Shown one piece after another: positions 1-64,000 of a stretch of DNA of 64,000 nt (within the stretch, counting starts at the first letter, position 1; each line of letters opens with the position of its first letter). This stretch comes from Fulvivirga sp. M361. GTDB lineage: Bacteria > Bacteroidota > Bacteroidia > Cytophagales > Cyclobacteriaceae. Under the pieces are notes generated by a model that did no database searches, had not been told where the DNA came from, and saw only the letters and a program-made list of their open reading frames with translations. The translations under genes and the position numbers were made by a program. The DNA is taken from positions 1 through 64,000 of the forward strand of contig NZ_VKDC01000034.1 in assembly GCF_007097395.1 (NCBI RefSeq). The letters are read 5' to 3'.

Positions 1-92
1 AAAGGCGGCATAGGCTTAGGACAACTCTTGCCTTTTTGAAAAAGAAGCTTGCTAAACGTTAAATCAAAAACTCAATCCTTGTAAAAGTAAAA

Positions 93-122
93 AGACCGCC
101 TCAATCACTTTTGAGACGGCCT
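93..122 (-). terminator. Rho-independent terminator of the 165-578 lipoprotein gene
   Basis: On the minus strand a GC-rich stem (GCCGTCTCAA pairing with TTGAGGCGGT, one mismatch) with a short AGTGA-type loop is followed by a T-rich run (CTTTTTACTTTT). It lies about 45 bases after the stop codon of the lipoprotein gene. Confidence 0.75.
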
Positions 123-164
123 CTCATTCTCAATCAATCCTAAAAAACAACAACAAAAACTGTC

Positions 165-578
165 TTACTTCCAGGCCACAGAACTACAGAAATCAGTGTT
201 CCCTTTTCTTCGTGTATAATCCGTCACTGAATAGGTCAGCGTAATCTCATAGCCATCCAACCTACCCTCTCCCTCTATATAGTAACCATCTACCTCTTGT
301 CCCGGAATGTATAAATAAGTACCGTCCACATCTGCAATCACATGTATACCAACACCATAAAAATTTTCAAGGTATACAGACTCATCATAAGCGTCGGATT
401 TCACGATCCGGACCGGATATTCGGCATAACTATCGAAAGTTTCACTGTATTCGTCTACCTGATAATAACCGGTGAAATCATTCCTGTAATCGTATACCAA
501 TACCGGTTCTTCAATAATTATTTCACAGCTTGTGAATACGATCAATAGGCTAAAAGATAATAGTAGTATTTTTTTCAT
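165..578 (-). CDS. Small lipoprotein of unknown function
   Basis: A 137-residue protein starting MKKILLLSF, with a hydrophobic signal segment ending in a lipobox (FTSC), so it is probably a lipid-anchored envelope protein. An upstream in-frame start at 638 would add 20 residues before the signal peptide and is less likely. The mature part is rich in Tyr, Asp and Glu (DEYSETFDSYAEYP), with alternating beta-type sequence ending in a Cys. I do not recognise a family. It stands alone on the minus strand and is followed by a clear terminator. Exported location is well supported; function is unknown. Confidence 0.7.
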   Translation of the reverse strand: MKKILLLSFSLLIVFTSCEIIIEEPVLVYDYRNDFTGYYQVDEYSETFDSYAEYPVRIVKSDAYDESVYLENFYGVGIHVIADVDGTYLYIPGQEVDGYYIEGEGRLDGYEITLTYSVTDYTRRKGNTDFCSSVAWK

Positions 579-766
579 CCCCTTCGGTAATGGTGTATGA
601 AGAGATAAACAATTATGAGGCCAAAAAGAAAAAATCAACGTAAAACACTGAATATCAGGCGGTAAAATAAAAAAAGAAATACGTTTAATATCGGACTGTT
701 ATCGCCTGAGATATAAAGAATTAATCACTAAAGCAGGTGCTTCAGACCTTCAATAAATGGCAAAAA

Positions 767-1243
767 CTAGATGCGCCCGTGGAATTCATCGTTGAGCATA
801 AAATTACCATTTTCCTGTACTTCCAGGTCAATTTTTGACAGGACTTCCTTGTCTTTTGTCAGGAAAAAGATGGTGTATTTATAAGAAGTGACCTTGTCTT
901 TGAGGTCATCAGAGAAACCCATATCCAGTATATACACGTCAGCATCCGATTTGAATTTCTTGTTTTTGATAATATTACCTTCCACATTTTCTACCTTAAA
1001 GCGGAAATACTCTTTCGGAAGGCCATCAAATACAAATTTCACCTTTAAATAAGGCAATGGCTGTGAGGAATACCGATTTCCCTCAACGAGAGAGACTTGT
1101 TGATTATCCGGAGGTGTTCTGATCTTAAAGCTGTAATCTAATTCGAAAGAAAAGTTCTCCACATTTTCATAAGGTACCTTATGCTGTGCCGGCGCGGTAA
1201 CGGTCACAAACAAAAGACACAGACTAAATAACACACGTATCAT
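767..1243 (-). CDS. Secreted protein of unknown function
   Basis: A 158-residue protein with a classical signal peptide (MIRVLFSLCLLFVTVTAPAQ, probable cleavage after the AQ typical of Bacteroidota). The mature part reads as beta-strand-rich (FSFELDYSFKIRTPP; YTIFFLTKDKEVLSKIDLEV). No catalytic motif or known family is seen. It is divergent from the polyamine/K+ channel operon at 1408, with about 160 bp between them, so the two may share a regulatory region. That is only a positional inference. Confidence 0.65.
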   Translation of the reverse strand: MIRVLFSLCLLFVTVTAPAQHKVPYENVENFSFELDYSFKIRTPPDNQQVSLVEGNRYSSQPLPYLKVKFVFDGLPKEYFRFKVENVEGNIIKNKKFKSDADVYILDMGFSDDLKDKVTSYKYTIFFLTKDKEVLSKIDLEVQENGNFMLNDEFHGRI

Positions 1244-1407
1244 GACGATCTAAGATAAGTTGAGAGCTACAGTAGCTATTGCACTGTCTGGCAGCCAAAT
1301 CCATTGTATTGAACAGATTGTCTTAAAATGCCGCCAACAGACTTAAGTTAGTATAAAAATACGTTAAATTTAAATTTTAGATTTAACCATATACTAGGTT
1401 TTAAGGC

Positions 1408-1713
1408 TTGGAAGCTAAGATTGATAATCATTCGGAATGGGTTCAGGACATTGATCCGGTACGTTTGAAACGGAACTTTGAAGAATTACTGTTGAGATCA
1501 GGCTTTGGCATCCTGAATTTCATGGAGCACTATTTCGAGCCTCAAGGGTTTACTGCTATCTGGCTGTTAGCTGAAAGTCATTTCGCCATACATACTTTTC
1601 CTGAAGAGCAAAAGACCTATATTGAGCTTAGTAGCTGCAATACAGAAATGTATGATCGTTTTCTAGTTCATTTGCAAGAATATAAAATCAATGAAACGCA
1701 GTTTTTCATCTAG
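1408..1713 (+). CDS. S-adenosylmethionine decarboxylase-like (SpeD-type) proenzyme
   Basis: A 101-residue protein of the small prokaryotic AdoMet decarboxylase family. The family self-cleaves to form a pyruvoyl group and makes decarboxylated AdoMet, the aminopropyl donor for spermidine synthesis. The cleavage and pyruvoyl Ser is present in the AESH motif (about Ser57), as are the conserved His of IHT (about His62) and the proton-donor Cys of SSC (about Cys77), so it looks catalytically intact. It starts at a TTG because an in-frame TAA lies two codons upstream; TTAAGG just before it may act as a ribosome site. It overlaps the K+ channel gene by 23 bases, implying coupled translation. It heads a four-gene operon whose third gene resembles spermidine synthase. 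Confidence 0.85.
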   Translation: MEAKIDNHSEWVQDIDPVRLKRNFEELLLRSGFGILNFMEHYFEPQGFTAIWLLAESHFAIHTFPEEQKTYIELSSCNTEMYDRFLVHLQEYKINETQFFI

Positions 1714-2497
1714 GTACAAGCACCGGGTTTTAAGTACGATCAATAAGGCTGAGGAAGCAGATTATATCAGCAAAGGGTTTGATGTTTTCATCATGACCCT
1801 CATTCTCCTGAACGTTTTTGTGGTCATTACCGAAACCGTAGAATCTATTTACTCAGAATACAAAGCCATTTTTTACTATTTTGAGATTTTCACCATCACC
1901 GTTTTTTCAATTGAATACGTGGTGAGGATATGGGCATGCACATTGATCGAAAAATACCGGCACCCTGTGTTTGGACGTATCAAGTATATGTTTTCTATGG
2001 AGGCTCTTATCGACCTTCTGGCCATATTGCCATTTTACTTACCGCTTTTCTTTGCCATAGATGCTCGTTTCGTACGGGTTTTACGCTTGTTCCGTTTGAT
2101 GCGTGTGTTCAAACTAGGCCGCTATTCAGTAGCCTTTCAGTTAATTGTTTCTGCTGTGAGCAAGCGAAAAGAAGAACTTCTCATTACGCTGACATTACTC
2201 ATTATTATGCTGATTTTGGCTTCAAGCCTCATGTATTATATTGAACATGAAGTACAGCCCGACACTTTTACCAGCATACCTGCCACCATGTGGTGGGCCA
2301 TTGCCACCCTCACTACCGTAGGGTACGGAGATGTTTATCCTGTCACGGCTTTAGGAAAACTGCTGGCTTCTACCATCGCCATTTTGGGTATCGGTGTTTT
2401 TGCGCTTCCTACCGGTATTATTGCTACCAGCTTTGAACGTGAGTTATCGGAGAGGGACAAAAACAAAAAAGCGGCCCGTCAGAATGAAAATAAGTAA
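1691..2497 (+). CDS. Voltage-gated potassium channel, Kv type
   Basis: A 268-residue six-transmembrane channel subunit. S1 to S3 span about residues 28-120. An S4 voltage sensor with regularly spaced arginines (RFVRVLRLFRLMRVFKLGRY) lies near 126-146. A pore helix and the K+ selectivity filter TTVGYGD are at about 208-214, followed by S6. The C-terminal tail is short and highly charged, with no RCK/TrkA domain. It should assemble as an inner-membrane tetramer passing K+. The gene overlaps the SpeD-like gene at its 5' end and the spermidine-synthase-like gene at its 3' end. Because polyamines are known pore blockers of K+ channels in other organisms, regulation of this channel by a product of its neighbours is an attractive inference but unproven. 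Confidence 0.93.
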   Translation: MKRSFSSRYKHRVLSTINKAEEADYISKGFDVFIMTLILLNVFVVITETVESIYSEYKAIFYYFEIFTITVFSIEYVVRIWACTLIEKYRHPVFGRIKYMFSMEALIDLLAILPFYLPLFFAIDARFVRVLRLFRLMRVFKLGRYSVAFQLIVSAVSKRKEELLITLTLLIIMLILASSLMYYIEHEVQPDTFTSIPATMWWAIATLTTVGYGDVYPVTALGKLLASTIAILGIGVFALPTGIIATSFERELSERDKNKKAARQNENK

Positions 2498-3932
2498 TAC
2501 ACTCAAAGAAACGATACGTTTCGCCGCGTTATGCCTGATCTTATTAGCCGTGGTAATGGACCAGATAGAGGCAGTAAATTATTATTTCGGTGAGACCATC
2601 AGTGACCCGATCATTGTTATGGCACTTGCTATGATCTCCTTTTTCTCAGGACATCGTTTTTTGCCAAAGGTAAACTATGTCAAGATAACGTTTCTGTCAA
2701 TACTTCTGACCACTTTCACTTTTGGACTATTCCTAAGCCACCTGACGTACAGAACCTTTCCTTATCCAACAGTATTGACCTATACCTTTGTGGTCCTGTC
2801 TGCTTTTACTATTGCACTATGGACGCCCCTGGAAAGGAGGGGTAGCAGCTCAGCTCTATTTTTGCTGATTTTCCTGGTTGGAAGTATATGTTATTTCTTC
2901 ATACCGTCTGTAAGGCCAGTCCATTTGGCCTTACCGGGTTTAATCCTGTTGTTATCTGAAGCTATATATAGTCAAAAATACAGATGGGTCACACTCTACC
3001 TGGTCTTTGCTTTTGGTAATGTATTGCTTTATCTCATACCCACCGCCAAAATACAATTGTATACCAGCCAAAAAAAGTACTACGACCCGGTTATCTATTC
3101 AAAAGAAACAGCTTTCCAGACCATAGATATCACCCAGTGGAAAGGTGAACGCTGGTTTTATTATAATAATGTTAACCAATTCAGCTCTATCGACCACTGG
3201 TTATATTTTGAACCTATGGTCCATCCCATCACACAATTCAAGAATGGAAAAAACAAAGTGCTGGTGATTGGAGGTGAAAACGGGATGATCGCAAAAGAGC
3301 TTTTAGCATATGATGATATAAAGCAAATTGATCTGTTGCCCATTGATACAGCTTTGTACCGTTTAGCCAAAACTTCTGATTTCTTCGTTGCCTTGAACGA
3401 GCATTCATTGAGCCATGACCGGGTAAGACTTAAGAAAAACACTCCATTTCATTTTCTGAATATGCACAAAGCGCATTATGACCTTATTTTTGTTGATATC
3501 CCTGACCCAGTAGACCTGGAACTTAATCAGTATTACACTAAAGAGTTCTACGAATTATGTCATACCGCTTTGAAGAATGACGGTCTGTTTATAACACAGG
3601 CAGGCAGTCCTTATTTTGCCACAAAGGCATTCCAATGTATAAAAAACACCATACAACGTGCCGGTTTTTCCTCTGTGCCAATGCATAACCAGGTGTTGAC
3701 ACTTGGCGAATGGGGTTGGGTCATTGGGTCCAAGAACAAATCGAAAGAAATGTTATTAGAAAGTTTAAAACAGCTTGAATTTAAAGATCCGGAAACCATG
3801 TGGCTGAATAATGAAGCCATGAATATGATGCTTTCTTTTGGAAAGTCTGCAATCACCAGGGACACATTGATCAATTCACTCAACACACCAATCGTCCATG
3901 AATATTACAGGGATGGTACCTGGAAATTTTAA
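2484..3932 (+). CDS. Membrane-embedded spermidine-synthase-like (AdoMet-fold) protein, divergent
   Basis: A 482-residue protein with about seven transmembrane helices in residues 1-190 and a cytosolic spermidine-synthase/methyltransferase fold in the C-terminal half. The start at 2484 (MKISNTLKE) overlaps the channel stop codon; a longer frame from 2394 would only add sequence antisense to sense within the channel gene. The nucleotide-binding glycine loop reads GGENG (about 262-266) instead of the canonical GGGDGG, and the acidic residue after motif I is altered (LLPIDT), so cofactor binding may be changed. The DIPDP motif, equivalent to the catalytic Asp region of aminopropyltransferases, is kept. 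It is clearly paralogous to the 30318-31895 protein, sharing ITQAGSPY and LGEWGWV. Whether it is an active enzyme or a sensor is open. Confidence 0.85.
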   Translation: MKISNTLKETIRFAALCLILLAVVMDQIEAVNYYFGETISDPIIVMALAMISFFSGHRFLPKVNYVKITFLSILLTTFTFGLFLSHLTYRTFPYPTVLTYTFVVLSAFTIALWTPLERRGSSSALFLLIFLVGSICYFFIPSVRPVHLALPGLILLLSEAIYSQKYRWVTLYLVFAFGNVLLYLIPTAKIQLYTSQKKYYDPVIYSKETAFQTIDITQWKGERWFYYNNVNQFSSIDHWLYFEPMVHPITQFKNGKNKVLVIGGENGMIAKELLAYDDIKQIDLLPIDTALYRLAKTSDFFVALNEHSLSHDRVRLKKNTPFHFLNMHKAHYDLIFVDIPDPVDLELNQYYTKEFYELCHTALKNDGLFITQAGSPYFATKAFQCIKNTIQRAGFSSVPMHNQVLTLGEWGWVIGSKNKSKEMLLESLKQLEFKDPETMWLNNEAMNMMLSFGKSAITRDTLINSLNTPIVHEYYRDGTWKF

Positions 3933-3974
3933 TTAAGTAGTCAAAACACTGAAACTACAAATCCTGGTCAATTC

Positions 3975-5489
3975 ATGAACCGCAGAGACTTCGTAAAAAC
4001 ATCATCACTGATCACGTTACCACTGCTTTTAAAATCATGCCAGTGGACGAATGGTGAGTCGTCCTACCCTGTCCAGGTACATTCTGATGCCAAAACAGGG
4101 CATTTACTCTTTGAAAGTAAGACATTTCCGGAAACCATGGCTGATACTGTGGAGGTGCTGATCGTAGGTGGGGGTATAGCAGGTATGGCAGCAGCCTGCG
4201 AGTTAAAAGAAAAAGATTTCCTGCTCTGTGAGCTTTCGGGCCAACTGGGAGGCACCTCGTCAGCTTACCTGTCCGGCAACCTGACTTTTGCGCAAGGGGC
4301 ACATTATGACATGGGCTACCCGGACTACTATGGTAAGGAGGTATTAAAACTATTGGAAGGACTTAATATTATTCAGCCCCAGCCCTGGAAGAACACCTGG
4401 GGGTTTGTAGATCAGCAGCACCTGATCATGCACCGGAGAAAAAATCAGTGCTTTGATCGAGGCGAATTCCGAAAAGAAGTCATCAGTGATACGCCTCTGA
4501 AAAAACCTTTTTTTGAATTAATGAATAAGTATCAGGGTCAAATGCCTTTGCCTACCCGGCTGATCCATGAGAAACATCACGAGCTCAACCAGCTTTCTTT
4601 TGTTGATTTTCTGCAAAATGAGTTGGATGTGAACGATGATCTTATTCGATCTGTAAGCTACCATATGAAGGATGATTATGGTGCAGACGCTTACCAGGTT
4701 TCTGCATTGGCCGGCATTCATTATTTTGCCTGTCGGCCTTATACGAAGGATATAGTTGAGCTTTTCTCACCTCCTGAAGGTAATCATTATTTTATCCGTA
4801 AGATGGCAGACTATGTTGGCCCTGAACGTTTAAAAACTACCCACCTGGTAAAAAGTATCGAAGAGGTACTGAATGGATTTAGTGTCAAAATTATTGACAT
4901 TGCAACAAAGACGATTAAGGTGATAAAAACCGGAAAGATTATCTATGCCGGTCAGAAACATGCCTTGAAGTACATTTTCCCACAAGACTATTCTCTGTTT
5001 CAAGACGTGAGCTACGCTCCATGGATGGTGGTGAATGTGGTACTTAACGGTTTTAACGATAGTATGGGATATTGGCAAAATGAGATGTTAACAGAAGATG
5101 ATACTTTCCTGGGCTTCGTAGACTCTTCCACACAGCACACGGCATCCGGGGATCATCGAATATTAACAGCCTATTACTGCCTGCCTCCTACTTCGAGGGA
5201 AGACCTGATAAACGCAGAAGTGAACAAGTCTCAAATAGCGCAAATGACGGTAAAACATCTGTCCGGTTATTTCGAAAAAGACCTTTCCAACCAGGTAGAA
5301 CGCATAGACATCAAAGTAATGGGGCATGCTATGCCAATACCAGGTAAAAACCATTTGTTTAAGGATAAAAACCTGCACAGAAGCAATAAAAACATCGCTT
5401 ATGCCGGAGTTGACAATGGCCGATTGCCTTTGCTGTTTGAGGCAATGGATTCCGGAATTATAGCTGCCGGTCTGGTGAGCAGCGAGTGA
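3975..5489 (+). CDS. Tat-exported FAD-dependent oxidoreductase (amine-oxidase-like)
   Basis: A 504-residue flavoprotein. It begins with a twin-arginine signal (MNRRDFVKTSS) running into a lipobox-like LLKSC, suggesting folded export and lipid anchoring. A Rossmann dinucleotide-binding motif (VLIVGGGIAGMAAACEL) lies at about residues 61-77, followed by the LGGTSSAYL-type loop typical of the NAD(P)-binding_8/amine oxidase clan. The C-terminal end (YAGVDNGRLPLLFEAMDSG) matches the flavin-capping region of these enzymes. It lies 42 bp after the spermidine-synthase-like gene in the same orientation and is probably co-transcribed. A role in oxidising a polyamine-like product outside the inner membrane is inferred from context only; the substrate cannot be read from sequence. 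Confidence 0.85.
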   Translation: MNRRDFVKTSSLITLPLLLKSCQWTNGESSYPVQVHSDAKTGHLLFESKTFPETMADTVEVLIVGGGIAGMAAACELKEKDFLLCELSGQLGGTSSAYLSGNLTFAQGAHYDMGYPDYYGKEVLKLLEGLNIIQPQPWKNTWGFVDQQHLIMHRRKNQCFDRGEFRKEVISDTPLKKPFFELMNKYQGQMPLPTRLIHEKHHELNQLSFVDFLQNELDVNDDLIRSVSYHMKDDYGADAYQVSALAGIHYFACRPYTKDIVELFSPPEGNHYFIRKMADYVGPERLKTTHLVKSIEEVLNGFSVKIIDIATKTIKVIKTGKIIYAGQKHALKYIFPQDYSLFQDVSYAPWMVVNVVLNGFNDSMGYWQNEMLTEDDTFLGFVDSSTQHTASGDHRILTAYYCLPPTSREDLINAEVNKSQIAQMTVKHLSGYFEKDLSNQVERIDIKVMGHAMPIPGKNHLFKDKNLHRSNKNIAYAGVDNGRLPLLFEAMDSGIIAAGLVSSE

Positions 5490-5514
5490 TCCAAAGCAAC
5501 TTGTCCGATCAATA

Positions 5515-6297
5515 TTACTCTTCAAGCATTTTTACATACTTTCCCGTATAGCTAACCTTACCACTATCCCAGATTTTCTCATATACGCTATTGGTGTAAA
5601 CTCCTTCGACATTATCCGTACCTGACGGAATATTATCCTCGCCTGCTGTCAATAAACTCTCCGGCAAGTGACCTCCTCCATAATAGATAAGTCTTTCTTG
5701 CTCATCCCATACCGGATCATAGACAGCATTATAGTTGATATCTGCTATCTCTTTTTTTGTATCCAATGCATAAATACGCAATTGCCTGTCTGAGCCTGTT
5801 CCAAAGTCAAGTGCCATTAAATTACCTGAAGGGGATCGGGAATGAATACCTCCGGAAAGAAAATCTTCATAACGTGCGCTCACACTATCGGGGATGTTAA
5901 TTTCCAGAAGAGCTCCTTTTTTGTGAGGTTCACAGATTACGATGAGATCTGTATAGTTTCCAATAATCAAGTGAACATAATAAAGCCCTGTTTCGAATGA
6001 AGTATCCCCCCCATGGTCCATTACTTCCCCGTCATAAGGCCTTTCATAAATCACCGTAGTATCTTCCTTGTTGAAAATCTTTAAAACCTTACCATTTATA
6101 GTATGAGTGAGGCCCGTGGGTTTCGATTTATTTGCGAATTTCTGATTAGACTCAACATCATCATCTGTTGACTGGCTTTCGGCAATTTCCTCTGGAGTTG
6201 CTTCCTGTGCAATAACTTCTTTGTCTTGATTTCCTGAGCGACAAGCCAGAATGAGCGCTGAAAAAAGAACCGGTATGAGTATTCTTAACATAAGCAA
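5515..6297 (-). CDS. Lipoprotein of unknown function
   Basis: A 260-residue protein with a signal segment and lipobox (ALILAC, Cys about 19). An acidic, low-complexity linker rich in Glu, Ser and Thr (about 25-60) precedes a globular domain with several WD-like or beta-propeller-like stretches (LMALDFGTGSDRQLRIYALD; DPVWDEQERLIYYGGG). No enzyme motif is visible and no family is recognised. It is 9 bp downstream of the 6307-6840 gene on the same strand, so the two probably form an operon. It converges with the flavoprotein gene. Confidence 0.65.
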   Translation of the reverse strand: MLMLRILIPVLFSALILACRSGNQDKEVIAQEATPEEIAESQSTDDDVESNQKFANKSKPTGLTHTINGKVLKIFNKEDTTVIYERPYDGEVMDHGGDTSFETGLYYVHLIIGNYTDLIVICEPHKKGALLEINIPDSVSARYEDFLSGGIHSRSPSGNLMALDFGTGSDRQLRIYALDTKKEIADINYNAVYDPVWDEQERLIYYGGGHLPESLLTAGEDNIPSGTDNVEGVYTNSVYEKIWDSGKVSYTGKYVKMLEE

Positions 6298-6306
6298 TAA
6301 AAGGTT

Positions 6307-6840
6307 TTATTTGTCTGCCGGTTCAACTCGCTTTCCAAATCCATCTACAGTTTGTTCTATCAACACACTTGCTTGTCCAACTTCTTCAATCCATAGCCGT
6401 ATCCGTGTATTGCCGGCGCTGACCAGGTAGCTGCCCTCACCTGGTGTGTATTCAAACTTTACTACATAAGACTTCCCAGCTTCAAAAGAAAGAAAGTCAA
6501 ATGATTCCGTTGGAATGGCAATCTCTCCTTTAGAAACAAACCGCATCTTTATGGTATGGTCGCCTGGCAAAAGCAGAATTTCCTGGGCTCCACTCATCAG
6601 ACTCATATTTGGGATATCTTTTTCATCAACGGCTATGAAGTAAGCATACTTTTTACCTACTGTCTCACTGACCAATCGTACCAGTTGTTCAGGAGGCAGC
6701 TCTGGCCCCTCATATACTTTCACGGCCGCAACTTCTGTTTTTTTCCTATTTTGCTTTTTCTTTTTTTTCTTCTGTGCTACTCCCACTGTAATTGTCAACA
6801 TCATCAGTGTCAAGAGCAATGTAGTCTTTATTATCTTCAT
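6307..6840 (-). CDS. Secreted protein with lysine-rich N-terminus, unknown function
   Basis: A 177-residue protein with a signal peptide (cleavage probably after VGVAQ), immediately followed by a strongly basic tract (KKKKKKQNRKK) and then a globular domain with beta-rich text (LLPGDHTIKMRFVSKG; GKSYVVKFEYTPGEGSY). The phrase PGDHTIKM followed by GKSYVVKF resembles domains found in many exported Bacteroidota proteins, but I cannot name the family. It is the first gene of a two-gene operon with the 5515-6297 lipoprotein. Confidence 0.62.
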   Translation of the reverse strand: MKIIKTTLLLTLMMLTITVGVAQKKKKKKQNRKKTEVAAVKVYEGPELPPEQLVRLVSETVGKKYAYFIAVDEKDIPNMSLMSGAQEILLLPGDHTIKMRFVSKGEIAIPTESFDFLSFEAGKSYVVKFEYTPGEGSYLVSAGNTRIRLWIEEVGQASVLIEQTVDGFGKRVEPADK

Positions 6841-7321
6841 CTTTTTTGAGTCTGTGTCCGAAATATTGTTAGGTACTTTTATCCTTTCATTTTTAAAGAG
6901 AATTGCATGTTTATTCCTACGGTATTGCCACTTGTAACCAACCCTTCAGCACTCTTAACCATTCCTGGTCAATTTTCAACCAGCTCAGCAATATTCAAAA
7001 AACTATTAATCAAATAGTTAAATACATCTGTCCCTTTAAATGGTACGAGCCAAAACATCTTACTCGCTGGCTCTACTTTGTAAAGATGACTGCAAGAATT
7101 ATTCTTTCCATGTACATATGTAAAGCCATTACCGGCGTATGTGTTTTTTGATGTAACTCAATTATGAAGATGGAAAAGTTTTTTTTGCATAAAAGGTTAT
7201 TTCCACTCCTTTCATAAACACCACACTTTTTTGAAAGCCAAAAAAAAGATATGTATGTTGCACTGGCCAGGCTATAACAGATTACCATACCAGGCACACA
7301 ACTCTTTAATCTGCCGATGAA
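6841..7321. other. Intergenic region without a recognisable gene
   Basis: About 480 bp between a minus-strand secreted protein gene and the AraC regulator at 7322, so it must hold two divergent promoters. I see A/T-rich tracts (a T8 run near 7180 and an A7 run near 7245) but no convincing RNA gene, hairpin or consensus -7 box. Nothing else can be supported. Confidence 0.4.
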
Positions 7322-8482
7322 TTGAATAACGAAGAAATATATTTCAATTTACATCCCGTCAACTTTTTGATAATTTCCGGAACTCTTCAGGTATATGTCA
7401 TCGCAGGCATACTGTTTTTCAAACGAACAGATCAGTCACTTTCCAATAAGCTGCTGGCAGCAACGGTACTTGTAGTAAACCTTCACATCACCTATTTGAT
7501 GTTATTGGATTTAAACCTGGATAATATGTACCCCTTTTTACTTTGGGTTCCATACTCCGGATTAACGGCAATTGGCCCATTTATTTTCCTGTACACTAAA
7601 TCGCTTACAACGGAAAACTTTACCATCTCAAAAAAAGAATGGATACTATTCATTCCTTTTACGATTGAACTAATACTCCAGGTATTTCAAATTACCTATA
7701 GTATTCTTAATAATTCGTTGTACTATAACGCTCCTTCGGATCTGATCATCACCGCTGCGATCTATGCCTTTGCGACCGGATCAATTTTTCACTATCTCCG
7801 GTTATCTCTCCAAAAGATCAATGAGCATGAAAAATGGGCGCTGAAAAACTTTTCTGACCTGAAGGAAGTAACATTAGCATGGCTACATCGCCTGATCACT
7901 TATTATCGTATTTTCTGGATCTTTTGGATCCCTTTTGTCGCCATTTTTCTATTGATCTTCAGGTTTCAATTGCAATATTTTGCACTAATCCTCATCATTT
8001 ACCTACTACTACTCATTATCACTTATCTGACGTATTGGATCGGTATCGAAGGAATAAGTAGAATGAACCTGGTCTTTCTCAGGCAGAAGACTGTTCCGGT
8101 GGAGAGCAAATCGTATGCAAACCTATCCACACAGAAAATCAAACTTTATATCCAAAAATTTGAGAGCCTGATGAAGGATGAGGAGCTATTCCTGAACGAA
8201 AGCCTTAATCTAAGGGAATTTTCCAATCAGGCAGAAGCAGACCCGAACTTAGTGTCGTATATTTTAAATACACATCTTGGCAAAAACTTTTATGAGTTTA
8301 TTAATTTTTACCGTATTGAAGAGGTCAAGAAAAAGCTTAATGATCCAAAATACAAGCACCTGACTATTCTGGCGCTGGCGCTCCAATCCGGTTTTAATTC
8401 CAAAACATCTTTCAACAGGATCTTTAAACAAACCACCGGATTAACGCCCAGTCAATTCCAGAAAAAGGTAAGCGATAAATAG
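7322..8482 (+). CDS. Membrane-bound AraC-family transcriptional regulator
   Basis: A 386-residue protein. About seven hydrophobic helices fill residues 14-250. A cytosolic AraC/XylS-type DNA-binding domain with two helix-turn-helix units occupies about 285-383 (LNLREFSNQAEADPNLVSYI; then LTILALALQSGFNSKTSFNR, FKQTTGLTPSQF). This 7TM-AraC layout is common in Bacteroidota and probably lets a membrane or external cue control transcription directly. The start is a TTG at 7322, since the first in-frame ATG is about 70 residues in, after the first membrane helices. The metallopeptidase gene 100 bp downstream is a possible target or operon partner. Confidence 0.87.
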   Translation: MNNEEIYFNLHPVNFLIISGTLQVYVIAGILFFKRTDQSLSNKLLAATVLVVNLHITYLMLLDLNLDNMYPFLLWVPYSGLTAIGPFIFLYTKSLTTENFTISKKEWILFIPFTIELILQVFQITYSILNNSLYYNAPSDLIITAAIYAFATGSIFHYLRLSLQKINEHEKWALKNFSDLKEVTLAWLHRLITYYRIFWIFWIPFVAIFLLIFRFQLQYFALILIIYLLLLIITYLTYWIGIEGISRMNLVFLRQKTVPVESKSYANLSTQKIKLYIQKFESLMKDEELFLNESLNLREFSNQAEADPNLVSYILNTHLGKNFYEFINFYRIEEVKKKLNDPKYKHLTILALALQSGFNSKTSFNRIFKQTTGLTPSQFQKKVSDK

Positions 8483-8581
8483 AAATACTCTGAAATAGGT
8501 ACCATTCTTCCTATTGGTACGCATCACTGCTTCCAAAAGCTGTGGTTTGCAATAAGTATATTCAGTATTTCATTAAATAGC

Positions 8582-9703
8582 ATGGAAGTTATCAAAGGTT
8601 CCCATTTAACTGTTGCACTAATGTTCTTAAAGGTATGCTTTTCTATTGCCCAGGAAAGTAGACCAGAGGAAAAGCCAACAATACCTTTAGAACAATTTGT
8701 CGGTTATTATTATGTTGGCGTAAAACCCAATAAACCATTCTTCAAAAGCCGTTGGTACATTAAAGATGAGCAGTTATATGTTATTTATGATTCAGACCGG
8801 GACAGGAAACTGGAACCGTATAAGAACGGAAAGCTCAAGCCAACTATTTTCCTAAGCGAAGAAGATGTCCAAATCACAGAAAAAGACTCTACCTATTATT
8901 TGGTACTCAATTTTGAAAATGAAAAGCTTGAAAGTTTCAAAGTTATACGACCAGGAAGTAAATTGCCCACAGATTTATATGGATATCGCAACGACAAGTT
9001 GAACGAGCTTGCAGTTGATACGGAAAGTTCGCTCATATATCACTACGCGACAGCTCATTTCAATTTTTATTACAGTGCATTAGATTCTGACTTGATCCCT
9101 CAATTAGGAAACCATCCGGGAAAAAAATACTACGACCTGATGAGGGCTTTTAACCTGGACAGTATATCCACGACCAACATAAGAATTTATCCCGGATCAG
9201 CCATTTATCATAATGCGGTACTATCTCCCGGAGCACCAAGCTGGCAAAGAGGACGGGCATGGACTAAAAATGAGATAAGGATGGTCTCCCCTATTATAGC
9301 GCAACGAGAAACCAGGGAAAACATCCAAATTAATAACATGGTCTTACACGAGTTTATCCATTGCCTCCATTTAAACCTCGTGAAAAATGGCACCAGGGTG
9401 CCCGGTTGGTTATGGGAAGGCCTTGCCATGTACAAAGGATGTTGCCGATGGACGACCAGCCCTAAAGAATTAGACTACATAAAGAATAAGAAATACCCGT
9501 CCTTAAGACAAATTCAGAATGATAGATCGTATCAAATGAAGTATGACCTGGGATACTACCTCGTTGAATTTCTTGATCAAAAATATGAGTGGACCAATGT
9601 TTTGAAACTGATCAACAAAAATGGTGATATTAAAAAAGCACTAAATATATCGGTAAAGGATTTTCAAGAAGAATTTTATCGCTACCTGGAGGCCAAATAT
9701 TAA
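8582..9703 (+). CDS. Secreted zinc metallopeptidase (gluzincin, peptidase MA-like)
   Basis: A 373-residue exported protein (signal peptide to about residue 24, ending SIAQ). It carries the zinc-binding motif HEFIH near residues 258-262, followed about 21 residues later by WLWEGLA, whose Glu is the usual third zinc ligand of gluzincins. The region after it (YDLGYYLVEFLDQKYEW) matches the peptidase MA family, in which a downstream helix packs on the active site. The N-terminal half (residues 30-140) is a separate beta-rich domain of unknown role. The protein probably acts in the periplasm or outside the cell. It sits just downstream of a membrane AraC regulator. Confidence 0.82.
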   Translation: MEVIKGSHLTVALMFLKVCFSIAQESRPEEKPTIPLEQFVGYYYVGVKPNKPFFKSRWYIKDEQLYVIYDSDRDRKLEPYKNGKLKPTIFLSEEDVQITEKDSTYYLVLNFENEKLESFKVIRPGSKLPTDLYGYRNDKLNELAVDTESSLIYHYATAHFNFYYSALDSDLIPQLGNHPGKKYYDLMRAFNLDSISTTNIRIYPGSAIYHNAVLSPGAPSWQRGRAWTKNEIRMVSPIIAQRETRENIQINNMVLHEFIHCLHLNLVKNGTRVPGWLWEGLAMYKGCCRWTTSPKELDYIKNKKYPSLRQIQNDRSYQMKYDLGYYLVEFLDQKYEWTNVLKLINKNGDIKKALNISVKDFQEEFYRYLEAKY

Positions 9704-9722
9704 CGCAACCGTTTAAATTATC

Positions 9723-10220
9723 TTAGGGGATGCTCCGATAAGTATTAAAGGCACGCGGGGCATAATTCATTTTTAAAAACACCGAACTATGGCTGGACAC
9801 TTTATATTGCAGGGCAGCGCCCATTTCAATATGGGGCTGATAATCCAGGTCGTCAAAAAAGGAATTATTGACCCTGCCATACAAAAATGCGGTCAGGCGA
9901 TTTTCTTTAGGAAGTAGATAATACCGAAATTCAAGCGGTATATCAAAGCTCCACTGATAACGCAGAGCACCCCCTTCTCCACCCTCACGCAATGGCTGAT
10001 GATAACGGGAATAAGATAAACCATAGACAAATGATGTTCGCCGGGAAATATTATAGATCCGGTTCATGCCAAGGGTTGCGGTATGATTGCTGATGCCCAA
10101 ATAAGCTTCGGTATTATTTGAGTGGATTGACGAATAATTTCTTTTAGTACTGTCAACGACACTTTGAGCATGACCGACGCTAACCACGCAGAGCAAAATG
10201 AATAAAGTGACTGCTTTCAT
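9723..10220 (-). CDS. Small outer-membrane beta-barrel-like protein
   Basis: A 165-residue protein with a signal peptide (MKAVTLFILLCVVSVGHAQ). The mature sequence alternates polar and aromatic residues in strand-length segments (RTSFVYGLSYSRYH, WSFDIPLEFRYYLL, RLTAFLYGRVNNSFF, SVFLKMNYAPRAF), as expected for an 8-stranded outer-membrane barrel. The start at 10220 is preferred over 10244 because it begins the signal peptide. The exact family and function are unknown. It converges with the metallopeptidase gene 19 bp away. Confidence 0.65.
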   Translation of the reverse strand: MKAVTLFILLCVVSVGHAQSVVDSTKRNYSSIHSNNTEAYLGISNHTATLGMNRIYNISRRTSFVYGLSYSRYHQPLREGGEGGALRYQWSFDIPLEFRYYLLPKENRLTAFLYGRVNNSFFDDLDYQPHIEMGAALQYKVSSHSSVFLKMNYAPRAFNTYRSIP

Positions 10221-10473
10221 AAATGATGGGGCTAAAATTATCATAAATTAACGTTTCCAATTGAGTAATTCTTTCTCTATAACCGTGTCTCCAATAAGGT
10301 ATTTAACCAATGGGCCGGAGCTGATCTATCGATTTGAAGAACTACTCATCATGGTATTTGTAACAATGACTGTCAACCACTATCATATACGTAAGTGTGA
10401 GCAAAAATAATTTTAGGTCATCTGTATTCAGTACAAGAAAACCGTCTCTTAAGCCTGTGAATATTTCACAAGT

Positions 10474-12819
10474 TTAAGCCGGAGCTATGGTAATTATAAT
10501 TGACTTGGAAGTGGGTGTACGGCTATAATCTGCTTTACTTTTTATAGGCACCAACACATTAGCCTCCGGAAAATAAGTAGCTACACAACGACGCGGTATA
10601 TCGAACGGCACTACCAGAAAACGATAAGCAACCCGTTCTTCTCCTTCAAAATGGCTGAAAAGATCAACTACCTGTTCTTTCTCCAGCCCTGCCTGCTCCA
10701 TGTCCAGGGGATGCATGAATACTATCCGTCGTTCATTGTATACCCCTCTATAGCGATCATTCATTCCGTAAATGGTGGTATTGAACTGATCATGACTCCG
10801 AATGGTCATCATAATATATTCGTGTTCCTTCAAGTCGTAGTGAGGAACGTCATTAACAGTGAAATGCGCCTTACCATCCCGTGTATTGAACTTACCTTCG
10901 CGTGGCCCATTGGGCAAATAGAATCCGCCATCTTTGCGCACACGTTCATTATAATTTTCAAAACCGGGAATTACTGCCTCTACAGCATCTCTTATATGAT
11001 CATAGTCAGACGCCAGGTGTGACCAGTTCACTGTAGAAGATGTACCAAAAATCGCCTCGGCCAAACGCGCAACGATCATCGGCTCGCTCAACAGTTCCGA
11101 AGAAGCTGGCGTACGATCACCGCGGGACTGATGTACCACTCCCATAGAGTTTTCTACACTTACAAACTGCTCACCGGAAGACTGTACATCACGCTCACTG
11201 CGTCCCAGGCAAGGTAAGATCAGCGCCTCTTTGCCATGTATCAGATGGCTACGATTTGGCTTTGTGGACACCTGTACGGTCATATCGCACTTCATGAGTG
11301 CTTTAGCCGTATATTCCGTATCCGGTGTAGCTGATAAGAAGTTTCCTCCCATCGCAAAGAAAAAGCCTGCTTTACCATCGGCCATAGCCTCAATAGCGGC
11401 CACGGTATCATAACCATGTTTACGCGGAGGGCTGAAATTAAAGTGCTCCTGTAATTTATCCAGAAACTCTGGCTTGGGCAGCTCCCAGATACCCATGGTA
11501 CGGTCACCTTGCACGTTACTATGACCACGTACAGGGCAGGTACCTGCACCCGGTTTTCCTATGCTACCACGTAACAAAAGCAGGTTAACAATCTCCTGAA
11601 TATTGTTCACCCCATTTTTATGTTGGGTCAGCCCCATCGCCCAGCAGACAATGATACGGTCATGTTTGATCAGCAGACTGGCCGCTTCCCTGATTTTTTC
11701 TGCCGAAACACCGCAGGCCTTCACCATATCATCAAAATTGACCTGTTGAATGTCATCCAGCAGCGCCTCATATCCTGTAGTTTTTTCCTTGATAAAATCA
11801 TGATCAAAAACAGAACCCGGATTGCGTTGTTCTTCCTCGTACAAAAGTTTTAGCATCGCTTTTAACAGGGCCACATCTCCATTGATGGTCACCTGGAGGA
11901 AAAGATCGGTAAGTTCAGTACCTCCATTGATCATACTCAAACCCTGAGGGTTCTTAAAATTCATCAAACCAACCTCGGGCAATGGATTAATAGAAATAAT
12001 CTTCGCGCCATGTTTTTTAGCTTCTTCTAAAGCGATCAGCATCCTGGGATGGTTTGTACCAGGGTTCTGTCCCATGATTACAATAACTTCCGCTTTGTTG
12101 AAATCATCCAGGGTCACAGAACCTTTGCCTATCCCTAATGTTCTGCCTAATGCAGCTCCACTGGACTCATGACACATATTAGAACAGTCCGGCAGGTTGT
12201 TTGTGCCGTACTGACGTACAAAAAGCTGGTAGAGAAAAGCAGCCTCATTACTGGTACGCCCCGAAGTGTAGAAAATGGCCTCATCAGGATGTGCAAGGGC
12301 TTTAAGCTTTCGGGCAATCATGTCGAAAGCATCTTCCCACGAGATCGGCTCATAGTATTCCTGCCCTTTACGAAGTACCATAGGGTGTGTAATCCGGCCG
12401 GATTTACCTAACTCGTAGTCAGACCACTGCGAAAGCTCATAGATGGAGTGCTTTTTAAAGAAATCCGGATCAGCACGTTTTTTTGTAGCTTCTTCAGCTA
12501 CCGCTTTCGCACCGTTTTCACAATACTCTGCCAAAAAAGACCTTTTTTCATCAGGATCCGGCCATGCACAACCAGGGCAGTCAAAGCCCTTCATCTGATT
12601 CAACCTTGACATGGTAAACATGCCACCAGGTCCCATTTCACTCATAATGTGACCAAGCGCCACAGTGATTCCCTTAAGGCCGGCAGCGGTTTTGCCCGGT
12701 TGCGTGATCTTAATGTCCTTAAACGCTAAGGGAGGCTGGGCATTCGGCGTTTTCGTTACCCCTTCAGAAACTTGATCTTGCTTTTCCCCGGCCTGGGCCA
12801 CACTTTCTTTCGTTTTCAT
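10474..12819 (-). CDS. YdeP/FdhF-family molybdopterin oxidoreductase
   Basis: A 781-residue catalytic subunit of the Mo-bisMGD enzyme superfamily, closest in layout to the FdhF/YdeP branch (TIGR01701-type), which includes formate-dehydrogenase-like and acid-resistance proteins. Near the N-terminus is FDCPGCAWPDP followed by YCENG, a cysteine cluster that can hold an Fe-S centre. SNMCHESSGAALG near residue 215 aligns with the Cys/Sec-His region that ligates molybdenum in formate dehydrogenases. The C-terminal molydopterin-dinucleotide-binding domain begins around 640 (HEYIMMTIRSHDQFNTTIYG). No Tat signal is present, so it should be cytosolic. It is followed upstream by a small companion gene and fdhD, forming a cofactor/enzyme operon. 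Substrate could be formate, but this branch is poorly characterised. Confidence 0.9.
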   Translation of the reverse strand: MKTKESVAQAGEKQDQVSEGVTKTPNAQPPLAFKDIKITQPGKTAAGLKGITVALGHIMSEMGPGGMFTMSRLNQMKGFDCPGCAWPDPDEKRSFLAEYCENGAKAVAEEATKKRADPDFFKKHSIYELSQWSDYELGKSGRITHPMVLRKGQEYYEPISWEDAFDMIARKLKALAHPDEAIFYTSGRTSNEAAFLYQLFVRQYGTNNLPDCSNMCHESSGAALGRTLGIGKGSVTLDDFNKAEVIVIMGQNPGTNHPRMLIALEEAKKHGAKIISINPLPEVGLMNFKNPQGLSMINGGTELTDLFLQVTINGDVALLKAMLKLLYEEEQRNPGSVFDHDFIKEKTTGYEALLDDIQQVNFDDMVKACGVSAEKIREAASLLIKHDRIIVCWAMGLTQHKNGVNNIQEIVNLLLLRGSIGKPGAGTCPVRGHSNVQGDRTMGIWELPKPEFLDKLQEHFNFSPPRKHGYDTVAAIEAMADGKAGFFFAMGGNFLSATPDTEYTAKALMKCDMTVQVSTKPNRSHLIHGKEALILPCLGRSERDVQSSGEQFVSVENSMGVVHQSRGDRTPASSELLSEPMIVARLAEAIFGTSSTVNWSHLASDYDHIRDAVEAVIPGFENYNERVRKDGGFYLPNGPREGKFNTRDGKAHFTVNDVPHYDLKEHEYIMMTIRSHDQFNTTIYGMNDRYRGVYNERRIVFMHPLDMEQAGLEKEQVVDLFSHFEGEERVAYRFLVVPFDIPRRCVATYFPEANVLVPIKSKADYSRTPTSKSIIITIAPA

Positions 12820-12851
12820 TATGCGCTGATTTATTGCTTTTTTTATTGAAA

Positions 12852-13223
12852 CTATTCTGCCATTGGATGTGAATAGTTATCCGGTTCTTCAGCATTATCA
12901 CGGTGTAAACACTGAAAATCTTTCTCTACCAGGACATGAATTTGAACACCGCCGGTATCCACCTCCTGTTCAAAACCTACTTCATCCGTCTTTACCCAAC
13001 GCTCAGCAATAGTCCCGGGCACACTCACACAGATCGTTTGATCCTGATACGTTATATCCAGTGTACTTGCGTTCTCTTCTATTCTTATCTCATAATTAAA
13101 GTGGTGAGCGGGTTCTGCGCCAAAACATATACTTTCCTTTATCATCCCCTCTTTGCCAAAGTGTGCTACCTCTGTTCTGGTAAGCCTTAGCCGTACTGTA
13201 TTTTCTTTTATTCTAAGCTTCAT
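12852..13223 (-). CDS. Small conserved protein linked to the molybdoenzyme (DUF7009-like)
   Basis: A 123-residue cytosolic protein (start at MKLRIKENTVRLRL, 13223; six residues longer if 13241 is used). It is beta-rich with a pattern of short strands (FNYEIRIEENASTLDITYQD) and ends in a Cys-His pair (QCLHRD). Proteins of this length and opening sequence accompany fdhD and YdeP-type enzymes in Bacteroidota; I assign it tentatively to that group. It lies between fdhD and the oxidoreductase in one operon, so a role in cofactor loading, assembly or regulation of the enzyme is plausible. Confidence 0.62.
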   Translation of the reverse strand: MKLRIKENTVRLRLTRTEVAHFGKEGMIKESICFGAEPAHHFNYEIRIEENASTLDITYQDQTICVSVPGTIAERWVKTDEVGFEQEVDTGGVQIHVLVEKDFQCLHRDNAEEPDNYSHPMAE

Positions 13224-13291
13224 AAATATGTTTTTAAGCACTACTGCCTGCGATGTTCACCTCCGGGTTAATCGTTAGTGTGCCGAAAATC

Positions 13292-14161
13292 TCAGGCTCC
13301 AACACCCGTATATGACGCCAGGTTTATACGTTCTGATCCTGTATAGATATTGTAGCGCTGATTACGTACAAATCCCATTAAAGTCATACCTGATGATTCG
13401 GCTAATTTAACGGCCAGGCTGGATGGCGCGCCTATCGCCGAAAGTATGGGTATGCCTGCCACCAGCGCCTTTTGCACCAACTCGAAGCTGGCCCTTCCAC
13501 TGACCTGTATCAGGTAGTCATGTAACGGAAGCAGTCCTCGGTCAGCAGCAGCGCCCACCAATTTATCCACTGCATTGTGACGGCCAACATCTTCACGCAT
13601 TAGTAGAAGCTGCCCTTCATTGTCAAAAAGGCCGGCTGCATGTAATCCTCCCGTATATTCAAATACATTCTGGACTTCGAGGAGCTTATCCGGCAACTGA
13701 TGGATCAGTTGCTGGTCAAATACCGGCCTACCTCGTGGTAATGCTTCACAAGCACTTACCTGTACTGCTTCTATAGAAGATTTACCACATACTCCGCAAC
13801 TCGAAGAGGTATAAAAATGCCTTTGAAGTTTTTGCAGGTCTATCACAAGTTCTTGCGATAGTTCCACCCGTACTACATTTCCAATCTCTTCCTCTTTTTC
13901 TACATTTTGACAGTGTCTTATACTTACAATTTCAGCGACTGAATTTATAATCCCTTCCCCTATCAAAAAGCCAGTGGCTAATTCCAGGTCATTGCCAGGT
14001 GTACGCATGGTTATAGAAAGGCTTTTTTCCTTTCGCTGGTGCCCTTCTCCATAGCCAATCCTTATTTCCAGCGGCTCCTCTACCGCTAACAAGTCTGGCT
14101 CAGAGACTTGCTCCATCCCTTTTACTCTATGGACATTAACATGTGTTACACTTTGAGACAT
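13292..14161 (-). CDS. fdhD: Formate dehydrogenase accessory sulfurtransferase FdhD
   Basis: A 289-residue FdhD-family protein. FdhD carries sulfur from a cysteine desulfurase to the molybdenum cofactor and is needed for formate-dehydrogenase-type activity. Family features are present: the N-terminal LEIRIGYG and SITMRTPGNDLELATGFLIGEG blocks, the reactive cysteine loop SSSCGVCGKSS (Cys near 121 and 124), and LMREDVGRHNAVDKLVGAA followed by SGRASFELVQKAL. Length is normal. It is the first gene of the operon containing the DUF7009-like gene and the YdeP-type oxidoreductase, and is divergent from the OFA-type transporter. Together they point to Mo-dependent formate or oxalate-linked metabolism. 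Confidence 0.95.
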   Translation of the reverse strand: MSQSVTHVNVHRVKGMEQVSEPDLLAVEEPLEIRIGYGEGHQRKEKSLSITMRTPGNDLELATGFLIGEGIINSVAEIVSIRHCQNVEKEEEIGNVVRVELSQELVIDLQKLQRHFYTSSSCGVCGKSSIEAVQVSACEALPRGRPVFDQQLIHQLPDKLLEVQNVFEYTGGLHAAGLFDNEGQLLLMREDVGRHNAVDKLVGAAADRGLLPLHDYLIQVSGRASFELVQKALVAGIPILSAIGAPSSLAVKLAESSGMTLMGFVRNQRYNIYTGSERINLASYTGVGA

Positions 14162-14478
14162 CTGCTGAAGGGTAAGTGATAAAAATCAAAATAGATCCAT
14201 GTGCTTAGATTACAAATAAGAAACTCTTCCCACATTACCAAAAGTACGTTGATGATGTTTAAAAAAATAGCAATATAATCTCAATTTGTCTCAAAACATT
14301 AATAGTTCTGTTGCATTTTTTCTGAGTAAAAGGTACCAATTTGCATGTATGAAGTGGGATTCGCCGTGTGAGCTAACCGATAGGCAGACACCCCGGATCA
14401 GCGCGTAAGCTGAATTTATGATTATCCTTCTTTCAAAGAATACTTCAAATTTCAATCATTCACCTAAAAGTTTGTTTT
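14162..14478. other. Divergent regulatory region between fdhD and the OFA transporter
   Basis: About 317 bp separating two divergent transcription units. Most is AT-rich, but the 14351-14413 part is unusually GC-rich and is listed separately as a possible structured leader. No ORF of note and no tRNA was found here. Confidence 0.5.
14351..14413 (+). promoter_or_regulatory. Possible structured leader RNA of the OFA transporter gene
   Basis: A GC-rich island inside AT-rich DNA, ending 66 bases before the transporter start. It contains short complementary segments, for example CAGC-GCGTAA-GCTG (a 4-bp hairpin), and GGG/CCCC tracts that could pair. It is not a tRNA, and I do not recognise a known riboswitch. 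The claim rests on base composition and potential pairing only. Confidence 0.25.
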
Positions 14479-15906
14479 ATGACCGGTTTGGCATTTTTAG
14501 ATAAGGCCCACAGCATTGCAAAGCCCGGCTATAGTCGCTGGCTGGTACCTCCTGCTGCGTTAGCCATCCATCTTTGCATAGGTCAGATCTATGCTTACAG
14601 TGTTTTCAATGAACCTATGACCCGCATCCTCGGGGTCACTGAATCAGGCCCCCTGGACTGGCAATTGACTACTCTTGGCTGGATCTTTAGTATTGCTTTG
14701 TTTGTATTGGGTGCATCTGCTGCCTTTTTTGGTAAATGGCTCGAACGCGTAGGTCCCAGAATGGCCATGTTTGCATCAGCCGCCTGTTTTTCCGGTGGAT
14801 TTATAATAGCTGCCACAGGGGTAATGTTCCACAGCATATGGCTGGTGTATTTAGGACATGGCGTGCTTGGTGGCATAGGTCTTGGGCTTGGTTACATATC
14901 ACCGGTTTCAACACTTATCAAATGGTTCCCGGACCGGCCAGGCCTGGCTACCGGAATGGCTATTATGGGTTTTGGAGGTGGGGCCATGATCGCTTCCCCT
15001 TCATCTGTTTATCTGATGGAATTCTTTAGCTCACCTACTTCAGTTGGTGTCGCAGAAACCTTTCTGGTGATGGGCATTCTCTATTTTCTGTTTATGATGT
15101 TTGGAGTATTTACAGTACGTGTCCCCGCCCCGGACTGGAAGCCCGAAGGATATACTGCCCCTGCCAAAGGAAGCAGAAAAATGATCACAGATGCTGATGT
15201 AGATGCCGATAATGCTATCAAAACACCGCAATTTTGGTTAATTTTTGCCATACTGATGCTGAATGTTTCAGCGGGTATTGGTGTGTTAGGACAGGCGTCG
15301 GTCATGATACAGGAAATGTTTTCTGAAAAAGAAGTAGGGGCGGGTGCTGCCATAACCGTAGCTGCGGCAGCCGGTTTTGTAGGGCTGCTTAGTCTTTTCA
15401 ATATGGCTGGGCGCTTTTTCTGGTCTTCCGTTTCAGACAAAATAGGTCGTAAGAATACCTACAGTATCTTCTTCTTGCTAGGGGCCACGCTCTATTTTAT
15501 TGTCCCCTCCTTAGGGACCATGGGCAGCGCAGTATTTTTCATCCTGGCTTTCTGCATCATTATAAGTATGTATGGAGGTGGGTTTGCCACTGTACCTGCC
15601 TACCTGCGTGACATGTTTGGCACAATGCAGGTAGGAGCCATCCATGGCAGACTTCTGCTGGCATGGTCTTTAGCTGCCGTATTCGGCCCTTCAATGATCA
15701 ATTATTTAAGGGCTTATCAAATTGAAACCGTGGGACTCCCTGCATCTCAGGCATATTCTTTCACCATGTACATTATGGCAGGGTTACTTTTAATTGGCTT
15801 CATATGCAATATGATGGTAAAACCTGTTGCGGAGAAATATCATTATAATGCTCAGCATACCCATGAGCCACCTAAATCTGAAACAGTCAAAGCAGAAATG
15901 ACATAA
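14479..15906 (+). CDS. OFA-family MFS transporter (oxalate/formate antiporter type)
   Basis: A 475-residue major facilitator protein with 12 predicted helices. The opening IHLCIGQIYAYSVFNEPM and the internal GGIGLGLGYISPVSTLIKWFPDRPGLATG are characteristic of the OFA family, whose members exchange oxalate and formate or related monocarboxylates. A cytosolic loop lies around residues 215-255, and the second half has GRFFWSSVSDKIGRKNTY, the usual MFS loop motif. It is followed 8 bp later by a 40-residue hydrophobic peptide and is divergent from the fdhD-molybdoenzyme operon. Supply of formate or a similar substrate to that enzyme is a reasonable inference. Confidence 0.9.
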   Translation: MTGLAFLDKAHSIAKPGYSRWLVPPAALAIHLCIGQIYAYSVFNEPMTRILGVTESGPLDWQLTTLGWIFSIALFVLGASAAFFGKWLERVGPRMAMFASAACFSGGFIIAATGVMFHSIWLVYLGHGVLGGIGLGLGYISPVSTLIKWFPDRPGLATGMAIMGFGGGAMIASPSSVYLMEFFSSPTSVGVAETFLVMGILYFLFMMFGVFTVRVPAPDWKPEGYTAPAKGSRKMITDADVDADNAIKTPQFWLIFAILMLNVSAGIGVLGQASVMIQEMFSEKEVGAGAAITVAAAAGFVGLLSLFNMAGRFFWSSVSDKIGRKNTYSIFFLLGATLYFIVPSLGTMGSAVFFILAFCIIISMYGGGFATVPAYLRDMFGTMQVGAIHGRLLLAWSLAAVFGPSMINYLRAYQIETVGLPASQAYSFTMYIMAGLLLIGFICNMMVKPVAEKYHYNAQHTHEPPKSETVKAEMT

Positions 15907-15914
15907 ACCACTTT

Positions 15915-16037
15915 ATGATGGAAAAAGAACGAAAAACATCACCGGTATTTATCTTTTTATCGTGGGCATTTGTAAGTATCCCACTGATATGGGGTATCGC
16001 CCAGGTAATTGCTAAAACACTGATAATATTTGCCTGA
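15915..16037 (+). CDS. MFS transporter small subunit (40-residue membrane peptide)
   Basis: Forty residues beginning MMEKERKTSPVFIFLSWAFV, with a polar N-terminus and one hydrophobic helix (FIFLSWAFVSIPLIWGIAQV). It matches the short companion peptides found directly after OFA-type MFS carriers in many bacteria, which share a WxFVxIPLxWG core. The gene starts 8 bp after the transporter stop codon on the same strand, so it is co-transcribed. It is expected to sit in the inner membrane beside the carrier; its role there is not established. Confidence 0.82.
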   Translation: MMEKERKTSPVFIFLSWAFVSIPLIWGIAQVIAKTLIIFA

Positions 16038-16245
16038 TAGTGCACTCAAAGAGTTGAATTTAACGTTTTGAGGCTGGTCGTATACACTATTTTCAATTTA
16101 TTTATTCATTGAAAAGCCCCATTTACTATTTACATAAAAAACTGACTTTCAACACATAAAATCAACAAACCTCTATATAAAAGGTAAATACATATCTTCT
16201 GGGTTCGGTTAAAGAGCAACCTTCCATTTTTTTTCTTGTTGTATT

Positions 16246-16281
16246 CATTATCGGAATAAAACACCTAATGCCCGAATAATG
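16246..16281 (+). promoter_or_regulatory. Imperfect inverted repeat before the Cache-AraC gene
   Basis: CATTATCGG and CCGAATAATG face each other across about 17 bases and end two bases before the start codon at 16284. This could be a self-regulatory operator. It has one bulged base and there is no independent support. Confidence 0.3.
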
Positions 16282-16283
16282 TA

Positions 16284-17402
16284 ATGCCTGATCCAAACAA
16301 TACACCTGACTTAAAAGAATTCCTGGTACAGCTCTATAGCTGTTTAGAGGATGAAAATAATGCTAAACAGATCGAGGTCGATCAATCTTTGAAGATTGCA
16401 GAACAAATTCTTCATGAAAGGGGAGACATCCTAGAGGACCAAAAACGTATGATCAATGTAATGGCTGCCCATCAGATCAGCGGTTCGATGAGTAAGGTAG
16501 AAGTTCCCCTTTGGTATACCCGGGACCAACAAGTCCACTACGACAATCATATGGTAGATCAAATACAGGAAAAAACTTCCAGCACATCTACCGTCTTCCA
16601 AAAAATCCCACAGGGTTTTCTACGCATAAGTACCAACGTTTTGAAAAATGACGGCAGCCGGGCCATCAACACTTACATCCCTTCCTACTCTCCTGTAGTA
16701 AAAACAGTGGAGCAAGGTAAGACTTACCAGGGCATAGCATTTGTAGTAAACGACTGGTATTCTGCTGCATATAAACCGATTTTCATTGACGGAAAAGTCA
16801 AAGGGATGTTTTACGTTGGAGTAAAAGAGTCATTGACCCAAATTGAAGACCATTACCTCAACAAAGAACATGGAGATATTATCAATATACTCTCGCAGCT
16901 GTTTGATGATAATCACAATGATTCCGGTTCGGTCATTTCAGAGTTAATACATTTGCTCTATACACAGGAAACCAAACCTCAAAGTAACCATATACTTACT
17001 TTGGGGCTCAAACAATTAATTATATTATTTATTCAGGCCAGAGGAAAAAGTGGCCATCTCACACAACATAAAGACTATCTGTTAGGTGATCGGCTTACTT
17101 TCATTGGTCAGTATATTCGACTCAATCTGACAGGCAATCTGACCATAGAGAATCTGGCTAAAAAAATACATATGAGTCAACCTAATTTTTTCCGGGTGTT
17201 CAAAAATCACTATGGACAGACCCCCATGGAATTTATTAACCGGGAAAGAATACAAAAAGCTTGTGAATTATTAAAAATACCTGAAAAATCCGTAACGGAT
17301 GTTTGTTTTGACGTAGGCTATAACAACGTTTCCTACTTTATTAAGCAGTTTAAGATATATTATGGGTTTACCCCAAATCAATTCAAAAAAGAAATGTGTT
17401 AA
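16284..17402 (+). CDS. AraC-family regulator with an N-terminal Cache-like sensor domain
   Basis: A 372-residue soluble one-component regulator. Residues about 20-190 resemble the Cache_3/Cache_2 fusion type ligand-binding fold (VPLWYTRDQQVHYDNHMVDQ; FLRISTNVLKNDGSRAINTY; GIAFVVNDWYSAAYKPIF; KGMFYVGVKES). Such domains normally lie outside the membrane in chemoreceptors, but here there is no signal peptide or membrane helix, so it must sense a cytosolic ligand. A linker of about 60 residues leads to the AraC domain (about 275-372) with two HTH units (LTIENLAKKIHMSQPNFFRV; SVTDVCFDVGYNNVSYFIKQ). It lies between the OFA transporter unit and the sulfatase gene; either could be a target. Confidence 0.85.
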   Translation: MPDPNNTPDLKEFLVQLYSCLEDENNAKQIEVDQSLKIAEQILHERGDILEDQKRMINVMAAHQISGSMSKVEVPLWYTRDQQVHYDNHMVDQIQEKTSSTSTVFQKIPQGFLRISTNVLKNDGSRAINTYIPSYSPVVKTVEQGKTYQGIAFVVNDWYSAAYKPIFIDGKVKGMFYVGVKESLTQIEDHYLNKEHGDIINILSQLFDDNHNDSGSVISELIHLLYTQETKPQSNHILTLGLKQLIILFIQARGKSGHLTQHKDYLLGDRLTFIGQYIRLNLTGNLTIENLAKKIHMSQPNFFRVFKNHYGQTPMEFINRERIQKACELLKIPEKSVTDVCFDVGYNNVSYFIKQFKIYYGFTPNQFKKEMC

Positions 17403-17572
17403 CGTGTTGGATAAGCATTTGATCGACATAAAAATGTTTCCAGTGGATAAAAGATTATGGCTTTCGCTTATATTTTCCAGGCTGAAAGTGGGATCAAATG
17501 TCTTGCAGCCGCCACAATTGCTATGCGTAGGGGTGCAAAATGCCCCCCTCGTCTTTTAGGGAAACCGTCAGT

Positions 17573-19396
17573 ATGAAAAACTCCTTAATTCTATTATCAA
17601 TATATCTTCTAGTCTCCGTTTCATGCTCACGGTATCAAGAAACAGAGGACGACTTACCACCCCCTAATATACTCTGGATCGTGAGTGAAGATAATAGTCC
17701 CTGGCTCGGCTGTTATGGTGACAGCGTGGCCAATACTCCCAGGCTGGACGCACTGGCAGCAGAAGGAATACTATTTTCAAATGCCTACAGCAACGCTCCG
17801 GTATGTGCTCCTTCACGTTTTACGCTTATTACAGGTACTTATCCCATTGCATTTGGAACAGAACACATGCGTTCCACCTATAAAATCCCACAACACATCC
17901 GTTTTTACCCGCATTATTTAAAAGAGGCAGGTTATTATACTTCCAACAATTCAAAAAAAGACTACAATACGGTTGATCAACCGGAAGTATGGAATGTCAG
18001 CAGTAAAGAGGCCAGCTATCATGGCCGCAAGGAAGGCCAACCCTTTTTTCATATTGTGAACCTGATGACCACGCATGAAAGCAGGTTACATCGCGATAGT
18101 ATCGCCAGGCACGACCCTGAAAGTGTAGATCTTGCACCTTACCACCCGGATGTCCCGGAAATGCGAAATGACTACGCCGTATATTATGACAGAATAGAGG
18201 AAATGGACCAACAAGTGGGTAAAATACTGGATCAATTGGCCTCAGAAGGTTTGTCAGAAAACACCATTGTATTTTATTATAGTGATCATGGAGGAGCAAT
18301 GGCCGGAACAAAGCGTTATGCTACCCAGGCCGGCCTGCACGTACCTCTTATAGTTCGTGTACCCAAAAAGTACCAGGGGCTTACCCCCTATCCGCCTGGA
18401 AGTAAGCTAACTCATCCTGTAAGTTTTATTGACCTGGCCCCTACGCTGCTTCATCTGGCAGGTTTAGCACAGCCTGCAGCAATGGAAGGACGATCCATTC
18501 TAAAATCAGTTATTGGCAAAAGTTATGCGTATGCTTTTGCCGGCAGAATGGATGAACGGACCAATTTTGTTCGCTCTGTTACCGATGGAAACTATCGTTA
18601 CACGAGAAATTATCTGCCTCACAGGCCTTATGGCCAGCATTTAGAAACACTCTGGAAAGCCCAGGGTATGAAAGCATGGGCAAAAGCCTACCAAAGCCAA
18701 ACACTTGACAAAACGCGATCAGCTTTTTTTGAACCACGAGCCTCAGAGGAATTGTATGACCTGGGAGCAGATCCGTACTGCATTAATAACCTGATAAATG
18801 ATGTGAATTTTGAAGTTGTACGAAAAAGATTATCCGACGTTTTAACCGAATGGCAAGTAGCCCAACGAGACGCCGGTTTTATACCGGAGGCTAAACGCAT
18901 TGAACTGGATAAAAATGAGACTATTCACCATTATACACATTCTGATAGATACCCTGTAAAAGACCTTATTGGACTGGCACAAAAAGCCGGCGAACGCAAT
19001 CCGGCAAACCTCTCTTATTTCGTTGATCGACTAACAAATACAGACCCCGTAACACAGTACTGGGCAACCACTGGGATATTAATGTTAAAGGAAAAAGCTT
19101 CAGGTACCAGGAATGATCTGTTAAAAGCCCTTGATGAGGCAGAACCCTCTACTGGTATTGTCATAGCAGAGACGCTGTACGGTATGAACGACCAACAGAA
19201 AGCCATAGCTTACCTACGAAAGCAGCTTAGCTCTGACAGGATAATGATCCGTGTCCAGGCTCTAAACGCCATTGATCATATGGAAGGCGCTACGCTGAAA
19301 ATGCTACCGGAGCTAAAGGCACTGGTACCGGAAAACCTTAAAAAAAGACCTTATGACGTGCGTATCGCTAGATCCCTGATCAAAAAATCCGGGTAG
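17573..19396 (+). CDS. Lipoprotein sulfatase (family S1, formylglycine-dependent)
   Basis: A 607-residue sulfatase with a lipobox (LVSVSC). The metal site begins at NILWIVSEDNSPWLGCYG and the formylglycine signature CAPSR (in APVCAPSRFTLITG, about residue 78) shows the Cys-type that needs an FGE/anSME maturase; none is seen in this window. SDHGGAM near 242 supplies further metal ligands. Beyond the sulfatase domain (to about 440) the C-terminal 160 residues read as helical HEAT-like repeats (ATTGILMLKEKASGTRNDLL). The start at 17573 is preferred over 17540 as it opens the signal peptide. It probably desulfates polysaccharides or glycosaminoglycan-like sugars in the periplasm. A GH97 enzyme follows. 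Confidence 0.9.
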   Translation: MKNSLILLSIYLLVSVSCSRYQETEDDLPPPNILWIVSEDNSPWLGCYGDSVANTPRLDALAAEGILFSNAYSNAPVCAPSRFTLITGTYPIAFGTEHMRSTYKIPQHIRFYPHYLKEAGYYTSNNSKKDYNTVDQPEVWNVSSKEASYHGRKEGQPFFHIVNLMTTHESRLHRDSIARHDPESVDLAPYHPDVPEMRNDYAVYYDRIEEMDQQVGKILDQLASEGLSENTIVFYYSDHGGAMAGTKRYATQAGLHVPLIVRVPKKYQGLTPYPPGSKLTHPVSFIDLAPTLLHLAGLAQPAAMEGRSILKSVIGKSYAYAFAGRMDERTNFVRSVTDGNYRYTRNYLPHRPYGQHLETLWKAQGMKAWAKAYQSQTLDKTRSAFFEPRASEELYDLGADPYCINNLINDVNFEVVRKRLSDVLTEWQVAQRDAGFIPEAKRIELDKNETIHHYTHSDRYPVKDLIGLAQKAGERNPANLSYFVDRLTNTDPVTQYWATTGILMLKEKASGTRNDLLKALDEAEPSTGIVIAETLYGMNDQQKAIAYLRKQLSSDRIMIRVQALNAIDHMEGATLKMLPELKALVPENLKKRPYDVRIARSLIKKSG

Positions 19397-19400
19397 GGAA

Positions 19401-19418
19401 AAACGCCGAATTGCGTTT
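19401..19418 (+). terminator. Weak hairpin after the sulfatase gene
   Basis: AAACGC and GCGTTT can form a 6-bp stem around CGAATT just after the sulfatase stop codon, but no long T run follows. It may be a weak terminator or an mRNA 3' end. Confidence 0.3.
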
Positions 19419-19631
19419 CAATCATTGACTACATATTCCAATTCCGTCATTTGCTCAAACCCGTCGCCAGGGGCATCTACGTGAAATACGATTAGATAAC
19501 AACCCAAGCAACACATAATCCGGGGAAAGTACAACGTTTGCGCTCTACTCTAACTTTAAAAGTCAGATCTTGCTACAGATGTACACGTTTGGGTACTCCC
19601 TACAGGCAGTTAAAACCAAAATACGGCACGA

Positions 19632-21731
19632 ATGATCAGGCTATTTCTTTTATCTTTTTTAGTGATCCTTGCAGCATGTGACTCGAATAAAAGGATTGCA
19701 ACTACGGTAAATTCCCCCGGCAAAGAGAATGTTTTCTCATTCTCAATAAATGATGCAGGAGAATTATTTTATACAGTAAGTCATAAAGAGCTACAATTTA
19801 TCACTTCTTCCGCTTTGGGCTTTGAGCTTAAGGAAACGTCACTCAAAAGTGGCTTTGTCTTGCTGTCATCGGAAGAAAATACCAGCAATACGAAGTGGAA
19901 TACTGTATGGGGCCAAAGAGAAACCGTAACAGATCATTATAATGAGCTAATACTTCACTTAGAACAGAAAAAAACAGGAATACTACTTGATGTAAAAGCC
20001 AGGGCCTATGATGACGGGATCGCCTTCAGGTATATATTCCCTGAACAGGATAATCTCAAAGATTTTATTATTACGAATGAACTGACCGAATTTAATTTTT
20101 ACGAAGACTATAAGGCATGGTGGAATTTTGCCGATTATGATAATTATGAGAAAGTCTATTACAACTCGCCGATCAGTGCCATCGGAGATACGTTAAACTT
20201 CTACAGGAGACCTGACAAGGAAGAGCGCGCTCACATGGCGAATACACCAACTACTATCGAAATTAATGACGATCTGGTAGTTAGCCTCCACGAGGCGGAT
20301 CTCACAGATTATGCAGGAATGAATTTATTGAATACGCAGGAAGGCACAAAACTAAAAGCCCACCTGACCCCTTGGTTGAATGGTGACCTGGTCAGGGCCA
20401 GCACCCCATTCCAGTCCCCGTGGAGAACCCTTCAAATTGCCAACAACGCTGGAGGACTGGTTGAGTCAGATATGATCATGAACCTGAATCCTCCCTGTGC
20501 CTATGAAAATACGGACTGGATCGAAACGTATAAATATATAGGCATTTGGTGGGAACTTCACATAGGAAATAGTGCGTGGGCTGAAAAAACCCAATTCGGA
20601 AAGCCTATCAACAGGCCCCATGGCGCAAATACCAAAAATGCCAAATACCATATTGACTTTGCTGCAAAACACGGAATCCCTGATGTGCTAATAGAGGGGT
20701 GGGACAAAGGATGGGACGATATGGAGGGGTCATGGACCGGATATGGAATTTTCGACTGGAAAACCCCGACGGATGATTTTGACATTGAAGAAGTTTGTCG
20801 CTATGGGAAAGAGAAGGGAGTTCGTATGATGATGTATCATGAAACGATATCCGACATTGACCACTATGAGCCTGCCATGGATGAACTGTACCAAATGTGC
20901 AGTGACCTGGGCATAAAAACGGTAAAAGTAGGTTATACGGGTGATGTAAATTATGACTACGACAAAAAGACTTACAGAGAGCATCATCATGGACAATATA
21001 TGGTACGTCATTATAAAAAAATGGTACAAAAAGCCGCCGAATATAAGTTACAAATAGTCAACCATGAGCCTATAAAGTTTACCGGTGAGCAGCGTACTTA
21101 TCCTAACTTAATGGCCAGAGAAGGCGCGCGCGGACAAGAATACAATGCCTGGAGTGTGGGGAACTCTCCTGAACACGGGGTAGTATTACCCTTCACCAGA
21201 ATATTGGGAGGCCCCATAGACTTTACTCCCGGCATCTTCAGTATGGTACTTCCTGATAAAGATTGGAGTGATCAGACCTTTCGTATAAGAACTACTTTAT
21301 GCAAACAGCTGGCTTACTATTTAACCATGTTCAGCCCGATACAAATGGCAGCTGATCTGCCCAAAAACTATGAAAACAATGAGGCCTTTGAATTTATCAA
21401 AGATGTTCCCACTAACTGGTTACAGAGTAAAGTACTCCATAGTAAAATAGGGGATTATTATACCGTAGTTCGCCAGGAGCGCGGGACGGAAAACTGGTAC
21501 CTGGGCAGCATTTCAGATGAAAACCCGAGAACATTTAACATAGACCTGTCTTTTCTTAATACGGAAAAGCAATATGAAGCCGTCATTTACGCTGATGCTA
21601 AAGACGCACACTGGAAAGATAACCCGGAGGCTTTTGAAATAACCAGAAAAAAGGTGACTTACACGGATAAACTAGATCTTCAACTAGCCCCCGGAGGAGG
21701 ACAAGCCATCGCATTTAAGGTTATTGAATAG
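19632..21731 (+). CDS. GH97-family glycoside hydrolase, SusB-like (inverting type)
   Basis: A 699-residue lipoprotein (signal ending LAAC) of glycoside hydrolase family 97. The N-terminal beta-sandwich spans about 25-280; the catalytic (beta/alpha)8 barrel about 290-590; a C-terminal beta domain follows. The three glutamates that define the inverting SusB subgroup are visible in MMYHETIS, IVNHEPIKFTG and MAREGARGQEYNAW, so alpha-glucosidase-like inversion is more likely than the retaining alpha-galactosidase type. It probably acts at the outer membrane or in the periplasm on alpha-linked oligosaccharides. It is separated from the sulfatase by 235 bp and ends in a strong terminator. Confidence 0.93.
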   Translation: MIRLFLLSFLVILAACDSNKRIATTVNSPGKENVFSFSINDAGELFYTVSHKELQFITSSALGFELKETSLKSGFVLLSSEENTSNTKWNTVWGQRETVTDHYNELILHLEQKKTGILLDVKARAYDDGIAFRYIFPEQDNLKDFIITNELTEFNFYEDYKAWWNFADYDNYEKVYYNSPISAIGDTLNFYRRPDKEERAHMANTPTTIEINDDLVVSLHEADLTDYAGMNLLNTQEGTKLKAHLTPWLNGDLVRASTPFQSPWRTLQIANNAGGLVESDMIMNLNPPCAYENTDWIETYKYIGIWWELHIGNSAWAEKTQFGKPINRPHGANTKNAKYHIDFAAKHGIPDVLIEGWDKGWDDMEGSWTGYGIFDWKTPTDDFDIEEVCRYGKEKGVRMMMYHETISDIDHYEPAMDELYQMCSDLGIKTVKVGYTGDVNYDYDKKTYREHHHGQYMVRHYKKMVQKAAEYKLQIVNHEPIKFTGEQRTYPNLMAREGARGQEYNAWSVGNSPEHGVVLPFTRILGGPIDFTPGIFSMVLPDKDWSDQTFRIRTTLCKQLAYYLTMFSPIQMAADLPKNYENNEAFEFIKDVPTNWLQSKVLHSKIGDYYTVVRQERGTENWYLGSISDENPRTFNIDLSFLNTEKQYEAVIYADAKDAHWKDNPEAFEITRKKVTYTDKLDLQLAPGGGQAIAFKVIE

Positions 21732-21742
21732 TTTCTGATTTC

Positions 21743-21775
21743 AATGACAGTTCGGAGTAACGAGCGTCATTTTTA
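21743..21775 (+). terminator. Rho-independent terminator after the GH97 gene
   Basis: A long stem made of AATGAC/GTCATT and GTTCG/CGAGC with a single bulged A, a GAGTAA loop, and a following T5 run, beginning 12 bases after the GH97 stop codon. Confidence 0.8.
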
Positions 21776-21863
21776 GCTCCTGGTTTAAGCGCCCTATAAG
21801 TTATCCAGATAATCCTGTGATCCTTTGTACTATTACGTGGTTTCATCTACTTTTCACGGGTAA

Positions 21864-24608
21864 ATGGACTACGATAATCTTCTAAACTTTTATAAAAGTT
21901 GTTACGAAGCTGACACCAGAACACTCAGCCTTACAAACGTTTTATCTTCTAAAGTAGAAAACAGAAGTTTTTTGGATGGAGAAGATGAGCTACTAAGCGA
22001 ACACATTCCGAAAATACCGATTCAAGAATCGATCGCTCAACCCATTCTCGATAACTTAAGTGTATACGGACAGGAGAAATCACTGTATTTATGCAGCTTT
22101 TTTATTACCGGAAAACAAACCAGCCAGAATGGTAAGTCAACCTCCATCTGTGCACCCTTGTTTTTCTATCCTGCCCATATTTCAGTAAATGACAATTTGT
22201 TCTTTTTATCCATTGATAAAAAACTTGCCAGGCCTAACCTTCCTTTTTTAGAAAATCACCGTATCGATGGCTCCATTGAGATTTCAGAGGTTTTCAATGA
22301 GATCATTAGCACTCCATTTTCTTTCAAAAATTGTGGTCTGCTCAAGCGGAAACTGGAGTCATCTTTTGTTCAATTTGATGCGGAAGAGTTACTGATGTAT
22401 CCCAGCTATACCAGTGAATCTAAGTTGAAATCAAAATTAAGGACTAAACATACCGGTTTTAAAATTTATCCGGCGGCGGCCATATGTGTATTGAAGCATT
22501 CCACTACTACCCTGGGTATTTTGTCCGAATTGGATAAAATGAGATCTCAGTCCACCCCCTCTTCCGCGATCCAAAATTTCTTCAATTATCAATTGTCTGA
22601 ACCTGAAGTATCTCAGACGCAGGATATTCACGTACCAGCCGTTCTCAGTCAATCGCAACAAAATGTGATCACGTCGGCCAACAACCATAACGAAACGGTG
22701 GTCATTGGACCACCTGGTACAGGAAAGTCATTCACTATATCCACTTTGGCAGTGGACCAGGTAAACCGCGGTAAATCAGTATTAATCGTTTCTAAAACTG
22801 ATCAGGCCGTTGACGTGATATATCATAAAATTGAACATGAGATCGGCATTCCCGACCTGGCTGTAAGAGCGGGGAAAAAACACCATTTAAAGAAGCTCAA
22901 AGAAAAGCTGAAAAACATACTTAGCGGCGTACCTGTGTCCTACAGCTATGGGGACGAAAGATCTGCCGAACTCATTGAAAAAATCTCAGTCCATAAGAAA
23001 TCCCTGGAAGACCTGACGGAAAAATTATATGCACAGATCTCTGATGATCTGCGTTGGGGAGAATACTTGTTTGAAAATAAAACCGGCAACATTTTTTCGA
23101 CTATTGTAAAGAAGTATTACCAGTGGCTAAACGGTTTGCAGGAACCGCACTGGGACCTGGCAATGGGCTATTATTCCATAAAAGATCAATACATAACCGA
23201 TTTAAAAGGCTATGTAGTCAGTCATTTCGAATATCAGCTTTGGAGGACTATAAAGCATCATAGAAAACAACTCAGAGATTTTCTTCAGGCCATCAGGGCC
23301 AGAACGCTTTCAAAGCAGGAGGCCCTTTTTGAGGGCATTGATTTTAACATAATTCTTAAAGCTCTACCGGTGTGGATATGCAAGTTAAGTGACCTCTATG
23401 AGGTGCTGCCACTTAAAAAGGACCTGTTTGACCTGGTGATCATTGATGAAGCCTCACAATGCGATATCTCCTCGTGCCTGCCAGCCTTACAGCGTGCGAA
23501 AAGAGTGGTTATAGTGGGTGATCCACAACAATTAAGACATTATTCTTTTCTATCCAGGGGGTTGATCAGGCTTTTCAGAGAAAAATATGGGCTTTCGGAA
23601 CATGCTGCGGACCGTTACTTCGAATACCGAGATGCCAGTATTTTAGATGTATATTTTGAAAAAATCCAAAACCAACAGCAGGTCACATTCCTGGATGAGC
23701 ATTTCAGAGGAAACGACAGCCTGATAGGTTTTAGTAATGAACAATTCTACCAAAGTCGTCTAAAGGTAATAAAAACGCTACCTCACCATGCACAGCAATT
23801 TGCCGTCAAACTAACCATAGTAGATGGGAAAAGGTCCAAAGAGGGTATTAACGAAATAGAGGCCGAACAAGTGTTAGAGCTGGTAAGCCGTATGGTTCAG
23901 GAACAAACGGAAATAGATCAGGGCAATGCGTTAAGCATCGGAATTCTAAGTCCTTTCAGAAGTCAGGCAGAGTTCTTATTTGACCGGGTCAATGACGTCC
24001 TTACTCCTTCTCTCATTGAAAAACATCGCATAAAAGTGGGTACGCCTTATTCATTCCAGGGAGATGAACGTGATATTATCGTCATTTCGTTTTGCATCGA
24101 CGATGACACACATACTACTGCATTAAATTACTTAAATACGCCTGCAGTATTTAATGTGGCCATTACACGCGCCAAAATCGCTCAGCATGTTTTCTACTCT
24201 GTTACCAGACCCTCCATGGAAAGTCTCTTGTCTAAATATGTTCAAAGTATCCAATCTGCTGAAGAGAAAAAAAGGCAAGCATCAGACCCCATGCACGATG
24301 AATTTATGCAAGAAGTAGTATCATTCTTTAGCGATAAAGTGGAAGAGGTGTATACAGACTACACTATTGCGGGAATACTGGTGGACATATTACTCTACAC
24401 AAAAAACGGTTACTTTGGCATCGACCTGATCGGCTACCCGGGTAAATTTTATTCAGCCAATAATATTAACGAATATCAGATATTGGGAAGGTCAGGGGTT
24501 AAAATGATCCCTTTGCCTTATTCAAACTGGTACTATGAAAAAGACAAATGCCAGGCCGGGCTAGGTGATATTATTTTAAATTATGATCAACTTCAGTTTT
24601 TTTCATGA
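21864..24608 (+). CDS. Superfamily 1 helicase (UPF1/Dna2-like) with a nuclease-fold C-terminus
   Basis: A 914-residue protein. Residues 1-260 form an uncharacterised N-terminal domain. The helicase core starts with Walker A GPPGTGKS near 281, has a long helical insertion (about 330-520), Walker B IIDEASQC near 528, and motifs of the AAA_12 half (FLDEHFRGND; GTPYSFQGDERDIIVISF; FNVAITRAK). Residues about 815-914 resemble a restriction-endonuclease-like fold (IAGILVDILLYTKNGYFGIDLIG), as in DUF559/Vsr-type tails, but the usual ExK is GIDLIG, so catalysis is uncertain. It should unwind DNA or RNA in the cytosol. It stands alone, so a defence, repair or RNA role cannot be decided. Confidence 0.87.
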   Translation: MDYDNLLNFYKSCYEADTRTLSLTNVLSSKVENRSFLDGEDELLSEHIPKIPIQESIAQPILDNLSVYGQEKSLYLCSFFITGKQTSQNGKSTSICAPLFFYPAHISVNDNLFFLSIDKKLARPNLPFLENHRIDGSIEISEVFNEIISTPFSFKNCGLLKRKLESSFVQFDAEELLMYPSYTSESKLKSKLRTKHTGFKIYPAAAICVLKHSTTTLGILSELDKMRSQSTPSSAIQNFFNYQLSEPEVSQTQDIHVPAVLSQSQQNVITSANNHNETVVIGPPGTGKSFTISTLAVDQVNRGKSVLIVSKTDQAVDVIYHKIEHEIGIPDLAVRAGKKHHLKKLKEKLKNILSGVPVSYSYGDERSAELIEKISVHKKSLEDLTEKLYAQISDDLRWGEYLFENKTGNIFSTIVKKYYQWLNGLQEPHWDLAMGYYSIKDQYITDLKGYVVSHFEYQLWRTIKHHRKQLRDFLQAIRARTLSKQEALFEGIDFNIILKALPVWICKLSDLYEVLPLKKDLFDLVIIDEASQCDISSCLPALQRAKRVVIVGDPQQLRHYSFLSRGLIRLFREKYGLSEHAADRYFEYRDASILDVYFEKIQNQQQVTFLDEHFRGNDSLIGFSNEQFYQSRLKVIKTLPHHAQQFAVKLTIVDGKRSKEGINEIEAEQVLELVSRMVQEQTEIDQGNALSIGILSPFRSQAEFLFDRVNDVLTPSLIEKHRIKVGTPYSFQGDERDIIVISFCIDDDTHTTALNYLNTPAVFNVAITRAKIAQHVFYSVTRPSMESLLSKYVQSIQSAEEKKRQASDPMHDEFMQEVVSFFSDKVEEVYTDYTIAGILVDILLYTKNGYFGIDLIGYPGKFYSANNINEYQILGRSGVKMIPLPYSNWYYEKDKCQAGLGDIILNYDQLQFFS

Positions 24609-24700
24609 TTTTCTTCTCTTAAGCATCTCTTCATCTTTTTGGCTAAACCCTAAAATAAAATTAAACTTGCCTCTAATCTAAACCCGCTTCACCGATTTGA

Positions 24701-25519
24701 ATGGATAAATTCGTTGATGTCAAAAGACTGATCGTTAGCAAGAACAAAAAGCTGTTAAAGTGGCTTCCGGGCTTTGTCGTCCGGTGGATAGAACGTGTTA
24801 TTCATCAGGATGAAGTCAATGCCTTCATGGCAAAGTATAAAGATGAAGATGCCTACGGCTTCAGCCAGGGAGCAATTGAAACCTTCAACCTTCAACTCGA
24901 TACTAAAGGTTTGGAAAATGTGCCAAAACCTCCTCAGAGTTGTATTTTTGTCAGCAATCATCCCTTAGGCGGATTAGATGCCATCGCCATTATTCATTCA
25001 TTCAAGACTACCAGACCTGACATTAAATTCATTGTTAATGACTTACTAATGAATGTAAGGTCGTTGAAAGAAAAATTCATTGGCGTCAATAAAGTGGGTA
25101 GGAATGCGGCAGCATCTTTACAAAAAGTAGAAGAGCAATTTGCCTCAGGTACAGCTACTTTTATTTTTCCGGCAGGCCTGGTAAGCAGAAAGACAAAAGG
25201 TAAAATAGAAGACCTTGAGTGGAAAAAAACATTTATATCAAAAGCAAAAAAATACAATAAATCTGTAGTTCCTGTTCATATTGATGGCAGATTAACCAAT
25301 CGTTTTTATAGATTAGCTAATGTTAGAAAGTTTTTAGGTGTTAAATTGAATATTGAAATGTTTTTTCTGGTGGACGAGTTGTTCAAACAAGCCAATACAA
25401 AAATTGACATTGTGATTGGAAACCCAATTAAGCCAGAACATTTTACCTCCGATAAATCAGACAAAGAATGGGCACAGTGGGTAAAAAAACAGGTTTATCA
25501 ATTAAAAGAGGCCGAGTAG
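24701..25519 (+). CDS. Lysophospholipid-type O-acyltransferase (GlsA-like)
   Basis: A 272-residue membrane-associated acyltransferase of the PlsC clan. The active-site His lies in SNHPLGGLDA (about residues 86-95), a variant with five rather than four residues between His and Asp, as in the family paired with N-acyl amino acid synthases. FIFPAGLVSRKTKGK corresponds to the acceptor-binding motif. It is followed 5 bp later by an OlsB/GlsB-like N-acyltransferase gene. In Bacteroides such a pair (GlsB, then GlsA) makes glycine lipids, so this enzyme probably adds the second acyl chain to the hydroxy group of an N-acyl amino acid. The amino acid, glycine or ornithine, is not readable from sequence. 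Confidence 0.85.
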   Translation: MDKFVDVKRLIVSKNKKLLKWLPGFVVRWIERVIHQDEVNAFMAKYKDEDAYGFSQGAIETFNLQLDTKGLENVPKPPQSCIFVSNHPLGGLDAIAIIHSFKTTRPDIKFIVNDLLMNVRSLKEKFIGVNKVGRNAAASLQKVEEQFASGTATFIFPAGLVSRKTKGKIEDLEWKKTFISKAKKYNKSVVPVHIDGRLTNRFYRLANVRKFLGVKLNIEMFFLVDELFKQANTKIDIVIGNPIKPEHFTSDKSDKEWAQWVKKQVYQLKEAE

Positions 25520-25524
25520 GCGAT

Positions 25525-26460
25525 ATGGAATACAACGAACGACAAAATATCATTCCTCCCGTAGAACGCAGGCTTATAGAAGATGAACTAACTGAAGATC
25601 GGTTCATTAGAAATACAAATAAAAGTGACAACAAAATCTACATTGTAAACCACCATAACTCACCCAATACTATGCGGGAAATAGGAAGACTTAGGGAAGT
25701 CTCTTTCCGCTACGCAGGAGGTGGCACCGGATTAGAAATTGATATAGATGAATGTGATACCTGCGAGCGATGTTATGAACAGTTGATTGTCTACAACCCC
25801 CGAGACCGGGAAATCATCGGTGGATATCGCTACATTACCGGTAAACGTTCGTTTAATGATGTTACAGAAGAATATGAGCTTTCTACCGCCCATTATTTCA
25901 ATTTTTCAGAGCAAATGAAAAAAGATTATCTCCCCTATTCCATCGAATTAGGGAGGTCGTGGGTTCAACCTGATTATCAACCTGCCATAAACCCGAGAAA
26001 AGGTGTTTTCGCCTTGATGAATATCTGGGATGGGTTAGGAGCGCTTGTCATCAGATACCCCGAGATCAAGTACTTCTTTGGAAAAGTGACCATGTACACG
26101 AACTACAACAAGGAAGCACGTGATATTTTGTTATCCTTTATGGCGCACTATTTTCCGAACAGGCTGGACTTATGCCAACCAAAAAAGGAGCTTTTTGCTG
26201 GATTTGATGATGCTTTATTTAAAGAACATTTTGATAAAAACACATCGTACACGGAAGGTTTTAAGCTTCTTTACAAACTGCTAAAGGACCGCGGTGAGTG
26301 GATACCCCCTCTCATTAATATTTACATGAACTTATCGTCTACCATGTTAACCTTCGGCACGGCACATAATCCGGATTTCGGAGATGTGGAAGAGACAGGG
26401 GTACTGGTAAAAATTGCCGATATACATCAGGAAATAAGGGATCGTCACATCGCTTATTGA
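25525..26460 (+). CDS. N-acyl amino acid synthase, OlsB/GlsB-like GNAT
   Basis: A 311-residue GNAT-fold acyltransferase. Residues about 50-220 hold the family signature: IGRLREVSFRYAGGGTGLEIDIDECD is the substrate-binding block, and VYNPRDREIIGGYRYI and ELGRSWVQPDYQP are typical of OlsB-type 3-hydroxyacyl-ACP:amino acid N-acyltransferases. It likely uses an acyl-ACP donor to form an N-acyl amino acid on the cytosolic face. The start at 25525 (MEYNERQNI) is chosen because it follows the upstream stop codon by 5 bp; a frame from 25468 would overlap the acyltransferase. The pair 24701-26460 forms a lipid operon. Confidence 0.83.
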   Translation: MEYNERQNIIPPVERRLIEDELTEDRFIRNTNKSDNKIYIVNHHNSPNTMREIGRLREVSFRYAGGGTGLEIDIDECDTCERCYEQLIVYNPRDREIIGGYRYITGKRSFNDVTEEYELSTAHYFNFSEQMKKDYLPYSIELGRSWVQPDYQPAINPRKGVFALMNIWDGLGALVIRYPEIKYFFGKVTMYTNYNKEARDILLSFMAHYFPNRLDLCQPKKELFAGFDDALFKEHFDKNTSYTEGFKLLYKLLKDRGEWIPPLINIYMNLSSTMLTFGTAHNPDFGDVEETGVLVKIADIHQEIRDRHIAY

Positions 26461-26877
26461 TGATACAATTTTGAATTTAGTGCCCTATGCCATTCATCAG
26501 GCATAATGAGGTTCGAAGAGGAGCTGTAATCTTACATTAAAAGTTATATTGTCCCCAAACGTGTATCCGTTGATCCAGGACCACATATTTCTACCCACCA
26601 GATGAAAAACCAAACAATCCATACAGTTTCTCAAGTTTAATCAAGCGGATGTCTCTATCCGCTTTTAGGTCATAGCATCAATGTTACGAACAGAAGGGTA
26701 GAAAGCTTATATAGCTTTGCTTTTTATGTGGCTAAGTATCGTATAAACACCGTTGTTCCATATGCAAGATAGTACCATACGCATTAGATACAGTGCCAAT
26801 CATAACTTTAAACACTATTTTACCGTTTTGTACTTGGGTGAATTCAAATAACTACTTTTTTATTTAACTTTGTTATT
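26461..26877. other. Intergenic region with hairpin and hairpin repeat
   Basis: About 417 bp after the lipid operon. It contains TATGCC/GGCATA (26486-26505), a short hairpin that could terminate the operon, and the first copy of a 41-bp hairpin repeat (26638-26678). TAACTTTG at 26865-26872 fits the Bacteroidota -7 box and lies five bases before the antitoxin start codon, so that mRNA may be nearly leaderless. No further gene is visible. Confidence 0.5.
26638..26678 (+). repeat. Hairpin direct repeat, copy 1
   Basis: Forty of 41 bases match the copy at 28030-28070. The centre is a perfect 8-bp hairpin (AAGCGGAT, loop GTCTCT, ATCCGCTT) followed by TT and then AGGTCATAGCAT. Similarity also extends upstream (GTTTCTC). 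The two copies lie 1392 bp apart and bracket the Fic module. Confidence 0.85.
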
Positions 26878-27039
26878 ATGAAGTTAAAAGACAAATACAA
26901 AGTCCTAAGTAGTCCTAAAGCGATCAAAGAACGTATAGTCCGTTCAGTATATGCTTCTATGATGTTAGAAGGACAAGGCGTGTCCCTTGAAAAGCTTCAA
27001 AGAATCTATGACGAACTGAAAGCTAATCCAGCTTCTTAA
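26878..27039 (+). CDS. Putative VbhA/FicA-type antitoxin of the Fic toxin
   Basis: A 53-residue protein (MKLKDKYKVLSSPKAIKERI...) ending KANPAS. Residues 27-32 read SMMLEG, which fits the Fic inhibitory motif (S/T)xxxE(G/N); in such antitoxins the Glu inserts next to the Fic active site and blocks productive ATP binding. The helix around it (IVRSVYASMMLEGQGVSLEK) resembles the inhibitory helix of VbhA. The Fic protein next door has no such motif of its own, as expected of a class I pair. The layout is unusual: the gene faces the fic gene and their 3' ends overlap by 17 bp, whereas class I antitoxins normally precede the toxin in one operon. Confidence 0.75.
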   Translation: MKLKDKYKVLSSPKAIKERIVRSVYASMMLEGQGVSLEKLQRIYDELKANPAS

Positions 27040-27598
27040 GCTGTGACTTGATCAACTCTTCTAATAAGCTATAATCATAATTATCAGCAGTTCTTACAGC
27101 TTTTAAATAAATTGACCTCTCCTGACCCTCTCTATGATAAAGTATGATTTGATCATAACCTTTCAAAAGAGCAATTAGATTAGTCAATAATCTAGCTGTT
27201 CTACCATTTCCGTTATTAAAAGGATGAATGAATACGATTCGATGGTGAGCATAAGCCAGCAGATGTATTAAGTCTTTATCTGATTTCACCTTGCCAAACT
27301 TAAAATTCAATTCATCAACAAACTGGTACATACGCAAAGGAACTTCATTATAGCCAGGTGGAACATGGGGGCCAACCTGAAAGTCACTTCGTCTCCATGC
27401 TCCTGCCCATTCATACAAGTGTGAAAATGCAATATGGTGTAATTTCAAAATCAAATCAGCACTTATCGTTACATCTTCTTCAAGATCATATATGAACTGT
27501 TCCGCTTTTATAACACCTCTTGCTTCTTCTTCATTGAGCTTTTGCCGATCACTTATATTCAAAAGGTTATCATCAATCGGTGGTGTGTATTGCCCCAT
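27023..27598 (-). CDS. Fic-domain protein (probable AMP-transferase toxin)
   Basis: A 191-residue Fic protein. The catalytic motif HPFNNGNGRTAR (HPFxxGNGRxxR) is complete, with the His needed for nucleotide transfer, and the upstream flap region (RRSDFQVGPHVPPGYNEVP) is present. Family members usually AMPylate target proteins such as topoisomerases. The start is set at MGQYTPPIDDN (27598); the longer frame to 27766 adds residues unlike Fic proteins. No (S/T)xxxE(G/N) inhibitory motif is found in the protein itself, so control probably depends on the facing 53-residue protein at 26878-27039. Both lie between two hairpin repeats. Confidence 0.9.
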   Translation of the reverse strand: MGQYTPPIDDNLLNISDRQKLNEEEARGVIKAEQFIYDLEEDVTISADLILKLHHIAFSHLYEWAGAWRRSDFQVGPHVPPGYNEVPLRMYQFVDELNFKFGKVKSDKDLIHLLAYAHHRIVFIHPFNNGNGRTARLLTNLIALLKGYDQIILYHREGQERSIYLKAVRTADNYDYSLLEELIKSQLKKLD

Positions 27599-27618
27599 TT
27601 TGTCAGTTACAATTTTTA

Positions 27619-27646
27619 TAAAGATATAACTAACCACCGGAACAAA
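27619..27646 (-). promoter_or_regulatory. Probable promoter of the fic gene
   Basis: On the minus strand TTTG and TATCTTTA are separated by 16 bases, close to the Bacteroidota -33 (TTTG) and -7 (TAnnTTTG) elements; the last base of the -7 box deviates. It ends about 20 bases before the fic start codon, which supports the shorter start. Confidence 0.5.
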
Positions 27647-28029
27647 TAAACACACACATGATTGACCAAGGTCAACGGATAACCAATGAGTTTCACCCAA
27701 TACTTTCCGTACTCTATCCTGTTCCTGGCAATGGTGTTTTTTTGGTATGATAGAAACTTCACTCAACTGATATAAGACAAAACAGGTATCTTAACAGGGA
27801 ACGTCCCCGTCGTTTAGATAATGTATACTATAAATACCACGGTATAGGTAATGACTGGTTCGGTCATAATTCTCAGGAAAATCACACCGTACAAAGTATA
27901 TAACTCGGTAGAACCTTCTGATAACATGGGTACAATAAAGGGTTTTGTGTTTGGCGTAGCACCCCTTCAAATGAGCCAAATCTCTACATCATGTTTCGGT
28001 CTCTACGATCAAGTTAGCGTTTCTCGAAT

Positions 28030-28070
28030 TAATCAAGCGGATGTCTCTATCCGGTTTTAGGTCATAGCAT
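28030..28070 (+). repeat. Hairpin direct repeat, copy 2
   Basis: Matches the 26638-26678 copy at 40 of 41 bases; the single change (C to G) shortens the hairpin stem. It marks the other side of the Fic module. Confidence 0.85.
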
Positions 28071-28205
28071 AACTGTGTTAATGCTACCATCAGAGGATCT
28101 TAATACGCTTTTTTTGTTTCAGAACCATCTTATATATCAAGATGCAATACGCTTAAATTCATTTAAAAAAAACCAAATGTCAGGAATTTACGTAATAGTT
28201 ATTAT

Positions 28206-28224
28206 TACTTTGAATTTCAAAGTA
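28206..28224 (+). promoter_or_regulatory. Perfect 9+9 palindrome upstream of the radical SAM gene
   Basis: TACTTTGAA and TTCAAAGTA flank a single T, 39 bases before the start codon at 28263. A perfect 19-base inverted repeat here is a good operator candidate for a dimeric repressor. The TACTTTG half also resembles a -7 box, so it may overlap the promoter. Confidence 0.5.
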
Positions 28225-28262
28225 CTTTTAAATACTTATTAAATATTAAGCTCTGTCACGAC

Positions 28263-29681
28263 ATGAAAATCAAGCTCATCCTACCCGCGCTTGCCGAAGC
28301 AGAAAGTCCTTTTTGGAGACCCGTCAAATATTCTCTGTTCCCGCCTTTAGGGCTGGCTACTTTAGCAGCTTACCTGGATCCTGAAGATGAAATTGACCTA
28401 CAGGATCAACACGTTGAACAGCTCAACTTAAATGATGAACCGGATTTGGTCATCATCCAGGTTTACATTACCAACGCCTACAGGTCTTATCAGATTGCCG
28501 ACCATTATCGTAGCCAGGGCGCTTATGTCATTTTAGGTGGGCTTCATGTCACCTCTTTACCTCATGAAGCTGCTTTACATGCCGATTCCATCTTTTTAGG
28601 GCCTGGTGAAGAAACCTTTCCACAATTTCTTAACGATTTCAAAAACAAGCGTCCCGGGAAGGTGTATCGTTCATCCATCAGAACCTTGAACAAGATCCCT
28701 CCTATCCGGCGTGATCTCATTAAAAGAAACCACTACCTGGTCCCTAACTCTATTGTGGTGACAAGAGGATGCCCTCATCATTGTGATTTTTGCTACAAAG
28801 ACGCATTTTTTGAAGGAGGAAAATCATTTTACACACAGGCAGTGGATGATGCGCTGGCGGAAATAGAACGGCTTCCCGGCAGGCACCTTTATTTTCTGGA
28901 TGACCACCTGCTGGGTAACGCCAAATTTGCCAATACCCTTTTCGAAGGTATGAAAGGAATGGGGAGGGTATTCCAGGGGGCTGCAACCATTGACTCTATT
29001 CTAAGAGGAGACTTAATAGAAAAGGCAGCTGAATCAGGGTTAAGAAGTCTGTTTGTTGGGTTTGAAACATTTTCAGCCAAAAACCTCCGGCAGAGTAATA
29101 AGAAACAAAATTTAAAAAAGGACTACGAAAAAGCAGTCGCCCGCCTGCACTCCCTGGGTATAATGATCAATGGAAGTTTTGTATTTGGCCTGGATGACGA
29201 CGATCGGGACGTTTTTAAAAGAACCGTTGATTGGGGCGTTGAAAATGCCATTACCACCTCCACGTATCATATACTCACTCCCTACCCCGGAACCAATTTA
29301 TACAAAAATATGGACGCTCAACAACGCATCATCAGCCGCGACTGGGACTTGTACGACACACGCCATGTGGTATACAAAACGACAAAACTCACTCCGGAGG
29401 AGCTAAAAGAAGGGTACGATTGGGCCTATAAGGAGTTTTACAAATGGACCAATATTTTAAAAGCCAGTGCTCAACATGACTCCATAAGACATAAACTAAA
29501 ACACCTTTTCTATTCAGGCGGATGGAAGAAGTTTGAACCGGTCTGGAATTTCATTATTAAGACCAGAAATCTGAATAATATGTTACCTGTTTTGGAAGCT
29601 ATACTCACAAAGGTCAAATCAGAAAAGACCGGCAAGCTGAAAGAATTATCGGTTATTGACAGCATTTCAAAAGCCTCTTAA
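28263..29681 (+). CDS. B12-binding-domain radical SAM protein
   Basis: A 472-residue enzyme. Residues 1-140 match the cobalamin-binding domain of this class (PPLGLATLAAYL; YVILGGLHVTSLPHEA; GPGEETFPQFL) and 160-380 form the radical SAM barrel with the [4Fe-4S] motif CPHHCDFC (Cys170, 174, 177). GSFVFGLDDDDRDVF and LTPYPGTNLYKNM are conserved barrel blocks, with a C-terminal helical domain. Family members perform radical methylations or ring rearrangements, for example on lipids, hopanoids or pigments; the substrate is not readable here. A small membrane protein gene follows by one base, so the two are probably an operon. Confidence 0.87.
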   Translation: MKIKLILPALAEAESPFWRPVKYSLFPPLGLATLAAYLDPEDEIDLQDQHVEQLNLNDEPDLVIIQVYITNAYRSYQIADHYRSQGAYVILGGLHVTSLPHEAALHADSIFLGPGEETFPQFLNDFKNKRPGKVYRSSIRTLNKIPPIRRDLIKRNHYLVPNSIVVTRGCPHHCDFCYKDAFFEGGKSFYTQAVDDALAEIERLPGRHLYFLDDHLLGNAKFANTLFEGMKGMGRVFQGAATIDSILRGDLIEKAAESGLRSLFVGFETFSAKNLRQSNKKQNLKKDYEKAVARLHSLGIMINGSFVFGLDDDDRDVFKRTVDWGVENAITTSTYHILTPYPGTNLYKNMDAQQRIISRDWDLYDTRHVVYKTTKLTPEELKEGYDWAYKEFYKWTNILKASAQHDSIRHKLKHLFYSGGWKKFEPVWNFIIKTRNLNNMLPVLEAILTKVKSEKTGKLKELSVIDSISKAS

Positions 29682-29682
29682 A

Positions 29683-30234
29683 ATGAGTAAACCCAATGTT
29701 CTTGCCATAGTATTTGGAACCTTTCTCCTACTGGCAACTATTTTCGAAAGTTTCCTTTGGCGCACTTTATGGTTTTTGGAACCGGTACTTACTATGATCA
29801 TTGGACTGGCATGTTTCTTCACATGGCTTATCGGGTTACTGAACAAGGACTGGAAATCCGTTTTTATCATCACATTTTCCAGCTTGATCGCTGGAATGAT
29901 TTTGCTGTCACGAACTGAAATTCTAAAAAGCGAACCTGTATTAAAAGCAAGATTAATTGATGATTTGAGTTCTTTAAACTTGACATTAAGGGAAGATAAC
30001 ACCTTCGAATTTATACCGGTCACATGGATGGGCGCTTTTGAGAAGTTTGAAGGCAAATATCAACTACAGGAAAATAAAATTATCTTCTTAGATGAACCCT
30101 ACGGCAAGGGTTTCATTCCTGATACCATTGACATTTACAAGGACAAAATAATTATGAATGGAGACCTTAGTAAGCCAGATACTTCCTTTGCCAATTATTT
30201 CATTATTGAATTCAACTCATTAAATACCCAATGA
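29683..30234 (+). CDS. Membrane protein of unknown function with a C-terminal soluble domain
   Basis: A 183-residue protein with three hydrophobic helices in the first 85 residues (VLAIVFGTFLLLATIF; LEPVLTMIIGLACFFTWLIGL; SVFIITFSSLIAGMILL) and a soluble C-terminal part (about 95-183) with the pattern LNLTLREDNTFEFIPVTWMG and KYQLQENKIIFLDEPYGKG, similar to lipocalin-like beta domains of exported Bacteroidota proteins. The start at 29683 follows the radical SAM stop codon by one base; the frame from 29656 would overlap it. Function is unknown; co-expression with the radical SAM enzyme is likely. Confidence 0.7.
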   Translation: MSKPNVLAIVFGTFLLLATIFESFLWRTLWFLEPVLTMIIGLACFFTWLIGLLNKDWKSVFIITFSSLIAGMILLSRTEILKSEPVLKARLIDDLSSLNLTLREDNTFEFIPVTWMGAFEKFEGKYQLQENKIIFLDEPYGKGFIPDTIDIYKDKIIMNGDLSKPDTSFANYFIIEFNSLNTQ

Positions 30235-30317
30235 TCATCAACATAGCGTAAACTATTTCAGCATATTTACAGAGGTTTTTATCATGCCAATTCAGGCCAT
30301 ATCCCTTGGATTCATAT

Positions 30318-31895
30318 TCAATACAAATCCCAATTCCCATCCAGGTAATACTTATACAATACCGGGTTATGGATCTTATTAATTTCAACGCTGTCTGTAC
30401 TCCCAAGGAAAACAGGTTTACCAAAAGAAGTAATGAGGGTCATAGCCTCCCGGTTGATCCATTCCGTAGACCTTTGATGAAAATCCAATGATCGTAAAGC
30501 GCTTTTAAGGCCTTCTTTATTGCCTCGCTTCGCTCCCAGGACCCAACCCCACTCGCCCAGTGTCACCACCTGGTTGTGTAAAGGTACGGTGCAGAATCCG
30601 GCCGAGGACATGGTTTTATCGATGCAATTAAATGCTTTGGCAGCGTAATACGGGCTACCTGCCTGGGTTATGATGAGCCCGTTTGGACGTAATCTTTTAT
30701 AGCATAACTTATAAAATTCAAAGGAATACAAACGACCCAATTCCACGGTCTTAGGGTCCGGTAGATCCACTATGATCACATCGTAAAATCTATTATCATC
30801 TTCCAGGAAGTTAAACCCATCTTCATTGAAAATAGTCACTTTATCATGGTTCATGCTGTTCCTGTTCATCTGTACCAGCCATGGGTGGGTCTGACCAAGT
30901 TGAGTCATAGCAGGATCAAGGTCTACTAAAGTAATATCTTCTACCTCTTCATACTTCAATATCTCTCTGACCGCACCGCCGTCCCCTCCACCCATGACAA
31001 GTACACTCCCGGGATCACGTGACAACTGCATTACGGGATGGACCAGCGGTTCATGGTACATGACTTCATCAATAGAACTCAACTGTTGGTTTCCATTCAG
31101 AAACAACCAATAACCATCTTCGGACCGTGTGATCGTGATCTTTTGATATTTGGTCTGTTCGTCATACACTACACGGTCTTTGTAACGGGATTGCTCTCCA
31201 TAGGTAATGATAGCTTTCGCAAAGAAAACCCCGGTAAACAACAAAGTCAGCGTACCTATGGTAGCCAGGTTTAACCTCATTTTTAATCTTTCATCCAAGA
31301 CAGACCGCAGCATCAAAAAAAGCCCGCACGCTACAATAAAATTGATCCCTCCCAAAATGAAAGGGGTATACGTAAGTCCCAGATAGGGCAACCCTATAAA
31401 GGCAAAGAATACTCCTCCAAGCAAGCTTCCGTAGTAGTCCTTCTCCATCACAGAAGACACATTAATACGCAGATCTTCAAACTCATCGTTGAGCCTTACC
31501 ACAAGTGGTATTTCCATGCCTATGAGCAGACCAATCACCACGCTGAGAGAATAGATCACAAAACCGGTATATCCGTAGAAAGCTGAGGCTGAATAAGTGA
31601 TCACAGACACAAACGCAGCCAGTATCGAGAGGGTAAACTCAATAAAAATGAAGCGCTCTAAGAGATTAACTTTGATATTTTTACTTATTCTGCTCCCCAG
31701 TCCCATAGAAAACAACATAATGGAAACGATCATTGTCCATTGAAAGACCGAATCACCAAGAAAATAAGTAGCAAGTGTGGAAAGGATGTATTCAGCCACT
31801 ATACCAGATAGCCCTGTCGCAAAGAGTGCGAGCTTTAATACATTTGAACGTAGTTTCACAGGCTGACGGTGGTGTAAATGGCTTTGGTTAAACAA
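30318..31895 (-). CDS. Membrane-embedded spermidine-synthase-like (aminopropyltransferase fold) protein
   Basis: A 525-residue protein. About seven transmembrane helices occupy residues 15-230, and a complete spermidine-synthase-type domain follows (about 245-500): YHEPLVHPVM, the AdoMet loop VLVMGGGDGGAVREI, ITLVDLDPAM, and VDLPDP carrying the Asp that deprotonates the amine in aminopropyltransferases. Unlike its paralogue at 2484-3932, all cofactor-binding residues are canonical, so it may well be an active enzyme using decarboxylated AdoMet at the inner face of the membrane. The start is TTG (31895); a GTG twelve codons later is equally possible. It lies 406 bp downstream of the DUF350 gene, so it may be the last gene of the locus or have its own promoter. 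Confidence 0.85.
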   Translation of the reverse strand: MFNQSHLHHRQPVKLRSNVLKLALFATGLSGIVAEYILSTLATYFLGDSVFQWTMIVSIMLFSMGLGSRISKNIKVNLLERFIFIEFTLSILAAFVSVITYSASAFYGYTGFVIYSLSVVIGLLIGMEIPLVVRLNDEFEDLRINVSSVMEKDYYGSLLGGVFFAFIGLPYLGLTYTPFILGGINFIVACGLFLMLRSVLDERLKMRLNLATIGTLTLLFTGVFFAKAIITYGEQSRYKDRVVYDEQTKYQKITITRSEDGYWLFLNGNQQLSSIDEVMYHEPLVHPVMQLSRDPGSVLVMGGGDGGAVREILKYEEVEDITLVDLDPAMTQLGQTHPWLVQMNRNSMNHDKVTIFNEDGFNFLEDDNRFYDVIIVDLPDPKTVELGRLYSFEFYKLCYKRLRPNGLIITQAGSPYYAAKAFNCIDKTMSSAGFCTVPLHNQVVTLGEWGWVLGAKRGNKEGLKSALRSLDFHQRSTEWINREAMTLITSFGKPVFLGSTDSVEINKIHNPVLYKYYLDGNWDLY

Positions 31896-32301
31896 TTATT
31901 TTGGCAAAGTAACCAGACTGGTTGGATTGGATATACATTGACACCTATTATTTGATGCTTACGTTTTGATGAACGCTTGACTTTCAGGCCGCTCTCATGG
32001 AGCCAATTCTTTTTTGTTTGCCAACACATGCACCCCTACCGAACTATAAAATTTTAAACCCCAGGCTTCACAGTTGCCATTAGGTTTTGTCTAATTTCAA
32101 CTGTAAAAAACATGTGAAATGTATAATTGAAAATAGGGATTAGTCATCCGACACAATGCGGCATATTAACTATTTAGATTCGGATACAGTTGATTTTCAG
32201 TATCACAACATTTCAATGGGACTTTGGAAATATTTTAACCTTGCCATCGGAATTATCAATAAGTTTTACTTATTAAATACGCATAAACGAAGTTTTTTTT
32301 A
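31896..32301. other. Gap between the DUF350 and spermidine-synthase-like genes
   Basis: About 406 bp. A + strand frame at 32156-32629 runs antisense into the DUF350 gene and is not credible. I see no hairpin terminator or perfect -7 box. Upstream of the synthase start (minus strand) there is TTACTTTG at about 31904-31911, which weakly resembles TAnnTTTG and would leave a very short leader. The gap may contain the synthase promoter. Confidence 0.35.
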
Positions 32302-33165
32302 TCAAAGCGCCCAGGTGATCAATACAGACCCACCGATATACGCAAAGGCCTCGACCAATGCCGCTCCGCAGTTAGGGTGCTCCTGGTTTACAATCTCATC
32401 GGTAAGGTTTTGTCCTGGCAGTAGTACTTTATCTGCGACAAAGCGTACTAATGGAAGCAATATCAATCCAATACCTACATCAATGCCCACATCTTCCAGG
32501 GTAATGATCCAGCTTTCAAAATCGTGCATCAAAGCAAAACGGATCAGATTAGCTATGGCTATCAACGCGCCTGCAAAACCGATACCGACCGCTATGTTCC
32601 CTTTTTCGATGTGTTCATGTACATCATAGGGAGTAATAAGGTTATATACCAGTGATGTTACATACATCAATGCCATGCCTAGCAGCCAATACAAAATACC
32701 TGTGACAATTGGCCCGCCGTCACCATGTCCTTCACCATGAATAGCTCCCAATACGATTAAACCCGTGGCAACACCTATGGCAGCCTCTACTACACCTGTA
32801 CCTATATTACGCTGTTCCAGTATTTCCTTTTTTACGCTGAATCGATTCAGGATCAATTTATCTGTAATAATGATGGAGAAATTCAGCAGTAATATCACTA
32901 ATGCCCCATAAATACCTATGTCCGTCAAATCCAGCCAAATACCATTACTCTCCCCCATCACAGCACTACCTATCGCTAATAACAGGCCAATAAAGTATCC
33001 CACATACGCTATCGCAAAAGCGAAATTATCGTTTTCGACTAATTCATGGTTTACTTTTACTTTGGGATGAAACAGTTGATAAACAAATTTGCCTACTAAA
33101 AACAGAATAAAAGATGCGACCAGGTAAACGGCCGTGGTAATGATACTATCAATAATGGATGTCAT
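32302..33165 (-). CDS. DUF350 membrane protein (two tandem DUF350 units)
   Basis: A 287-residue inner-membrane protein with eight predicted helices arranged as two DUF350/UPF0719 units: AIAYVGYFIGLLLAIGSAVM with the first unit, GIGFAGALIAIANLIRFAL with the second. Each repeat has the VENDNFAFAIAYVG or IEKGNIAVGIGFAG start. E. coli YjfL is a single-unit homologue encoded next to the PspA homologue YjfJ. The function is unknown; a transport or signalling role in the membrane is suspected. It lies 27 bp downstream of the YgiB-like lipoprotein gene in the same operon. Confidence 0.88.
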   Translation of the reverse strand: MTSIIDSIITTAVYLVASFILFLVGKFVYQLFHPKVKVNHELVENDNFAFAIAYVGYFIGLLLAIGSAVMGESNGIWLDLTDIGIYGALVILLLNFSIIITDKLILNRFSVKKEILEQRNIGTGVVEAAIGVATGLIVLGAIHGEGHGDGGPIVTGILYWLLGMALMYVTSLVYNLITPYDVHEHIEKGNIAVGIGFAGALIAIANLIRFALMHDFESWIITLEDVGIDVGIGLILLPLVRFVADKVLLPGQNLTDEIVNQEHPNCGAALVEAFAYIGGSVLITWAL

Positions 33166-33192
33166 GTTGATTCGTTTTAAATGGCCTTAATG

Positions 33193-33918
33193 TTATTTAC
33201 CGAAACCTCCACCCCTGGACCTGGAGCTGGAACTACCATATCTTGAACTTGACCGGGAAGTCCGGTTGGCCACACGCTGCTTGAATGAAGACTTGTTATT
33301 GCTCCAAACGGAGTTAGGCCGGGTGCTGCGGGTATAATTACTATTTGTGCCATAGTAAGACCTTCCTCCTGTAGTGGGGCCGTAATATGACCGTCCGGTA
33401 CCATAATAACTCCCCCTGTAGTTATCGTAATAAGACCGCCTGACAGGGTATGACATCATGTTAAACATGCTACTCATAAAGGCATATTGCCCGTAAAAGG
33501 CCCAAAAACTATTTCCCCCGCTGTTGTTCCAATAGCCATATCTTTTATTGCCTACATAATTATTATAACCGGGAGGGCTCACACTCTTCACCAGTTTACC
33601 GGTAGAGTCCCGTGACGCCAACTCCATCCCCATATCGTTGGCATGGCGTTCAAAGAAATTCTTATCTACTTCGTACCAATCCGTGATGCGCTCTTCGGGT
33701 TTACCAGGTGTTTTTTCTTCGATGATACGATACTGATGATTGTACTTATGAAAAAATGAACCCTCTACATCCATGTCATAGAGAATAATAGAAAACACAT
33801 GGTCGGAAGGTATATCTTTAGTAATGATATCGACCGGATTCTTTTGAAATTTCTTCCCCCCACAACTCATCATGCCTAAAGCCAAGATGAAAAGTAGTGA
33901 GTTTTTTAACGTTTTCAT
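33193..33918 (-). CDS. Lipoprotein with Gly/Tyr/Ser-rich tail, YgiB/YjfM (DUF1190)-like
   Basis: A 241-residue lipoprotein (lipobox LGMMSC). The N-terminal part (about 25-110) is a small soluble domain. The middle part (SGGNSFWAFYGQYAFMSSMF) and the long Gly-, Ser-, Tyr- and Arg-rich tail ending SRSRGGGFGK resemble in order the SFW-type segment and RGGFG end of E. coli YgiB/YjfM. I therefore propose it as a DUF1190-like counterpart; sequence identity outside these parts looks low. Its place between the DUF4178 and DUF350 genes matches the position of yjfM near yjfL in E. coli. The start at 33918 opens the signal peptide. Confidence 0.6.
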   Translation of the reverse strand: MKTLKNSLLFILALGMMSCGGKKFQKNPVDIITKDIPSDHVFSIILYDMDVEGSFFHKYNHQYRIIEEKTPGKPEERITDWYEVDKNFFERHANDMGMELASRDSTGKLVKSVSPPGYNNYVGNKRYGYWNNSGGNSFWAFYGQYAFMSSMFNMMSYPVRRSYYDNYRGSYYGTGRSYYGPTTGGRSYYGTNSNYTRSTRPNSVWSNNKSSFKQRVANRTSRSSSRYGSSSSRSRGGGFGK

Positions 33919-34005
33919 TTGTAAATTATTAATACAGAACCAAATATAACAAATCAAAAGGGCCTGTCAATAGCCAGCCCTATACTAAAAGGCCAATGCC
34001 CATGG

Positions 34006-34554
34006 TTATTGCCCGGGAATAATGTTCGATATCTGGTATGCTTTGACCACCTTACCTACCGAAGCTTCAAAATCACGTTCTCCCCATTGGGTAATAGACA
34101 AGATATGTACTTCTTCGTCATCGTAGTAATCCCACGAAACCAGTTCTTCCCAGTCGTCCGTTCCTTTCGTTTTATCGTTAAAATAACCAGCGTTATCGGT
34201 ATGCAGGTGGTATTTTATCCCTTCATATTCTAATTTTTTCGGTGGCCTTTCTTTTTTTATAGTCTTATCAATAATATCATCCCCCAGTTTACGGATCTTA
34301 ATATTTTTCATAGCCGTGATGAACAGCTCACCTTCATCTTCCACTCCAAGGTAAATCACTTCATCTCCCGCATCCATCATATATTCGCGTGAGATATTAT
34401 TACCCCCCCAGTCATATTCATACACCTCCTTTATCTCCCAGGATTTCATGTCATATTCCAGGATAAAACCCTGGTCCAGATCTTTGACACTCAGATTTGT
34501 CACATCATATTCCGGCTCTTTTTCTTTTTTCTTTAAAAAATCAAATAGTCCCAT
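34006..34554 (-). CDS. DUF4178-domain protein
   Basis: A 182-residue soluble protein beginning MGLFDFLKKKEKEPEYDVTN, with the beta-rich body (FILEYDMKSWEIKEVYEYDW; LEYEGIKYHLHTDNAGYFND; HILSITQWGERDFEASVGKV) typical of DUF4178. Proteins of this family recur beside PspA, DUF350 and spermidine-synthase-like genes in many bacteria; the E. coli neighbour of the PspA-like yjfJ, YjfK, is a distant relative. The molecular role is unknown. The basic amphipathic N-terminus (FDFLKKKEK) might bind membranes. It lies 68 bp after the 50-residue microprotein gene, in one operon with the AAA+ ATPase. Confidence 0.83.
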   Translation of the reverse strand: MGLFDFLKKKEKEPEYDVTNLSVKDLDQGFILEYDMKSWEIKEVYEYDWGGNNISREYMMDAGDEVIYLGVEDEGELFITAMKNIKIRKLGDDIIDKTIKKERPPKKLEYEGIKYHLHTDNAGYFNDKTKGTDDWEELVSWDYYDDEEVHILSITQWGERDFEASVGKVVKAYQISNIIPGQ

Positions 34555-34622
34555 GTTTTTTAATCTTATTTATATTTCAATGATCATATGCCAAGGCTAA
34601 TGCACCATAAAAATGATCTTAC

Positions 34623-34775
34623 TCAGCTACCAAATACTTTTTTAAACAAATACATCCCTGCTAGTATGATCAATGCCAATATACCTAGTTTAAATAAAAC
34701 TCTGAAAATAAACCCACCTACAAAAGCCAGTAATATCAGGACTATCATGACCTTAAAAACATCACTCGTTCTCAT
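34623..34775 (-). CDS. 50-residue single-helix membrane microprotein
   Basis: The protein begins MRTSDVFKVMIVLILLAFVG and continues with one long or two short hydrophobic segments (FIFRVLFKLGILALIILAGM), ending YLFKKVFGS. Its start codon lies inside the AAA+ gene, 14 bases before that gene's last base, in another frame, which implies coupled translation. The codon pattern (hydrophobic with polar ends) and the tight overlap support a real gene although it is too short for a family match. It probably sits in the inner membrane with the DUF350 and flotillin proteins. Confidence 0.65.
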   Translation of the reverse strand: MRTSDVFKVMIVLILLAFVGGFIFRVLFKLGILALIILAGMYLFKKVFGS

Positions 34776-37700
34776 CTTTCTTTGGTTTGTGTTTTAAATT
34801 TAACAATAACATCTCTTCTCTTATGCCATCCAGGTGCTTTGATATATTTCCCATTTCTTTCACCACCAAACCTGTCTGATTACCCTCTCCATAACCAGCT
34901 AATTCTTGTTTCTTCTGAAAGAGTGTAATAATATCTTCCCAACGTTCTTTTTCCGGCGGACTCATCAGGTCGATCAAAGATTTAAACTTTAATAAATTAG
35001 CCTCCGCTCCTGAAGTAAGTGTCTGTGATTCACTTTCGTAATGTGATATAATCAGATTTTGTAATTCATCCTCGTTCATAACGCTCACCACTTTTTCCGC
35101 AATTTTGTTCATATCACGGTAAGAGCCCTGAAGTTTAAAAGGGGGTTCAGTTCTATATTCATCAGACTGTGCTGCAGAATAGATATACTGTAGATTGACG
35201 GTGAGTATGACATCCCGCACCACCAATAGTTTTTTTATTAATTCCACATATTCTGAGATTTCCTCAGGTGAGTGGCTCGCTTCAAAATCTACTCCCTCCT
35301 GTTTACCACTAGCTGCTATCTTCAGAACGGAAAGTACATCTTTATGGCTCTTACCAGCCAGTTTTCCCAATACTGCATTTGAGGTAAGGCAGTTTTCAAT
35401 GTAGCTTAGTTTGAAAACATCTTCAGTATCTCCGAGAATATCTCCAAGGTTATAAATATCCGCCCTGTTGACTAACATATCCGGAATGCGAAATTTCTCA
35501 CCACTTTCAGTATATGGATTACCTGCCATGACCACACATACACGCTTACCCCGAAAATCATAGGTTCGGCTTTTCCCTTTATACACTCCCTCTATCTTAC
35601 GTTGCGCATCACATAAAGAGATGAATTTCTGCAAAAATTCAGGATTACAATGCTGGATATCATCCAAATAGATCATAACATTATCCCCCATCTCAAAAGC
35701 AAGGTTCAATTTCTTTAACTCTTCCCGTGCTCCCGAATTTGGAGCCTGTTTGGGGTCAAGCGCCACTACATCATGTCCAAGAGCAGGGCCATTGATCTTC
35801 ATAAAGATCACCCCCAGACGGTTAGCAATGTATTCCATCAATGTAGTTTTACCATAGCCCGGAGGGGAGATCAGCAAAAGCAATCCCATTAAGTCCGTCC
35901 GCTTTTCACTTCCGGCAGCTCCTATCTGCTTTGCCAGATTAGCACCAATTAAGGGTAGATAAACCTCATCAATCAATCGATTACGCACGAAAGAAGACAT
36001 AATACGAGGCCGAAATTCCTCCAGGCGCAGAGATTCAGCAAAATCATGGGTCATTTCCTTCTTCAACCTGTTATAAGCTTCAAAAAGAGGAACAGTCTCC
36101 CGCCGGTATTTTTTCAACTTTTGAGTAAAATGATTGAAATGCAGCTCATATTTATTGTCTGACAGCAATGCATGATTCCCTTGTAGCCCTTCCAGAAAAA
36201 TGTTTAGCGAAGCATGCACTACTTTACTTTTATGATAATCATCTGCAAGTAATATAACACTTACCTCTTCAGCATAATCTTTCCAATTTTCATTAGTATC
36301 CTGAGTTTGGATATAAGAATTCACCCAATTCTTTACATGATAAAAAGCCTGAGATAGATTATTGCCATAACCTTTTAACGAATCATCAAACTGCTTTTGA
36401 ACTTTTTTCGTTTTCAAGTGAGCCTTAAAAGCGTGCAGCAAATTATCCGCCTCTTTATCTATTACAAATTTATCCCCTCGTGAAAGCTCGTAAAAAAGGT
36501 ATTCAGCTGCAGTATCTGCATGCTCCGGAGTAAATAATTGCGTATTTTCTGTAAAATCCAACAGGTCATTTCGCAGAGAGACCAACAGGTTATCAAACTC
36601 CCTGGAATCAGGAAATACCTGTAAAATAATACCAGCCCCCTTCAGTTGGTGATCCAGTAGTTCTTTTCTATCCGGTGAGATATATTTTTTCCAAAACAAC
36701 GCTGCCATAGCTCTTGCGGTAGCAGGATATCGCAGTAAATCCGAGGTATGAATAAGGTTGACCAAAGCACGTAGGATATGTGCGGCATCACTGTCATGGA
36801 CCCCTTTAATATACCCTTCATCGAAACGAACAGACATAAATTTAACCACGTACTCATTCAGATCCTTATCAGACATTTGATAGAGATCTTCCACAGAAGT
36901 ATCCGGTTGAGTATTAACATCCTCCAAAATCATGTAAGCCAGATATTCCGCACGATACACCAGGTCATTTTCTGATACGAGCACCTGATCCAGCACAGCA
37001 GAATAGGTAGCTACAATGTCATTATCAATCGCTTCGAAAAAATTTGTTCCTGCCAAATGAAAATATAACGCATCTTCTTTCCTGACAATAGTCAGGTCAA
37101 AAGGTTGTGTATTTACCGCAAACTTATGAGGTCCAAATTTTATCACATCCTGACCATCCACAAACAATTCAGACCGGTCTTTCAGTTGGCGTACAGCATC
37201 TTCCTTTAACGTTTTAAGCCTGCTGACGATATCCTCGGATTTAACAGTATCGCCCATTTCCCCTAATTCATCTACGATACCTCTTATCTTTTCAATCATC
37301 ATATCAGCAGCATAATACCCATTGATCTCTGCGATGGATTCAAAACGTGATATCCTGTTTTCTATCGCCTTTAATATTCGGCCTGCTGCCTGCATCAAAG
37401 TATTGGCCCTTCTGTTTTTTTCCTCTATCAGGTTCAGCTTTCTATTCTCAAAAGCATTATACACCTCCTCACGCTTTACACTTATCTTCTCAATGAACTC
37501 ATCAAACTCTGAAAATTTAGCCTCTAACTCCTCAAGTTGTACCATAGTCTTGCTTAGGTATTCATCACATTTTCCAGGGCTGTCACACAGGTCAATAAAG
37601 TTGATCACACCCTGGTCCACCAACTTGATCTGGGCATTGAACTCTGCCTTGCCCTCAACACCCATCAACTCCTTACGTGTTTTTTTCAATGCTGCTTTCA

Positions 37701-39708
37701 ACTGGTTGAACTGAGAGTAAATGGCAGAGATATTATCAATGATCCGTGTAGTCTGAGTGGCATCTTTGATTTTCAGGTTACTCACAATCTCAATTAGCAT
37801 TTCAAGTTCCTGGGATACTTTATTGATCTGTATTTCAATCTCATTGGCCTCTACAACTTTTTTCACTTCATTAATTCGCTCTTTTAGAGCAGTCACCTTA
37901 TTTTCATAAGAAGCCAACGCTCTATCCTGCAGGAGAAAACCTACACAATCCTGAGAAACATTTTTATAGAATTCTGCCAATTGGTCATCATATCTATCAA
38001 TCACTTCCAGGTCCGCATATCTTAACTCTTTCAATGACACCACCTGCCCCCTCACTTTGCGGAGATCAGCAAGGTTTAGTACATACACATCAATATCTTT
38101 AGCTGTGCCTTTTTTTATTCTTTTGATAAGTTCATCAGCCGTATTGGTGACTTCTTCAATATGATTACCAGTAGCTTCTTTGATCTTGATTACTTTCTCA
38201 AACTCATCCACTGCTGAAGAAGCCACTTGCCGAATCTCTTCTAATGGCACATTCAAACCAAATGTCTCTTCTCTATTCAACCAGTGGTATGAATCAAGAA
38301 TATCCGTACCAATCCTAATGAGATCGACATACAACCCACTGTAAGAATCATCCTTATGGATCAGATTCAGTAGCTCATTACATTCCGCCATGGCCCTCAC
38401 TACTTCCTTGTTTCCAATCTTACTTAAATATGAATCGTTGGACCCTTCCACGGCGAAGTCCGGACCGGTATAAGGAGTTTGCCATATTTGAATAACATGA
38501 TGTTTCTTAGCTTCTTCGTCTGCCCTGAATAGGCACATTTCACCATTTTCAAAAATAGAGAAGCCATGACAAATGGTATGGTTTTCCACTTTCTGTTCTA
38601 TCAGATTATAATGCATCAACAGATAAGTGCCCGTAGACCGATTATAAAAAACGTATAAATAATCTTCGCCATTAGGAGATGCGATACGTTTCTCAAATAT
38701 CATAGAAGTTAATGCAGTATCGAATTTCTTAAATTCCCCGGCCTGCAAATAATATCCATTTCTGAAAATGATGCCATGATCGTCCGGTAACAGAATGCAT
38801 GAATCTTGTAATTCGTCTATCCTTCTGGCTTGATTGACCTTAGCATTAAAAACGATATACCGGTAATCTTCCTGATATGGTCTTATTTTCAAAATAACGA
38901 TGTTACCAACAATGGCATAATAAATCTCAGCGTCCTCAAGCGTTTGATCCTTATGATCTACCGGTTCCGAATATATTCCTTTACCATCATCGGTATTATC
39001 TTCTACCTTGATGGTCAGGTCACCTCCGGTGGTTTCTACAAACACTTTATCTTCAATAGAAACGTGAGAAAAAGTGCCTTGTCTGAAATTATCCCTGGTG
39101 GTTTTTTTCCATTTAAAGTCATGCTGTTCAGGAAACTTAAATTCATGGTCACTCCGGTTATCTATGTACTTGAGTTTATCACCTATTATCTTCCACTTAA
39201 AGGTTTTTACATCCGTAACATCTTTACCGATTCTAAATACCATATGGAGGTCGACACCATTTTTGAAAAACTTTACGAAATGGGTGTTTTTATAATACTT
39301 ATAGAGTTTCTTGAAGTCCTCGGCAAATACTTTATCATTAATCAGTCCGAGGTCTTCCTGATGAAACTCATGATCATGATAAGTGTAAATACTAAAAACA
39401 TCTGAAAGTTGAGTATCTGTTTTAAGACCTAAATGTACGTTATATCCAAAAAGAAAAATACCACCTACAGGTACCATGTCACAAGGCACACAATTGTTAT
39501 CTGTAGTCACCCTTTCCGTACCTACCAGTACGGTCTCAATGGATCCAAAGACTTTTTTTCGCTCTTCATTTAGCTTTTTTAACAGCCCTTGTAAATCTGA
39601 TGCACTTTTTTTTAATCTATTTTGAAGTATTTCATAGGTACCACCTTCCAGTTGGTCTGTGGTATCATTTATATTTTCAGATGGATTGACCTCACTGTTT
39701 TCTGCCAT
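34762..39708 (-). CDS. Giant AAA+ ATPase with DUF3686-type N-terminus
   Basis: A 1648-residue protein. Residues about 60-430 are a beta-rich DUF3686-type domain; then long helical and coiled-coil segments run from about 440 to 860 (LDSYHWLNREETFGLNVPL, many EKI/KEL heptads); a further alpha domain follows; the AAA+ module spans about 1270-1500. Walker A is ISPPGYGKTTL (Lys about 1287), Walker B VMIYLDDIQHC (about 1346), sensor 1 CVVMAGNPYT; MoxR-like features are present. Proteins of this kind have been labelled DNA-repair ATPases without proof. Here the gene is between the flotillin and DUF4178 genes, which argues for a membrane-remodelling or stress chaperone role. It has no signal peptide or membrane helix. 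Confidence 0.87.
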   Translation of the reverse strand: MAENSEVNPSENINDTTDQLEGGTYEILQNRLKKSASDLQGLLKKLNEERKKVFGSIETVLVGTERVTTDNNCVPCDMVPVGGIFLFGYNVHLGLKTDTQLSDVFSIYTYHDHEFHQEDLGLINDKVFAEDFKKLYKYYKNTHFVKFFKNGVDLHMVFRIGKDVTDVKTFKWKIIGDKLKYIDNRSDHEFKFPEQHDFKWKKTTRDNFRQGTFSHVSIEDKVFVETTGGDLTIKVEDNTDDGKGIYSEPVDHKDQTLEDAEIYYAIVGNIVILKIRPYQEDYRYIVFNAKVNQARRIDELQDSCILLPDDHGIIFRNGYYLQAGEFKKFDTALTSMIFEKRIASPNGEDYLYVFYNRSTGTYLLMHYNLIEQKVENHTICHGFSIFENGEMCLFRADEEAKKHHVIQIWQTPYTGPDFAVEGSNDSYLSKIGNKEVVRAMAECNELLNLIHKDDSYSGLYVDLIRIGTDILDSYHWLNREETFGLNVPLEEIRQVASSAVDEFEKVIKIKEATGNHIEEVTNTADELIKRIKKGTAKDIDVYVLNLADLRKVRGQVVSLKELRYADLEVIDRYDDQLAEFYKNVSQDCVGFLLQDRALASYENKVTALKERINEVKKVVEANEIEIQINKVSQELEMLIEIVSNLKIKDATQTTRIIDNISAIYSQFNQLKAALKKTRKELMGVEGKAEFNAQIKLVDQGVINFIDLCDSPGKCDEYLSKTMVQLEELEAKFSEFDEFIEKISVKREEVYNAFENRKLNLIEEKNRRANTLMQAAGRILKAIENRISRFESIAEINGYYAADMMIEKIRGIVDELGEMGDTVKSEDIVSRLKTLKEDAVRQLKDRSELFVDGQDVIKFGPHKFAVNTQPFDLTIVRKEDALYFHLAGTNFFEAIDNDIVATYSAVLDQVLVSENDLVYRAEYLAYMILEDVNTQPDTSVEDLYQMSDKDLNEYVVKFMSVRFDEGYIKGVHDSDAAHILRALVNLIHTSDLLRYPATARAMAALFWKKYISPDRKELLDHQLKGAGIILQVFPDSREFDNLLVSLRNDLLDFTENTQLFTPEHADTAAEYLFYELSRGDKFVIDKEADNLLHAFKAHLKTKKVQKQFDDSLKGYGNNLSQAFYHVKNWVNSYIQTQDTNENWKDYAEEVSVILLADDYHKSKVVHASLNIFLEGLQGNHALLSDNKYELHFNHFTQKLKKYRRETVPLFEAYNRLKKEMTHDFAESLRLEEFRPRIMSSFVRNRLIDEVYLPLIGANLAKQIGAAGSEKRTDLMGLLLLISPPGYGKTTLMEYIANRLGVIFMKINGPALGHDVVALDPKQAPNSGAREELKKLNLAFEMGDNVMIYLDDIQHCNPEFLQKFISLCDAQRKIEGVYKGKSRTYDFRGKRVCVVMAGNPYTESGEKFRIPDMLVNRADIYNLGDILGDTEDVFKLSYIENCLTSNAVLGKLAGKSHKDVLSVLKIAASGKQEGVDFEASHSPEEISEYVELIKKLLVVRDVILTVNLQYIYSAAQSDEYRTEPPFKLQGSYRDMNKIAEKVVSVMNEDELQNLIISHYESESQTLTSGAEANLLKFKSLIDLMSPPEKERWEDIITLFQKKQELAGYGEGNQTGLVVKEMGNISKHLDGIREEMLLLNLKHKPKKDENE

Positions 39709-39883
39709 TGTGCTGCATGTAAGTTATGGTTGAATCAATACGTTTAATTCGGATCAACTCTTTGAGTTCTGAAAGGTGATTTCACCAGAAAACCACTCGG
39801 TTTGATTGAAATTATCAGGCCCAAAAAGCTGCTTGTTATATCTTAAACACCTCCTCTATGCAGGAAGAATATAGACAGAGAGC
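39709..39883 (-). promoter_or_regulatory. Gap with inverted repeats between flotillin and AAA+ genes
   Basis: 175 bp. Two short perfect inverted repeats are present: AACTC-TTT-GAGTT (39756-39768) and GGTGA-TT-TCACC (39775-39786). They could be an mRNA processing hairpin or an operator giving the AAA+ gene its own control. No convincing -7 box was found. Confidence 0.35.
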
Positions 39884-41968
39884 TTATTTAAAGCCCAGAC
39901 TACCCGCATTATTATTGGATATCCCCAAAGTTTCGGTTAAAGATTTTAATTGACTCAGCACATTTTTAGACTCATCATCCTCGGCTTGTCCTATCATTTT
40001 AAGAAGTAACGCAGAGATACTCAGGTTTCTCAACTCTTCTGAAGAAATTCCAAATTGATCAACAAACCCTCGGATTTTGTCTTTAAAGTTTGTACCGGTA
40101 TCAGTGGAAAAGAAGGTATCTTTTACTTCACTGAGTACGTCGCTATTAGAAATAAGGCGATCCGCAGACTTACCGCTGGTGATGGAACCGACTATCTTAT
40201 CGAAAAACATGGTCTCCCCTCCTACTATATCAATATTTGCTGCTTTCAGCGCTTCTGAGATCACTTCCGCCTGTGCCATGGCTATGTCTTTCTGAATATT
40301 AATTTGCGCCAATTCAATCTGCTTTTCTTTTTCCAATCTCAGTTTAAACTCTTCGTGGTCTTTACTTACGCCATCCAGTATCTTCATGGCTTCCGCTTTT
40401 TTCTCTATACCCACGGCATCAGCAGTGAATTTTTCATGCATCACTTTAGCTTCAGCTAATCCAATTTTCTCTTCCGCATCTGCTTTAGCCATACCTTTTA
40501 ATCGGATGCCCTTAGCCTCAGCCTCAGACTGTGCTTCAATGACAGACGCTTCAGAATCCCCTTGTTTCTCTCTGGCTGCAGCTTTTGCTTCCATCACTTG
40601 TGCTTCGGCCATACCTAATGCCGCAGCTTCAGCTGCCTGGGCCTCTGCAAGTGTTTTCTTGGCTTCTGCTTTATGGGTGGCCGATGATTCCTGTGCCTGC
40701 GCATCTATCATCATTTGTTTGGCCAGATGCTCTGAAGCCTGCTTCTTGGCTTCCGCACTTTTTATTTCTTTTACCAGAGATTCTTCCGCATCTTTTTCGG
40801 CAAGCGTTATCGCCACATTTTTAGTCCTTTCAGCGCCTGCCATGGCCTTGATATCTGCCATCCGCTCTTGCTCTTCTACCACTGTTTTCTCTATGGACAC
40901 CCGCTCGCGGATAACATCCTGAATATTTTTTCGCTCTTCCTCTATCGCCTTTTCCTTTTCTATTCTCTTCAGCTCTACTATTCTCTCCTTTTCGGTGGCT
41001 TCCAGTAACTGGGCCTGTTCTACTCTTTCATTTTCAACCGCTTCTGTTCTTTCCTTGTTTTTTTGAGCTACCACCACTTCGCGAAGTTTGTTTTCTTCTG
41101 CTACCATCAACTCTTCATCGGCAGCAATTTTAGCCTTTTCAGCTTTTAACCGTTCTTCTTCTTTGATCTTACTTGTTTCCGACTCTTCACGCGCCTGAAC
41201 AGATTCAATTTCTCTTTTTTGCTTGGCGGTAGATTCTGCCAGTTGCCGTTCCAATTCCAGTACAGTCTCTTTGGCTTCCACATCTTGCTTTGTTATGGTC
41301 TTTTCTTTTTCACGTTGAATGTGATTAGCCTCTATTTTCTGTTTAGAAGTAAGGTCAATGATCTTTTTGATACCTTCTGCATCGAGGATGTTATTTTCAT
41401 TCATCGACTCGATCGGTGTTTGTTCCAGGTAATCTATAGCACAATCATCCAGCACATATCCATTGAGGTCTGTGCCTATGATGTTTAATATCTCTCTTTT
41501 GAATTCATCTCTACTATTGTAAAGGGATACAAATTCAAACTGCTTTCCTACCGTTTTCAATGCCTCAGAAAATTTGGCATCAAATAAAAGCTCTAAACCT
41601 TCTTGGTTTGATGCTCTTGAGCAACCAATGGATTGAGCCACTTGCTTCACGTCTTCATGTGTTTGGTTTACTCTTACGAAGAAGGTTACTTTAATATCGG
41701 CCCGCATGTTATCCTTACATACCAGTCCTTCTTTACCCGTACGTGCTATGACTACGGTTTTAAGTGTAATGTCCATAATTTCTATTTTGTGCAGGACCGG
41801 CACTACAAACATTCCGCTAAAAGATACCTTGGTACCTCCCATACCTGTACGTACAAGAGCCTCGCCCTGTACAGCTTTACGATACATCTTAATAAAGGAG
41901 GATACTACACCGATAAGGATGATTACTCCGAATATTATACCAACTATGCCAATGATATTTTCTTCCAT
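39884..41968 (-). CDS. Flotillin-like SPFH protein (YqiK type)
   Basis: A 694-residue membrane scaffold protein. One N-terminal helix (IVGIIFGVIILIGVVSSFI) is followed by an SPFH/band 7 domain (about 30-200; QGEALVRTGMGGTKVSFSGM, RADIKVTFFVRVNQTHEDV) and a long charged and then Ala/Glu-rich coiled coil (about 215-580), with the EA repeats that define flotillins; a C-terminal domain ends SNNNAGSLGFK. Flotillins organise membrane microdomains. The partner YqiJ-like OB-fold membrane protein is encoded 10 bp upstream, as in the E. coli yqiJK pair. A PspA gene precedes both, linking the pair to membrane-stress response. Confidence 0.93.
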   Translation of the reverse strand: MEENIIGIVGIIFGVIILIGVVSSFIKMYRKAVQGEALVRTGMGGTKVSFSGMFVVPVLHKIEIMDITLKTVVIARTGKEGLVCKDNMRADIKVTFFVRVNQTHEDVKQVAQSIGCSRASNQEGLELLFDAKFSEALKTVGKQFEFVSLYNSRDEFKREILNIIGTDLNGYVLDDCAIDYLEQTPIESMNENNILDAEGIKKIIDLTSKQKIEANHIQREKEKTITKQDVEAKETVLELERQLAESTAKQKREIESVQAREESETSKIKEEERLKAEKAKIAADEELMVAEENKLREVVVAQKNKERTEAVENERVEQAQLLEATEKERIVELKRIEKEKAIEEERKNIQDVIRERVSIEKTVVEEQERMADIKAMAGAERTKNVAITLAEKDAEESLVKEIKSAEAKKQASEHLAKQMMIDAQAQESSATHKAEAKKTLAEAQAAEAAALGMAEAQVMEAKAAAREKQGDSEASVIEAQSEAEAKGIRLKGMAKADAEEKIGLAEAKVMHEKFTADAVGIEKKAEAMKILDGVSKDHEEFKLRLEKEKQIELAQINIQKDIAMAQAEVISEALKAANIDIVGGETMFFDKIVGSITSGKSADRLISNSDVLSEVKDTFFSTDTGTNFKDKIRGFVDQFGISSEELRNLSISALLLKMIGQAEDDESKNVLSQLKSLTETLGISNNNAGSLGFK

Positions 41969-41978
41969 TTATTTATTC

Positions 41979-42617
41979 TTATTGTTGATCAGGTTCTATT
42001 AAATAGTGATTTTCATCTTTCATATAATCAATTACCAAGGCATACTCCCCTTTCTTGATCTCTACACCATCCCTTGTAATGGCGTTGATGCGTATAGAAG
42101 TACCGTTCGCATTAATTTCAGCCTGTCCGATGCTATCACTTTTTACTGTAAGCAAAACTTTACACTGTTTACCTATTGGGTTTACGGCCTCATCTTCTTT
42201 CCTGAGTTTCATGTAAAATTTAGCAATAGGCGTGGTTAGGATTTTCGCTATAAACAGACTTATTACAAAATACAATAGTAACATTCCTGCACTAACCAGC
42301 GTGTTGTAGACACCCAGATATTGAGCACTCACTATCGAGAGTATCCACATGGGTAATGCCAGAAAGCTAAGGAATATCATCAATGGCATGTGACCAATAT
42401 TAAAGAAGGATAAAACACTGGCCAATCCATCGCTGCCTACTCCTACATCACCATCTAAATCTATATCAACATCTGTATCCACATCCAGATCAATATCCAA
42501 TGTTTCAATATCAATCACACCTATGATCACTATGATCCAATAGACCAGAATGAAAGCCATAAATATCGTAGGTATGATATTGAGACCGGATAATGATGTT
42601 TCAATCAGTTGTTGCAT
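41979..42617 (-). CDS. YqiJ-like membrane protein with OB-fold tail
   Basis: A 212-residue inner-membrane protein with helices near 15-35, 75-95 and 105-128, and a C-terminal OB-fold domain (about 140-208; GKQCKVLLTVKSDSIGQAEI) of the kind seen in NfeD/YuaF and E. coli YqiJ, which act with flotillins. Between helix 1 and 2 is a strikingly acidic tract with alternating hydrophobic residues (DIDLDVDTDVDIDLDGD), which should lie outside the cytosol and could bind divalent cations. It forms a pair with the flotillin gene and follows the pspA gene by 42 bp. Confidence 0.87.
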   Translation of the reverse strand: MQQLIETSLSGLNIIPTIFMAFILVYWIIVIIGVIDIETLDIDLDVDTDVDIDLDGDVGVGSDGLASVLSFFNIGHMPLMIFLSFLALPMWILSIVSAQYLGVYNTLVSAGMLLLYFVISLFIAKILTTPIAKFYMKLRKEDEAVNPIGKQCKVLLTVKSDSIGQAEINANGTSIRINAITRDGVEIKKGEYALVIDYMKDENHYLIEPDQQ

Positions 42618-42659
42618 GTTATTAACGTTTGATGAGGTGTAGTAAAAAAATAAGGAGAA

Positions 42660-43382
42660 TTACTCCTCCTTATCTTTATCCATACCAAGTTTAGCTTTTA
42701 AAGCTGCCAGATCATCAGATACTTTTACTTCTGCTGAACCACCTTCCAGCGCTTTGTCGATTTCATCGTCAACACTTTTACTTTCGTTAGCAATGTCACC
42801 GTAAGATTCAGCCAGGGCTTCTTCTTCAGCTACTTTATCTTTCATTCTCTCCAACATCGAAACAGTACTACCGGAATCGATCTGGGCCATTTGCTTATTA
42901 AGCTTTTTAGTAGCTGTGCTTACCTTTACCCTGGCTTTGAGTGTTTTAAGCTCATTTTCATACGTACTAATAGTAGATCGGATCTTTTTCACATTCACAT
43001 CTAATTGAGAAACATTTTTCTCAAACCTATCCTGTTCCTCTTTAGCACGATTCATTTGCCCTGTAGCCTCTTCTTTCTTTACCAATGCTTCACTTGCCAG
43101 CCGATCCGCTTCCGCAGGGTCTAACTCACCCCCCTGGGCCCTTTTTAACAAAAGCATGGCTTTATTTTCATAATCCTTCGCCTTGTTCTTATAAGTATTC
43201 ACATCGTTTTTAGACCGGATGGCCATCGCCTTCACTTCTGCCAACGCCTGCAAACTTTTGTCCAAATCCGACTTGAGATCCCTGATCCCCTGTTCGGTCA
43301 ACTTAATAGGGTCCTCTAACTTATCAATCGCTGAATGAGCTTCGGATTGTCCTATTTTGAAGAGTCTTTTAAACATGTTCAT
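42660..43382 (-). CDS. pspA: PspA/IM30-family membrane-stress protein
   Basis: A 240-residue almost fully helical protein starting MNMFKRLFKIGQSEAHSAID, with the conserved amphipathic N-terminal helix and the KLEDPIKLTEQGIRDLKSDL segment of PspA/Vipp1 (ESCRT-III-like) proteins. The coiled-coil region runs to about 200, followed by an acidic end. Such proteins bind and reshape damaged inner membranes and maintain the proton motive force. No PspF-type activator or PspB/C genes are in the window; instead the partners here are flotillin, YqiJ-like, YbjN-like and AAA+ proteins. The second Met (MFKRLF) is an equally good start. Confidence 0.92.
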   Translation of the reverse strand: MNMFKRLFKIGQSEAHSAIDKLEDPIKLTEQGIRDLKSDLDKSLQALAEVKAMAIRSKNDVNTYKNKAKDYENKAMLLLKRAQGGELDPAEADRLASEALVKKEEATGQMNRAKEEQDRFEKNVSQLDVNVKKIRSTISTYENELKTLKARVKVSTATKKLNKQMAQIDSGSTVSMLERMKDKVAEEEALAESYGDIANESKSVDDEIDKALEGGSAEVKVSDDLAALKAKLGMDKDKEE

Positions 43383-43396
43383 ATCAATTTAATTTA

Positions 43397-43792
43397 TTAT
43401 TGTTCAGAAAATTTTATTAGTTCTTGCGAGTATTCACCCAGTAGCAAAGCCAGTGAATTTAGTGTAGCTTCAAGTTCGTTTAAATCAAGATTCTCCAGTT
43501 CATGGGTATTTCGAAAAATTACTTTTGAGCCTGTTTCATCCAGTACAAAAGCTCCATGGACAATGTCACGATTCTTTTGAAGCAGCTGTTTATACACCTC
43601 GGAGCCGGGGTTTTTGAGATCAAACAGAAACTGCTCTATAATAAGAATAGGGTCTGCTACACCGATAACCAGGTTGCTAATTCCATTAGCAGCATTTTCG
43701 ATGACTATCACACCGTCCTCTTCACTCTCATAAGTCATGTTGTAACCTAGTTCCAGTAAATACTCTTTTACTCTTTGGAAATAGTCGTTCAT
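43397..43792 (-). CDS. YbjN/CesT-chaperone-fold protein, first gene of the pspA operon
   Basis: A 131-residue soluble protein with the alpha-beta pattern of YbjN/type III chaperone-like domains (YFQRVKEYLLELGYNMTYES; LVIGVADPILIIEQFLFDL; VHGAFVLDETGSKVIFRN; NLDLNELEATLNSLALLL). E. coli YjfI, encoded next to PspA-like YjfJ, holds the same position. Such domains often bind peptides or helices of partners, so it could be a PspA regulator. It lies 14 bp upstream of pspA in the same operon; on the minus strand TAAATTTG at 43836-43843 is a perfect -7 box 44 bases before its start. Confidence 0.72.
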   Translation of the reverse strand: MNDYFQRVKEYLLELGYNMTYESEEDGVIVIENAANGISNLVIGVADPILIIEQFLFDLKNPGSEVYKQLLQKNRDIVHGAFVLDETGSKVIFRNTHELENLDLNELEATLNSLALLLGEYSQELIKFSEQ

Positions 43793-43835
43793 AGTGGAAA
43801 TTTTAGTTAGTTATAATTCAATTAATTGGCTGAGT

Positions 43836-43843
43836 CAAATTTA
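43836..43843 (-). promoter_or_regulatory. -7 promoter element of the pspA operon
   Basis: TAAATTTG on the minus strand fits TAnnTTTG perfectly and lies 44 bases before the YbjN-like start codon. The -33 region is not clear, as might be expected of an activator-dependent or extracytoplasmic sigma promoter. Confidence 0.45.
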
Positions 43844-43959
43844 AAGTTTAGTCGTCCATAATCTTTCTTTACCTTGTATTTATTCACTCTTAAACAAATT
43901 GTATCGAACCTTTTTATTTTTGCTTTTGAATAAATTAACTATGTTTACGAGCAATAATA

Positions 43960-43972
43960 CCAAAAGTTTTGG
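43960..43972 (+). promoter_or_regulatory. Candidate operator of the XRE regulator
   Basis: CCAAAA and TTTTGG flank a single G, overlapping the probable -33 TTTG of the regulator promoter; TAGCTTTC at 43988-43995 would be the -7 box, 16 bases further. The position suggests self-regulation, and it lies in the region shared with the divergent pspA operon. Confidence 0.45.
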
Positions 43973-44008
43973 TTTTGCAAATATTTTTAGCTTTCTAATT
44001 TTTAATTA

Positions 44009-44788
44009 ATGTCACAAATAGGCAAAAACATTAAACGCATAAGGTCTGCTAAAAAACTGAATCAAAGTCAGTTTGCCGAAATATTCGGACTAACCCGAGG
44101 TAGTGTAGGGGCTTATGAAGAAGGACGCGCAGAGCCTAAAATCGACACCATCATACAAATAGCCAATAATTTTAGCCTCTCTATAGATCTATTACTTAAC
44201 AAAGAATTAACTGTAAATGACCTTTTTCATTTCGATGTGCTCCACCAAAAATTAGACGAAGCCCATCATTTTCAAAAACCTGCAACACAAGCCTTCAGAA
44301 AAGGGGGAATAGGACTGGTAAGCCTAGAAAATCAATTGGAATACATCGTCAATCATACTAACAAAGATTTTATTTCCCACCTCCCCTACATAGAACTTCC
44401 CATCAATTTCAAAGGAACTACAAGAGCATTTGAGTTAAACGGAAGTGAAATGGAGTACAACCAAAACGGGCTACACCATGGAGACATACTTCTTTGTTTA
44501 CAAACCGTAAAAACAAAAACAAAAACAAAACCCGGTGACGTTTATGTGATTGTTCATAAAGAAGGAATAATCACCCGGCGTTTAAAGTCTGCCGCAAAAT
44601 CGGGAATGAATTTTATAAGTGACGACCCCAATTATGCAGATATAGAATTTGCTACGGATGATATACTGGAGCTATGGAATGTAAAGGGCGCTTACAGCAC
44701 CTATTTAAACCCTCCAAAAATGATTGAAAACAGGGTAATGCTACTTGAGAACAGGCTTAATGAGTTGGAAAAAAAAATCAAATCATAA
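44009..44788 (+). CDS. XRE-family regulator with LexA/S24-like C-terminal domain
   Basis: A 259-residue transcription factor. Residues 4-62 form an XRE helix-turn-helix domain (LNQSQFAEIFGLTRGSVGAY). Residues about 125-215 match the S24/LexA-type self-cleavage fold (AFELNGSEMEYNQNGLHHGD; KPGDVYVIVHKEGIITRRLK). The expected nucleophile Ser is near 146, but the general-base Lys in the TVKRL-type strand appears as Arg (ITRRL), so cleavage may be lost. A leucine-zipper-like helix ends the protein (NRVMLLENRLNELEKKIKS). It is divergent from the pspA operon and is its most likely local regulator. The 3' end overlaps the cardiolipin synthase gene by 6 bp. Confidence 0.85.
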   Translation: MSQIGKNIKRIRSAKKLNQSQFAEIFGLTRGSVGAYEEGRAEPKIDTIIQIANNFSLSIDLLLNKELTVNDLFHFDVLHQKLDEAHHFQKPATQAFRKGGIGLVSLENQLEYIVNHTNKDFISHLPYIELPINFKGTTRAFELNGSEMEYNQNGLHHGDILLCLQTVKTKTKTKPGDVYVIVHKEGIITRRLKSAAKSGMNFISDDPNYADIEFATDDILELWNVKGAYSTYLNPPKMIENRVMLLENRLNELEKKIKS

Positions 44789-46240
44789 CAAAGGACTGAC
44801 TATTCTGGCCATTGATTCTTTTATTTTCGACTGAACAGGTCTTTTTCTAAACTCATCCAGTTCAAGTTTTTTACTGGAAGAAAGGTCATCCAAAAAGGAC
44901 GCTTCCAGCTTTGAAACAGCTTGTTCATCATACATTAAGGCATTCACTTCAAAGTTTTTATCAAAACTTCTCAAATCCATATTTGCCGTACCCACTGACC
45001 CGAATATGCCATCTACCATTAATATCTTCCCATGATTAAAGCCTTTCTGGTAAATATAGATATCTACTCCGGCATGTAGCAATCCGGCAACGAACGACAT
45101 AGAACTCCAAAGGTGAACAGAAATATCCGAACGCCCGGGAAGCAGGACCTTTACCTTTACCCCACTTAAAGCCGCTGTCTTCAATGCAGTGAGAATACTT
45201 TCATTAGGAATAAAGTAAGGGGTAGAAATATAGATGTGATGTTCTGCAGTGACAATAGCCATAAAATAAGTTTGCATAATACTGGCCCAATCCGAATCCG
45301 GTCCACTGGCTGTAATTTGCACCAAGTGCTCATCATCAACATCATGTTTTGGGAAATAGCGCATATCGTTTAAAGACGTCTGGCTCACAAAGTACCAGTC
45401 GGTAAGAAACACCGCCTGTAAGCTATGTACCGCATCACCTTCCAGCTTAACGTGCGTATCTCTCCAAAAACCCACTTCTTTTGCTCCGTGAATATACTTA
45501 TCTGCTACATTGATCCCTCCAACATACCCTACAATACCGTCTACAATAAGTATCTTCCTGTGATTTCTATAGTTAATACGGTGTGTGAACATAGGAAACC
45601 TGACAGGCATAAATGCCTTTACTTCAATTCCTGCATCTTCTAACGTATTAATAAACTTTTTTCGCAATCCCCAACTACCTACATCATCATAAATAAACCT
45701 CACCTCTACGCCCTTTTTAGCCTTTTCCATCAGCAAAGCAGCTATTTTATTTCCTATTTCATCCTCCTCATATATATAGTACTCCAAATGGATGTGATCC
45801 TTTGCTGCATTTATAGCTTCAAGAATGGAGGCGAAGGTATCTAAACCATTATTTAAAACTTCTATCTTATTCTTATGGGTAAGCAATGCCTTACTGTTAT
45901 TGATCAGAAGCCGCATGATATGTTTTTTATTCCTGAGTTTCGGGTCCCTTTGAATAAGATCATTCTCCAGATCATCCATCTGATAAGGCTCAAATGTTTT
46001 GATACTTAGATAATCCGTTAGCCCTTTTCTGGAGAAAAGTTTTTCTTTTCTGAAATTTCGCCCAAAGTTCAAATACAACACCATACCCAGCACAGGAAGC
46101 AATATGACAACGATCAGCCAGGAAATGGTTTTTATAGGGTTATTATCTTCCAGTATAATGATGAATACCGTAAACAGGATAGTAGCAAGGTAGGAAATGC
46201 TAAAAACCAGGGTGAGTATGTTATAAGCGTTCCAGGTCAT
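44783..46240 (-). CDS. cls: Cardiolipin synthase
   Basis: A 485-residue phospholipase-D-superfamily enzyme that condenses two phosphatidylglycerols to cardiolipin at the inner membrane. Two N-terminal membrane helices (to about residue 60) precede two HKD motifs: NHRKILIVDG (about 225) and NHGKILMVDG (about 405), both with complete HxKxxxxD, each followed by the GGIN or GTANMD stretch. Length and layout match bacterial ClsA types. It is not obviously in an operon: DinB is 156 bp upstream and the XRE gene converges. Confidence 0.93.
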   Translation of the reverse strand: MTWNAYNILTLVFSISYLATILFTVFIIILEDNNPIKTISWLIVVILLPVLGMVLYLNFGRNFRKEKLFSRKGLTDYLSIKTFEPYQMDDLENDLIQRDPKLRNKKHIMRLLINNSKALLTHKNKIEVLNNGLDTFASILEAINAAKDHIHLEYYIYEEDEIGNKIAALLMEKAKKGVEVRFIYDDVGSWGLRKKFINTLEDAGIEVKAFMPVRFPMFTHRINYRNHRKILIVDGIVGYVGGINVADKYIHGAKEVGFWRDTHVKLEGDAVHSLQAVFLTDWYFVSQTSLNDMRYFPKHDVDDEHLVQITASGPDSDWASIMQTYFMAIVTAEHHIYISTPYFIPNESILTALKTAALSGVKVKVLLPGRSDISVHLWSSMSFVAGLLHAGVDIYIYQKGFNHGKILMVDGIFGSVGTANMDLRSFDKNFEVNALMYDEQAVSKLEASFLDDLSSSKKLELDEFRKRPVQSKIKESMARIVSPLL

Positions 46241-46395
46241 ATTACTGATCTATTGAAAAGCCCGCTCCGCTAAGATAGCCCACCTGATCAAAACCTCCTT
46301 ATTTAAGGCACTTGATATCCAGCTTATTGTTAATAGTAATACATCAAAACACCCTGTCCTTTTTACAAAAGGTTTTCAATCCAGGAAATTACCGG

Positions 46396-47610
46396 TCAAA
46401 TTCTTCTGTTTGCCAGCAAAGGTGGCGGCTCTCCTTTAAAAGGATTAAACCGGCTGATCGTTTTTGCCTCTATTCCCGCCGCCCTGAGCAGGCTTCTGTC
46501 TCCATGTTTATCTCTTATCCAATCCATGGCCTGGTAAAGGTTGATCATTTCCAGGGAATCTTCAAATAAATTGATTTGATACCCTCCATTTACCAAATGA
46601 CTAAATCTCACACCAATAAGCCTGACCAGCAATCGTTTATTATATAATTTATCAAACAGCTCCGTGACCCTGGGAATCAATATATGATCTGCTGAAGAAT
46701 AAGGTATTTTGGACTGCAGCGTATATGTATTAAAATCAGAGTATCTCACTTTAACAGTAATACATGCCGTCAGTTTTTCACCTCTGCGCAGTTGAAATGC
46801 CAGGTTCTCCGCCATCGCCAGTATTATCCCCTTAAGCTTTTCTACATCCGTGGTGTCTTTATCAAAGGTGCGCTCTGTAGAGATTGATTTTCGTTCAGAA
46901 TAGGGGATTACAGGAGAGCTGTCAACCCCATTCGCTTTATTCCATATGGATACACCATTTTTTCCAAATACGTTTTGCATTAACTCAAGGGGCATTTCCT
47001 GTATCGATTTTATCTTCTGCACTCCCAGACTACATAACGTATGGTAGGTCTTCTCTCCTATCATAGGGATCTTCTTTACAGAAAGAGGGGCTAAAAATGG
47101 CTTTTCAACTCCCTGATCGATCTGCATTTGGTTATTAGGCTTAGCTTCTCCCGTAGCCACTTTTGAGACCGTTTTATTACCCGACAAACCAAATGAAATA
47201 GGCAGTCCTGTATCTATCATAATTTTCTTCCTCAACCCTGAAGCTATTTTATAGCTATTGAAAAAGCGATCCATCCCTGAAAGGTCAGCATAAAACTCAT
47301 CAATAGACGTTTTTTCGTATACAGGGACGCTCTCTTTTATGATCTCCGTTACTTCTTCAGACTTTTTACTATAAATACCGGAATTACCCCTGATTTGAAT
47401 CGCCTCCGGACAAAGCTGTTTTGCCATTTTCATAGGCATGGCAGAATGTATCCCAAATACGCGCGCCTCATAACTACAAGATGCCACTACCCCCCTGTCC
47501 GTAACACCTCCTATAAGGATAGGCTTACCCACTAACTTCCTATCCAACAATCGCTCACAGGAAACAAAAAAAGTATCCAGATCCATGTGAAGAATTGAGC
47601 GGTGTGTCAT
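46396..47610 (-). CDS. dinB: DNA polymerase IV (Y-family, translesion)
   Basis: A 404-residue Y-family polymerase. The first catalytic aspartates are in ILHMDLDTFFVSCE (with Phe at the steric-gate position) and the acidic pair in SIDEFYADLSG; FGLSGNKTVSKVATGEAKP is the palm/fingers block, and the little-finger domain follows after about 235. A QINLF motif near 345-349 probably binds the sliding clamp. It makes error-prone copies across damaged DNA. An inverted repeat of TTAGT/ACTAA half-sites just upstream suggests repression, as expected for a damage-induced gene. Confidence 0.94.
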   Translation of the reverse strand: MTHRSILHMDLDTFFVSCERLLDRKLVGKPILIGGVTDRGVVASCSYEARVFGIHSAMPMKMAKQLCPEAIQIRGNSGIYSKKSEEVTEIIKESVPVYEKTSIDEFYADLSGMDRFFNSYKIASGLRKKIMIDTGLPISFGLSGNKTVSKVATGEAKPNNQMQIDQGVEKPFLAPLSVKKIPMIGEKTYHTLCSLGVQKIKSIQEMPLELMQNVFGKNGVSIWNKANGVDSSPVIPYSERKSISTERTFDKDTTDVEKLKGIILAMAENLAFQLRRGEKLTACITVKVRYSDFNTYTLQSKIPYSSADHILIPRVTELFDKLYNKRLLVRLIGVRFSHLVNGGYQINLFEDSLEMINLYQAMDWIRDKHGDRSLLRAAGIEAKTISRFNPFKGEPPPLLANRRI

Positions 47611-47620
47611 ATGGTAAAAA

Positions 47621-47646
47621 TACTAAAAATATTAGTTTTAACTAAT
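47621..47646 (-). promoter_or_regulatory. Candidate operator in front of dinB
   Basis: Three half-sites ACTAA, TTAGT, ACTAA follow one another within 26 bases; ATTAGTT-TT-AACTAAT (47631-47646) is a perfect 7+7 inverted repeat. It lies 11 to 36 bases before the dinB start codon, a typical repressor position for a damage-inducible gene. Confidence 0.5.
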
Positions 47647-47837
47647 TTTAAAAAATTAACACCTTATAAATCAGTTACTAACAATGCCAAAAATCACACA
47701 TAAAACATTCGAAATGGCTCGATTCCTTACATCAAGCTAACAAAAGAGCATTCTCATCTGTTTTTGTTCAATTGATTTAACCAAATTACTGCCACAAATA
47801 AGTAAACTATGAAATATGTACACGTAGTTCATTTTTA

Positions 47838-48470
47838 ATGAAACTCAAAATATTAACATATACAATTCTGTTTGTCAGCATATTATCTCTTATAGGGCTA
47901 ATGTTTTGGAAACAAGAATATAAATTTCTTCAGCCGACGCCAATACCTGAAAATTTAAAAACCATACATAAGGGTGATACGCTGGATATTCCTTTTTTAA
48001 GAACATTTCAAAAAAACACCTATATCCATTTTTACAACTATGATTGCCCATGCTCCAGGTTTAATATAAAGGAGTTTCAGGCCATGGTGAGAAAATACGA
48101 TGATCAGATAAAGTTCATTGCAGTGCTTCAAACTGAAGATAACGATGCAAAAGCAATAAAAAAATTTAAGAAAAAATATGACCTGGGGATAGAGACCTTA
48201 CTGGACCCGAAAGGAGAAATTGCCCATACTTTGGGTGTCTACAGTACTCCGCAAGCTGTTATTCTGAAAGGAAACACTTTATTCTACAAAGGCAACTACA
48301 ACAAGGCACGATTTTGCTTATCCAAAAATACCCGGTTTGCTGAATTAGCCCTGGCTGCACTTCTTAATAATGAACCCTCTCCTTCCTTTCCAGCTATTGC
48401 AGAAATTGCATATGGCTGTGAGTTACCCATAAATTCCACCCCAAAAAAACGTTTTTATAACCTTTTTTAA
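47838..48470 (+). CDS. Membrane-anchored thioredoxin-like protein with CPC motif
   Basis: A 210-residue protein with an N-terminal helix (about 5-23) and a thioredoxin fold. The active-site region reads YDCPCSRFNIKEF, a CxC variant of the usual CxxC, at about residues 71-73. Later blocks fit AhpC/TlpA-type proteins (FIAVLQTEDNDAKAIKKF; GETLLDPKGEIAHTLGVYST; PQAVIL with the cis-Pro). It probably acts in the periplasm in thiol-disulfide or peroxide chemistry. The next gene starts 3 bp after its stop codon, which ties it to a GAF/PAS sensor. I know homologues only as DUF6436-type redoxins. Confidence 0.75.
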   Translation: MKLKILTYTILFVSILSLIGLMFWKQEYKFLQPTPIPENLKTIHKGDTLDIPFLRTFQKNTYIHFYNYDCPCSRFNIKEFQAMVRKYDDQIKFIAVLQTEDNDAKAIKKFKKKYDLGIETLLDPKGEIAHTLGVYSTPQAVILKGNTLFYKGNYNKARFCLSKNTRFAELALAALLNNEPSPSFPAIAEIAYGCELPINSTPKKRFYNLF

Positions 48471-48473
48471 AAA

Positions 48474-50258
48474 ATGATTTATATGGATTATACTGAACAA
48501 GTAAAAACTTTTTTCAACAAAATTTATTCAAAATCAAATAAGGTCATTGAGGTATTACTGATAGGTTATTTCCTTTTTGGCATCTTTCTTTCCTTTTTTT
48601 ATGACACTTATTTTGTGGGGATTAGTGTCGGTTTGCTCAACCTGACTTTATATTTCAGCGCTAAAGCCTTTTTCAAAGGCAGCAGGATCAATCAATACAT
48701 CGCCAGCCTTGTAGCTGGTATTTTTATGGCCCAGTTCATCTATCAAATGCACGGCATGTTTGAAATGCATTTCACAGCATTCATAGCTATCATAGCTTTG
48801 ATCACTTATCAGAATAAGTATGCATTTCTGCCTCAATTGATCTTTGTGCTGATCCATCACTCAGTATTTGCTTACATTCAATACATTGGGGTAGTCAATG
48901 AAAATGAAGCCTATCAACAGATATACTTTACACAACTTGAGTATATGGACTTAACTACCTTTTCCTTCCATGTCGGCCTGTATGGCATAGGCATTGTCCT
49001 GGCTATTTCTTATACACACATCCTTGAGAATAATACAACCCAAAATGCAGAAAGCATCATTAAGCTAAGGGAAATGGAGGAGAGGATGCTGGACAATATT
49101 CAATTTGCCAATAACATCGCTGAAGGCAGCTATGAGACAGCTTATGAACCGAACGAAGATGATAAAATGGGATCGGCCTTACTTAACATGCGTGATAACC
49201 TTAAATACAGTACAGAACGGGAAGGTCAGGAAAAGTTTATCAATGTTGGTATTGCAGAAATCAGTGAGATCATAAGAAAGTATTCAGAAAACCTGGATGA
49301 CCTTTCTTTTAATGTTATCTCTTATTTGTCCAAGTACTTGAAAGTTAATCAGGGAGGTATATTTATCTTAATGGATGATGGTGAAGAGAAGTACCTGGAA
49401 TTAAAAGGGTGTTATGCATATAACCGTAAAAAGTTTGCTGAAAAACGTGTTGCAATTGGTCAGGGACTTGTAGGACAATGTTATATAGAAAAAAGTATTA
49501 TCCGCCTTAAAGAAATCCCGCAAGACTATATCTCCATTACCTCAGGGCTGGGGGAATCTACTCCCAGTAACCTCATTATTGTACCTATTATGAATGATCA
49601 GATCATAGAAGGTGTGATGGAATTGGCTTCATTTCGTGATTTCAATGAATATGAGATCGAATTTCTGAATAAAGTGAGTAAGAGTATCGCTGCCATCATC
49701 ACTTCTGCAAAAGTAAATGAGCGAACTAAGGTGCTTTATGAGCAATCTCGTGAGCAGGCAGAGATCATGAAATCACAGGAGGAAGAGATGCGGCAGAACA
49801 TGGAAGAGCTCTCAGCCACACAAGAAGAAATGGAAAGGAAATCTTCAGAGTTTGAAAGTCGATTCAATGCTTTAAATGAGAGTGGGATAGGTTCAATAGA
49901 ATTTGATATCACAGGAACTATTATAGATGCAAATGATTCATTCTGTGACCTAATGAAATATTCTAAAGAAGAGCTTAAAGGGTATCATCACAAAATATTT
50001 GTAGACCCTGAATACTCAAAAAGTAAAGAATATCAAAAATTTTGGAAAGACCTGGCGAATGGCATTGCATATAAAGGAGAATTAGTTCGCTACACCAAGT
50101 TGGGTAAGCTTATTCATTTGTATGGTACATATAAAGTGTTATATGATCGAAGTGGTAAGCCAAATGCAGTTTTAAAATTTGTGTTTGATATAACACCTTA
50201 TGTAAAAGGCAATGAATCATCACAACAAAAAGGTAAACTAGCTGATTCTGTCAGCTAA
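48474..50258 (+). CDS. Membrane GAF-PAS sensor protein without an output domain
   Basis: A 594-residue protein. About six hydrophobic helices fill residues 20-190. A HAMP-like linker (MLDNIQFANNIAEGSYETAY) is followed by a GAF domain (about 265-420; LKVNQGGIFILMDDGEEKYL, GQGLVGQCYIEKSIIRL), a coiled coil (about 425-460; MRQNMEELSATQEEMERK) and a PAS domain (about 465-580; NALNESGIGSIEFDITGTII). There is no histidine kinase, GGDEF, EAL or HTH domain after the PAS domain, so it must signal through protein contacts. The ATG overlaps an alternate start four codons later. It is co-transcribed with the thioredoxin-like gene, suggesting redox or membrane sensing. Confidence 0.8.
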   Translation: MIYMDYTEQVKTFFNKIYSKSNKVIEVLLIGYFLFGIFLSFFYDTYFVGISVGLLNLTLYFSAKAFFKGSRINQYIASLVAGIFMAQFIYQMHGMFEMHFTAFIAIIALITYQNKYAFLPQLIFVLIHHSVFAYIQYIGVVNENEAYQQIYFTQLEYMDLTTFSFHVGLYGIGIVLAISYTHILENNTTQNAESIIKLREMEERMLDNIQFANNIAEGSYETAYEPNEDDKMGSALLNMRDNLKYSTEREGQEKFINVGIAEISEIIRKYSENLDDLSFNVISYLSKYLKVNQGGIFILMDDGEEKYLELKGCYAYNRKKFAEKRVAIGQGLVGQCYIEKSIIRLKEIPQDYISITSGLGESTPSNLIIVPIMNDQIIEGVMELASFRDFNEYEIEFLNKVSKSIAAIITSAKVNERTKVLYEQSREQAEIMKSQEEEMRQNMEELSATQEEMERKSSEFESRFNALNESGIGSIEFDITGTIIDANDSFCDLMKYSKEELKGYHHKIFVDPEYSKSKEYQKFWKDLANGIAYKGELVRYTKLGKLIHLYGTYKVLYDRSGKPNAVLKFVFDITPYVKGNESSQQKGKLADSVS

Positions 50259-50272
50259 TCCCCTGATCCGGG

Positions 50273-50875
50273 TTAGCGGCAATACTTTTTGACGAGGTCA
50301 TCGGCCTGATCAGCCCCTAATGACTTTGCCAAATTAAAATCTGCACAGGCTTTGCTGGTTTGCTTTTTATAGACGCGTAGTGAGCCCCTGGAAAGGTAAG
50401 CATCTGCAAACTCTTTGTTGATACTTATGGCAGCGTTATAAGAAGTAAGTGCTTCATCTAACTGACCTAGTTTCTGGTGTGCTTTGCCTTTTAGCGTGTA
50501 AGCCAATACGTTGTTTGCGTCAAATTCTAAGGCTTTATCGGAGAAGAAAATAGTATTTTCATAGTCTTTCAGGCGATGGTAGTAATCATTGGCAATACTC
50601 AGGTATCCGTTAATATTTAGGGGATCTTCTTTGATAACCTTCCTGAAATCCGTGAGCGCTTTATCATATTGTCCTAACTCTTCATAGGCCCTTCCTCTAT
50701 TGTATATAGTTTTGATGTCTCTTGGCTGCATGCGCAAATATTCCGTGTAGGCGGCTATGGCCTCCTGATATTTCCCTTCTTTGAAATGCTGATCTCCCAG
50801 TTCGGAATTTTCATTTTTGCAAGAAGATAGGGTCAGGCACCCGATTAACGCAACTAATAAATATATTCTCTTCAT
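50273..50875 (-). CDS. TPR-repeat lipoprotein
   Basis: A 200-residue lipoprotein (lipobox LTLSSC) made of about five tetratricopeptide repeats (HFKEGKYQEAIAAYTEYLRM; AYEELGQYDKALTDFRKVIK; GKAHQKLGQLDEALTSYNAA), a scaffold for protein contacts on the periplasmic side of a membrane. No partner is visible; the gene stands alone. A stem around GCTAA/TTAGC in the 15 bp between it and the convergent GAF-PAS gene may terminate both. Confidence 0.8.
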   Translation of the reverse strand: MKRIYLLVALIGCLTLSSCKNENSELGDQHFKEGKYQEAIAAYTEYLRMQPRDIKTIYNRGRAYEELGQYDKALTDFRKVIKEDPLNINGYLSIANDYYHRLKDYENTIFFSDKALEFDANNVLAYTLKGKAHQKLGQLDEALTSYNAAISINKEFADAYLSRGSLRVYKKQTSKACADFNLAKSLGADQADDLVKKYCR

Positions 50876-50945
50876 CAATACCATCTTTATAAAAAAAGTG
50901 GCACTGTATACAACGCCACGGGCCGCAAAGATATGGAATAATTTG

Positions 50946-51686
50946 TCAAATGGATTTTAAAAACGTCTCAACTGCTTGCCAATACTCTCTGGAATCTGAA
51001 AACTTTTCCCAAAGCGCGCGTGCGCCATGGTTACCGGCAGTATCAGGAATAAAATACTTCTTTTTATCGGAAGGAATAGCCACATAAATACCCCACCAAT
51101 TATTCTTCTCTCCTTTTGCAGAAGTGATAAAAACCGGTTGATGGATCTTTATAGCACTAGAAGTAACAAAGTCCCTGGGTTTACCCTGTGATACAAAGTA
51201 TTCTCCAGGAGAAAATGCTAATGCAGCAGATACCAGGTCAGACATGTCTCCGGCTATTTTAAGCGTTAATGCCGAAGAATATGAACTCCCCCATACTATA
51301 AGCTTACCTTCTGCAAAATTTGCTGAAGCGTAGCGTATAGCCGCTTCCATATCTGGTAGTGAATGGACATATTGTGTTTCTTTCATTGCTTTCACTGCAT
51401 TCTGCTTAGTGATATTCTGTACATCATTGACACTACCTCCTGACCGAAGGTCTACAGCCATACAGTTGTACCCTAACTTATTAAGTCTTGGGGCTATTTC
51501 AATATATTCTCCTCTGCTCCAGTTTGCCTGATGAAATAGAATAATAAAAGGCGCCGTCTTTGGGTGGACTATATAAAGTTCAGCCGCTACCTGCAATCCG
51601 TCTGCAGATTCAAAATAAATGGTCTCTGCTTTGTGGATAGTATAAGAAGTAAAAATCAGAGTAATTCCAAATAGATATTTGATCAT
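50946..51686 (-). CDS. Exported alpha/beta hydrolase
   Basis: A 246-residue protein with a signal peptide and an alpha/beta-hydrolase fold. The nucleophile elbow reads WGSSYSSAL (about residue 129, G-x-S-x-S), an HQANWSRGE block corresponds to the oxyanion-hole region, and a Gly-His near the end (TAGNHGARAL) gives the catalytic His. Similar proteins are annotated as dienelactone-hydrolase-like or prolyl-oligopeptidase-like. It probably cleaves small esters or peptides in the periplasm. It follows the DUF3108 gene by 51 bp. Confidence 0.75.
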   Translation of the reverse strand: MIKYLFGITLIFTSYTIHKAETIYFESADGLQVAAELYIVHPKTAPFIILFHQANWSRGEYIEIAPRLNKLGYNCMAVDLRSGGSVNDVQNITKQNAVKAMKETQYVHSLPDMEAAIRYASANFAEGKLIVWGSSYSSALTLKIAGDMSDLVSAALAFSPGEYFVSQGKPRDFVTSSAIKIHQPVFITSAKGEKNNWWGIYVAIPSDKKKYFIPDTAGNHGARALWEKFSDSREYWQAVETFLKSI

Positions 51687-51737
51687 AGTAAAGATTTTTG
51701 ATATTTAGTTTGGGTAAGACCAACTCTGATAGCATTC

Positions 51738-52553
51738 TTATTTAACCAGATTTAATGGGTTTTTTACATTTTCGTAGGATTTCAACTCTACTCCAACGTT
51801 ACCAATAAACATTTTAGCCTGGACTTTTAAAGGGACTTTGTTTTCATCATCAGATATCCAGGCCAGAATAGAATCCTCTCCATCAAAAAGTTCATTATTA
51901 GGCATGATAGGTTCTAACTTTATCGCCTTAAACTTTCCTGCTTTGGTCTTGATCTTATCTTTACCTCTATACTTGATATCCAATTCATAGAATGCATCTT
52001 CGAAAAATCCCGATATCCTGAATATATCCCCTTTGGCCATGGAAGAAAAGTCTATAGTTCTGAGGTATAAATACCCCGCCAGCATATCCCTTACTTCTTT
52101 AGGAGCTACATATACCTTAGGTTCTTTGAATTCACCTGTTTTCTTATTCTTGACTTTGGCTTCTATCAGGTTCACTCTATGGTCAAAACGTACCACTTCA
52201 TCTTTTTTATACCCTCCCTCTCTTATCTTTCGGTATGAAATATGGGGAACTAACGCAGAAGAATCCACATAGGCACCCCAATGATCGTTGACATTGGCAA
52301 CCCAGTCTACCATACCGGTGGTTTTTCCATAGATATCTACTTTATAACAATCTCTATGGTTGACTTTATAGAATTTATTATCGATGAGCATTTCAGCCTC
52401 TCCAATATTGAATATTCCAAAACTGATTTTATACTCTAGCTTTTCACCCCGGGCAAAGCTTTTATAGGGAATTGACTTATAGATGGAATCATCACTTACC
52501 GTAAATGAGGCAAGCGTAACTAAAAGTAATAATGAGTAAAATAGCTTTGCCAT
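51738..52553 (-). CDS. DUF3108 exported protein
   Basis: A 271-residue protein with a signal peptide and the body of the DUF3108 family (FARGEKLEYKISFGIFNIGE; VNDHWGAYVDSSALVPHISY; DILDIDKDRKFR-type strands). Family members are exported and widespread in Bacteroidota and Proteobacteria, with lipid-binding or envelope roles suspected but not shown. The gene ends 51 bp before the alpha/beta hydrolase gene in the same direction; it follows dapD. Confidence 0.8.
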   Translation of the reverse strand: MAKLFYSLLLLVTLASFTVSDDSIYKSIPYKSFARGEKLEYKISFGIFNIGEAEMLIDNKFYKVNHRDCYKVDIYGKTTGMVDWVANVNDHWGAYVDSSALVPHISYRKIREGGYKKDEVVRFDHRVNLIEAKVKNKKTGEFKEPKVYVAPKEVRDMLAGYLYLRTIDFSSMAKGDIFRISGFFEDAFYELDIKYRGKDKIKTKAGKFKAIKLEPIMPNNELFDGEDSILAWISDDENKVPLKVQAKMFIGNVGVELKSYENVKNPLNLVK

Positions 52554-52610
52554 AGTCTTTAGCCGCTTTGTTCGTTAATACAATCAGGGTCAACAAAGTA
52601 AGTGCCAAAA

Positions 52611-53423
52611 TTAAACTGCCACATTATTTTCTCTTAATGCGTCATTCAGAGACGTTTTTTTGTCAGTGCTCTCTTTTCTGGTGCCAATAATAAGTGCACA
52701 AGGCACTTGAAATTCACCTGCTTTAAACTTCTTAGTATATGAACCCGGTATAACCACGGAACGTTCAGGCACGTGCCCTTTCATCTCAACCGGCTCATCT
52801 CCTGTCACGTCTATGATCTTAGAGCTGGCTGTAAGCACTACATTCGCACCAAGTACTGCTTCTTTTCCGACCCGTATACCTTCCACCACTATACAACGCG
52901 AGCCAATAAAGGCATTATCCTCAATAATAACGGGAGCTGCCTGAACAGGTTCCAAAACACCTCCAATTCCTACTCCGCCACTTAGGTGTACATTTTTACC
53001 GATCTGCGCACAGCTACCCACTGTGGCCCAGGTATCCACCATTGTACCGCTGTCTACATATGCACCGATATTTACATAGGAAGGCATCATCACCACTCCT
53101 TCGTTGATAAAAGATCCATACCTGGCTATGGCGTGAGGCACTACTCTTACCCCTAATTTTTTATAGTTATTTTTTAACCTGATCTTGTCATGAAACTCAA
53201 ATGGCCCCACCTCTATGGTTTGCATTTTCATCAATGGGAAATACAAAATGACTGCTTTTTTTATCCATTCGTTCACCACCCATTCGCTGCCATTAGGAGA
53301 CGCCACACGTATTCTTCCATGGTCAAGATCATCTAGTATAGTTTTGATAGCTATTTGGACGTCTTTTTCGCTAAGTAATGATCGATCATCCCAAGCTTTT
53401 TCTACAATTTCCCTTAATTCCAT
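52611..53423 (-). CDS. dapD: Tetrahydrodipicolinate N-succinyltransferase
   Basis: A 270-residue left-handed beta-helix enzyme that succinylates tetrahydrodipicolinate on the way to lysine and diaminopimelate, and so to peptidoglycan. The hexapeptide repeats are clear (YVNIGAYVDSGTMVDTWATV, GVLEPVQAAPVIIEDNAFIG), and the C-terminal end ALIIGTRKESTDKKTSLND is characteristic. Length is as expected for DapD. No other lysine genes are nearby. Confidence 0.95.
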   Translation of the reverse strand: MELREIVEKAWDDRSLLSEKDVQIAIKTILDDLDHGRIRVASPNGSEWVVNEWIKKAVILYFPLMKMQTIEVGPFEFHDKIRLKNNYKKLGVRVVPHAIARYGSFINEGVVMMPSYVNIGAYVDSGTMVDTWATVGSCAQIGKNVHLSGGVGIGGVLEPVQAAPVIIEDNAFIGSRCIVVEGIRVGKEAVLGANVVLTASSKIIDVTGDEPVEMKGHVPERSVVIPGSYTKKFKAGEFQVPCALIIGTRKESTDKKTSLNDALRENNVAV

Positions 53424-53459
53424 TTATTGATATGAATTTATCTTTTATTATTACTTCCT

Positions 53460-54575
53460 ATGTCTAAAACCAAAATCGTACTCGCCTCTGTGCTGAAACC
53501 AATAAATGACACACGTATGTACGAGAAGATTGGTATTTCCCTGAGCCAAACAAAGAAATATGAAATTAATATCATAGGCTTTTGGGTAAAAAAAAAACCA
53601 AAGTTTAACAGTTCACTAAAACTGTTCCCTGTTTTTAAATTTGAAAGGCTGACATTCGGGAGACTACTGGCACCTATTACCTGCTTTAAAAAATACCTTC
53701 AAGTTAACCCTCAACTTATCATAATCAATACCCATGAATTACTGATCGTTACAGTAGCATACAAAATAATATTTGGCAGTAAAATAGTGTATGATGTACA
53801 AGAAAATTACTATAGAAATATTCTGTTCGGGAGTAATTTTCCCGGTATCATTCGCCCATTATTGGCAGGTTACGTAAGACTGAAAGAGTGGATGACACGT
53901 CCATGGATTGATCATTATCTACTCGCAGAAAGAGCATATCAAGAGGAATTCCATTTTACCCGGGGAAAGTATACTGTGATTGAAAACAAGTATAAGCCTG
54001 CTACACGGATCTCAGCACCCGTCCGATCTCCGAAAAAAATGACACTACTTTTTTCGGGGACTTTGTCAGAGACTACAGGAGTCTTTGAAGCCATCCGATT
54101 ATCAAAAAAACTATATCAACTTGATGATACTATCCGCTTAATTATTATCGGATTTTGTGCTCACACCGGCACCAGACGTAAGCTTAAAATGGAGGTACAA
54201 GGTCACCCATTTATAGAACTCATCGGTGGGGATTACATGGTCCCACATAATGAAATAGTCGACTACATTCAACGTTCAAATTTTGGGATAATCAGCTATC
54301 CCAAAAACAAAAGTACAGTAAATGCTATCCCGACAAAACTATACGAGTACCTGGCATTACAACTTCCTATTCTACTTCAACATCACAGAGGCTGGGAAAG
54401 TATATGCGCATCTTATAAAGCCTGCCTGGCAATGAATTTTGATACGGTTAATGAGCGCGTAATCCTTGAGAAAATGAAAACCACCACTTTTTATACTCAG
54501 GTTCCAAAAGAGGAGGTTTTATGGGGTTTTGAGGAAAAAAAACTTATTCAATTAATGGATTTTTTATTGACATAA
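53460..54575 (+). CDS. Glycosyltransferase-like protein (GT4 type)
   Basis: A 371-residue protein with the two-domain Rossmann layout of GT-B enzymes. The N-terminal half contains INTHELLIVTVAYKIIFGSK and VYDVQENYYRNIL, and the C-terminal half KKMTLLFSGTLSETTGVFEA, IELIGGDYMVPHNEIVDYIQ and ISYPKNKSTVNAIPTKLYEY, matching nucleotide-sugar binding parts of family 4 enzymes. It likely transfers a sugar in envelope or exopolysaccharide synthesis. It stands alone between dapD (divergent) and the metal-uptake operon. Confidence 0.78.
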   Translation: MSKTKIVLASVLKPINDTRMYEKIGISLSQTKKYEINIIGFWVKKKPKFNSSLKLFPVFKFERLTFGRLLAPITCFKKYLQVNPQLIIINTHELLIVTVAYKIIFGSKIVYDVQENYYRNILFGSNFPGIIRPLLAGYVRLKEWMTRPWIDHYLLAERAYQEEFHFTRGKYTVIENKYKPATRISAPVRSPKKMTLLFSGTLSETTGVFEAIRLSKKLYQLDDTIRLIIIGFCAHTGTRRKLKMEVQGHPFIELIGGDYMVPHNEIVDYIQRSNFGIISYPKNKSTVNAIPTKLYEYLALQLPILLQHHRGWESICASYKACLAMNFDTVNERVILEKMKTTTFYTQVPKEEVLWGFEEKKLIQLMDFLLT

Positions 54576-54797
54576 ACAACTATATATCAGATACTTAATT
54601 AATATTAAATCAAGTAATAGATCAATAAAAAAACCTTACTAAAATGACTCTTTTTAGTACTTTTTCTGAATAATCTTCATTCAAAACACCATGCCGGACC
54701 ATTTTTCCCGTAATCTCGTAATTACTACAACAGACAGAAACCCCCTAAATATGCTTTAAAGAAGCTTTTTCAACATATTTACATTGCTATTAAAAAT

Positions 54798-54819
54798 ATT
54801 TTTAGATTAATCTAAAAAT
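54798..54819 (+). promoter_or_regulatory. Perfect 22-bp palindromic operator for the DtxR/MntR regulator
   Basis: Two 11-base arms (ATTTTTAGATT and its exact complement) meet without a spacer, two bases upstream of a perfect -7 box. The core TTTAGATTAATCTAAA has the layout of DtxR-family operators. It should let the encoded repressor shut off the whole operon when metal is abundant. Confidence 0.7.
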
Positions 54820-54821
54820 GG

Positions 54822-54829
54822 TATATTTG
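54822..54829 (+). promoter_or_regulatory. -7 promoter element of the metal-uptake operon
   Basis: TATATTTG fits TAnnTTTG and lies 13 bases before the regulator start codon, giving a very short leader. The palindrome at 54798-54819 fills the region just upstream, where polymerase would need to bind. Confidence 0.65.
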
Positions 54830-54842
54830 TAAAAAAGCCGCA

Positions 54843-55499
54843 ATGCTCAGTTTTGCAGAAGAGAATTATCTTAAAGCCATTTACCATCTTTCGGAACAAT
54901 CCGGGGACAGTGTATCCACGAATGCTATAGCGGAAATACTCAATACCAAGGCAGCTTCTGTAACGGATATGATCAAACGGCTTTCCGGTAAGGGCATCCT
55001 CTCCTATCAGAAATACAAGGGTGTAAATGTTTCCGAATCCGGAAGGAAAGCAGCCCTGCAGGTCATCCGAAAACACCGGCTCTGGGAAACATTTCTGGTG
55101 GAAAAATTAAAGTTTAACTGGGATGAAGTACATGATGTAGCAGAGCAGTTAGAACATATTAAATCTCCTCTGCTGATCAAAAGGATGGACGAGTTTTTAG
55201 GATATCCAAAATACGATCCGCATGGCGATCCGATCCCCGACGAGCATGGTGAATTCAAGGCCAAACCCCAGGTAGCTATCAGTGAGTGTGAAGTAAACCG
55301 ATCGGGCATTGTGGTATCGGTCAAAGATGACAGCCCTGAATTTTTGAGATACCTGGATAAGATCGGGGCCTATCTTGGTGCTAAGGTGAAGGTATTGGAT
55401 AAAGTAGATTTTGACGGATCCATGGAGATCCAAATTGATAACAAAAAAATAGTATTTATTTCTAGAGAGGTTTCGGAAAATATATGGATTGCAGATTGA
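54843..55499 (+). CDS. DtxR/MntR-family metal-dependent repressor
   Basis: A 218-residue regulator: winged helix (about 5-70; NAIAEILNTKAASVTDMIKR), dimerisation and metal domain (about 71-135) and an SH3-like FeoA-type end. Metal-binding residues are His78, Glu82, His97, Glu101, Glu104 and His105. At the position of DtxR Cys102 stands Glu, as in MntR, which favours manganese over iron, though the N-terminal Met/Asp ligand position is Asn. It probably represses its own operon through the perfect palindrome at 54798-54819. The next gene begins inside its last codons (16-base overlap). Confidence 0.88.
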   Translation: MLSFAEENYLKAIYHLSEQSGDSVSTNAIAEILNTKAASVTDMIKRLSGKGILSYQKYKGVNVSESGRKAALQVIRKHRLWETFLVEKLKFNWDEVHDVAEQLEHIKSPLLIKRMDEFLGYPKYDPHGDPIPDEHGEFKAKPQVAISECEVNRSGIVVSVKDDSPEFLRYLDKIGAYLGAKVKVLDKVDFDGSMEIQIDNKKIVFISREVSENIWIAD

Positions 55500-56401
55500 T
55501 TTTTGCTCTGCTGGCAGCGGCACTATTTACAGGCTGTAGCAGTAGTAAGACAGAAGATAAAACAGGCCGCTTGAATATTGTGGTCACCACAGGTATGATT
55601 GAAGATGCTGTAAAAAATGTAGTAGGTGATTCAGTACAAGTGACAGCATTGATGGGTCCTGGGGTAGACCCTCATCTTTATAAAGCAACTCAAGGTGATT
55701 TGAAAAAACTGACCCAGGCAGACCTGATCTTTTACAATGGTCTCCACCTGGAAGGTAAGATGGGAGAAGTACTTGAAAAACTAGGTCGCGTGAAACCCGT
55801 GATAGCAGTTGCTGAAGGCATTGATAATTCACTATTACGGATTGTTCCGGAGTTCAATGACAGCGCTGACCCTCACATTTGGTTTGATGTCAGTCTATGG
55901 AAAGAAGCGGTCAAAACTATTCTTTCAGGGATAACGGAATTAGACGGGAAAAACAATGGCTATTACAATGCCAATGCAGAGAATTATCTTGTTCAGTTAG
56001 ATTCGCTTCACCGCTGGGTGAAATCACAAATACTGACCATACCTGAACAACAACGCACTTTAATTACCGCCCATGATGCCTTTGGCTATTTCGGGGAAGC
56101 CTATCACATAGACGTTCGGGGATTGCAAGGAATTTCTACGCTCTCGGAATATGGATTAAGAGACGTATCTGATCTGGTTAACTATATCACAAAAAATAAG
56201 ATCAAGGCGGTATTTGTGGAAACTTCCGTATCTGAAAAAGCCATTAATGCTGTAGTACAAGGGTGTAGAGATAAAGGCTTTGAAGTACAGATCGGAGGCA
56301 ATTTATACTCTGATGCCATGGGTGAATCCAATACGCCGGAGGGAACCTACCTTGGTATGGTAAGGACAAATGTCAATACGATCGTAAATGCTTTAAAATA
56401 A
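55484..56401 (+). CDS. Metal ABC transporter substrate-binding lipoprotein (TroA/ZnuA type)
   Basis: A 305-residue cluster A-I binding protein with a lipobox (LFTGC). The metal site is His64 (GVDPHLYKAT), His131 (ADPHIWFD), His197 (TAHDAFGYF) and Asp277 (YSDAM), the His3-Asp set of TroA; Mn-specific PsaA-type proteins have Glu at the third place. There is no His-rich loop as in ZnuA. It should bind Mn or Zn in the periplasm for the permeases encoded downstream. Its start overlaps the repressor gene. Confidence 0.93.
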   Translation: MDCRLIFALLAAALFTGCSSSKTEDKTGRLNIVVTTGMIEDAVKNVVGDSVQVTALMGPGVDPHLYKATQGDLKKLTQADLIFYNGLHLEGKMGEVLEKLGRVKPVIAVAEGIDNSLLRIVPEFNDSADPHIWFDVSLWKEAVKTILSGITELDGKNNGYYNANAENYLVQLDSLHRWVKSQILTIPEQQRTLITAHDAFGYFGEAYHIDVRGLQGISTLSEYGLRDVSDLVNYITKNKIKAVFVETSVSEKAINAVVQGCRDKGFEVQIGGNLYSDAMGESNTPEGTYLGMVRTNVNTIVNALK

Positions 56402-56415
56402 CCGAGGAGAAGGAT

Positions 56416-57234
56416 ATGAAGATGAAAGACACAAATAACATAGCGCTGGAAATCCATGATTTGACCGTATCTTATGATAGAAAGCCTGTTTTATGGGATG
56501 TGGACCTGTCATTGCCTAAAGGAAAGCTGGTGGGCATAGTGGGGCCTAACGGTGCGGGAAAATCAACGTTGATCAAATCGGTCATGGGCCTGGCGCCAAA
56601 TAGTAGTGGATATGTACGTCTTTTCGACCGGAACCTGGAGCAAGTGCGACAGAGCATTAGTTATGTACCTCAACGGGAATCTGTGGATTGGGACTTCCCG
56701 GCTTCCGTACTTGATGTAGTGTTGATGGGAAGGTATGGTAAGCTAGGACTTTTTAAACGTCCCCGGAAATCTGATAAAGAGGTAGCCATGGATAGCTTAC
56801 GAAAAGTGGGGATGGAAGCTTATGCCAAACGACAGATCTCCCAACTATCGGGAGGGCAGCAGCAACGTGTATTCCTGGCCCGTGCCCTTGCGCAGCAGGC
56901 AGAGCTATATTTCATGGACGAGCCTTTTGCAGGGGTTGATGCCGCTACAGAAAAGATCATCATAAGCCTGTTAAGGGAGATGACTGAAAAGGGAAGCACC
57001 GTAGTGGTGGTACATCATGACTTACAATCCGTAACAGAGTACTTTGACTGGGTCATATTATTGAACATGAGATTAGTGGCATGCGGACCTACAGAAGAAG
57101 TATTTACCTCTGAACTTTTACAAGAGACCTATGGAGGAAAATTAACACTACTGAGTGAAGTAGGCAATATGATGAAACACAAGCATTTTCCTAATCGTGA
57201 GGTCTCTAAGGCAACTAACACCGGATCATCGTAA
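56416..57234 (+). CDS. Metal ABC transporter ATP-binding protein
   Basis: A 272-residue ABC ATPase: Walker A GPNGAGKS (about residues 43-50), signature LSGGQQQRVFLARAL (about 146), Walker B LYFMDEPFAG, H-loop VVHHD. It powers the Mn/Zn uptake system encoded around it and sits on the cytosolic face of the membrane. The start at 56416 is 14 bases after the binding-protein stop codon; MKMKDTN is the most upstream Met. The stop codon overlaps the permease start by one base. Confidence 0.95.
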   Translation: MKMKDTNNIALEIHDLTVSYDRKPVLWDVDLSLPKGKLVGIVGPNGAGKSTLIKSVMGLAPNSSGYVRLFDRNLEQVRQSISYVPQRESVDWDFPASVLDVVLMGRYGKLGLFKRPRKSDKEVAMDSLRKVGMEAYAKRQISQLSGGQQQRVFLARALAQQAELYFMDEPFAGVDAATEKIIISLLREMTEKGSTVVVVHHDLQSVTEYFDWVILLNMRLVACGPTEEVFTSELLQETYGGKLTLLSEVGNMMKHKHFPNREVSKATNTGSS

Positions 57235-58523
57235 TGCAAAGCCTGCTTGACTTCTTTTCATTCACCGACCCGAATATCCGGTATGTGGTATTGGGTTCGG
57301 TATTACTTACGGCTAGTTCGGCTATTGTAGGGTCCTTTACCTTCCTGAAAAAGAAAGCGTTGGTAGGTGATGCCGTGGCCCATTCAGTACTTCCCGGAGT
57401 ATGCCTTTCATTTATTCTCGTAGGTGAAAAAAATCCATTCGTATTGATCATCGGGGCCTTTTTTACGGGATGGGTCTCTTTGTTACTTATTGATGTCATC
57501 ACGGCAAAATCCAAGATCAAAGAAGATACGGCTATCGGGTTGATCCTGTCTGTATTTTTTGGGATCGGTATTTTTATTTTGACGATCATTCAAAAATCCG
57601 GCATCTCTTCTCAAACAGGATTGGACCAATTCTTATTTGGTAAAGCAGCCTCCCTGGTAGGTCAGGACCTGCTCATTTTTGGAGTGGTAGCCGGCATTTT
57701 GGTAGTTACCGTTTTCCTGTTCTTTAAAGAATTCACATTAATAGCCTTTGACGAAGCATTTGCCAGCACCATTGGTGTACCTGTAAGAGGTGTAGAACTG
57801 GTACTTACTACACTTACCGTACTGGCCGTTGTCATCGGCATACAAGCTGTAGGTGTTGTCCTTATGGCCGCCATGCTCATTACTCCTGCTGCGGCTGCTC
57901 GCTTCTGGACCGAAAAGGTCAGTGTAATGATAGCACTGGCAGCTTTGTTCGGGGCTTTGAGCGGTTTATCGGGAGCATACATTTCTTACATCGCCCCTGC
58001 TATGCCCACGGGCCCCTGGATAGTAGTGGTAGTATCAACTATCGCATTTATTTCCTTTTTTGCAGCTCCTAAAAAAGGAATTTTCTACAGGTTATACCAC
58101 CAGGCTAAGATCCGGGCAAACATGAATGACGAGAACATTCTGAAGGCATTGTATCACCTGGGGGAAGAAGAGAAGAATTTTTACGAGCAACGCACTACTG
58201 AAGATATCATGGCTAAAAGGGCCTTCGATAAGTCTATGCTTACGAAAGGACTCAAAAGGCTTAAAAAAGAAAGATATATATCAAAAAAGGACAATTACTG
58301 GGCTTTATCACGGGAAGGAAAAGAAAAAGGGCGGCGTGTAGTGAAGTTACATCGATTATGGGAACTCTATCTTACCGAATATCTTAGAGTAGCCCCTGAC
58401 CATGTACACGACGACGCTGAAACCATAGAACATATCCTTACGCCAGAGTTAGAAGCACGATTGGAAAAATTACTGAATTATCCTTCGGTGGACCCGCATC
58501 AGTCGGAGATTCCGTATGGGTAG
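57234..58523 (+). CDS. Metal ABC permease fused to a DtxR-like domain
   Basis: A 429-residue fusion. Residues 1-280 form an ABC-3 permease of eight or nine helices (LVGDAVAHSVLPGVCLSFIL; GVVLMAAMLITPAAAARFW). Residues about 297-429 are a DtxR-type unit: a winged helix (NILKALYHLGEEEKNFYEQR) and a dimerisation/metal domain (HRLWELYLTEYLRVAPDHVH; DDAETIEHILTPEL) retaining His and Glu ligands equivalent to those of the repressor encoded upstream. The tail may sense cytosolic metal and stop transport, or bind DNA near the membrane. The second permease gene is separated from it by a four-helix-bundle gene. Confidence 0.9.
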   Translation: MQSLLDFFSFTDPNIRYVVLGSVLLTASSAIVGSFTFLKKKALVGDAVAHSVLPGVCLSFILVGEKNPFVLIIGAFFTGWVSLLLIDVITAKSKIKEDTAIGLILSVFFGIGIFILTIIQKSGISSQTGLDQFLFGKAASLVGQDLLIFGVVAGILVVTVFLFFKEFTLIAFDEAFASTIGVPVRGVELVLTTLTVLAVVIGIQAVGVVLMAAMLITPAAAARFWTEKVSVMIALAALFGALSGLSGAYISYIAPAMPTGPWIVVVVSTIAFISFFAAPKKGIFYRLYHQAKIRANMNDENILKALYHLGEEEKNFYEQRTTEDIMAKRAFDKSMLTKGLKRLKKERYISKKDNYWALSREGKEKGRRVVKLHRLWELYLTEYLRVAPDHVHDDAETIEHILTPELEARLEKLLNYPSVDPHQSEIPYG

Positions 58524-58525
58524 AT

Positions 58526-58552
58526 GCTGGGTGCTGGGTGCTGGGTGCTGGT
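58526..58552 (+). repeat. GCTGGGT tandem repeat
   Basis: About 3.7 head-to-tail copies of the heptamer GCTGGGT start two bases after the stop codon of the permease fusion. They mark the upstream edge of the inserted four-helix-bundle gene. Confidence 0.9.
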
Positions 58553-58581
58553 AAGTTTGTATCTATTAAGAGTATGAATAT

Positions 58582-58998
58582 ATGAGTTATCAAAATTTAG
58601 AAGTTTATCAATTGGCAAGGGAGAATTCGAATTTGGTTCATGAAATGAGTTTGAAACTACCAAAGTTTGAATTGTATGAAACGGGAAGCCAGATTCGAAG
58701 GTCAAGCAAATCTGTGCGTTCCAATATTGTAGAAGCGTATGGCAGAAGAAGGTATAAAAATGAGTATATAAGGTTTCTGATTTTCGCCTTATCATCCAAC
58801 GATGAAACTCTGGATCATATCGAATCTCTTTTTGAAACTCGATCTCTTATTGATCAGGAGTTATATCACCGGCTAGTTAAGCAAACAACTTTATTGGGAA
58901 AGAAGCTGAATCGCTTTATATCTTCAATAGAAAAGATACATGAGTCTGGTCCCAGAGCACCAGAACCTAGAAACCAGAACCTAGAAACCAGAACCTAG
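58582..58998 (+). CDS. Four-helix-bundle (23S rRNA IVS-type) protein, inserted cassette
   Basis: A 138-residue protein of the four-helix-bundle/S23 family ([75 protein letters not shown]), first known from intervening sequences in 23S rRNA genes of spirochaetes. The function is unknown. Here it stands between the two metal permease genes with tandem repeats on both sides, and its last dozen residues ([13 protein letters not shown]) are encoded by the downstream repeat. It looks like a passenger element dropped into the operon. Confidence 0.87.
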
Positions 58999-59005
58999 AA
59001 ACCAG
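58960..59005 (+). repeat. CCAGAACCTAGAAA tandem repeat
   Basis: Three full copies of this 14-base unit plus CCAG. The array overlaps the end of the four-helix-bundle gene and its last base is the G of the GTG start of the second permease gene. It marks the downstream edge of the inserted cassette. Confidence 0.92.
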
Positions 59006-59895
59006 TGGAAGCTCTTTACATCATATTAGCCGGTTCGTTAGTGTCCATTTCCTGTGGACTTTTGGGGTGCTATCTCATTTTGAGAAAAATGGCGATGGTG
59101 GGTGATGCCATATCTCATGCGGTGTTGCCTGGTATAGTGATAGCATTTTTGATTTCGGGATCGCGGGATTCTTTTATCATGCTGGCAGGGGCAGGTATCA
59201 TTGGAGTATTTACTACTTTTTTGATAGAATTTTTTCATAAAAGCGGCCGCCTTCAAACAGATGCCTCTATCGGCGTAACTTTTACCTGGCTTTTTGCCAT
59301 TGGTGTGATTTTGATATCTGCCTATGCAGGCAAGGTAGATCTGGACCAGGACTGTGTCCTCTACGGTGAAATAGCCTATGTACCCATCGACCTGTGGATC
59401 ACTGATTCGGGAAATATACTTGGCCCCAGGGTTTTATACATTGCTGGCACAGTGCTTCTGATAGTTGTATTATTTATCATTTTCGGGTACAAAGAGTTGT
59501 TTCTGACCACATTTGATCCTTCTTATGCGGTAGCAATAGGCATATCCACCACACTTTGGCATTATCTGTTAATGGGTGCTGTTTCACTCACTACGGTAGC
59601 TTCTTTTGAATCTGTAGGCGCTATCCTGGTAGTAGCATTGCTCATAGCACCTCCGGCTACGGCTTATCTGATGACCGAAAATCTTAAAAAAATGATGATT
59701 ATAAGCGCAGTGATAGGGATACTGATCTCTATTACGGGTTATTATCTGGCGGCTTCCTTAGACGGATCCATTGCAGGTGCCATGGCTACTATGGCAGGTG
59801 TTTTCTTTGGACTGGCCTTTCTTTTTTCACCAAAAGAGGGAATTATCTCAAGGAAGATGCGAGCTGTGGGTGACAGGCGCCATGCGGTAGAATAA
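59005..59895 (+). CDS. Metal ABC transporter permease (second subunit)
   Basis: A 296-residue ABC-3 family permease with eight or nine helices (GLLGCYLILRKMAMVGDAIS; SVGAILVVALLIAPPATAYL, both family signatures). It starts with GTG, directly after the last repeat unit. It should pair with the permease-DtxR fusion to form the Mn/Zn channel. It lacks the extra DtxR-like domain of its partner. Confidence 0.92.
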   Translation: MEALYIILAGSLVSISCGLLGCYLILRKMAMVGDAISHAVLPGIVIAFLISGSRDSFIMLAGAGIIGVFTTFLIEFFHKSGRLQTDASIGVTFTWLFAIGVILISAYAGKVDLDQDCVLYGEIAYVPIDLWITDSGNILGPRVLYIAGTVLLIVVLFIIFGYKELFLTTFDPSYAVAIGISTTLWHYLLMGAVSLTTVASFESVGAILVVALLIAPPATAYLMTENLKKMMIISAVIGILISITGYYLAASLDGSIAGAMATMAGVFFGLAFLFSPKEGIISRKMRAVGDRRHAVE

Positions 59896-59974
59896 ATGAA
59901 TGTTATGGCCAAAGACCAGGGAAATTTTTATCGCACCGAAAAAGAAATGATATAATCATTGGTTTCCCTGCTTT

Positions 59975-61585
59975 TCAAAGGCTCATATTGGCACGATGGC
60001 GGTCTTTTTCCCGTTTCTGCTTCAAGCGGCCTTCCATATTGACCCTGGGTCTTTTTACCTTTCCAAACTTCAGATCAAAGACAAATCGTACATTGAACTT
60101 TCGGAAATAGACTTCTTCTACACCGCTTTCAAAGCTGTATAAAGCTTGTAGGTTACCCTTCACGGTATTAAAAATATGGTAACTCTTCCCAACACCAACG
60201 AGGTAATTACCGGACCAGGAATATCTTGTAGGACCTTCCACGGTACTGAATTTTGTATACTCATAGGCACCAATAGCATAAAATCCTTTGAAAACAGTGA
60301 GGTATTGAAAATGACGCCAGCCGTGTACCGGTCTTTCGGTGATGAATTCACTTTGCCTGTCATCATATTGTACCCGGTACCCATACCCCACCCCAACAGT
60401 CCAGAAGCTGGTCACCTGATAGCCTAATTGTGCGTAGAGGTCCAGTTGATGGGTGTCATTCACTTTTTGATATTGCAGGGCAAACGATAGAATGATACGT
60501 TCCTTGATCGTTTTCCCTTTGACAGGGTCTTTCTTTTTTGTTTCGAATACTGTTTTTCTATCCCCGGCAAACGCTTTTTTATGATTGGCCAGTTTGGTAA
60601 TGGCGGGCTGCAACACTTCCGTTTTTTTGCTTACGAGATCAGTAGCCACAACCCGTGCTTTTTGATACATATTCTTTTTGATGAACTCAGGATCTGTATA
60701 TTGCTTGTATTGGTCCAATTTTTCGGTGTCGGCAGTCATTAGGCTTCTGGCATCAGGCCTTTCCTCTAGCATCGACAATTCCTCTACTCCACGTGCTTCT
60801 TGGTCAATCAATGCGTCTACATTATTGGCTTTAGAAGTATATTGTTCTGTTTGTTCTGTGTAGCGCTCTGCATTTCCCTGATATCCGGCCAATTGATCTG
60901 TACTTTTTTTGAGCGCATTGCTATGATGCGTCACCTGGTCAATGGCATCCAGTCTTTCCCGGTCTATTCCAGGTATTTCAACCTCGGGAGTTTGCCCTGT
61001 TAATGATCCGGCTGGCAATTCCGGCAAGGTTATGTCCGGAGCCAGTTCTCCTGTTAAATCACCTGAAGCATCAGGCAAACTATTTATCGAAGGTATAAAA
61101 GGCACTGCTCCTACCTCACTATCCGGTATCCTATCAGCCATTTTTTTTACAGGCAAGTTTCCCACCTTTTCAACCAGGCCTTCTTTCCACTGCTGCGGCT
61201 TATCTTTTACTTTTTGAATGACGTGCCGGGACTTTTCTGTCAGCCTTCCCTGGAATTGCCTCGCGGCTTTTCCAAGCGTGTCATAAGGAACTTTGAGGCC
61301 AAGGGTATCAGGCCTCATTTCATTGATTGAGGTGTGTAATCGTTGGGTTACGGTATCCGTTCTCATACTGTCAAAATAGATAAAAGCATTCAACGAATCC
61401 AGGTAGTGCTTTGAAACGTTTGAAAGAGAATCCGACACAGCCGGCCCCTCTTTCATTGTAAGGCTATCCAATGATATCAAAAGGCTATCTTGTAAATATG
61501 ACTTTTGCTGTGCATGGACAGCGGAACATAGGCAGATCAATACCAGGGCAACGATTCGTAAAAAAAAGGGATAACCTTTCTGCAT
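59975..61585 (-). CDS. Exported protein with coiled coil and C-terminal outer-membrane beta-barrel-like region
   Basis: A 536-residue protein with a signal peptide (LICLCSAVHAQ; start at MQKGYPFF, 61585). Residues about 30-340 are charged, Asp/Ser/Pro-rich and then helical (DALIDQEARGVEELSMLEER), and about 375-515 show the alternating aromatic strands of an outer-membrane barrel (LDLYAQLGYQVTSFWTVGVG; FQYLTVFKGFYAIGAYEYTK), ending in a basic tail. It starts 29 bp after the leucine-rich-repeat gene, so the two are probably co-transcribed; it could help anchor or export that protein. Family not recognised. Confidence 0.72.
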   Translation of the reverse strand: MQKGYPFFLRIVALVLICLCSAVHAQQKSYLQDSLLISLDSLTMKEGPAVSDSLSNVSKHYLDSLNAFIYFDSMRTDTVTQRLHTSINEMRPDTLGLKVPYDTLGKAARQFQGRLTEKSRHVIQKVKDKPQQWKEGLVEKVGNLPVKKMADRIPDSEVGAVPFIPSINSLPDASGDLTGELAPDITLPELPAGSLTGQTPEVEIPGIDRERLDAIDQVTHHSNALKKSTDQLAGYQGNAERYTEQTEQYTSKANNVDALIDQEARGVEELSMLEERPDARSLMTADTEKLDQYKQYTDPEFIKKNMYQKARVVATDLVSKKTEVLQPAITKLANHKKAFAGDRKTVFETKKKDPVKGKTIKERIILSFALQYQKVNDTHQLDLYAQLGYQVTSFWTVGVGYGYRVQYDDRQSEFITERPVHGWRHFQYLTVFKGFYAIGAYEYTKFSTVEGPTRYSWSGNYLVGVGKSYHIFNTVKGNLQALYSFESGVEEVYFRKFNVRFVFDLKFGKVKRPRVNMEGRLKQKREKDRHRANMSL

Positions 61586-61614
61586 TACATTGGACATTAC
61601 TGCCTATTTACTTA

Positions 61615-64000
61615 TTATGGTGATGGGGTTCCCAACGGGATCACCCTACCTCCTTCTTCTACCAGCAAGCCTCCTCTTAACTCCGGCCGCTCTTTCGTGA
61701 GTACAATATCACCATAAACCGTCACCCTGCCATTATTTACAGTCAAACTGGTATAATCAGTCTCTGCCGCCAGTTTCAGGGTAGCGCAATTTACTTCATT
61801 GCTCAACATTACTTCATGATCCGCTATGATCACGTTATCTGTCGATCGCTTGGGATAATCATTAACAAGAGGGCCTCCTTTAGTGTGTGACCATATCTTA
61901 TCGGTCCAATTGCCATCAGCTACCGCCCAGTACATATTAGCACTGTCTACTGCTTGCACAGGTAATGAACGTGTCACAAAACCGCTAACCGTAACATGAC
62001 TAATTTCACTGCTGTAGGCTTGATAATTTTCTTCCTTCGGGATCTGTAATTCTCTCTGAGCGGTGCTTACCTGCACGGCATTATTAAACCAACGGTACTG
62101 GGGGCCGCGATAGTTAAAGTCAGCGGTATAAAAAAGTGTATTACGTGTACGATCAAAATACAGTGCTGCATTTTGCGGGCCAAGCGTTAGCTTATTGGTA
62201 TTGTACTCCCCATCATTTATGTTTCCGTTTTGACCAACGGAAAGCCCCATCCCTTCAATGATATCTTTCAACATGAGTTGATTATCCGCAATATTTAAAT
62301 TCAAATCAAGGCAAGAAGATGTACAACGGGCATTTATGGAGGTAAACTGATTGCCACTTACATTAATATTTTCAGCATTATTAAGCATATCTGCAGGTAA
62401 TACTATATTGCCATAAAATCGGTTATGAGACAAATCCAACTCGACCAAACGTCCTCCGAAATCCCACCCATACTCAAGAATATTTCCGGTAAGCCTGTTA
62501 TTACCTAACCTTAACTCATATAAGTTAGACAGGTTATTCCAGTCATAAGAACCATCTGCAATATTTCCTGAAAACTCATTATGGTCCAATAAGAGACGCT
62601 GCAAACTACTTTTTAAAGCACTATGAGGTATAGGACCATAAAAATGGTTATGGTCCAGGTGTAAAACTACTAAACGAGACATCCCTTCAAACAGGTCATC
62701 CGGTATGGTACCGCTAAGATCGTTTTCCTCAAGCGTGAGTGCTGTAAGCTCGGTAAGATCTCTCATTTCGTCTGGCAGGTAGCCTACGAAATTGTTTTTA
62801 CTAAAATCTAAGCCAATGGCATTAGGAAATGCTTTTAGCCAGAAGCTGATATCACCTTCCAGGTTATTATTGCCTAACATCAAAACTTTAAGTTGAGAAA
62901 GGTTGGAAAAATCAGCAGGTATTTCACCGGTAAAGTTATTGCCTGCCAGGTGCAGTTGCCTAAGGTTTGTATATGTCGTGATAGTCCCTGGAATAACACC
63001 CTCCAATCCACATTCGTTAAGATTCAGTGTAGTGAAGTGTTCAAGATTTCTTAAGCTACCGGGAAGTGGCATTTGTATGGCGGGGTTACCACCCAGGTTA
63101 AGCCGTTCCAAGGCCAGTAACTGGTCCAGGTAATCTGGAATGGCACCGCTCACTGCGTTTGACGGTAGATCTATGGCGGTCACATCAAGGTTTTCAAAGG
63201 TGATCCCATGCCAGTTATTCAGATTCGCAGACTGTTTCCAGCCAGAGGACACATTCCATGAGGGCCCGTCCATATCATCGAAGAGATCAGATAGTATCTG
63301 CCGCTCGGTAGCATCCAGTACTTTTCCTTCATCCGTTACGGTAATACGCCGTGTATCGAATATCAGACATCCGTTCGACGTGGTATGGGTAAAGGTAATG
63401 GTATGCGTACCTACTCCTGCCTGCCTCGGATGGAACACATTAGAATTTGCCCCAACACCGGCCCCACTCCACCTTCCACCGGACGGGCTGTTACCGGTAA
63501 GGGTAATAGGTGCGTCGGAGATCGTTAAGTTAACAGAAAGTTGAGGACCGGCATCCACAATGACCCTGGGATATACATTAACCGTCACAGTTCTTAAATC
63601 TCCGGTACAATGCGAATTATTTTGACGTACTTTAAAAGTTCGGCTCGCAGTGGCAGAAGGAATGATTAACCGGGAGTTCCCTGCCCCGCTCAACTGTACG
63701 CCGTCTCGTGAAGGGTTAACTACTTGATTGTTCGCATTAAGCCAGGTATATGAGCCCGAAGGATTAGCAATAGCAAGTGTTGCGCTTTCGCCATAACAAA
63801 CGTTAGTGGTTGAAGGCAACGAGGGAGGCCCGGGCCTGTGACGTACTGTAATCGTCTTTCGAAGTATGCTGCTGCACGAGCCAACAACCACTGGTCCTGG
63901 TGGGTTATCCGGATCTGGAAAAGGACCAGGGCCTACCGGGTCATTCAATATTAAATCCGTGTTGAAACGTACGCTATATTCTGCCGTAGATTGTAAATTT
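61615..64000 (-). CDS. Large leucine-rich-repeat surface protein, 5' part beyond the window
   Basis: At least 795 residues; the frame stays open to the window edge, with upstream codons reading SVRFNTDLILNDPVGPG, so the N-terminus is missing. A proline-rich segment is followed by PKD/Ig-like domains (YGESATLAIANPSGSYTWLN; FHPRQAGVGTHTITFTHTTS; SNGCLIFDTRRITV), then about ten plant-type LRRs with the LxxLxLxxNxLxGxIP pattern (LRQLHLAGNNFTGEIPADFS) at about 240-520 of the visible part, and a beta-rich end with a G8-like look (NWTDKIWSHTKGG; LRGGLLVEEGGRVIPLG). Likely a secreted adhesin or environmental binding protein. Confidence 0.85.
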   Translation of the reverse strand, partial: NLQSTAEYSVRFNTDLILNDPVGPGPFPDPDNPPGPVVVGSCSSILRKTITVRHRPGPPSLPSTTNVCYGESATLAIANPSGSYTWLNANNQVVNPSRDGVQLSGAGNSRLIIPSATASRTFKVRQNNSHCTGDLRTVTVNVYPRVIVDAGPQLSVNLTISDAPITLTGNSPSGGRWSGAGVGANSNVFHPRQAGVGTHTITFTHTTSNGCLIFDTRRITVTDEGKVLDATERQILSDLFDDMDGPSWNVSSGWKQSANLNNWHGITFENLDVTAIDLPSNAVSGAIPDYLDQLLALERLNLGGNPAIQMPLPGSLRNLEHFTTLNLNECGLEGVIPGTITTYTNLRQLHLAGNNFTGEIPADFSNLSQLKVLMLGNNNLEGDISFWLKAFPNAIGLDFSKNNFVGYLPDEMRDLTELTALTLEENDLSGTIPDDLFEGMSRLVVLHLDHNHFYGPIPHSALKSSLQRLLLDHNEFSGNIADGSYDWNNLSNLYELRLGNNRLTGNILEYGWDFGGRLVELDLSHNRFYGNIVLPADMLNNAENINVSGNQFTSINARCTSSCLDLNLNIADNQLMLKDIIEGMGLSVGQNGNINDGEYNTNKLTLGPQNAALYFDRTRNTLFYTADFNYRGPQYRWFNNAVQVSTAQRELQIPKEENYQAYSSEISHVTVSGFVTRSLPVQAVDSANMYWAVADGNWTDKIWSHTKGGPLVNDYPKRSTDNVIIADHEVMLSNEVNCATLKLAAETDYTSLTVNNGRVTVYGDIVLTKERPELRGGLLVEEGGRVIPLGTPSP

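What the first reader, a model, noticed from the sequence alone, without database searches (positions are those of the whole stretch)
30318..43792. Flotillin-PspA-AAA+-DUF350-DUF4178-aminopropyltransferase membrane locus
Ten genes on one strand join two modules known separately in E. coli: yqiJK (OB-fold protein plus flotillin) and yjfIJKLMC (YbjN/DUF2170, PspA, DUF4178-like, DUF350, DUF1190, glutathionylspermidine-synthase-like). Here a membrane spermidine-synthase-like enzyme takes the place of the glutathionylspermidine-like one, and a 1648-residue AAA+ protein and a microprotein are added. Sequence shows the gene order and family motifs; the E. coli parallels are established knowledge; the idea of a membrane-repair scaffold coupled to a polyamine-type product is inference.
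Basis: partly seen in the sequence, partly recalled or inferred. Interest (0 to 1): 0.88.

Follow-up and report, generated by a model that had tools for sequence, protein, structure and literature searches.

The report
Membrane-stress operon with a polyamine-type branch
Ten neighbouring genes join two known bacterial membrane-protection gene sets, and related genomes suggest that a repressor gene and a small polyamine-chemistry cluster nearby belong to the same machine, whose chemical product is unknown.

Summary
In detail: ten same-strand genes at 43792-30318 encode CesT/Tir-like protein, PspA, YqiJ-like protein, flotillin, DUF3686 AAA+, a 50-aa membrane protein, DUF4178, lipoprotein, double DUF350 and a membrane spermidine-synthase-like enzyme. 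Both halves are in print as separate PspA neighbourhoods (Ravi et al. 2024), so the AAA+ is no addition. The joined form recurs in 5 of 80 DUF3686 loci; a Flavobacteriales MAG carries all families within about 22 kb. A divergent HTH-S24 regulator (44009-44788) accompanies CesT at 28 of 28 CesT-plus-flotillin/AAA loci, with a LexA-like fold but without LexA's catalytic Ser. The only AdoMet decarboxylase found lies at 1408-1713, in a cluster with K+ channel, degraded synthase paralogue and oxidase; relatives keep such clusters 2-7 kb from the composite. Membrane synthase co-occurs with AdoMet decarboxylase in 21 of 21 genomes, against 39 of 275. Most likely: SPFH-anchored PspA membrane maintenance with an aminopropyl-transfer branch; acceptor unknown. 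New variant of a known kind.

The parts
43397..43792 (-). CesT/Tir-like protein (CesT_Tir_1), gene 1
   Evidence: Pfam 184 bits
42660..43382 (-). PspA/IM30 family protein
   Evidence: Pfam 150 bits; family profile matches E. coli YjfJ 2.5e-8
41979..42617 (-). YqiJ-like membrane protein
   Evidence: family profile matches E. coli YqiJ 1.4e-9; Pfam YqiJ_N below cut-off
39884..41968 (-). flotillin/SPFH protein, one N-terminal hydrophobic stretch
   Evidence: Band_7 on N-terminal piece; family profile matches YqiK 4.7e-65; hydropathy
34762..39708 (-). DUF3686-DUF7902-AAA+ ATPase, 1648 aa
   Evidence: Pfam; SPPGYGKTT and YLDDIQHCN invariant in the 5 sequences (read as Walker A/B from recall)
34623..34775 (-). 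50-aa hydrophobic microprotein, overlaps AAA+ stop by 14 bases
   Evidence: phmmer hits in L011-L014, a weak one in L156 between PspA and SpeD (0.00084); overlap kept in L011-L014; not found in L061
34006..34554 (-). DUF4178 protein, beta-rich model
   Evidence: Pfam 68 bits; AlphaFold pLDDT 88, no PDB fold match at E<=0.001
33193..33921 (-). lipoprotein with Cys-Gly at a lipobox-like place
   Evidence: Cys-Gly kept after the signal-like N-terminus in L011-L014 and L061 (by eye); no Pfam family above cut-off
32302..33165 (-). double DUF350 membrane protein
   Evidence: Pfam 192 bits, two stretches; hydropathy
30318..31895 (-). membrane-anchored aminopropyltransferase-like protein (spermidine-synthase-like)
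   Evidence: Pfam 135 bits; GGGDG, D312/D314, D346, D364/D367 kept (numbering, which starts at 31856)
44009..44788 (+). divergent HTH + S24-like regulator, LexA catalytic residues replaced
   Evidence: Pfam; at 28/28 loci with CesT and flotillin/AAA; LexA fold; Ser->Glu, Lys->Arg
43959..43973 (.). operator-like palindrome ACCAAAACTTTTGGT (O2)
   Evidence: 7/7 half-site pairs;
43977..43991 (.). operator-like imperfect palindrome GCTAAAAATATTTGC (O1), 18 bp from O2
   Evidence: 5/7 pairs
1408..1713 (+). AdoMet decarboxylase (SpeD-like), only one found in the genome
1691..2497 (+). K+-channel-like ion channel
   Evidence: Ion_trans 126 bits, Ion_trans_2 55 bits
2394..3932 (+). degraded paralogue of the membrane aminopropyltransferase (start uncertain)
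   Evidence: Spermine_synth 99 bits; GGENG and other changes
3975..5489 (+). FAD amine-oxidase-like protein
   Evidence: Pfam Amino_oxidase 24 bits, NAD_binding_8 31 bits

Best explanation
A PspA envelope-maintenance system with a dedicated aminopropyl-transfer branch. Inferred working: the flotillin/YqiJ pair forms a membrane platform to which PspA is recruited; the CesT/Tir-like protein chaperones or restrains PspA; the DUF3686 AAA+ remodels these assemblies; the 50-aa protein tethers the AAA+ or PspA to the bilayer. AdoMet decarboxylase (1408-1713) makes decarboxylated AdoMet; the membrane enzyme (30318-31895) transfers its aminopropyl group to an amine at the membrane face; the oxidase and K+ channel remove or sense the product, and the DUF350 protein and lipoprotein link this to the envelope. 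The divergent S24-like protein, unable to cleave itself by the LexA reaction, binds two operators 18 bp apart in front of the CesT gene and controls the operon by binding a ligand or partner. Shown: gene content and order, recurrence, co-occurrence, kept or lost active-site residues, LexA-like fold of the model, excess of palindromes. Inferred: every protein interaction, the acceptor, operator binding and the signal.
For: Same-strand composite in L011, L012, L013, L014, L061 of 80 loci. A Flavobacteriales MAG contig carries S24 and a PLD-like gene divergent from CesT-PspA-micro-SpeD-Kch-DUF4178-lipoprotein-DUF350-SpdS, then (opposite strand) the oxidase and a second SpdS, then YqiJ-flotillin-AAA+, in about 22 kb. 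SpeD-Kch-SpdS2-oxidase lies 5.3 kb from the composite SpdS in L011's contig and 7.0 kb in L013's; oxidase-SpdS2-Kch lies 1.7 kb away in L014. Over 296 Bacteroidota genomes: membrane SpdS with SpeD 21/21 against 39/275 (Fisher 1e-16); DUF3686 with strong CesT_Tir_1 8/8 against 10/288; composite-type SpdS with strong CesT_Tir_1 6/6 against 12/290. dcAdoMet-binding and catalytic-type residues kept. S24 at 28/28 loci with CesT and flotillin/AAA. Palindromes at 14/28 against shuffled mean 3.2, max 10. Published precedent: SPFH protein YdjI needed to bring PspA to the membrane (PMC8581546 abstract); loss of the CesT/Tir-fold BacA raises the levels of its operon partners, PspA-like BacB among them (PMC10948618, passages).
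Against: The composite is rare: of the 8 DUF3686 genomes among 296, only the window's own has it. Only 23 of 80 DUF3686 loci show CesT upstream; most others show YqiJ-flotillin-AAA+ alone or are cut, so flotillin/AAA+ can do without the dyad in cis. The SpeD link is not special to the membrane enzyme: all 24 genomes with only weaker synthase matches also have SpeD. Other membrane synthases show no CesT link (2/15). Gaps of 175 and 406 bp, and genes between flotillin and AAA+ in L061 and L022, allow separate transcripts. L061 lacks a detected microprotein. The SpeD cluster is 25 kb away in the window and not in the stretches read of L012 and L061; in L014's host SpeD is on a contig of another length. 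Fisher values ignore shared descent, and score limits were set after seeing the scores. No acceptor and no interaction is shown; 14 of 28 intergenic regions have no palindrome by my rule.
Confidence: 0.5

Rival explanations
1. The membrane enzyme simply makes spermidine (or a close polyamine) for the cell, and stands beside the PspA genes because polyamine level and membrane state are co-regulated.
For: It is the only strong match to Spermine_synth in this genome that keeps the motif, and the only AdoMet decarboxylase found is in the same window. nspC, of the alternative spermidine route, has only a sub-threshold match (50 against 409 bits). SpeD goes with any synthase-like gene in the sample.
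Against: L014's host has a separate SpeD-SpdS-like fusion of 426 aa (L153) besides its membrane enzyme; G005, G087 and L061's host show SpeD frames of 442-456 aa that would fit such a fusion (not read). An integral membrane anchor is not needed for soluble polyamines (recalled).
Confidence: 0.3
2. Two independently regulated operons that happen to lie end to end on one strand, kept together by short genome distance only.
For: 406-bp and 175-bp gaps; insertions at the joints in relatives; G088 has the two modules on different contigs.
Against: Order kept in 5 other loci; composite-type SpdS genomes all carry the CesT dyad gene, 6/6, even when unlinked as in G005 and G088; the Flavobacteriales contig has another order of the same parts.
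Confidence: 0.15
3. Anti-phage defence locus.
For: The SpdS domain matches PADLOC mad2 at 1.7e-18, the AAA+ mad8 at 0.0007 and PspA LmuB at 1e-4.
Against: The mad2 hit covers 143 residues of the synthase domain only; 6 of the 10 proteins have no PADLOC match, and the regulator's matches cover mainly its HTH. The gene set matches a described stress-response neighbourhood.
Confidence: 0.04

Closest known systems
PspA neighbourhood group 1 of Ravi et al. 2024 (PMC11237479): CesT/Tir-PspA + band-7/flotillin + beta-propeller AAA+ + YqiJ/YuaF
   Same: genes 1-5 here, same families; four unnamed relatives show this five-gene unit
   Different: here followed by microprotein, DUF4178, lipoprotein, DUF350 and membrane synthase; a divergent S24-like regulator stands at 28 of 28 loci with CesT and flotillin/AAA, and S24, LexA and XRE do not occur in that paper's main text (supplements not readable here)
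PspA neighbourhood group 2 of the same paper: CesT/Tir-PspA + 7TM-spermidine synthase + 8TM DUF350 + lipoprotein + DUF4178
   Same: genes 7-10 here; forms with CesT-PspA and without flotillin/AAA+ in the stretch read: L123, L124, L127
   Different: here no second CesT-PspA dyad; the dyad lies with the flotillin/AAA type in a tree
Group 3 variants of the same paper: AdoMet decarboxylase, K+ channel, polyamine oxidase, DUF350, ATP-grasp
   Same: SpeD, ion channel and oxidase-like gene at 1408-5489
   Different: no ATP-grasp among the 18 window genes scanned; instead a degraded membrane-synthase paralogue
E. coli yjfIJKLMC and yqiJK
   Same: YjfJ, YjfL, YqiJ, YqiK homologues
   Different: YjfI weak; YjfK, YjfM, YjfC not matched
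Pseudomonas aeruginosa bac operon (bacA-bacF, PMC10948618, passages read)
   Same: CesT/Tir-fold BacA and PspA-like BacB in one operon
   Different: sigma-54 site proposed there; no spermidine synthase in or around it (paper's own words)
B. subtilis YdjI-PspA with YdjG/H (PMC8581546, abstract read)
   Same: SPFH protein linked to PspA
   Different: no AAA+ and no polyamine gene named in the abstract; partners YdjG/H

Membership tests
Ravi group 1 (CesT/Tir-PspA-YqiJ-flotillin-AAA+) | all five families in one run on one strand | tested here: met
   beta-propeller nature of DUF3686 not tested
Ravi group 2 (PspA dyad + TM-spermidine synthase + DUF350 + lipoprotein + DUF4178) | DUF4178, lipoprotein, DUF350 and membrane synthase together | tested here: met
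   number of TM helices not determined; lipoprotein not compared with Ctha_1186 (no such model at hand)
Ravi group 2 | own CesT-PspA dyad of the group-2 type | tested here: not met
   only one dyad in the run; group-2 dyads form their own branch (89/90), composite dyads lie among flot/AAA dyads, as one side of a branch only at 73/89
aminopropyltransferase (spermidine synthase) family | sequence family and dcAdoMet-binding/catalytic-type residues | tested here: met
   Pfam, PDB relatives such as 2e5w, 6bq2, residues; roles of residues recalled
aminopropyltransferase family | enzymatic aminopropyl transfer | not testable with these tools
   needs an assay
LexA/CI-type S24 repressors | HTH plus S24 fold | tested here: met
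LexA/CI-type S24 repressors | Ser-Lys dyad for self-cleavage | tested here: not met
   against E. coli LexA the window has Glu at S119 and Arg at K156 (residue roles recalled). By eye no relative with an alignable domain has Ser there; L012 keeps a Lys, L034 and L045 cannot be aligned there
E. coli yjf operon family | DUF2491, DUF1190, ATP-grasp partners | tested here: not met
   no profile match to YjfK, YjfM, YjfC
flotillin/SPFH | Band_7 domain after an N-terminal hydrophobic stretch | tested here: met
AdoMet decarboxylase | family match with ESH cleavage-site motif | tested here: met
   53.5 bits; AESHFAIHT in the translation; motif meaning recalled

The most novel reading that the evidence does not exclude
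A bacterial ESCRT-III/flotillin membrane-maintenance machine that carries its own membrane-embedded aminopropyl-transfer branch, acting on a membrane acceptor (lipid head group or membrane protein) rather than making free spermidine, with a catalytically lost synthase paralogue as sensor and a cleavage-dead LexA-like repressor as switch.
Probability: 0.25. Interest if true: 0.85.

Novelty: new variant of a known kind. Interest (0 to 1): 0.58.

Why it matters
Ravi et al. proposed from separate neighbourhoods that PspA systems respond to polyamine level or aminopropylation. This locus and its relatives put flotillin, PspA, AAA+ and the aminopropyl branch in one place, add a regulator and a microprotein, and show that the membrane synthase was not found without AdoMet decarboxylase in the 296 genomes sampled. 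That makes the question of what the membrane aminopropyltransferase modifies directly testable: delete the one decarboxylase and look at lipids and amines. If a lipid or protein is aminopropylated, it would be a new kind of membrane modification.

Tried and rejected
Anti-phage reading: PADLOC gave no convincing system. DUF4178 function from structure: confident model (pLDDT 88) but no PDB match at E<=0.001. CesT-like protein against PDB sequences: nothing significant (best E 0.24), so the published BacA structure was not reached by sequence. S24 regulator against PDB by sequence: HTH only; the fold search gave LexA. Alternative spermidine route by nspC: only a sub-threshold match, so inconclusive. 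A gene hidden in the 406-bp gap: none convincing in the window. Promoter and terminator scans at chance level. Cardiolipin synthase at 44783-46240 as a part: beside S24 only in the window and L011 of the loci compared, left out. My first guess that L014's SpeD lies beside its composite was wrong: that contig has another length. Microprotein next to AAA+ outside composites: of 78 AAA+ loci (window included), 11 gave a hydrophobic small ORF: 5 composites, L043 with one that looks related, and 5 that I judged unrelated by eye. Papers holding DUF3686: none in the held library. Passages of PMC11107197 held no mention of transmembrane or membrane-bound synthases.
Full report
Observation. The ten ORFs are present at the given coordinates on the minus strand. 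Gaps run from -14 to 84 bp except 175 bp before the AAA+ gene and 406 bp before the last gene. Pfam supports CesT_Tir_1, PspA, DUF3686+AAA, DUF4178, DUF350 (two stretches) and Spermine_synth, and Band_7 on the N-terminal piece of the flotillin. Against nine E. coli K-12 proteins, profiles of the families match YjfJ 2.5e-8, YqiJ 1.4e-9, YqiK 4.7e-65 and YjfL 1.7e-6; YjfI reaches only 0.14; YjfK, YjfM and YjfC are not matched (E-values scaled to 4300 proteins, set by me). So the DUF1190 label and the YjfK parallel are not supported.

Already in print. Ravi et al. 2024 (PMC11237479; section 19 read whole; other passages) describe one neighbourhood with CesT/Tir-PspA, band-7/flotillin, AAA+ with beta-propeller and YqiJ/YuaF, a second with CesT/Tir-PspA, 7TM-spermidine synthase, 8TM DUF350, lipoprotein and DUF4178, and a third with ATP-grasp and K+ channel, of which variants carry AdoMet decarboxylase and polyamine oxidase. 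They already propose that PspA-based membrane dynamics monitor polyamine level or aminopropylation. Their supplementary tables could not be read here, so I cannot say whether they list a joined form. The term DUF3686 occurs in no paper of the held library.

Relatives. In 5 of these 80 the AAA+ gene is followed on the same strand by DUF4178, lipoprotein, DUF350 and the membrane synthase: L011 Fulvivirga MAG, L012 Cytophagales bacterium Alg240-R148, L013 Flammeovirgaceae MAG (its contig begins inside the AAA+ gene, so upstream genes are not seen), L014 Roseivirga MAG, L061 Splendidivirga corallicola. The microprotein is found in the first four, not in L061. CesT is seen in 23 of the 80; one locus, L040, has PspA without detected CesT or S24. 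The rest show YqiJ-flotillin-AAA+ without the dyad, or are cut. Four unnamed relatives read at length show the five-gene unit alone. In G088 the five-gene unit (L007) and a SpeD-Kch-DUF4178-lipoprotein-synthase unit (L125) lie on different contigs. Among 296 Bacteroidota genomes DUF3686 occurs in 8; by the places only the window's genome has the composite.

The wider system. The one AdoMet decarboxylase found in the genome (97.55% complete) is in the window at 1408-1713, followed by an ion channel, a second membrane synthase and an FAD amine-oxidase-like gene. In L011's contig the same cluster is 5.3 kb from the composite synthase, in L013's contig 7.0 kb; in L014 oxidase-SpdS2-Kch is 1.7 kb away, though that host's AdoMet decarboxylase is on a contig of another length, in one 426-aa frame with a synthase-like part (L153). 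In L012's and L061's hosts it is not in the stretches read. In a Flavobacteriales MAG (L043 and L156, one contig, overlap checked) S24 and a PLD-like gene stand divergent from CesT-PspA-micro-SpeD-Kch-DUF4178-lipoprotein-DUF350-synthase; next come the oxidase and a second synthase on the opposite strand, then YqiJ-flotillin-AAA+. From the coordinates I reckon 22.4 kb from AAA+ to PLD-like gene.

Co-occurrence over 296 genomes. The membrane-synthase family, taken as matches of E < 1e-100, is in 21 genomes. The other 24 genomes that matched (E 1.3e-35 to 7.5e-31, 176-280 of 513 model positions, frames of 283-443 aa) were set aside as not of the membrane family. AdoMet decarboxylase is in 21 of 21 and in 39 of 275 others; 24 of the 39 are exactly the set-aside genomes, so the link is with synthase-like genes in general, 45 of 45 against 15 of 251. 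It supports use of decarboxylated AdoMet by the membrane enzyme, not a special tie. CesT_Tir_1, taken as E < 1e-40, is in 18 genomes (20 weaker genomes set aside): 8 of 8 DUF3686 genomes against 10 of 288; 6 of 6 genomes with composite-type synthase (over 640 bits) against 12 of 290; but only 2 of 15 genomes with the other membrane synthases. Fisher values 1e-16, 3e-11, 2e-8 and 0.23 ignore common descent, and the limits were set after seeing the scores.

Enzyme. The composite synthases of 6 loci form a branch with support 99/96. They keep GGGDG, the two acidic residues of VDLDP, the Asp of the ExD stretch, DLPDP and YHE (roles recalled from spermidine synthases). Solved relatives are spermidine and thermospermine synthases and the like. 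The paralogues at window 2394-3932 and in L014 have GGENG, YFE and altered acidic positions, and sit on very long branches, so their place in the tree is unsure. I read them as having lost or changed activity.

Regulator. Of 105 loci compared (L007-L090, L123-L142, window), 31 have CesT; 28 of them, the window included, have an HTH-S24 protein on the opposite strand upstream. The three without (L123, L124, L127) have no flotillin or AAA+ in the stretch read. Of 56 flotillin/AAA+ loci without detected CesT, several of them cut, one has S24; L043, counted there as without CesT, has both further along. The S24 part of the model is more confident than the HTH part (mean pLDDT 69), and the model matches LexA structures (best E 9e-6; TM-score to LexA C-domains up to 0.76, to the whole query at most 0.40). 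In the HMMER alignment to E. coli LexA (E 0.002) the Ser119 place is Glu and the Lys156 place Arg. By eye, relatives have Glu, Gln, Asp, Leu, Val or Thr for the Ser; L012 keeps a Lys at the second place; L034 and L045 cannot be aligned there; four distant ones (L008-L010, L081) have lost much of the domain. In 14 of 28 intergenic regions a 15-mer with AAANTTT core (one mismatch allowed) and at least 6 of 7 complementary half-site pairs is found, against a mean of 3.2 and maximum of 10 in 200 first-order random sequences; pairs 18 bp apart in 6 of 28 against 0.5 and maximum 3. Half-sites change together: ACCAAAA/TTTTGGT, CTAAAA/TTTTAG, CTCAAA/TTTGAG. The rule was made after seeing the sequences, so this is suggestive only.

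Dyad history. A tree of concatenated CesT+PspA alignments (32 rows) places the stand-alone group-2 dyads on their own branch (89/90) and the composite dyads among the flotillin/AAA type; L061 is nearest to L022 and L024 (99/98), which have no synthase module in the stretch read. The composite rows are one side of a branch only at 73/89 when ungrouped rows are ignored. So the composite looks like a five-gene unit to which a dyad-less synthase module was added, with later loss or transfer; this is inference.

Mechanism. Best reading and rivals are given in their sections. Experimental support from other systems: SPFH protein YdjI is needed to bring PspA to the membrane in B. subtilis (PMC8581546, abstract); in P. 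aeruginosa, loss of BacA, a CesT/Tir-fold protein, raised its operon partners about 6- to 13.5-fold (PMC10948618, passages); yjfIJKL was strongly upregulated in heat-evolved E. coli (PMC12492005, passages). In what I read of these, neither a membrane synthase nor the DUF3686 AAA+ was tested.

Verdict. New variant of a known kind; the acceptor of the aminopropyl group is the open question.

Noticed in passing
44783-46240: Cardiolipin-synthase-like PLD protein (PLDc_2 144 bits) convergent with the S24 regulator, also near it in L011; 11 other loci carry a single-HKD PLD-like protein, in L012, L014, L022 and L061 directly after S24.
   Followed up: partly
L012:15075-18158: Genes inserted between microprotein and DUF4178; one matches the TPM domain weakly (E 0.0073, below cut-off), a domain Ravi et al. 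link to PspA in Firmicutes.
   Followed up: partly
L061:7661-9889, L022:7724-9941: A DUF5687 gene (L061 tested; L022 by likeness) and an ABC-ATPase-like gene (by eye) lie between flotillin and AAA+.
   Followed up: partly
34762-39708: Relatives of the DUF3686 AAA+ are annotated 'DNA repair ATPase' or 'DNA repair protein' in 5 of 12 plasmid-collection records matched, which the gene context here does not support.
   Followed up: no
L133:8098-9333, L140:7377-9056, L141:7493-8659: Other membrane-synthase neighbourhoods carry SpeD with larger DUF4178 proteins, or a GSP_synth ATP-grasp.
   Followed up: partly
55484-59895: Genes that look like a metal ABC transporter (by eye) with a small four-helix-bundle-like ORF at 58582-58998 among them.
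   Followed up: no
46396-47610: DNA polymerase IV-like gene (by eye) near the S24 regulator; an ORF of the same length lies near it in L011.
   Followed up: no
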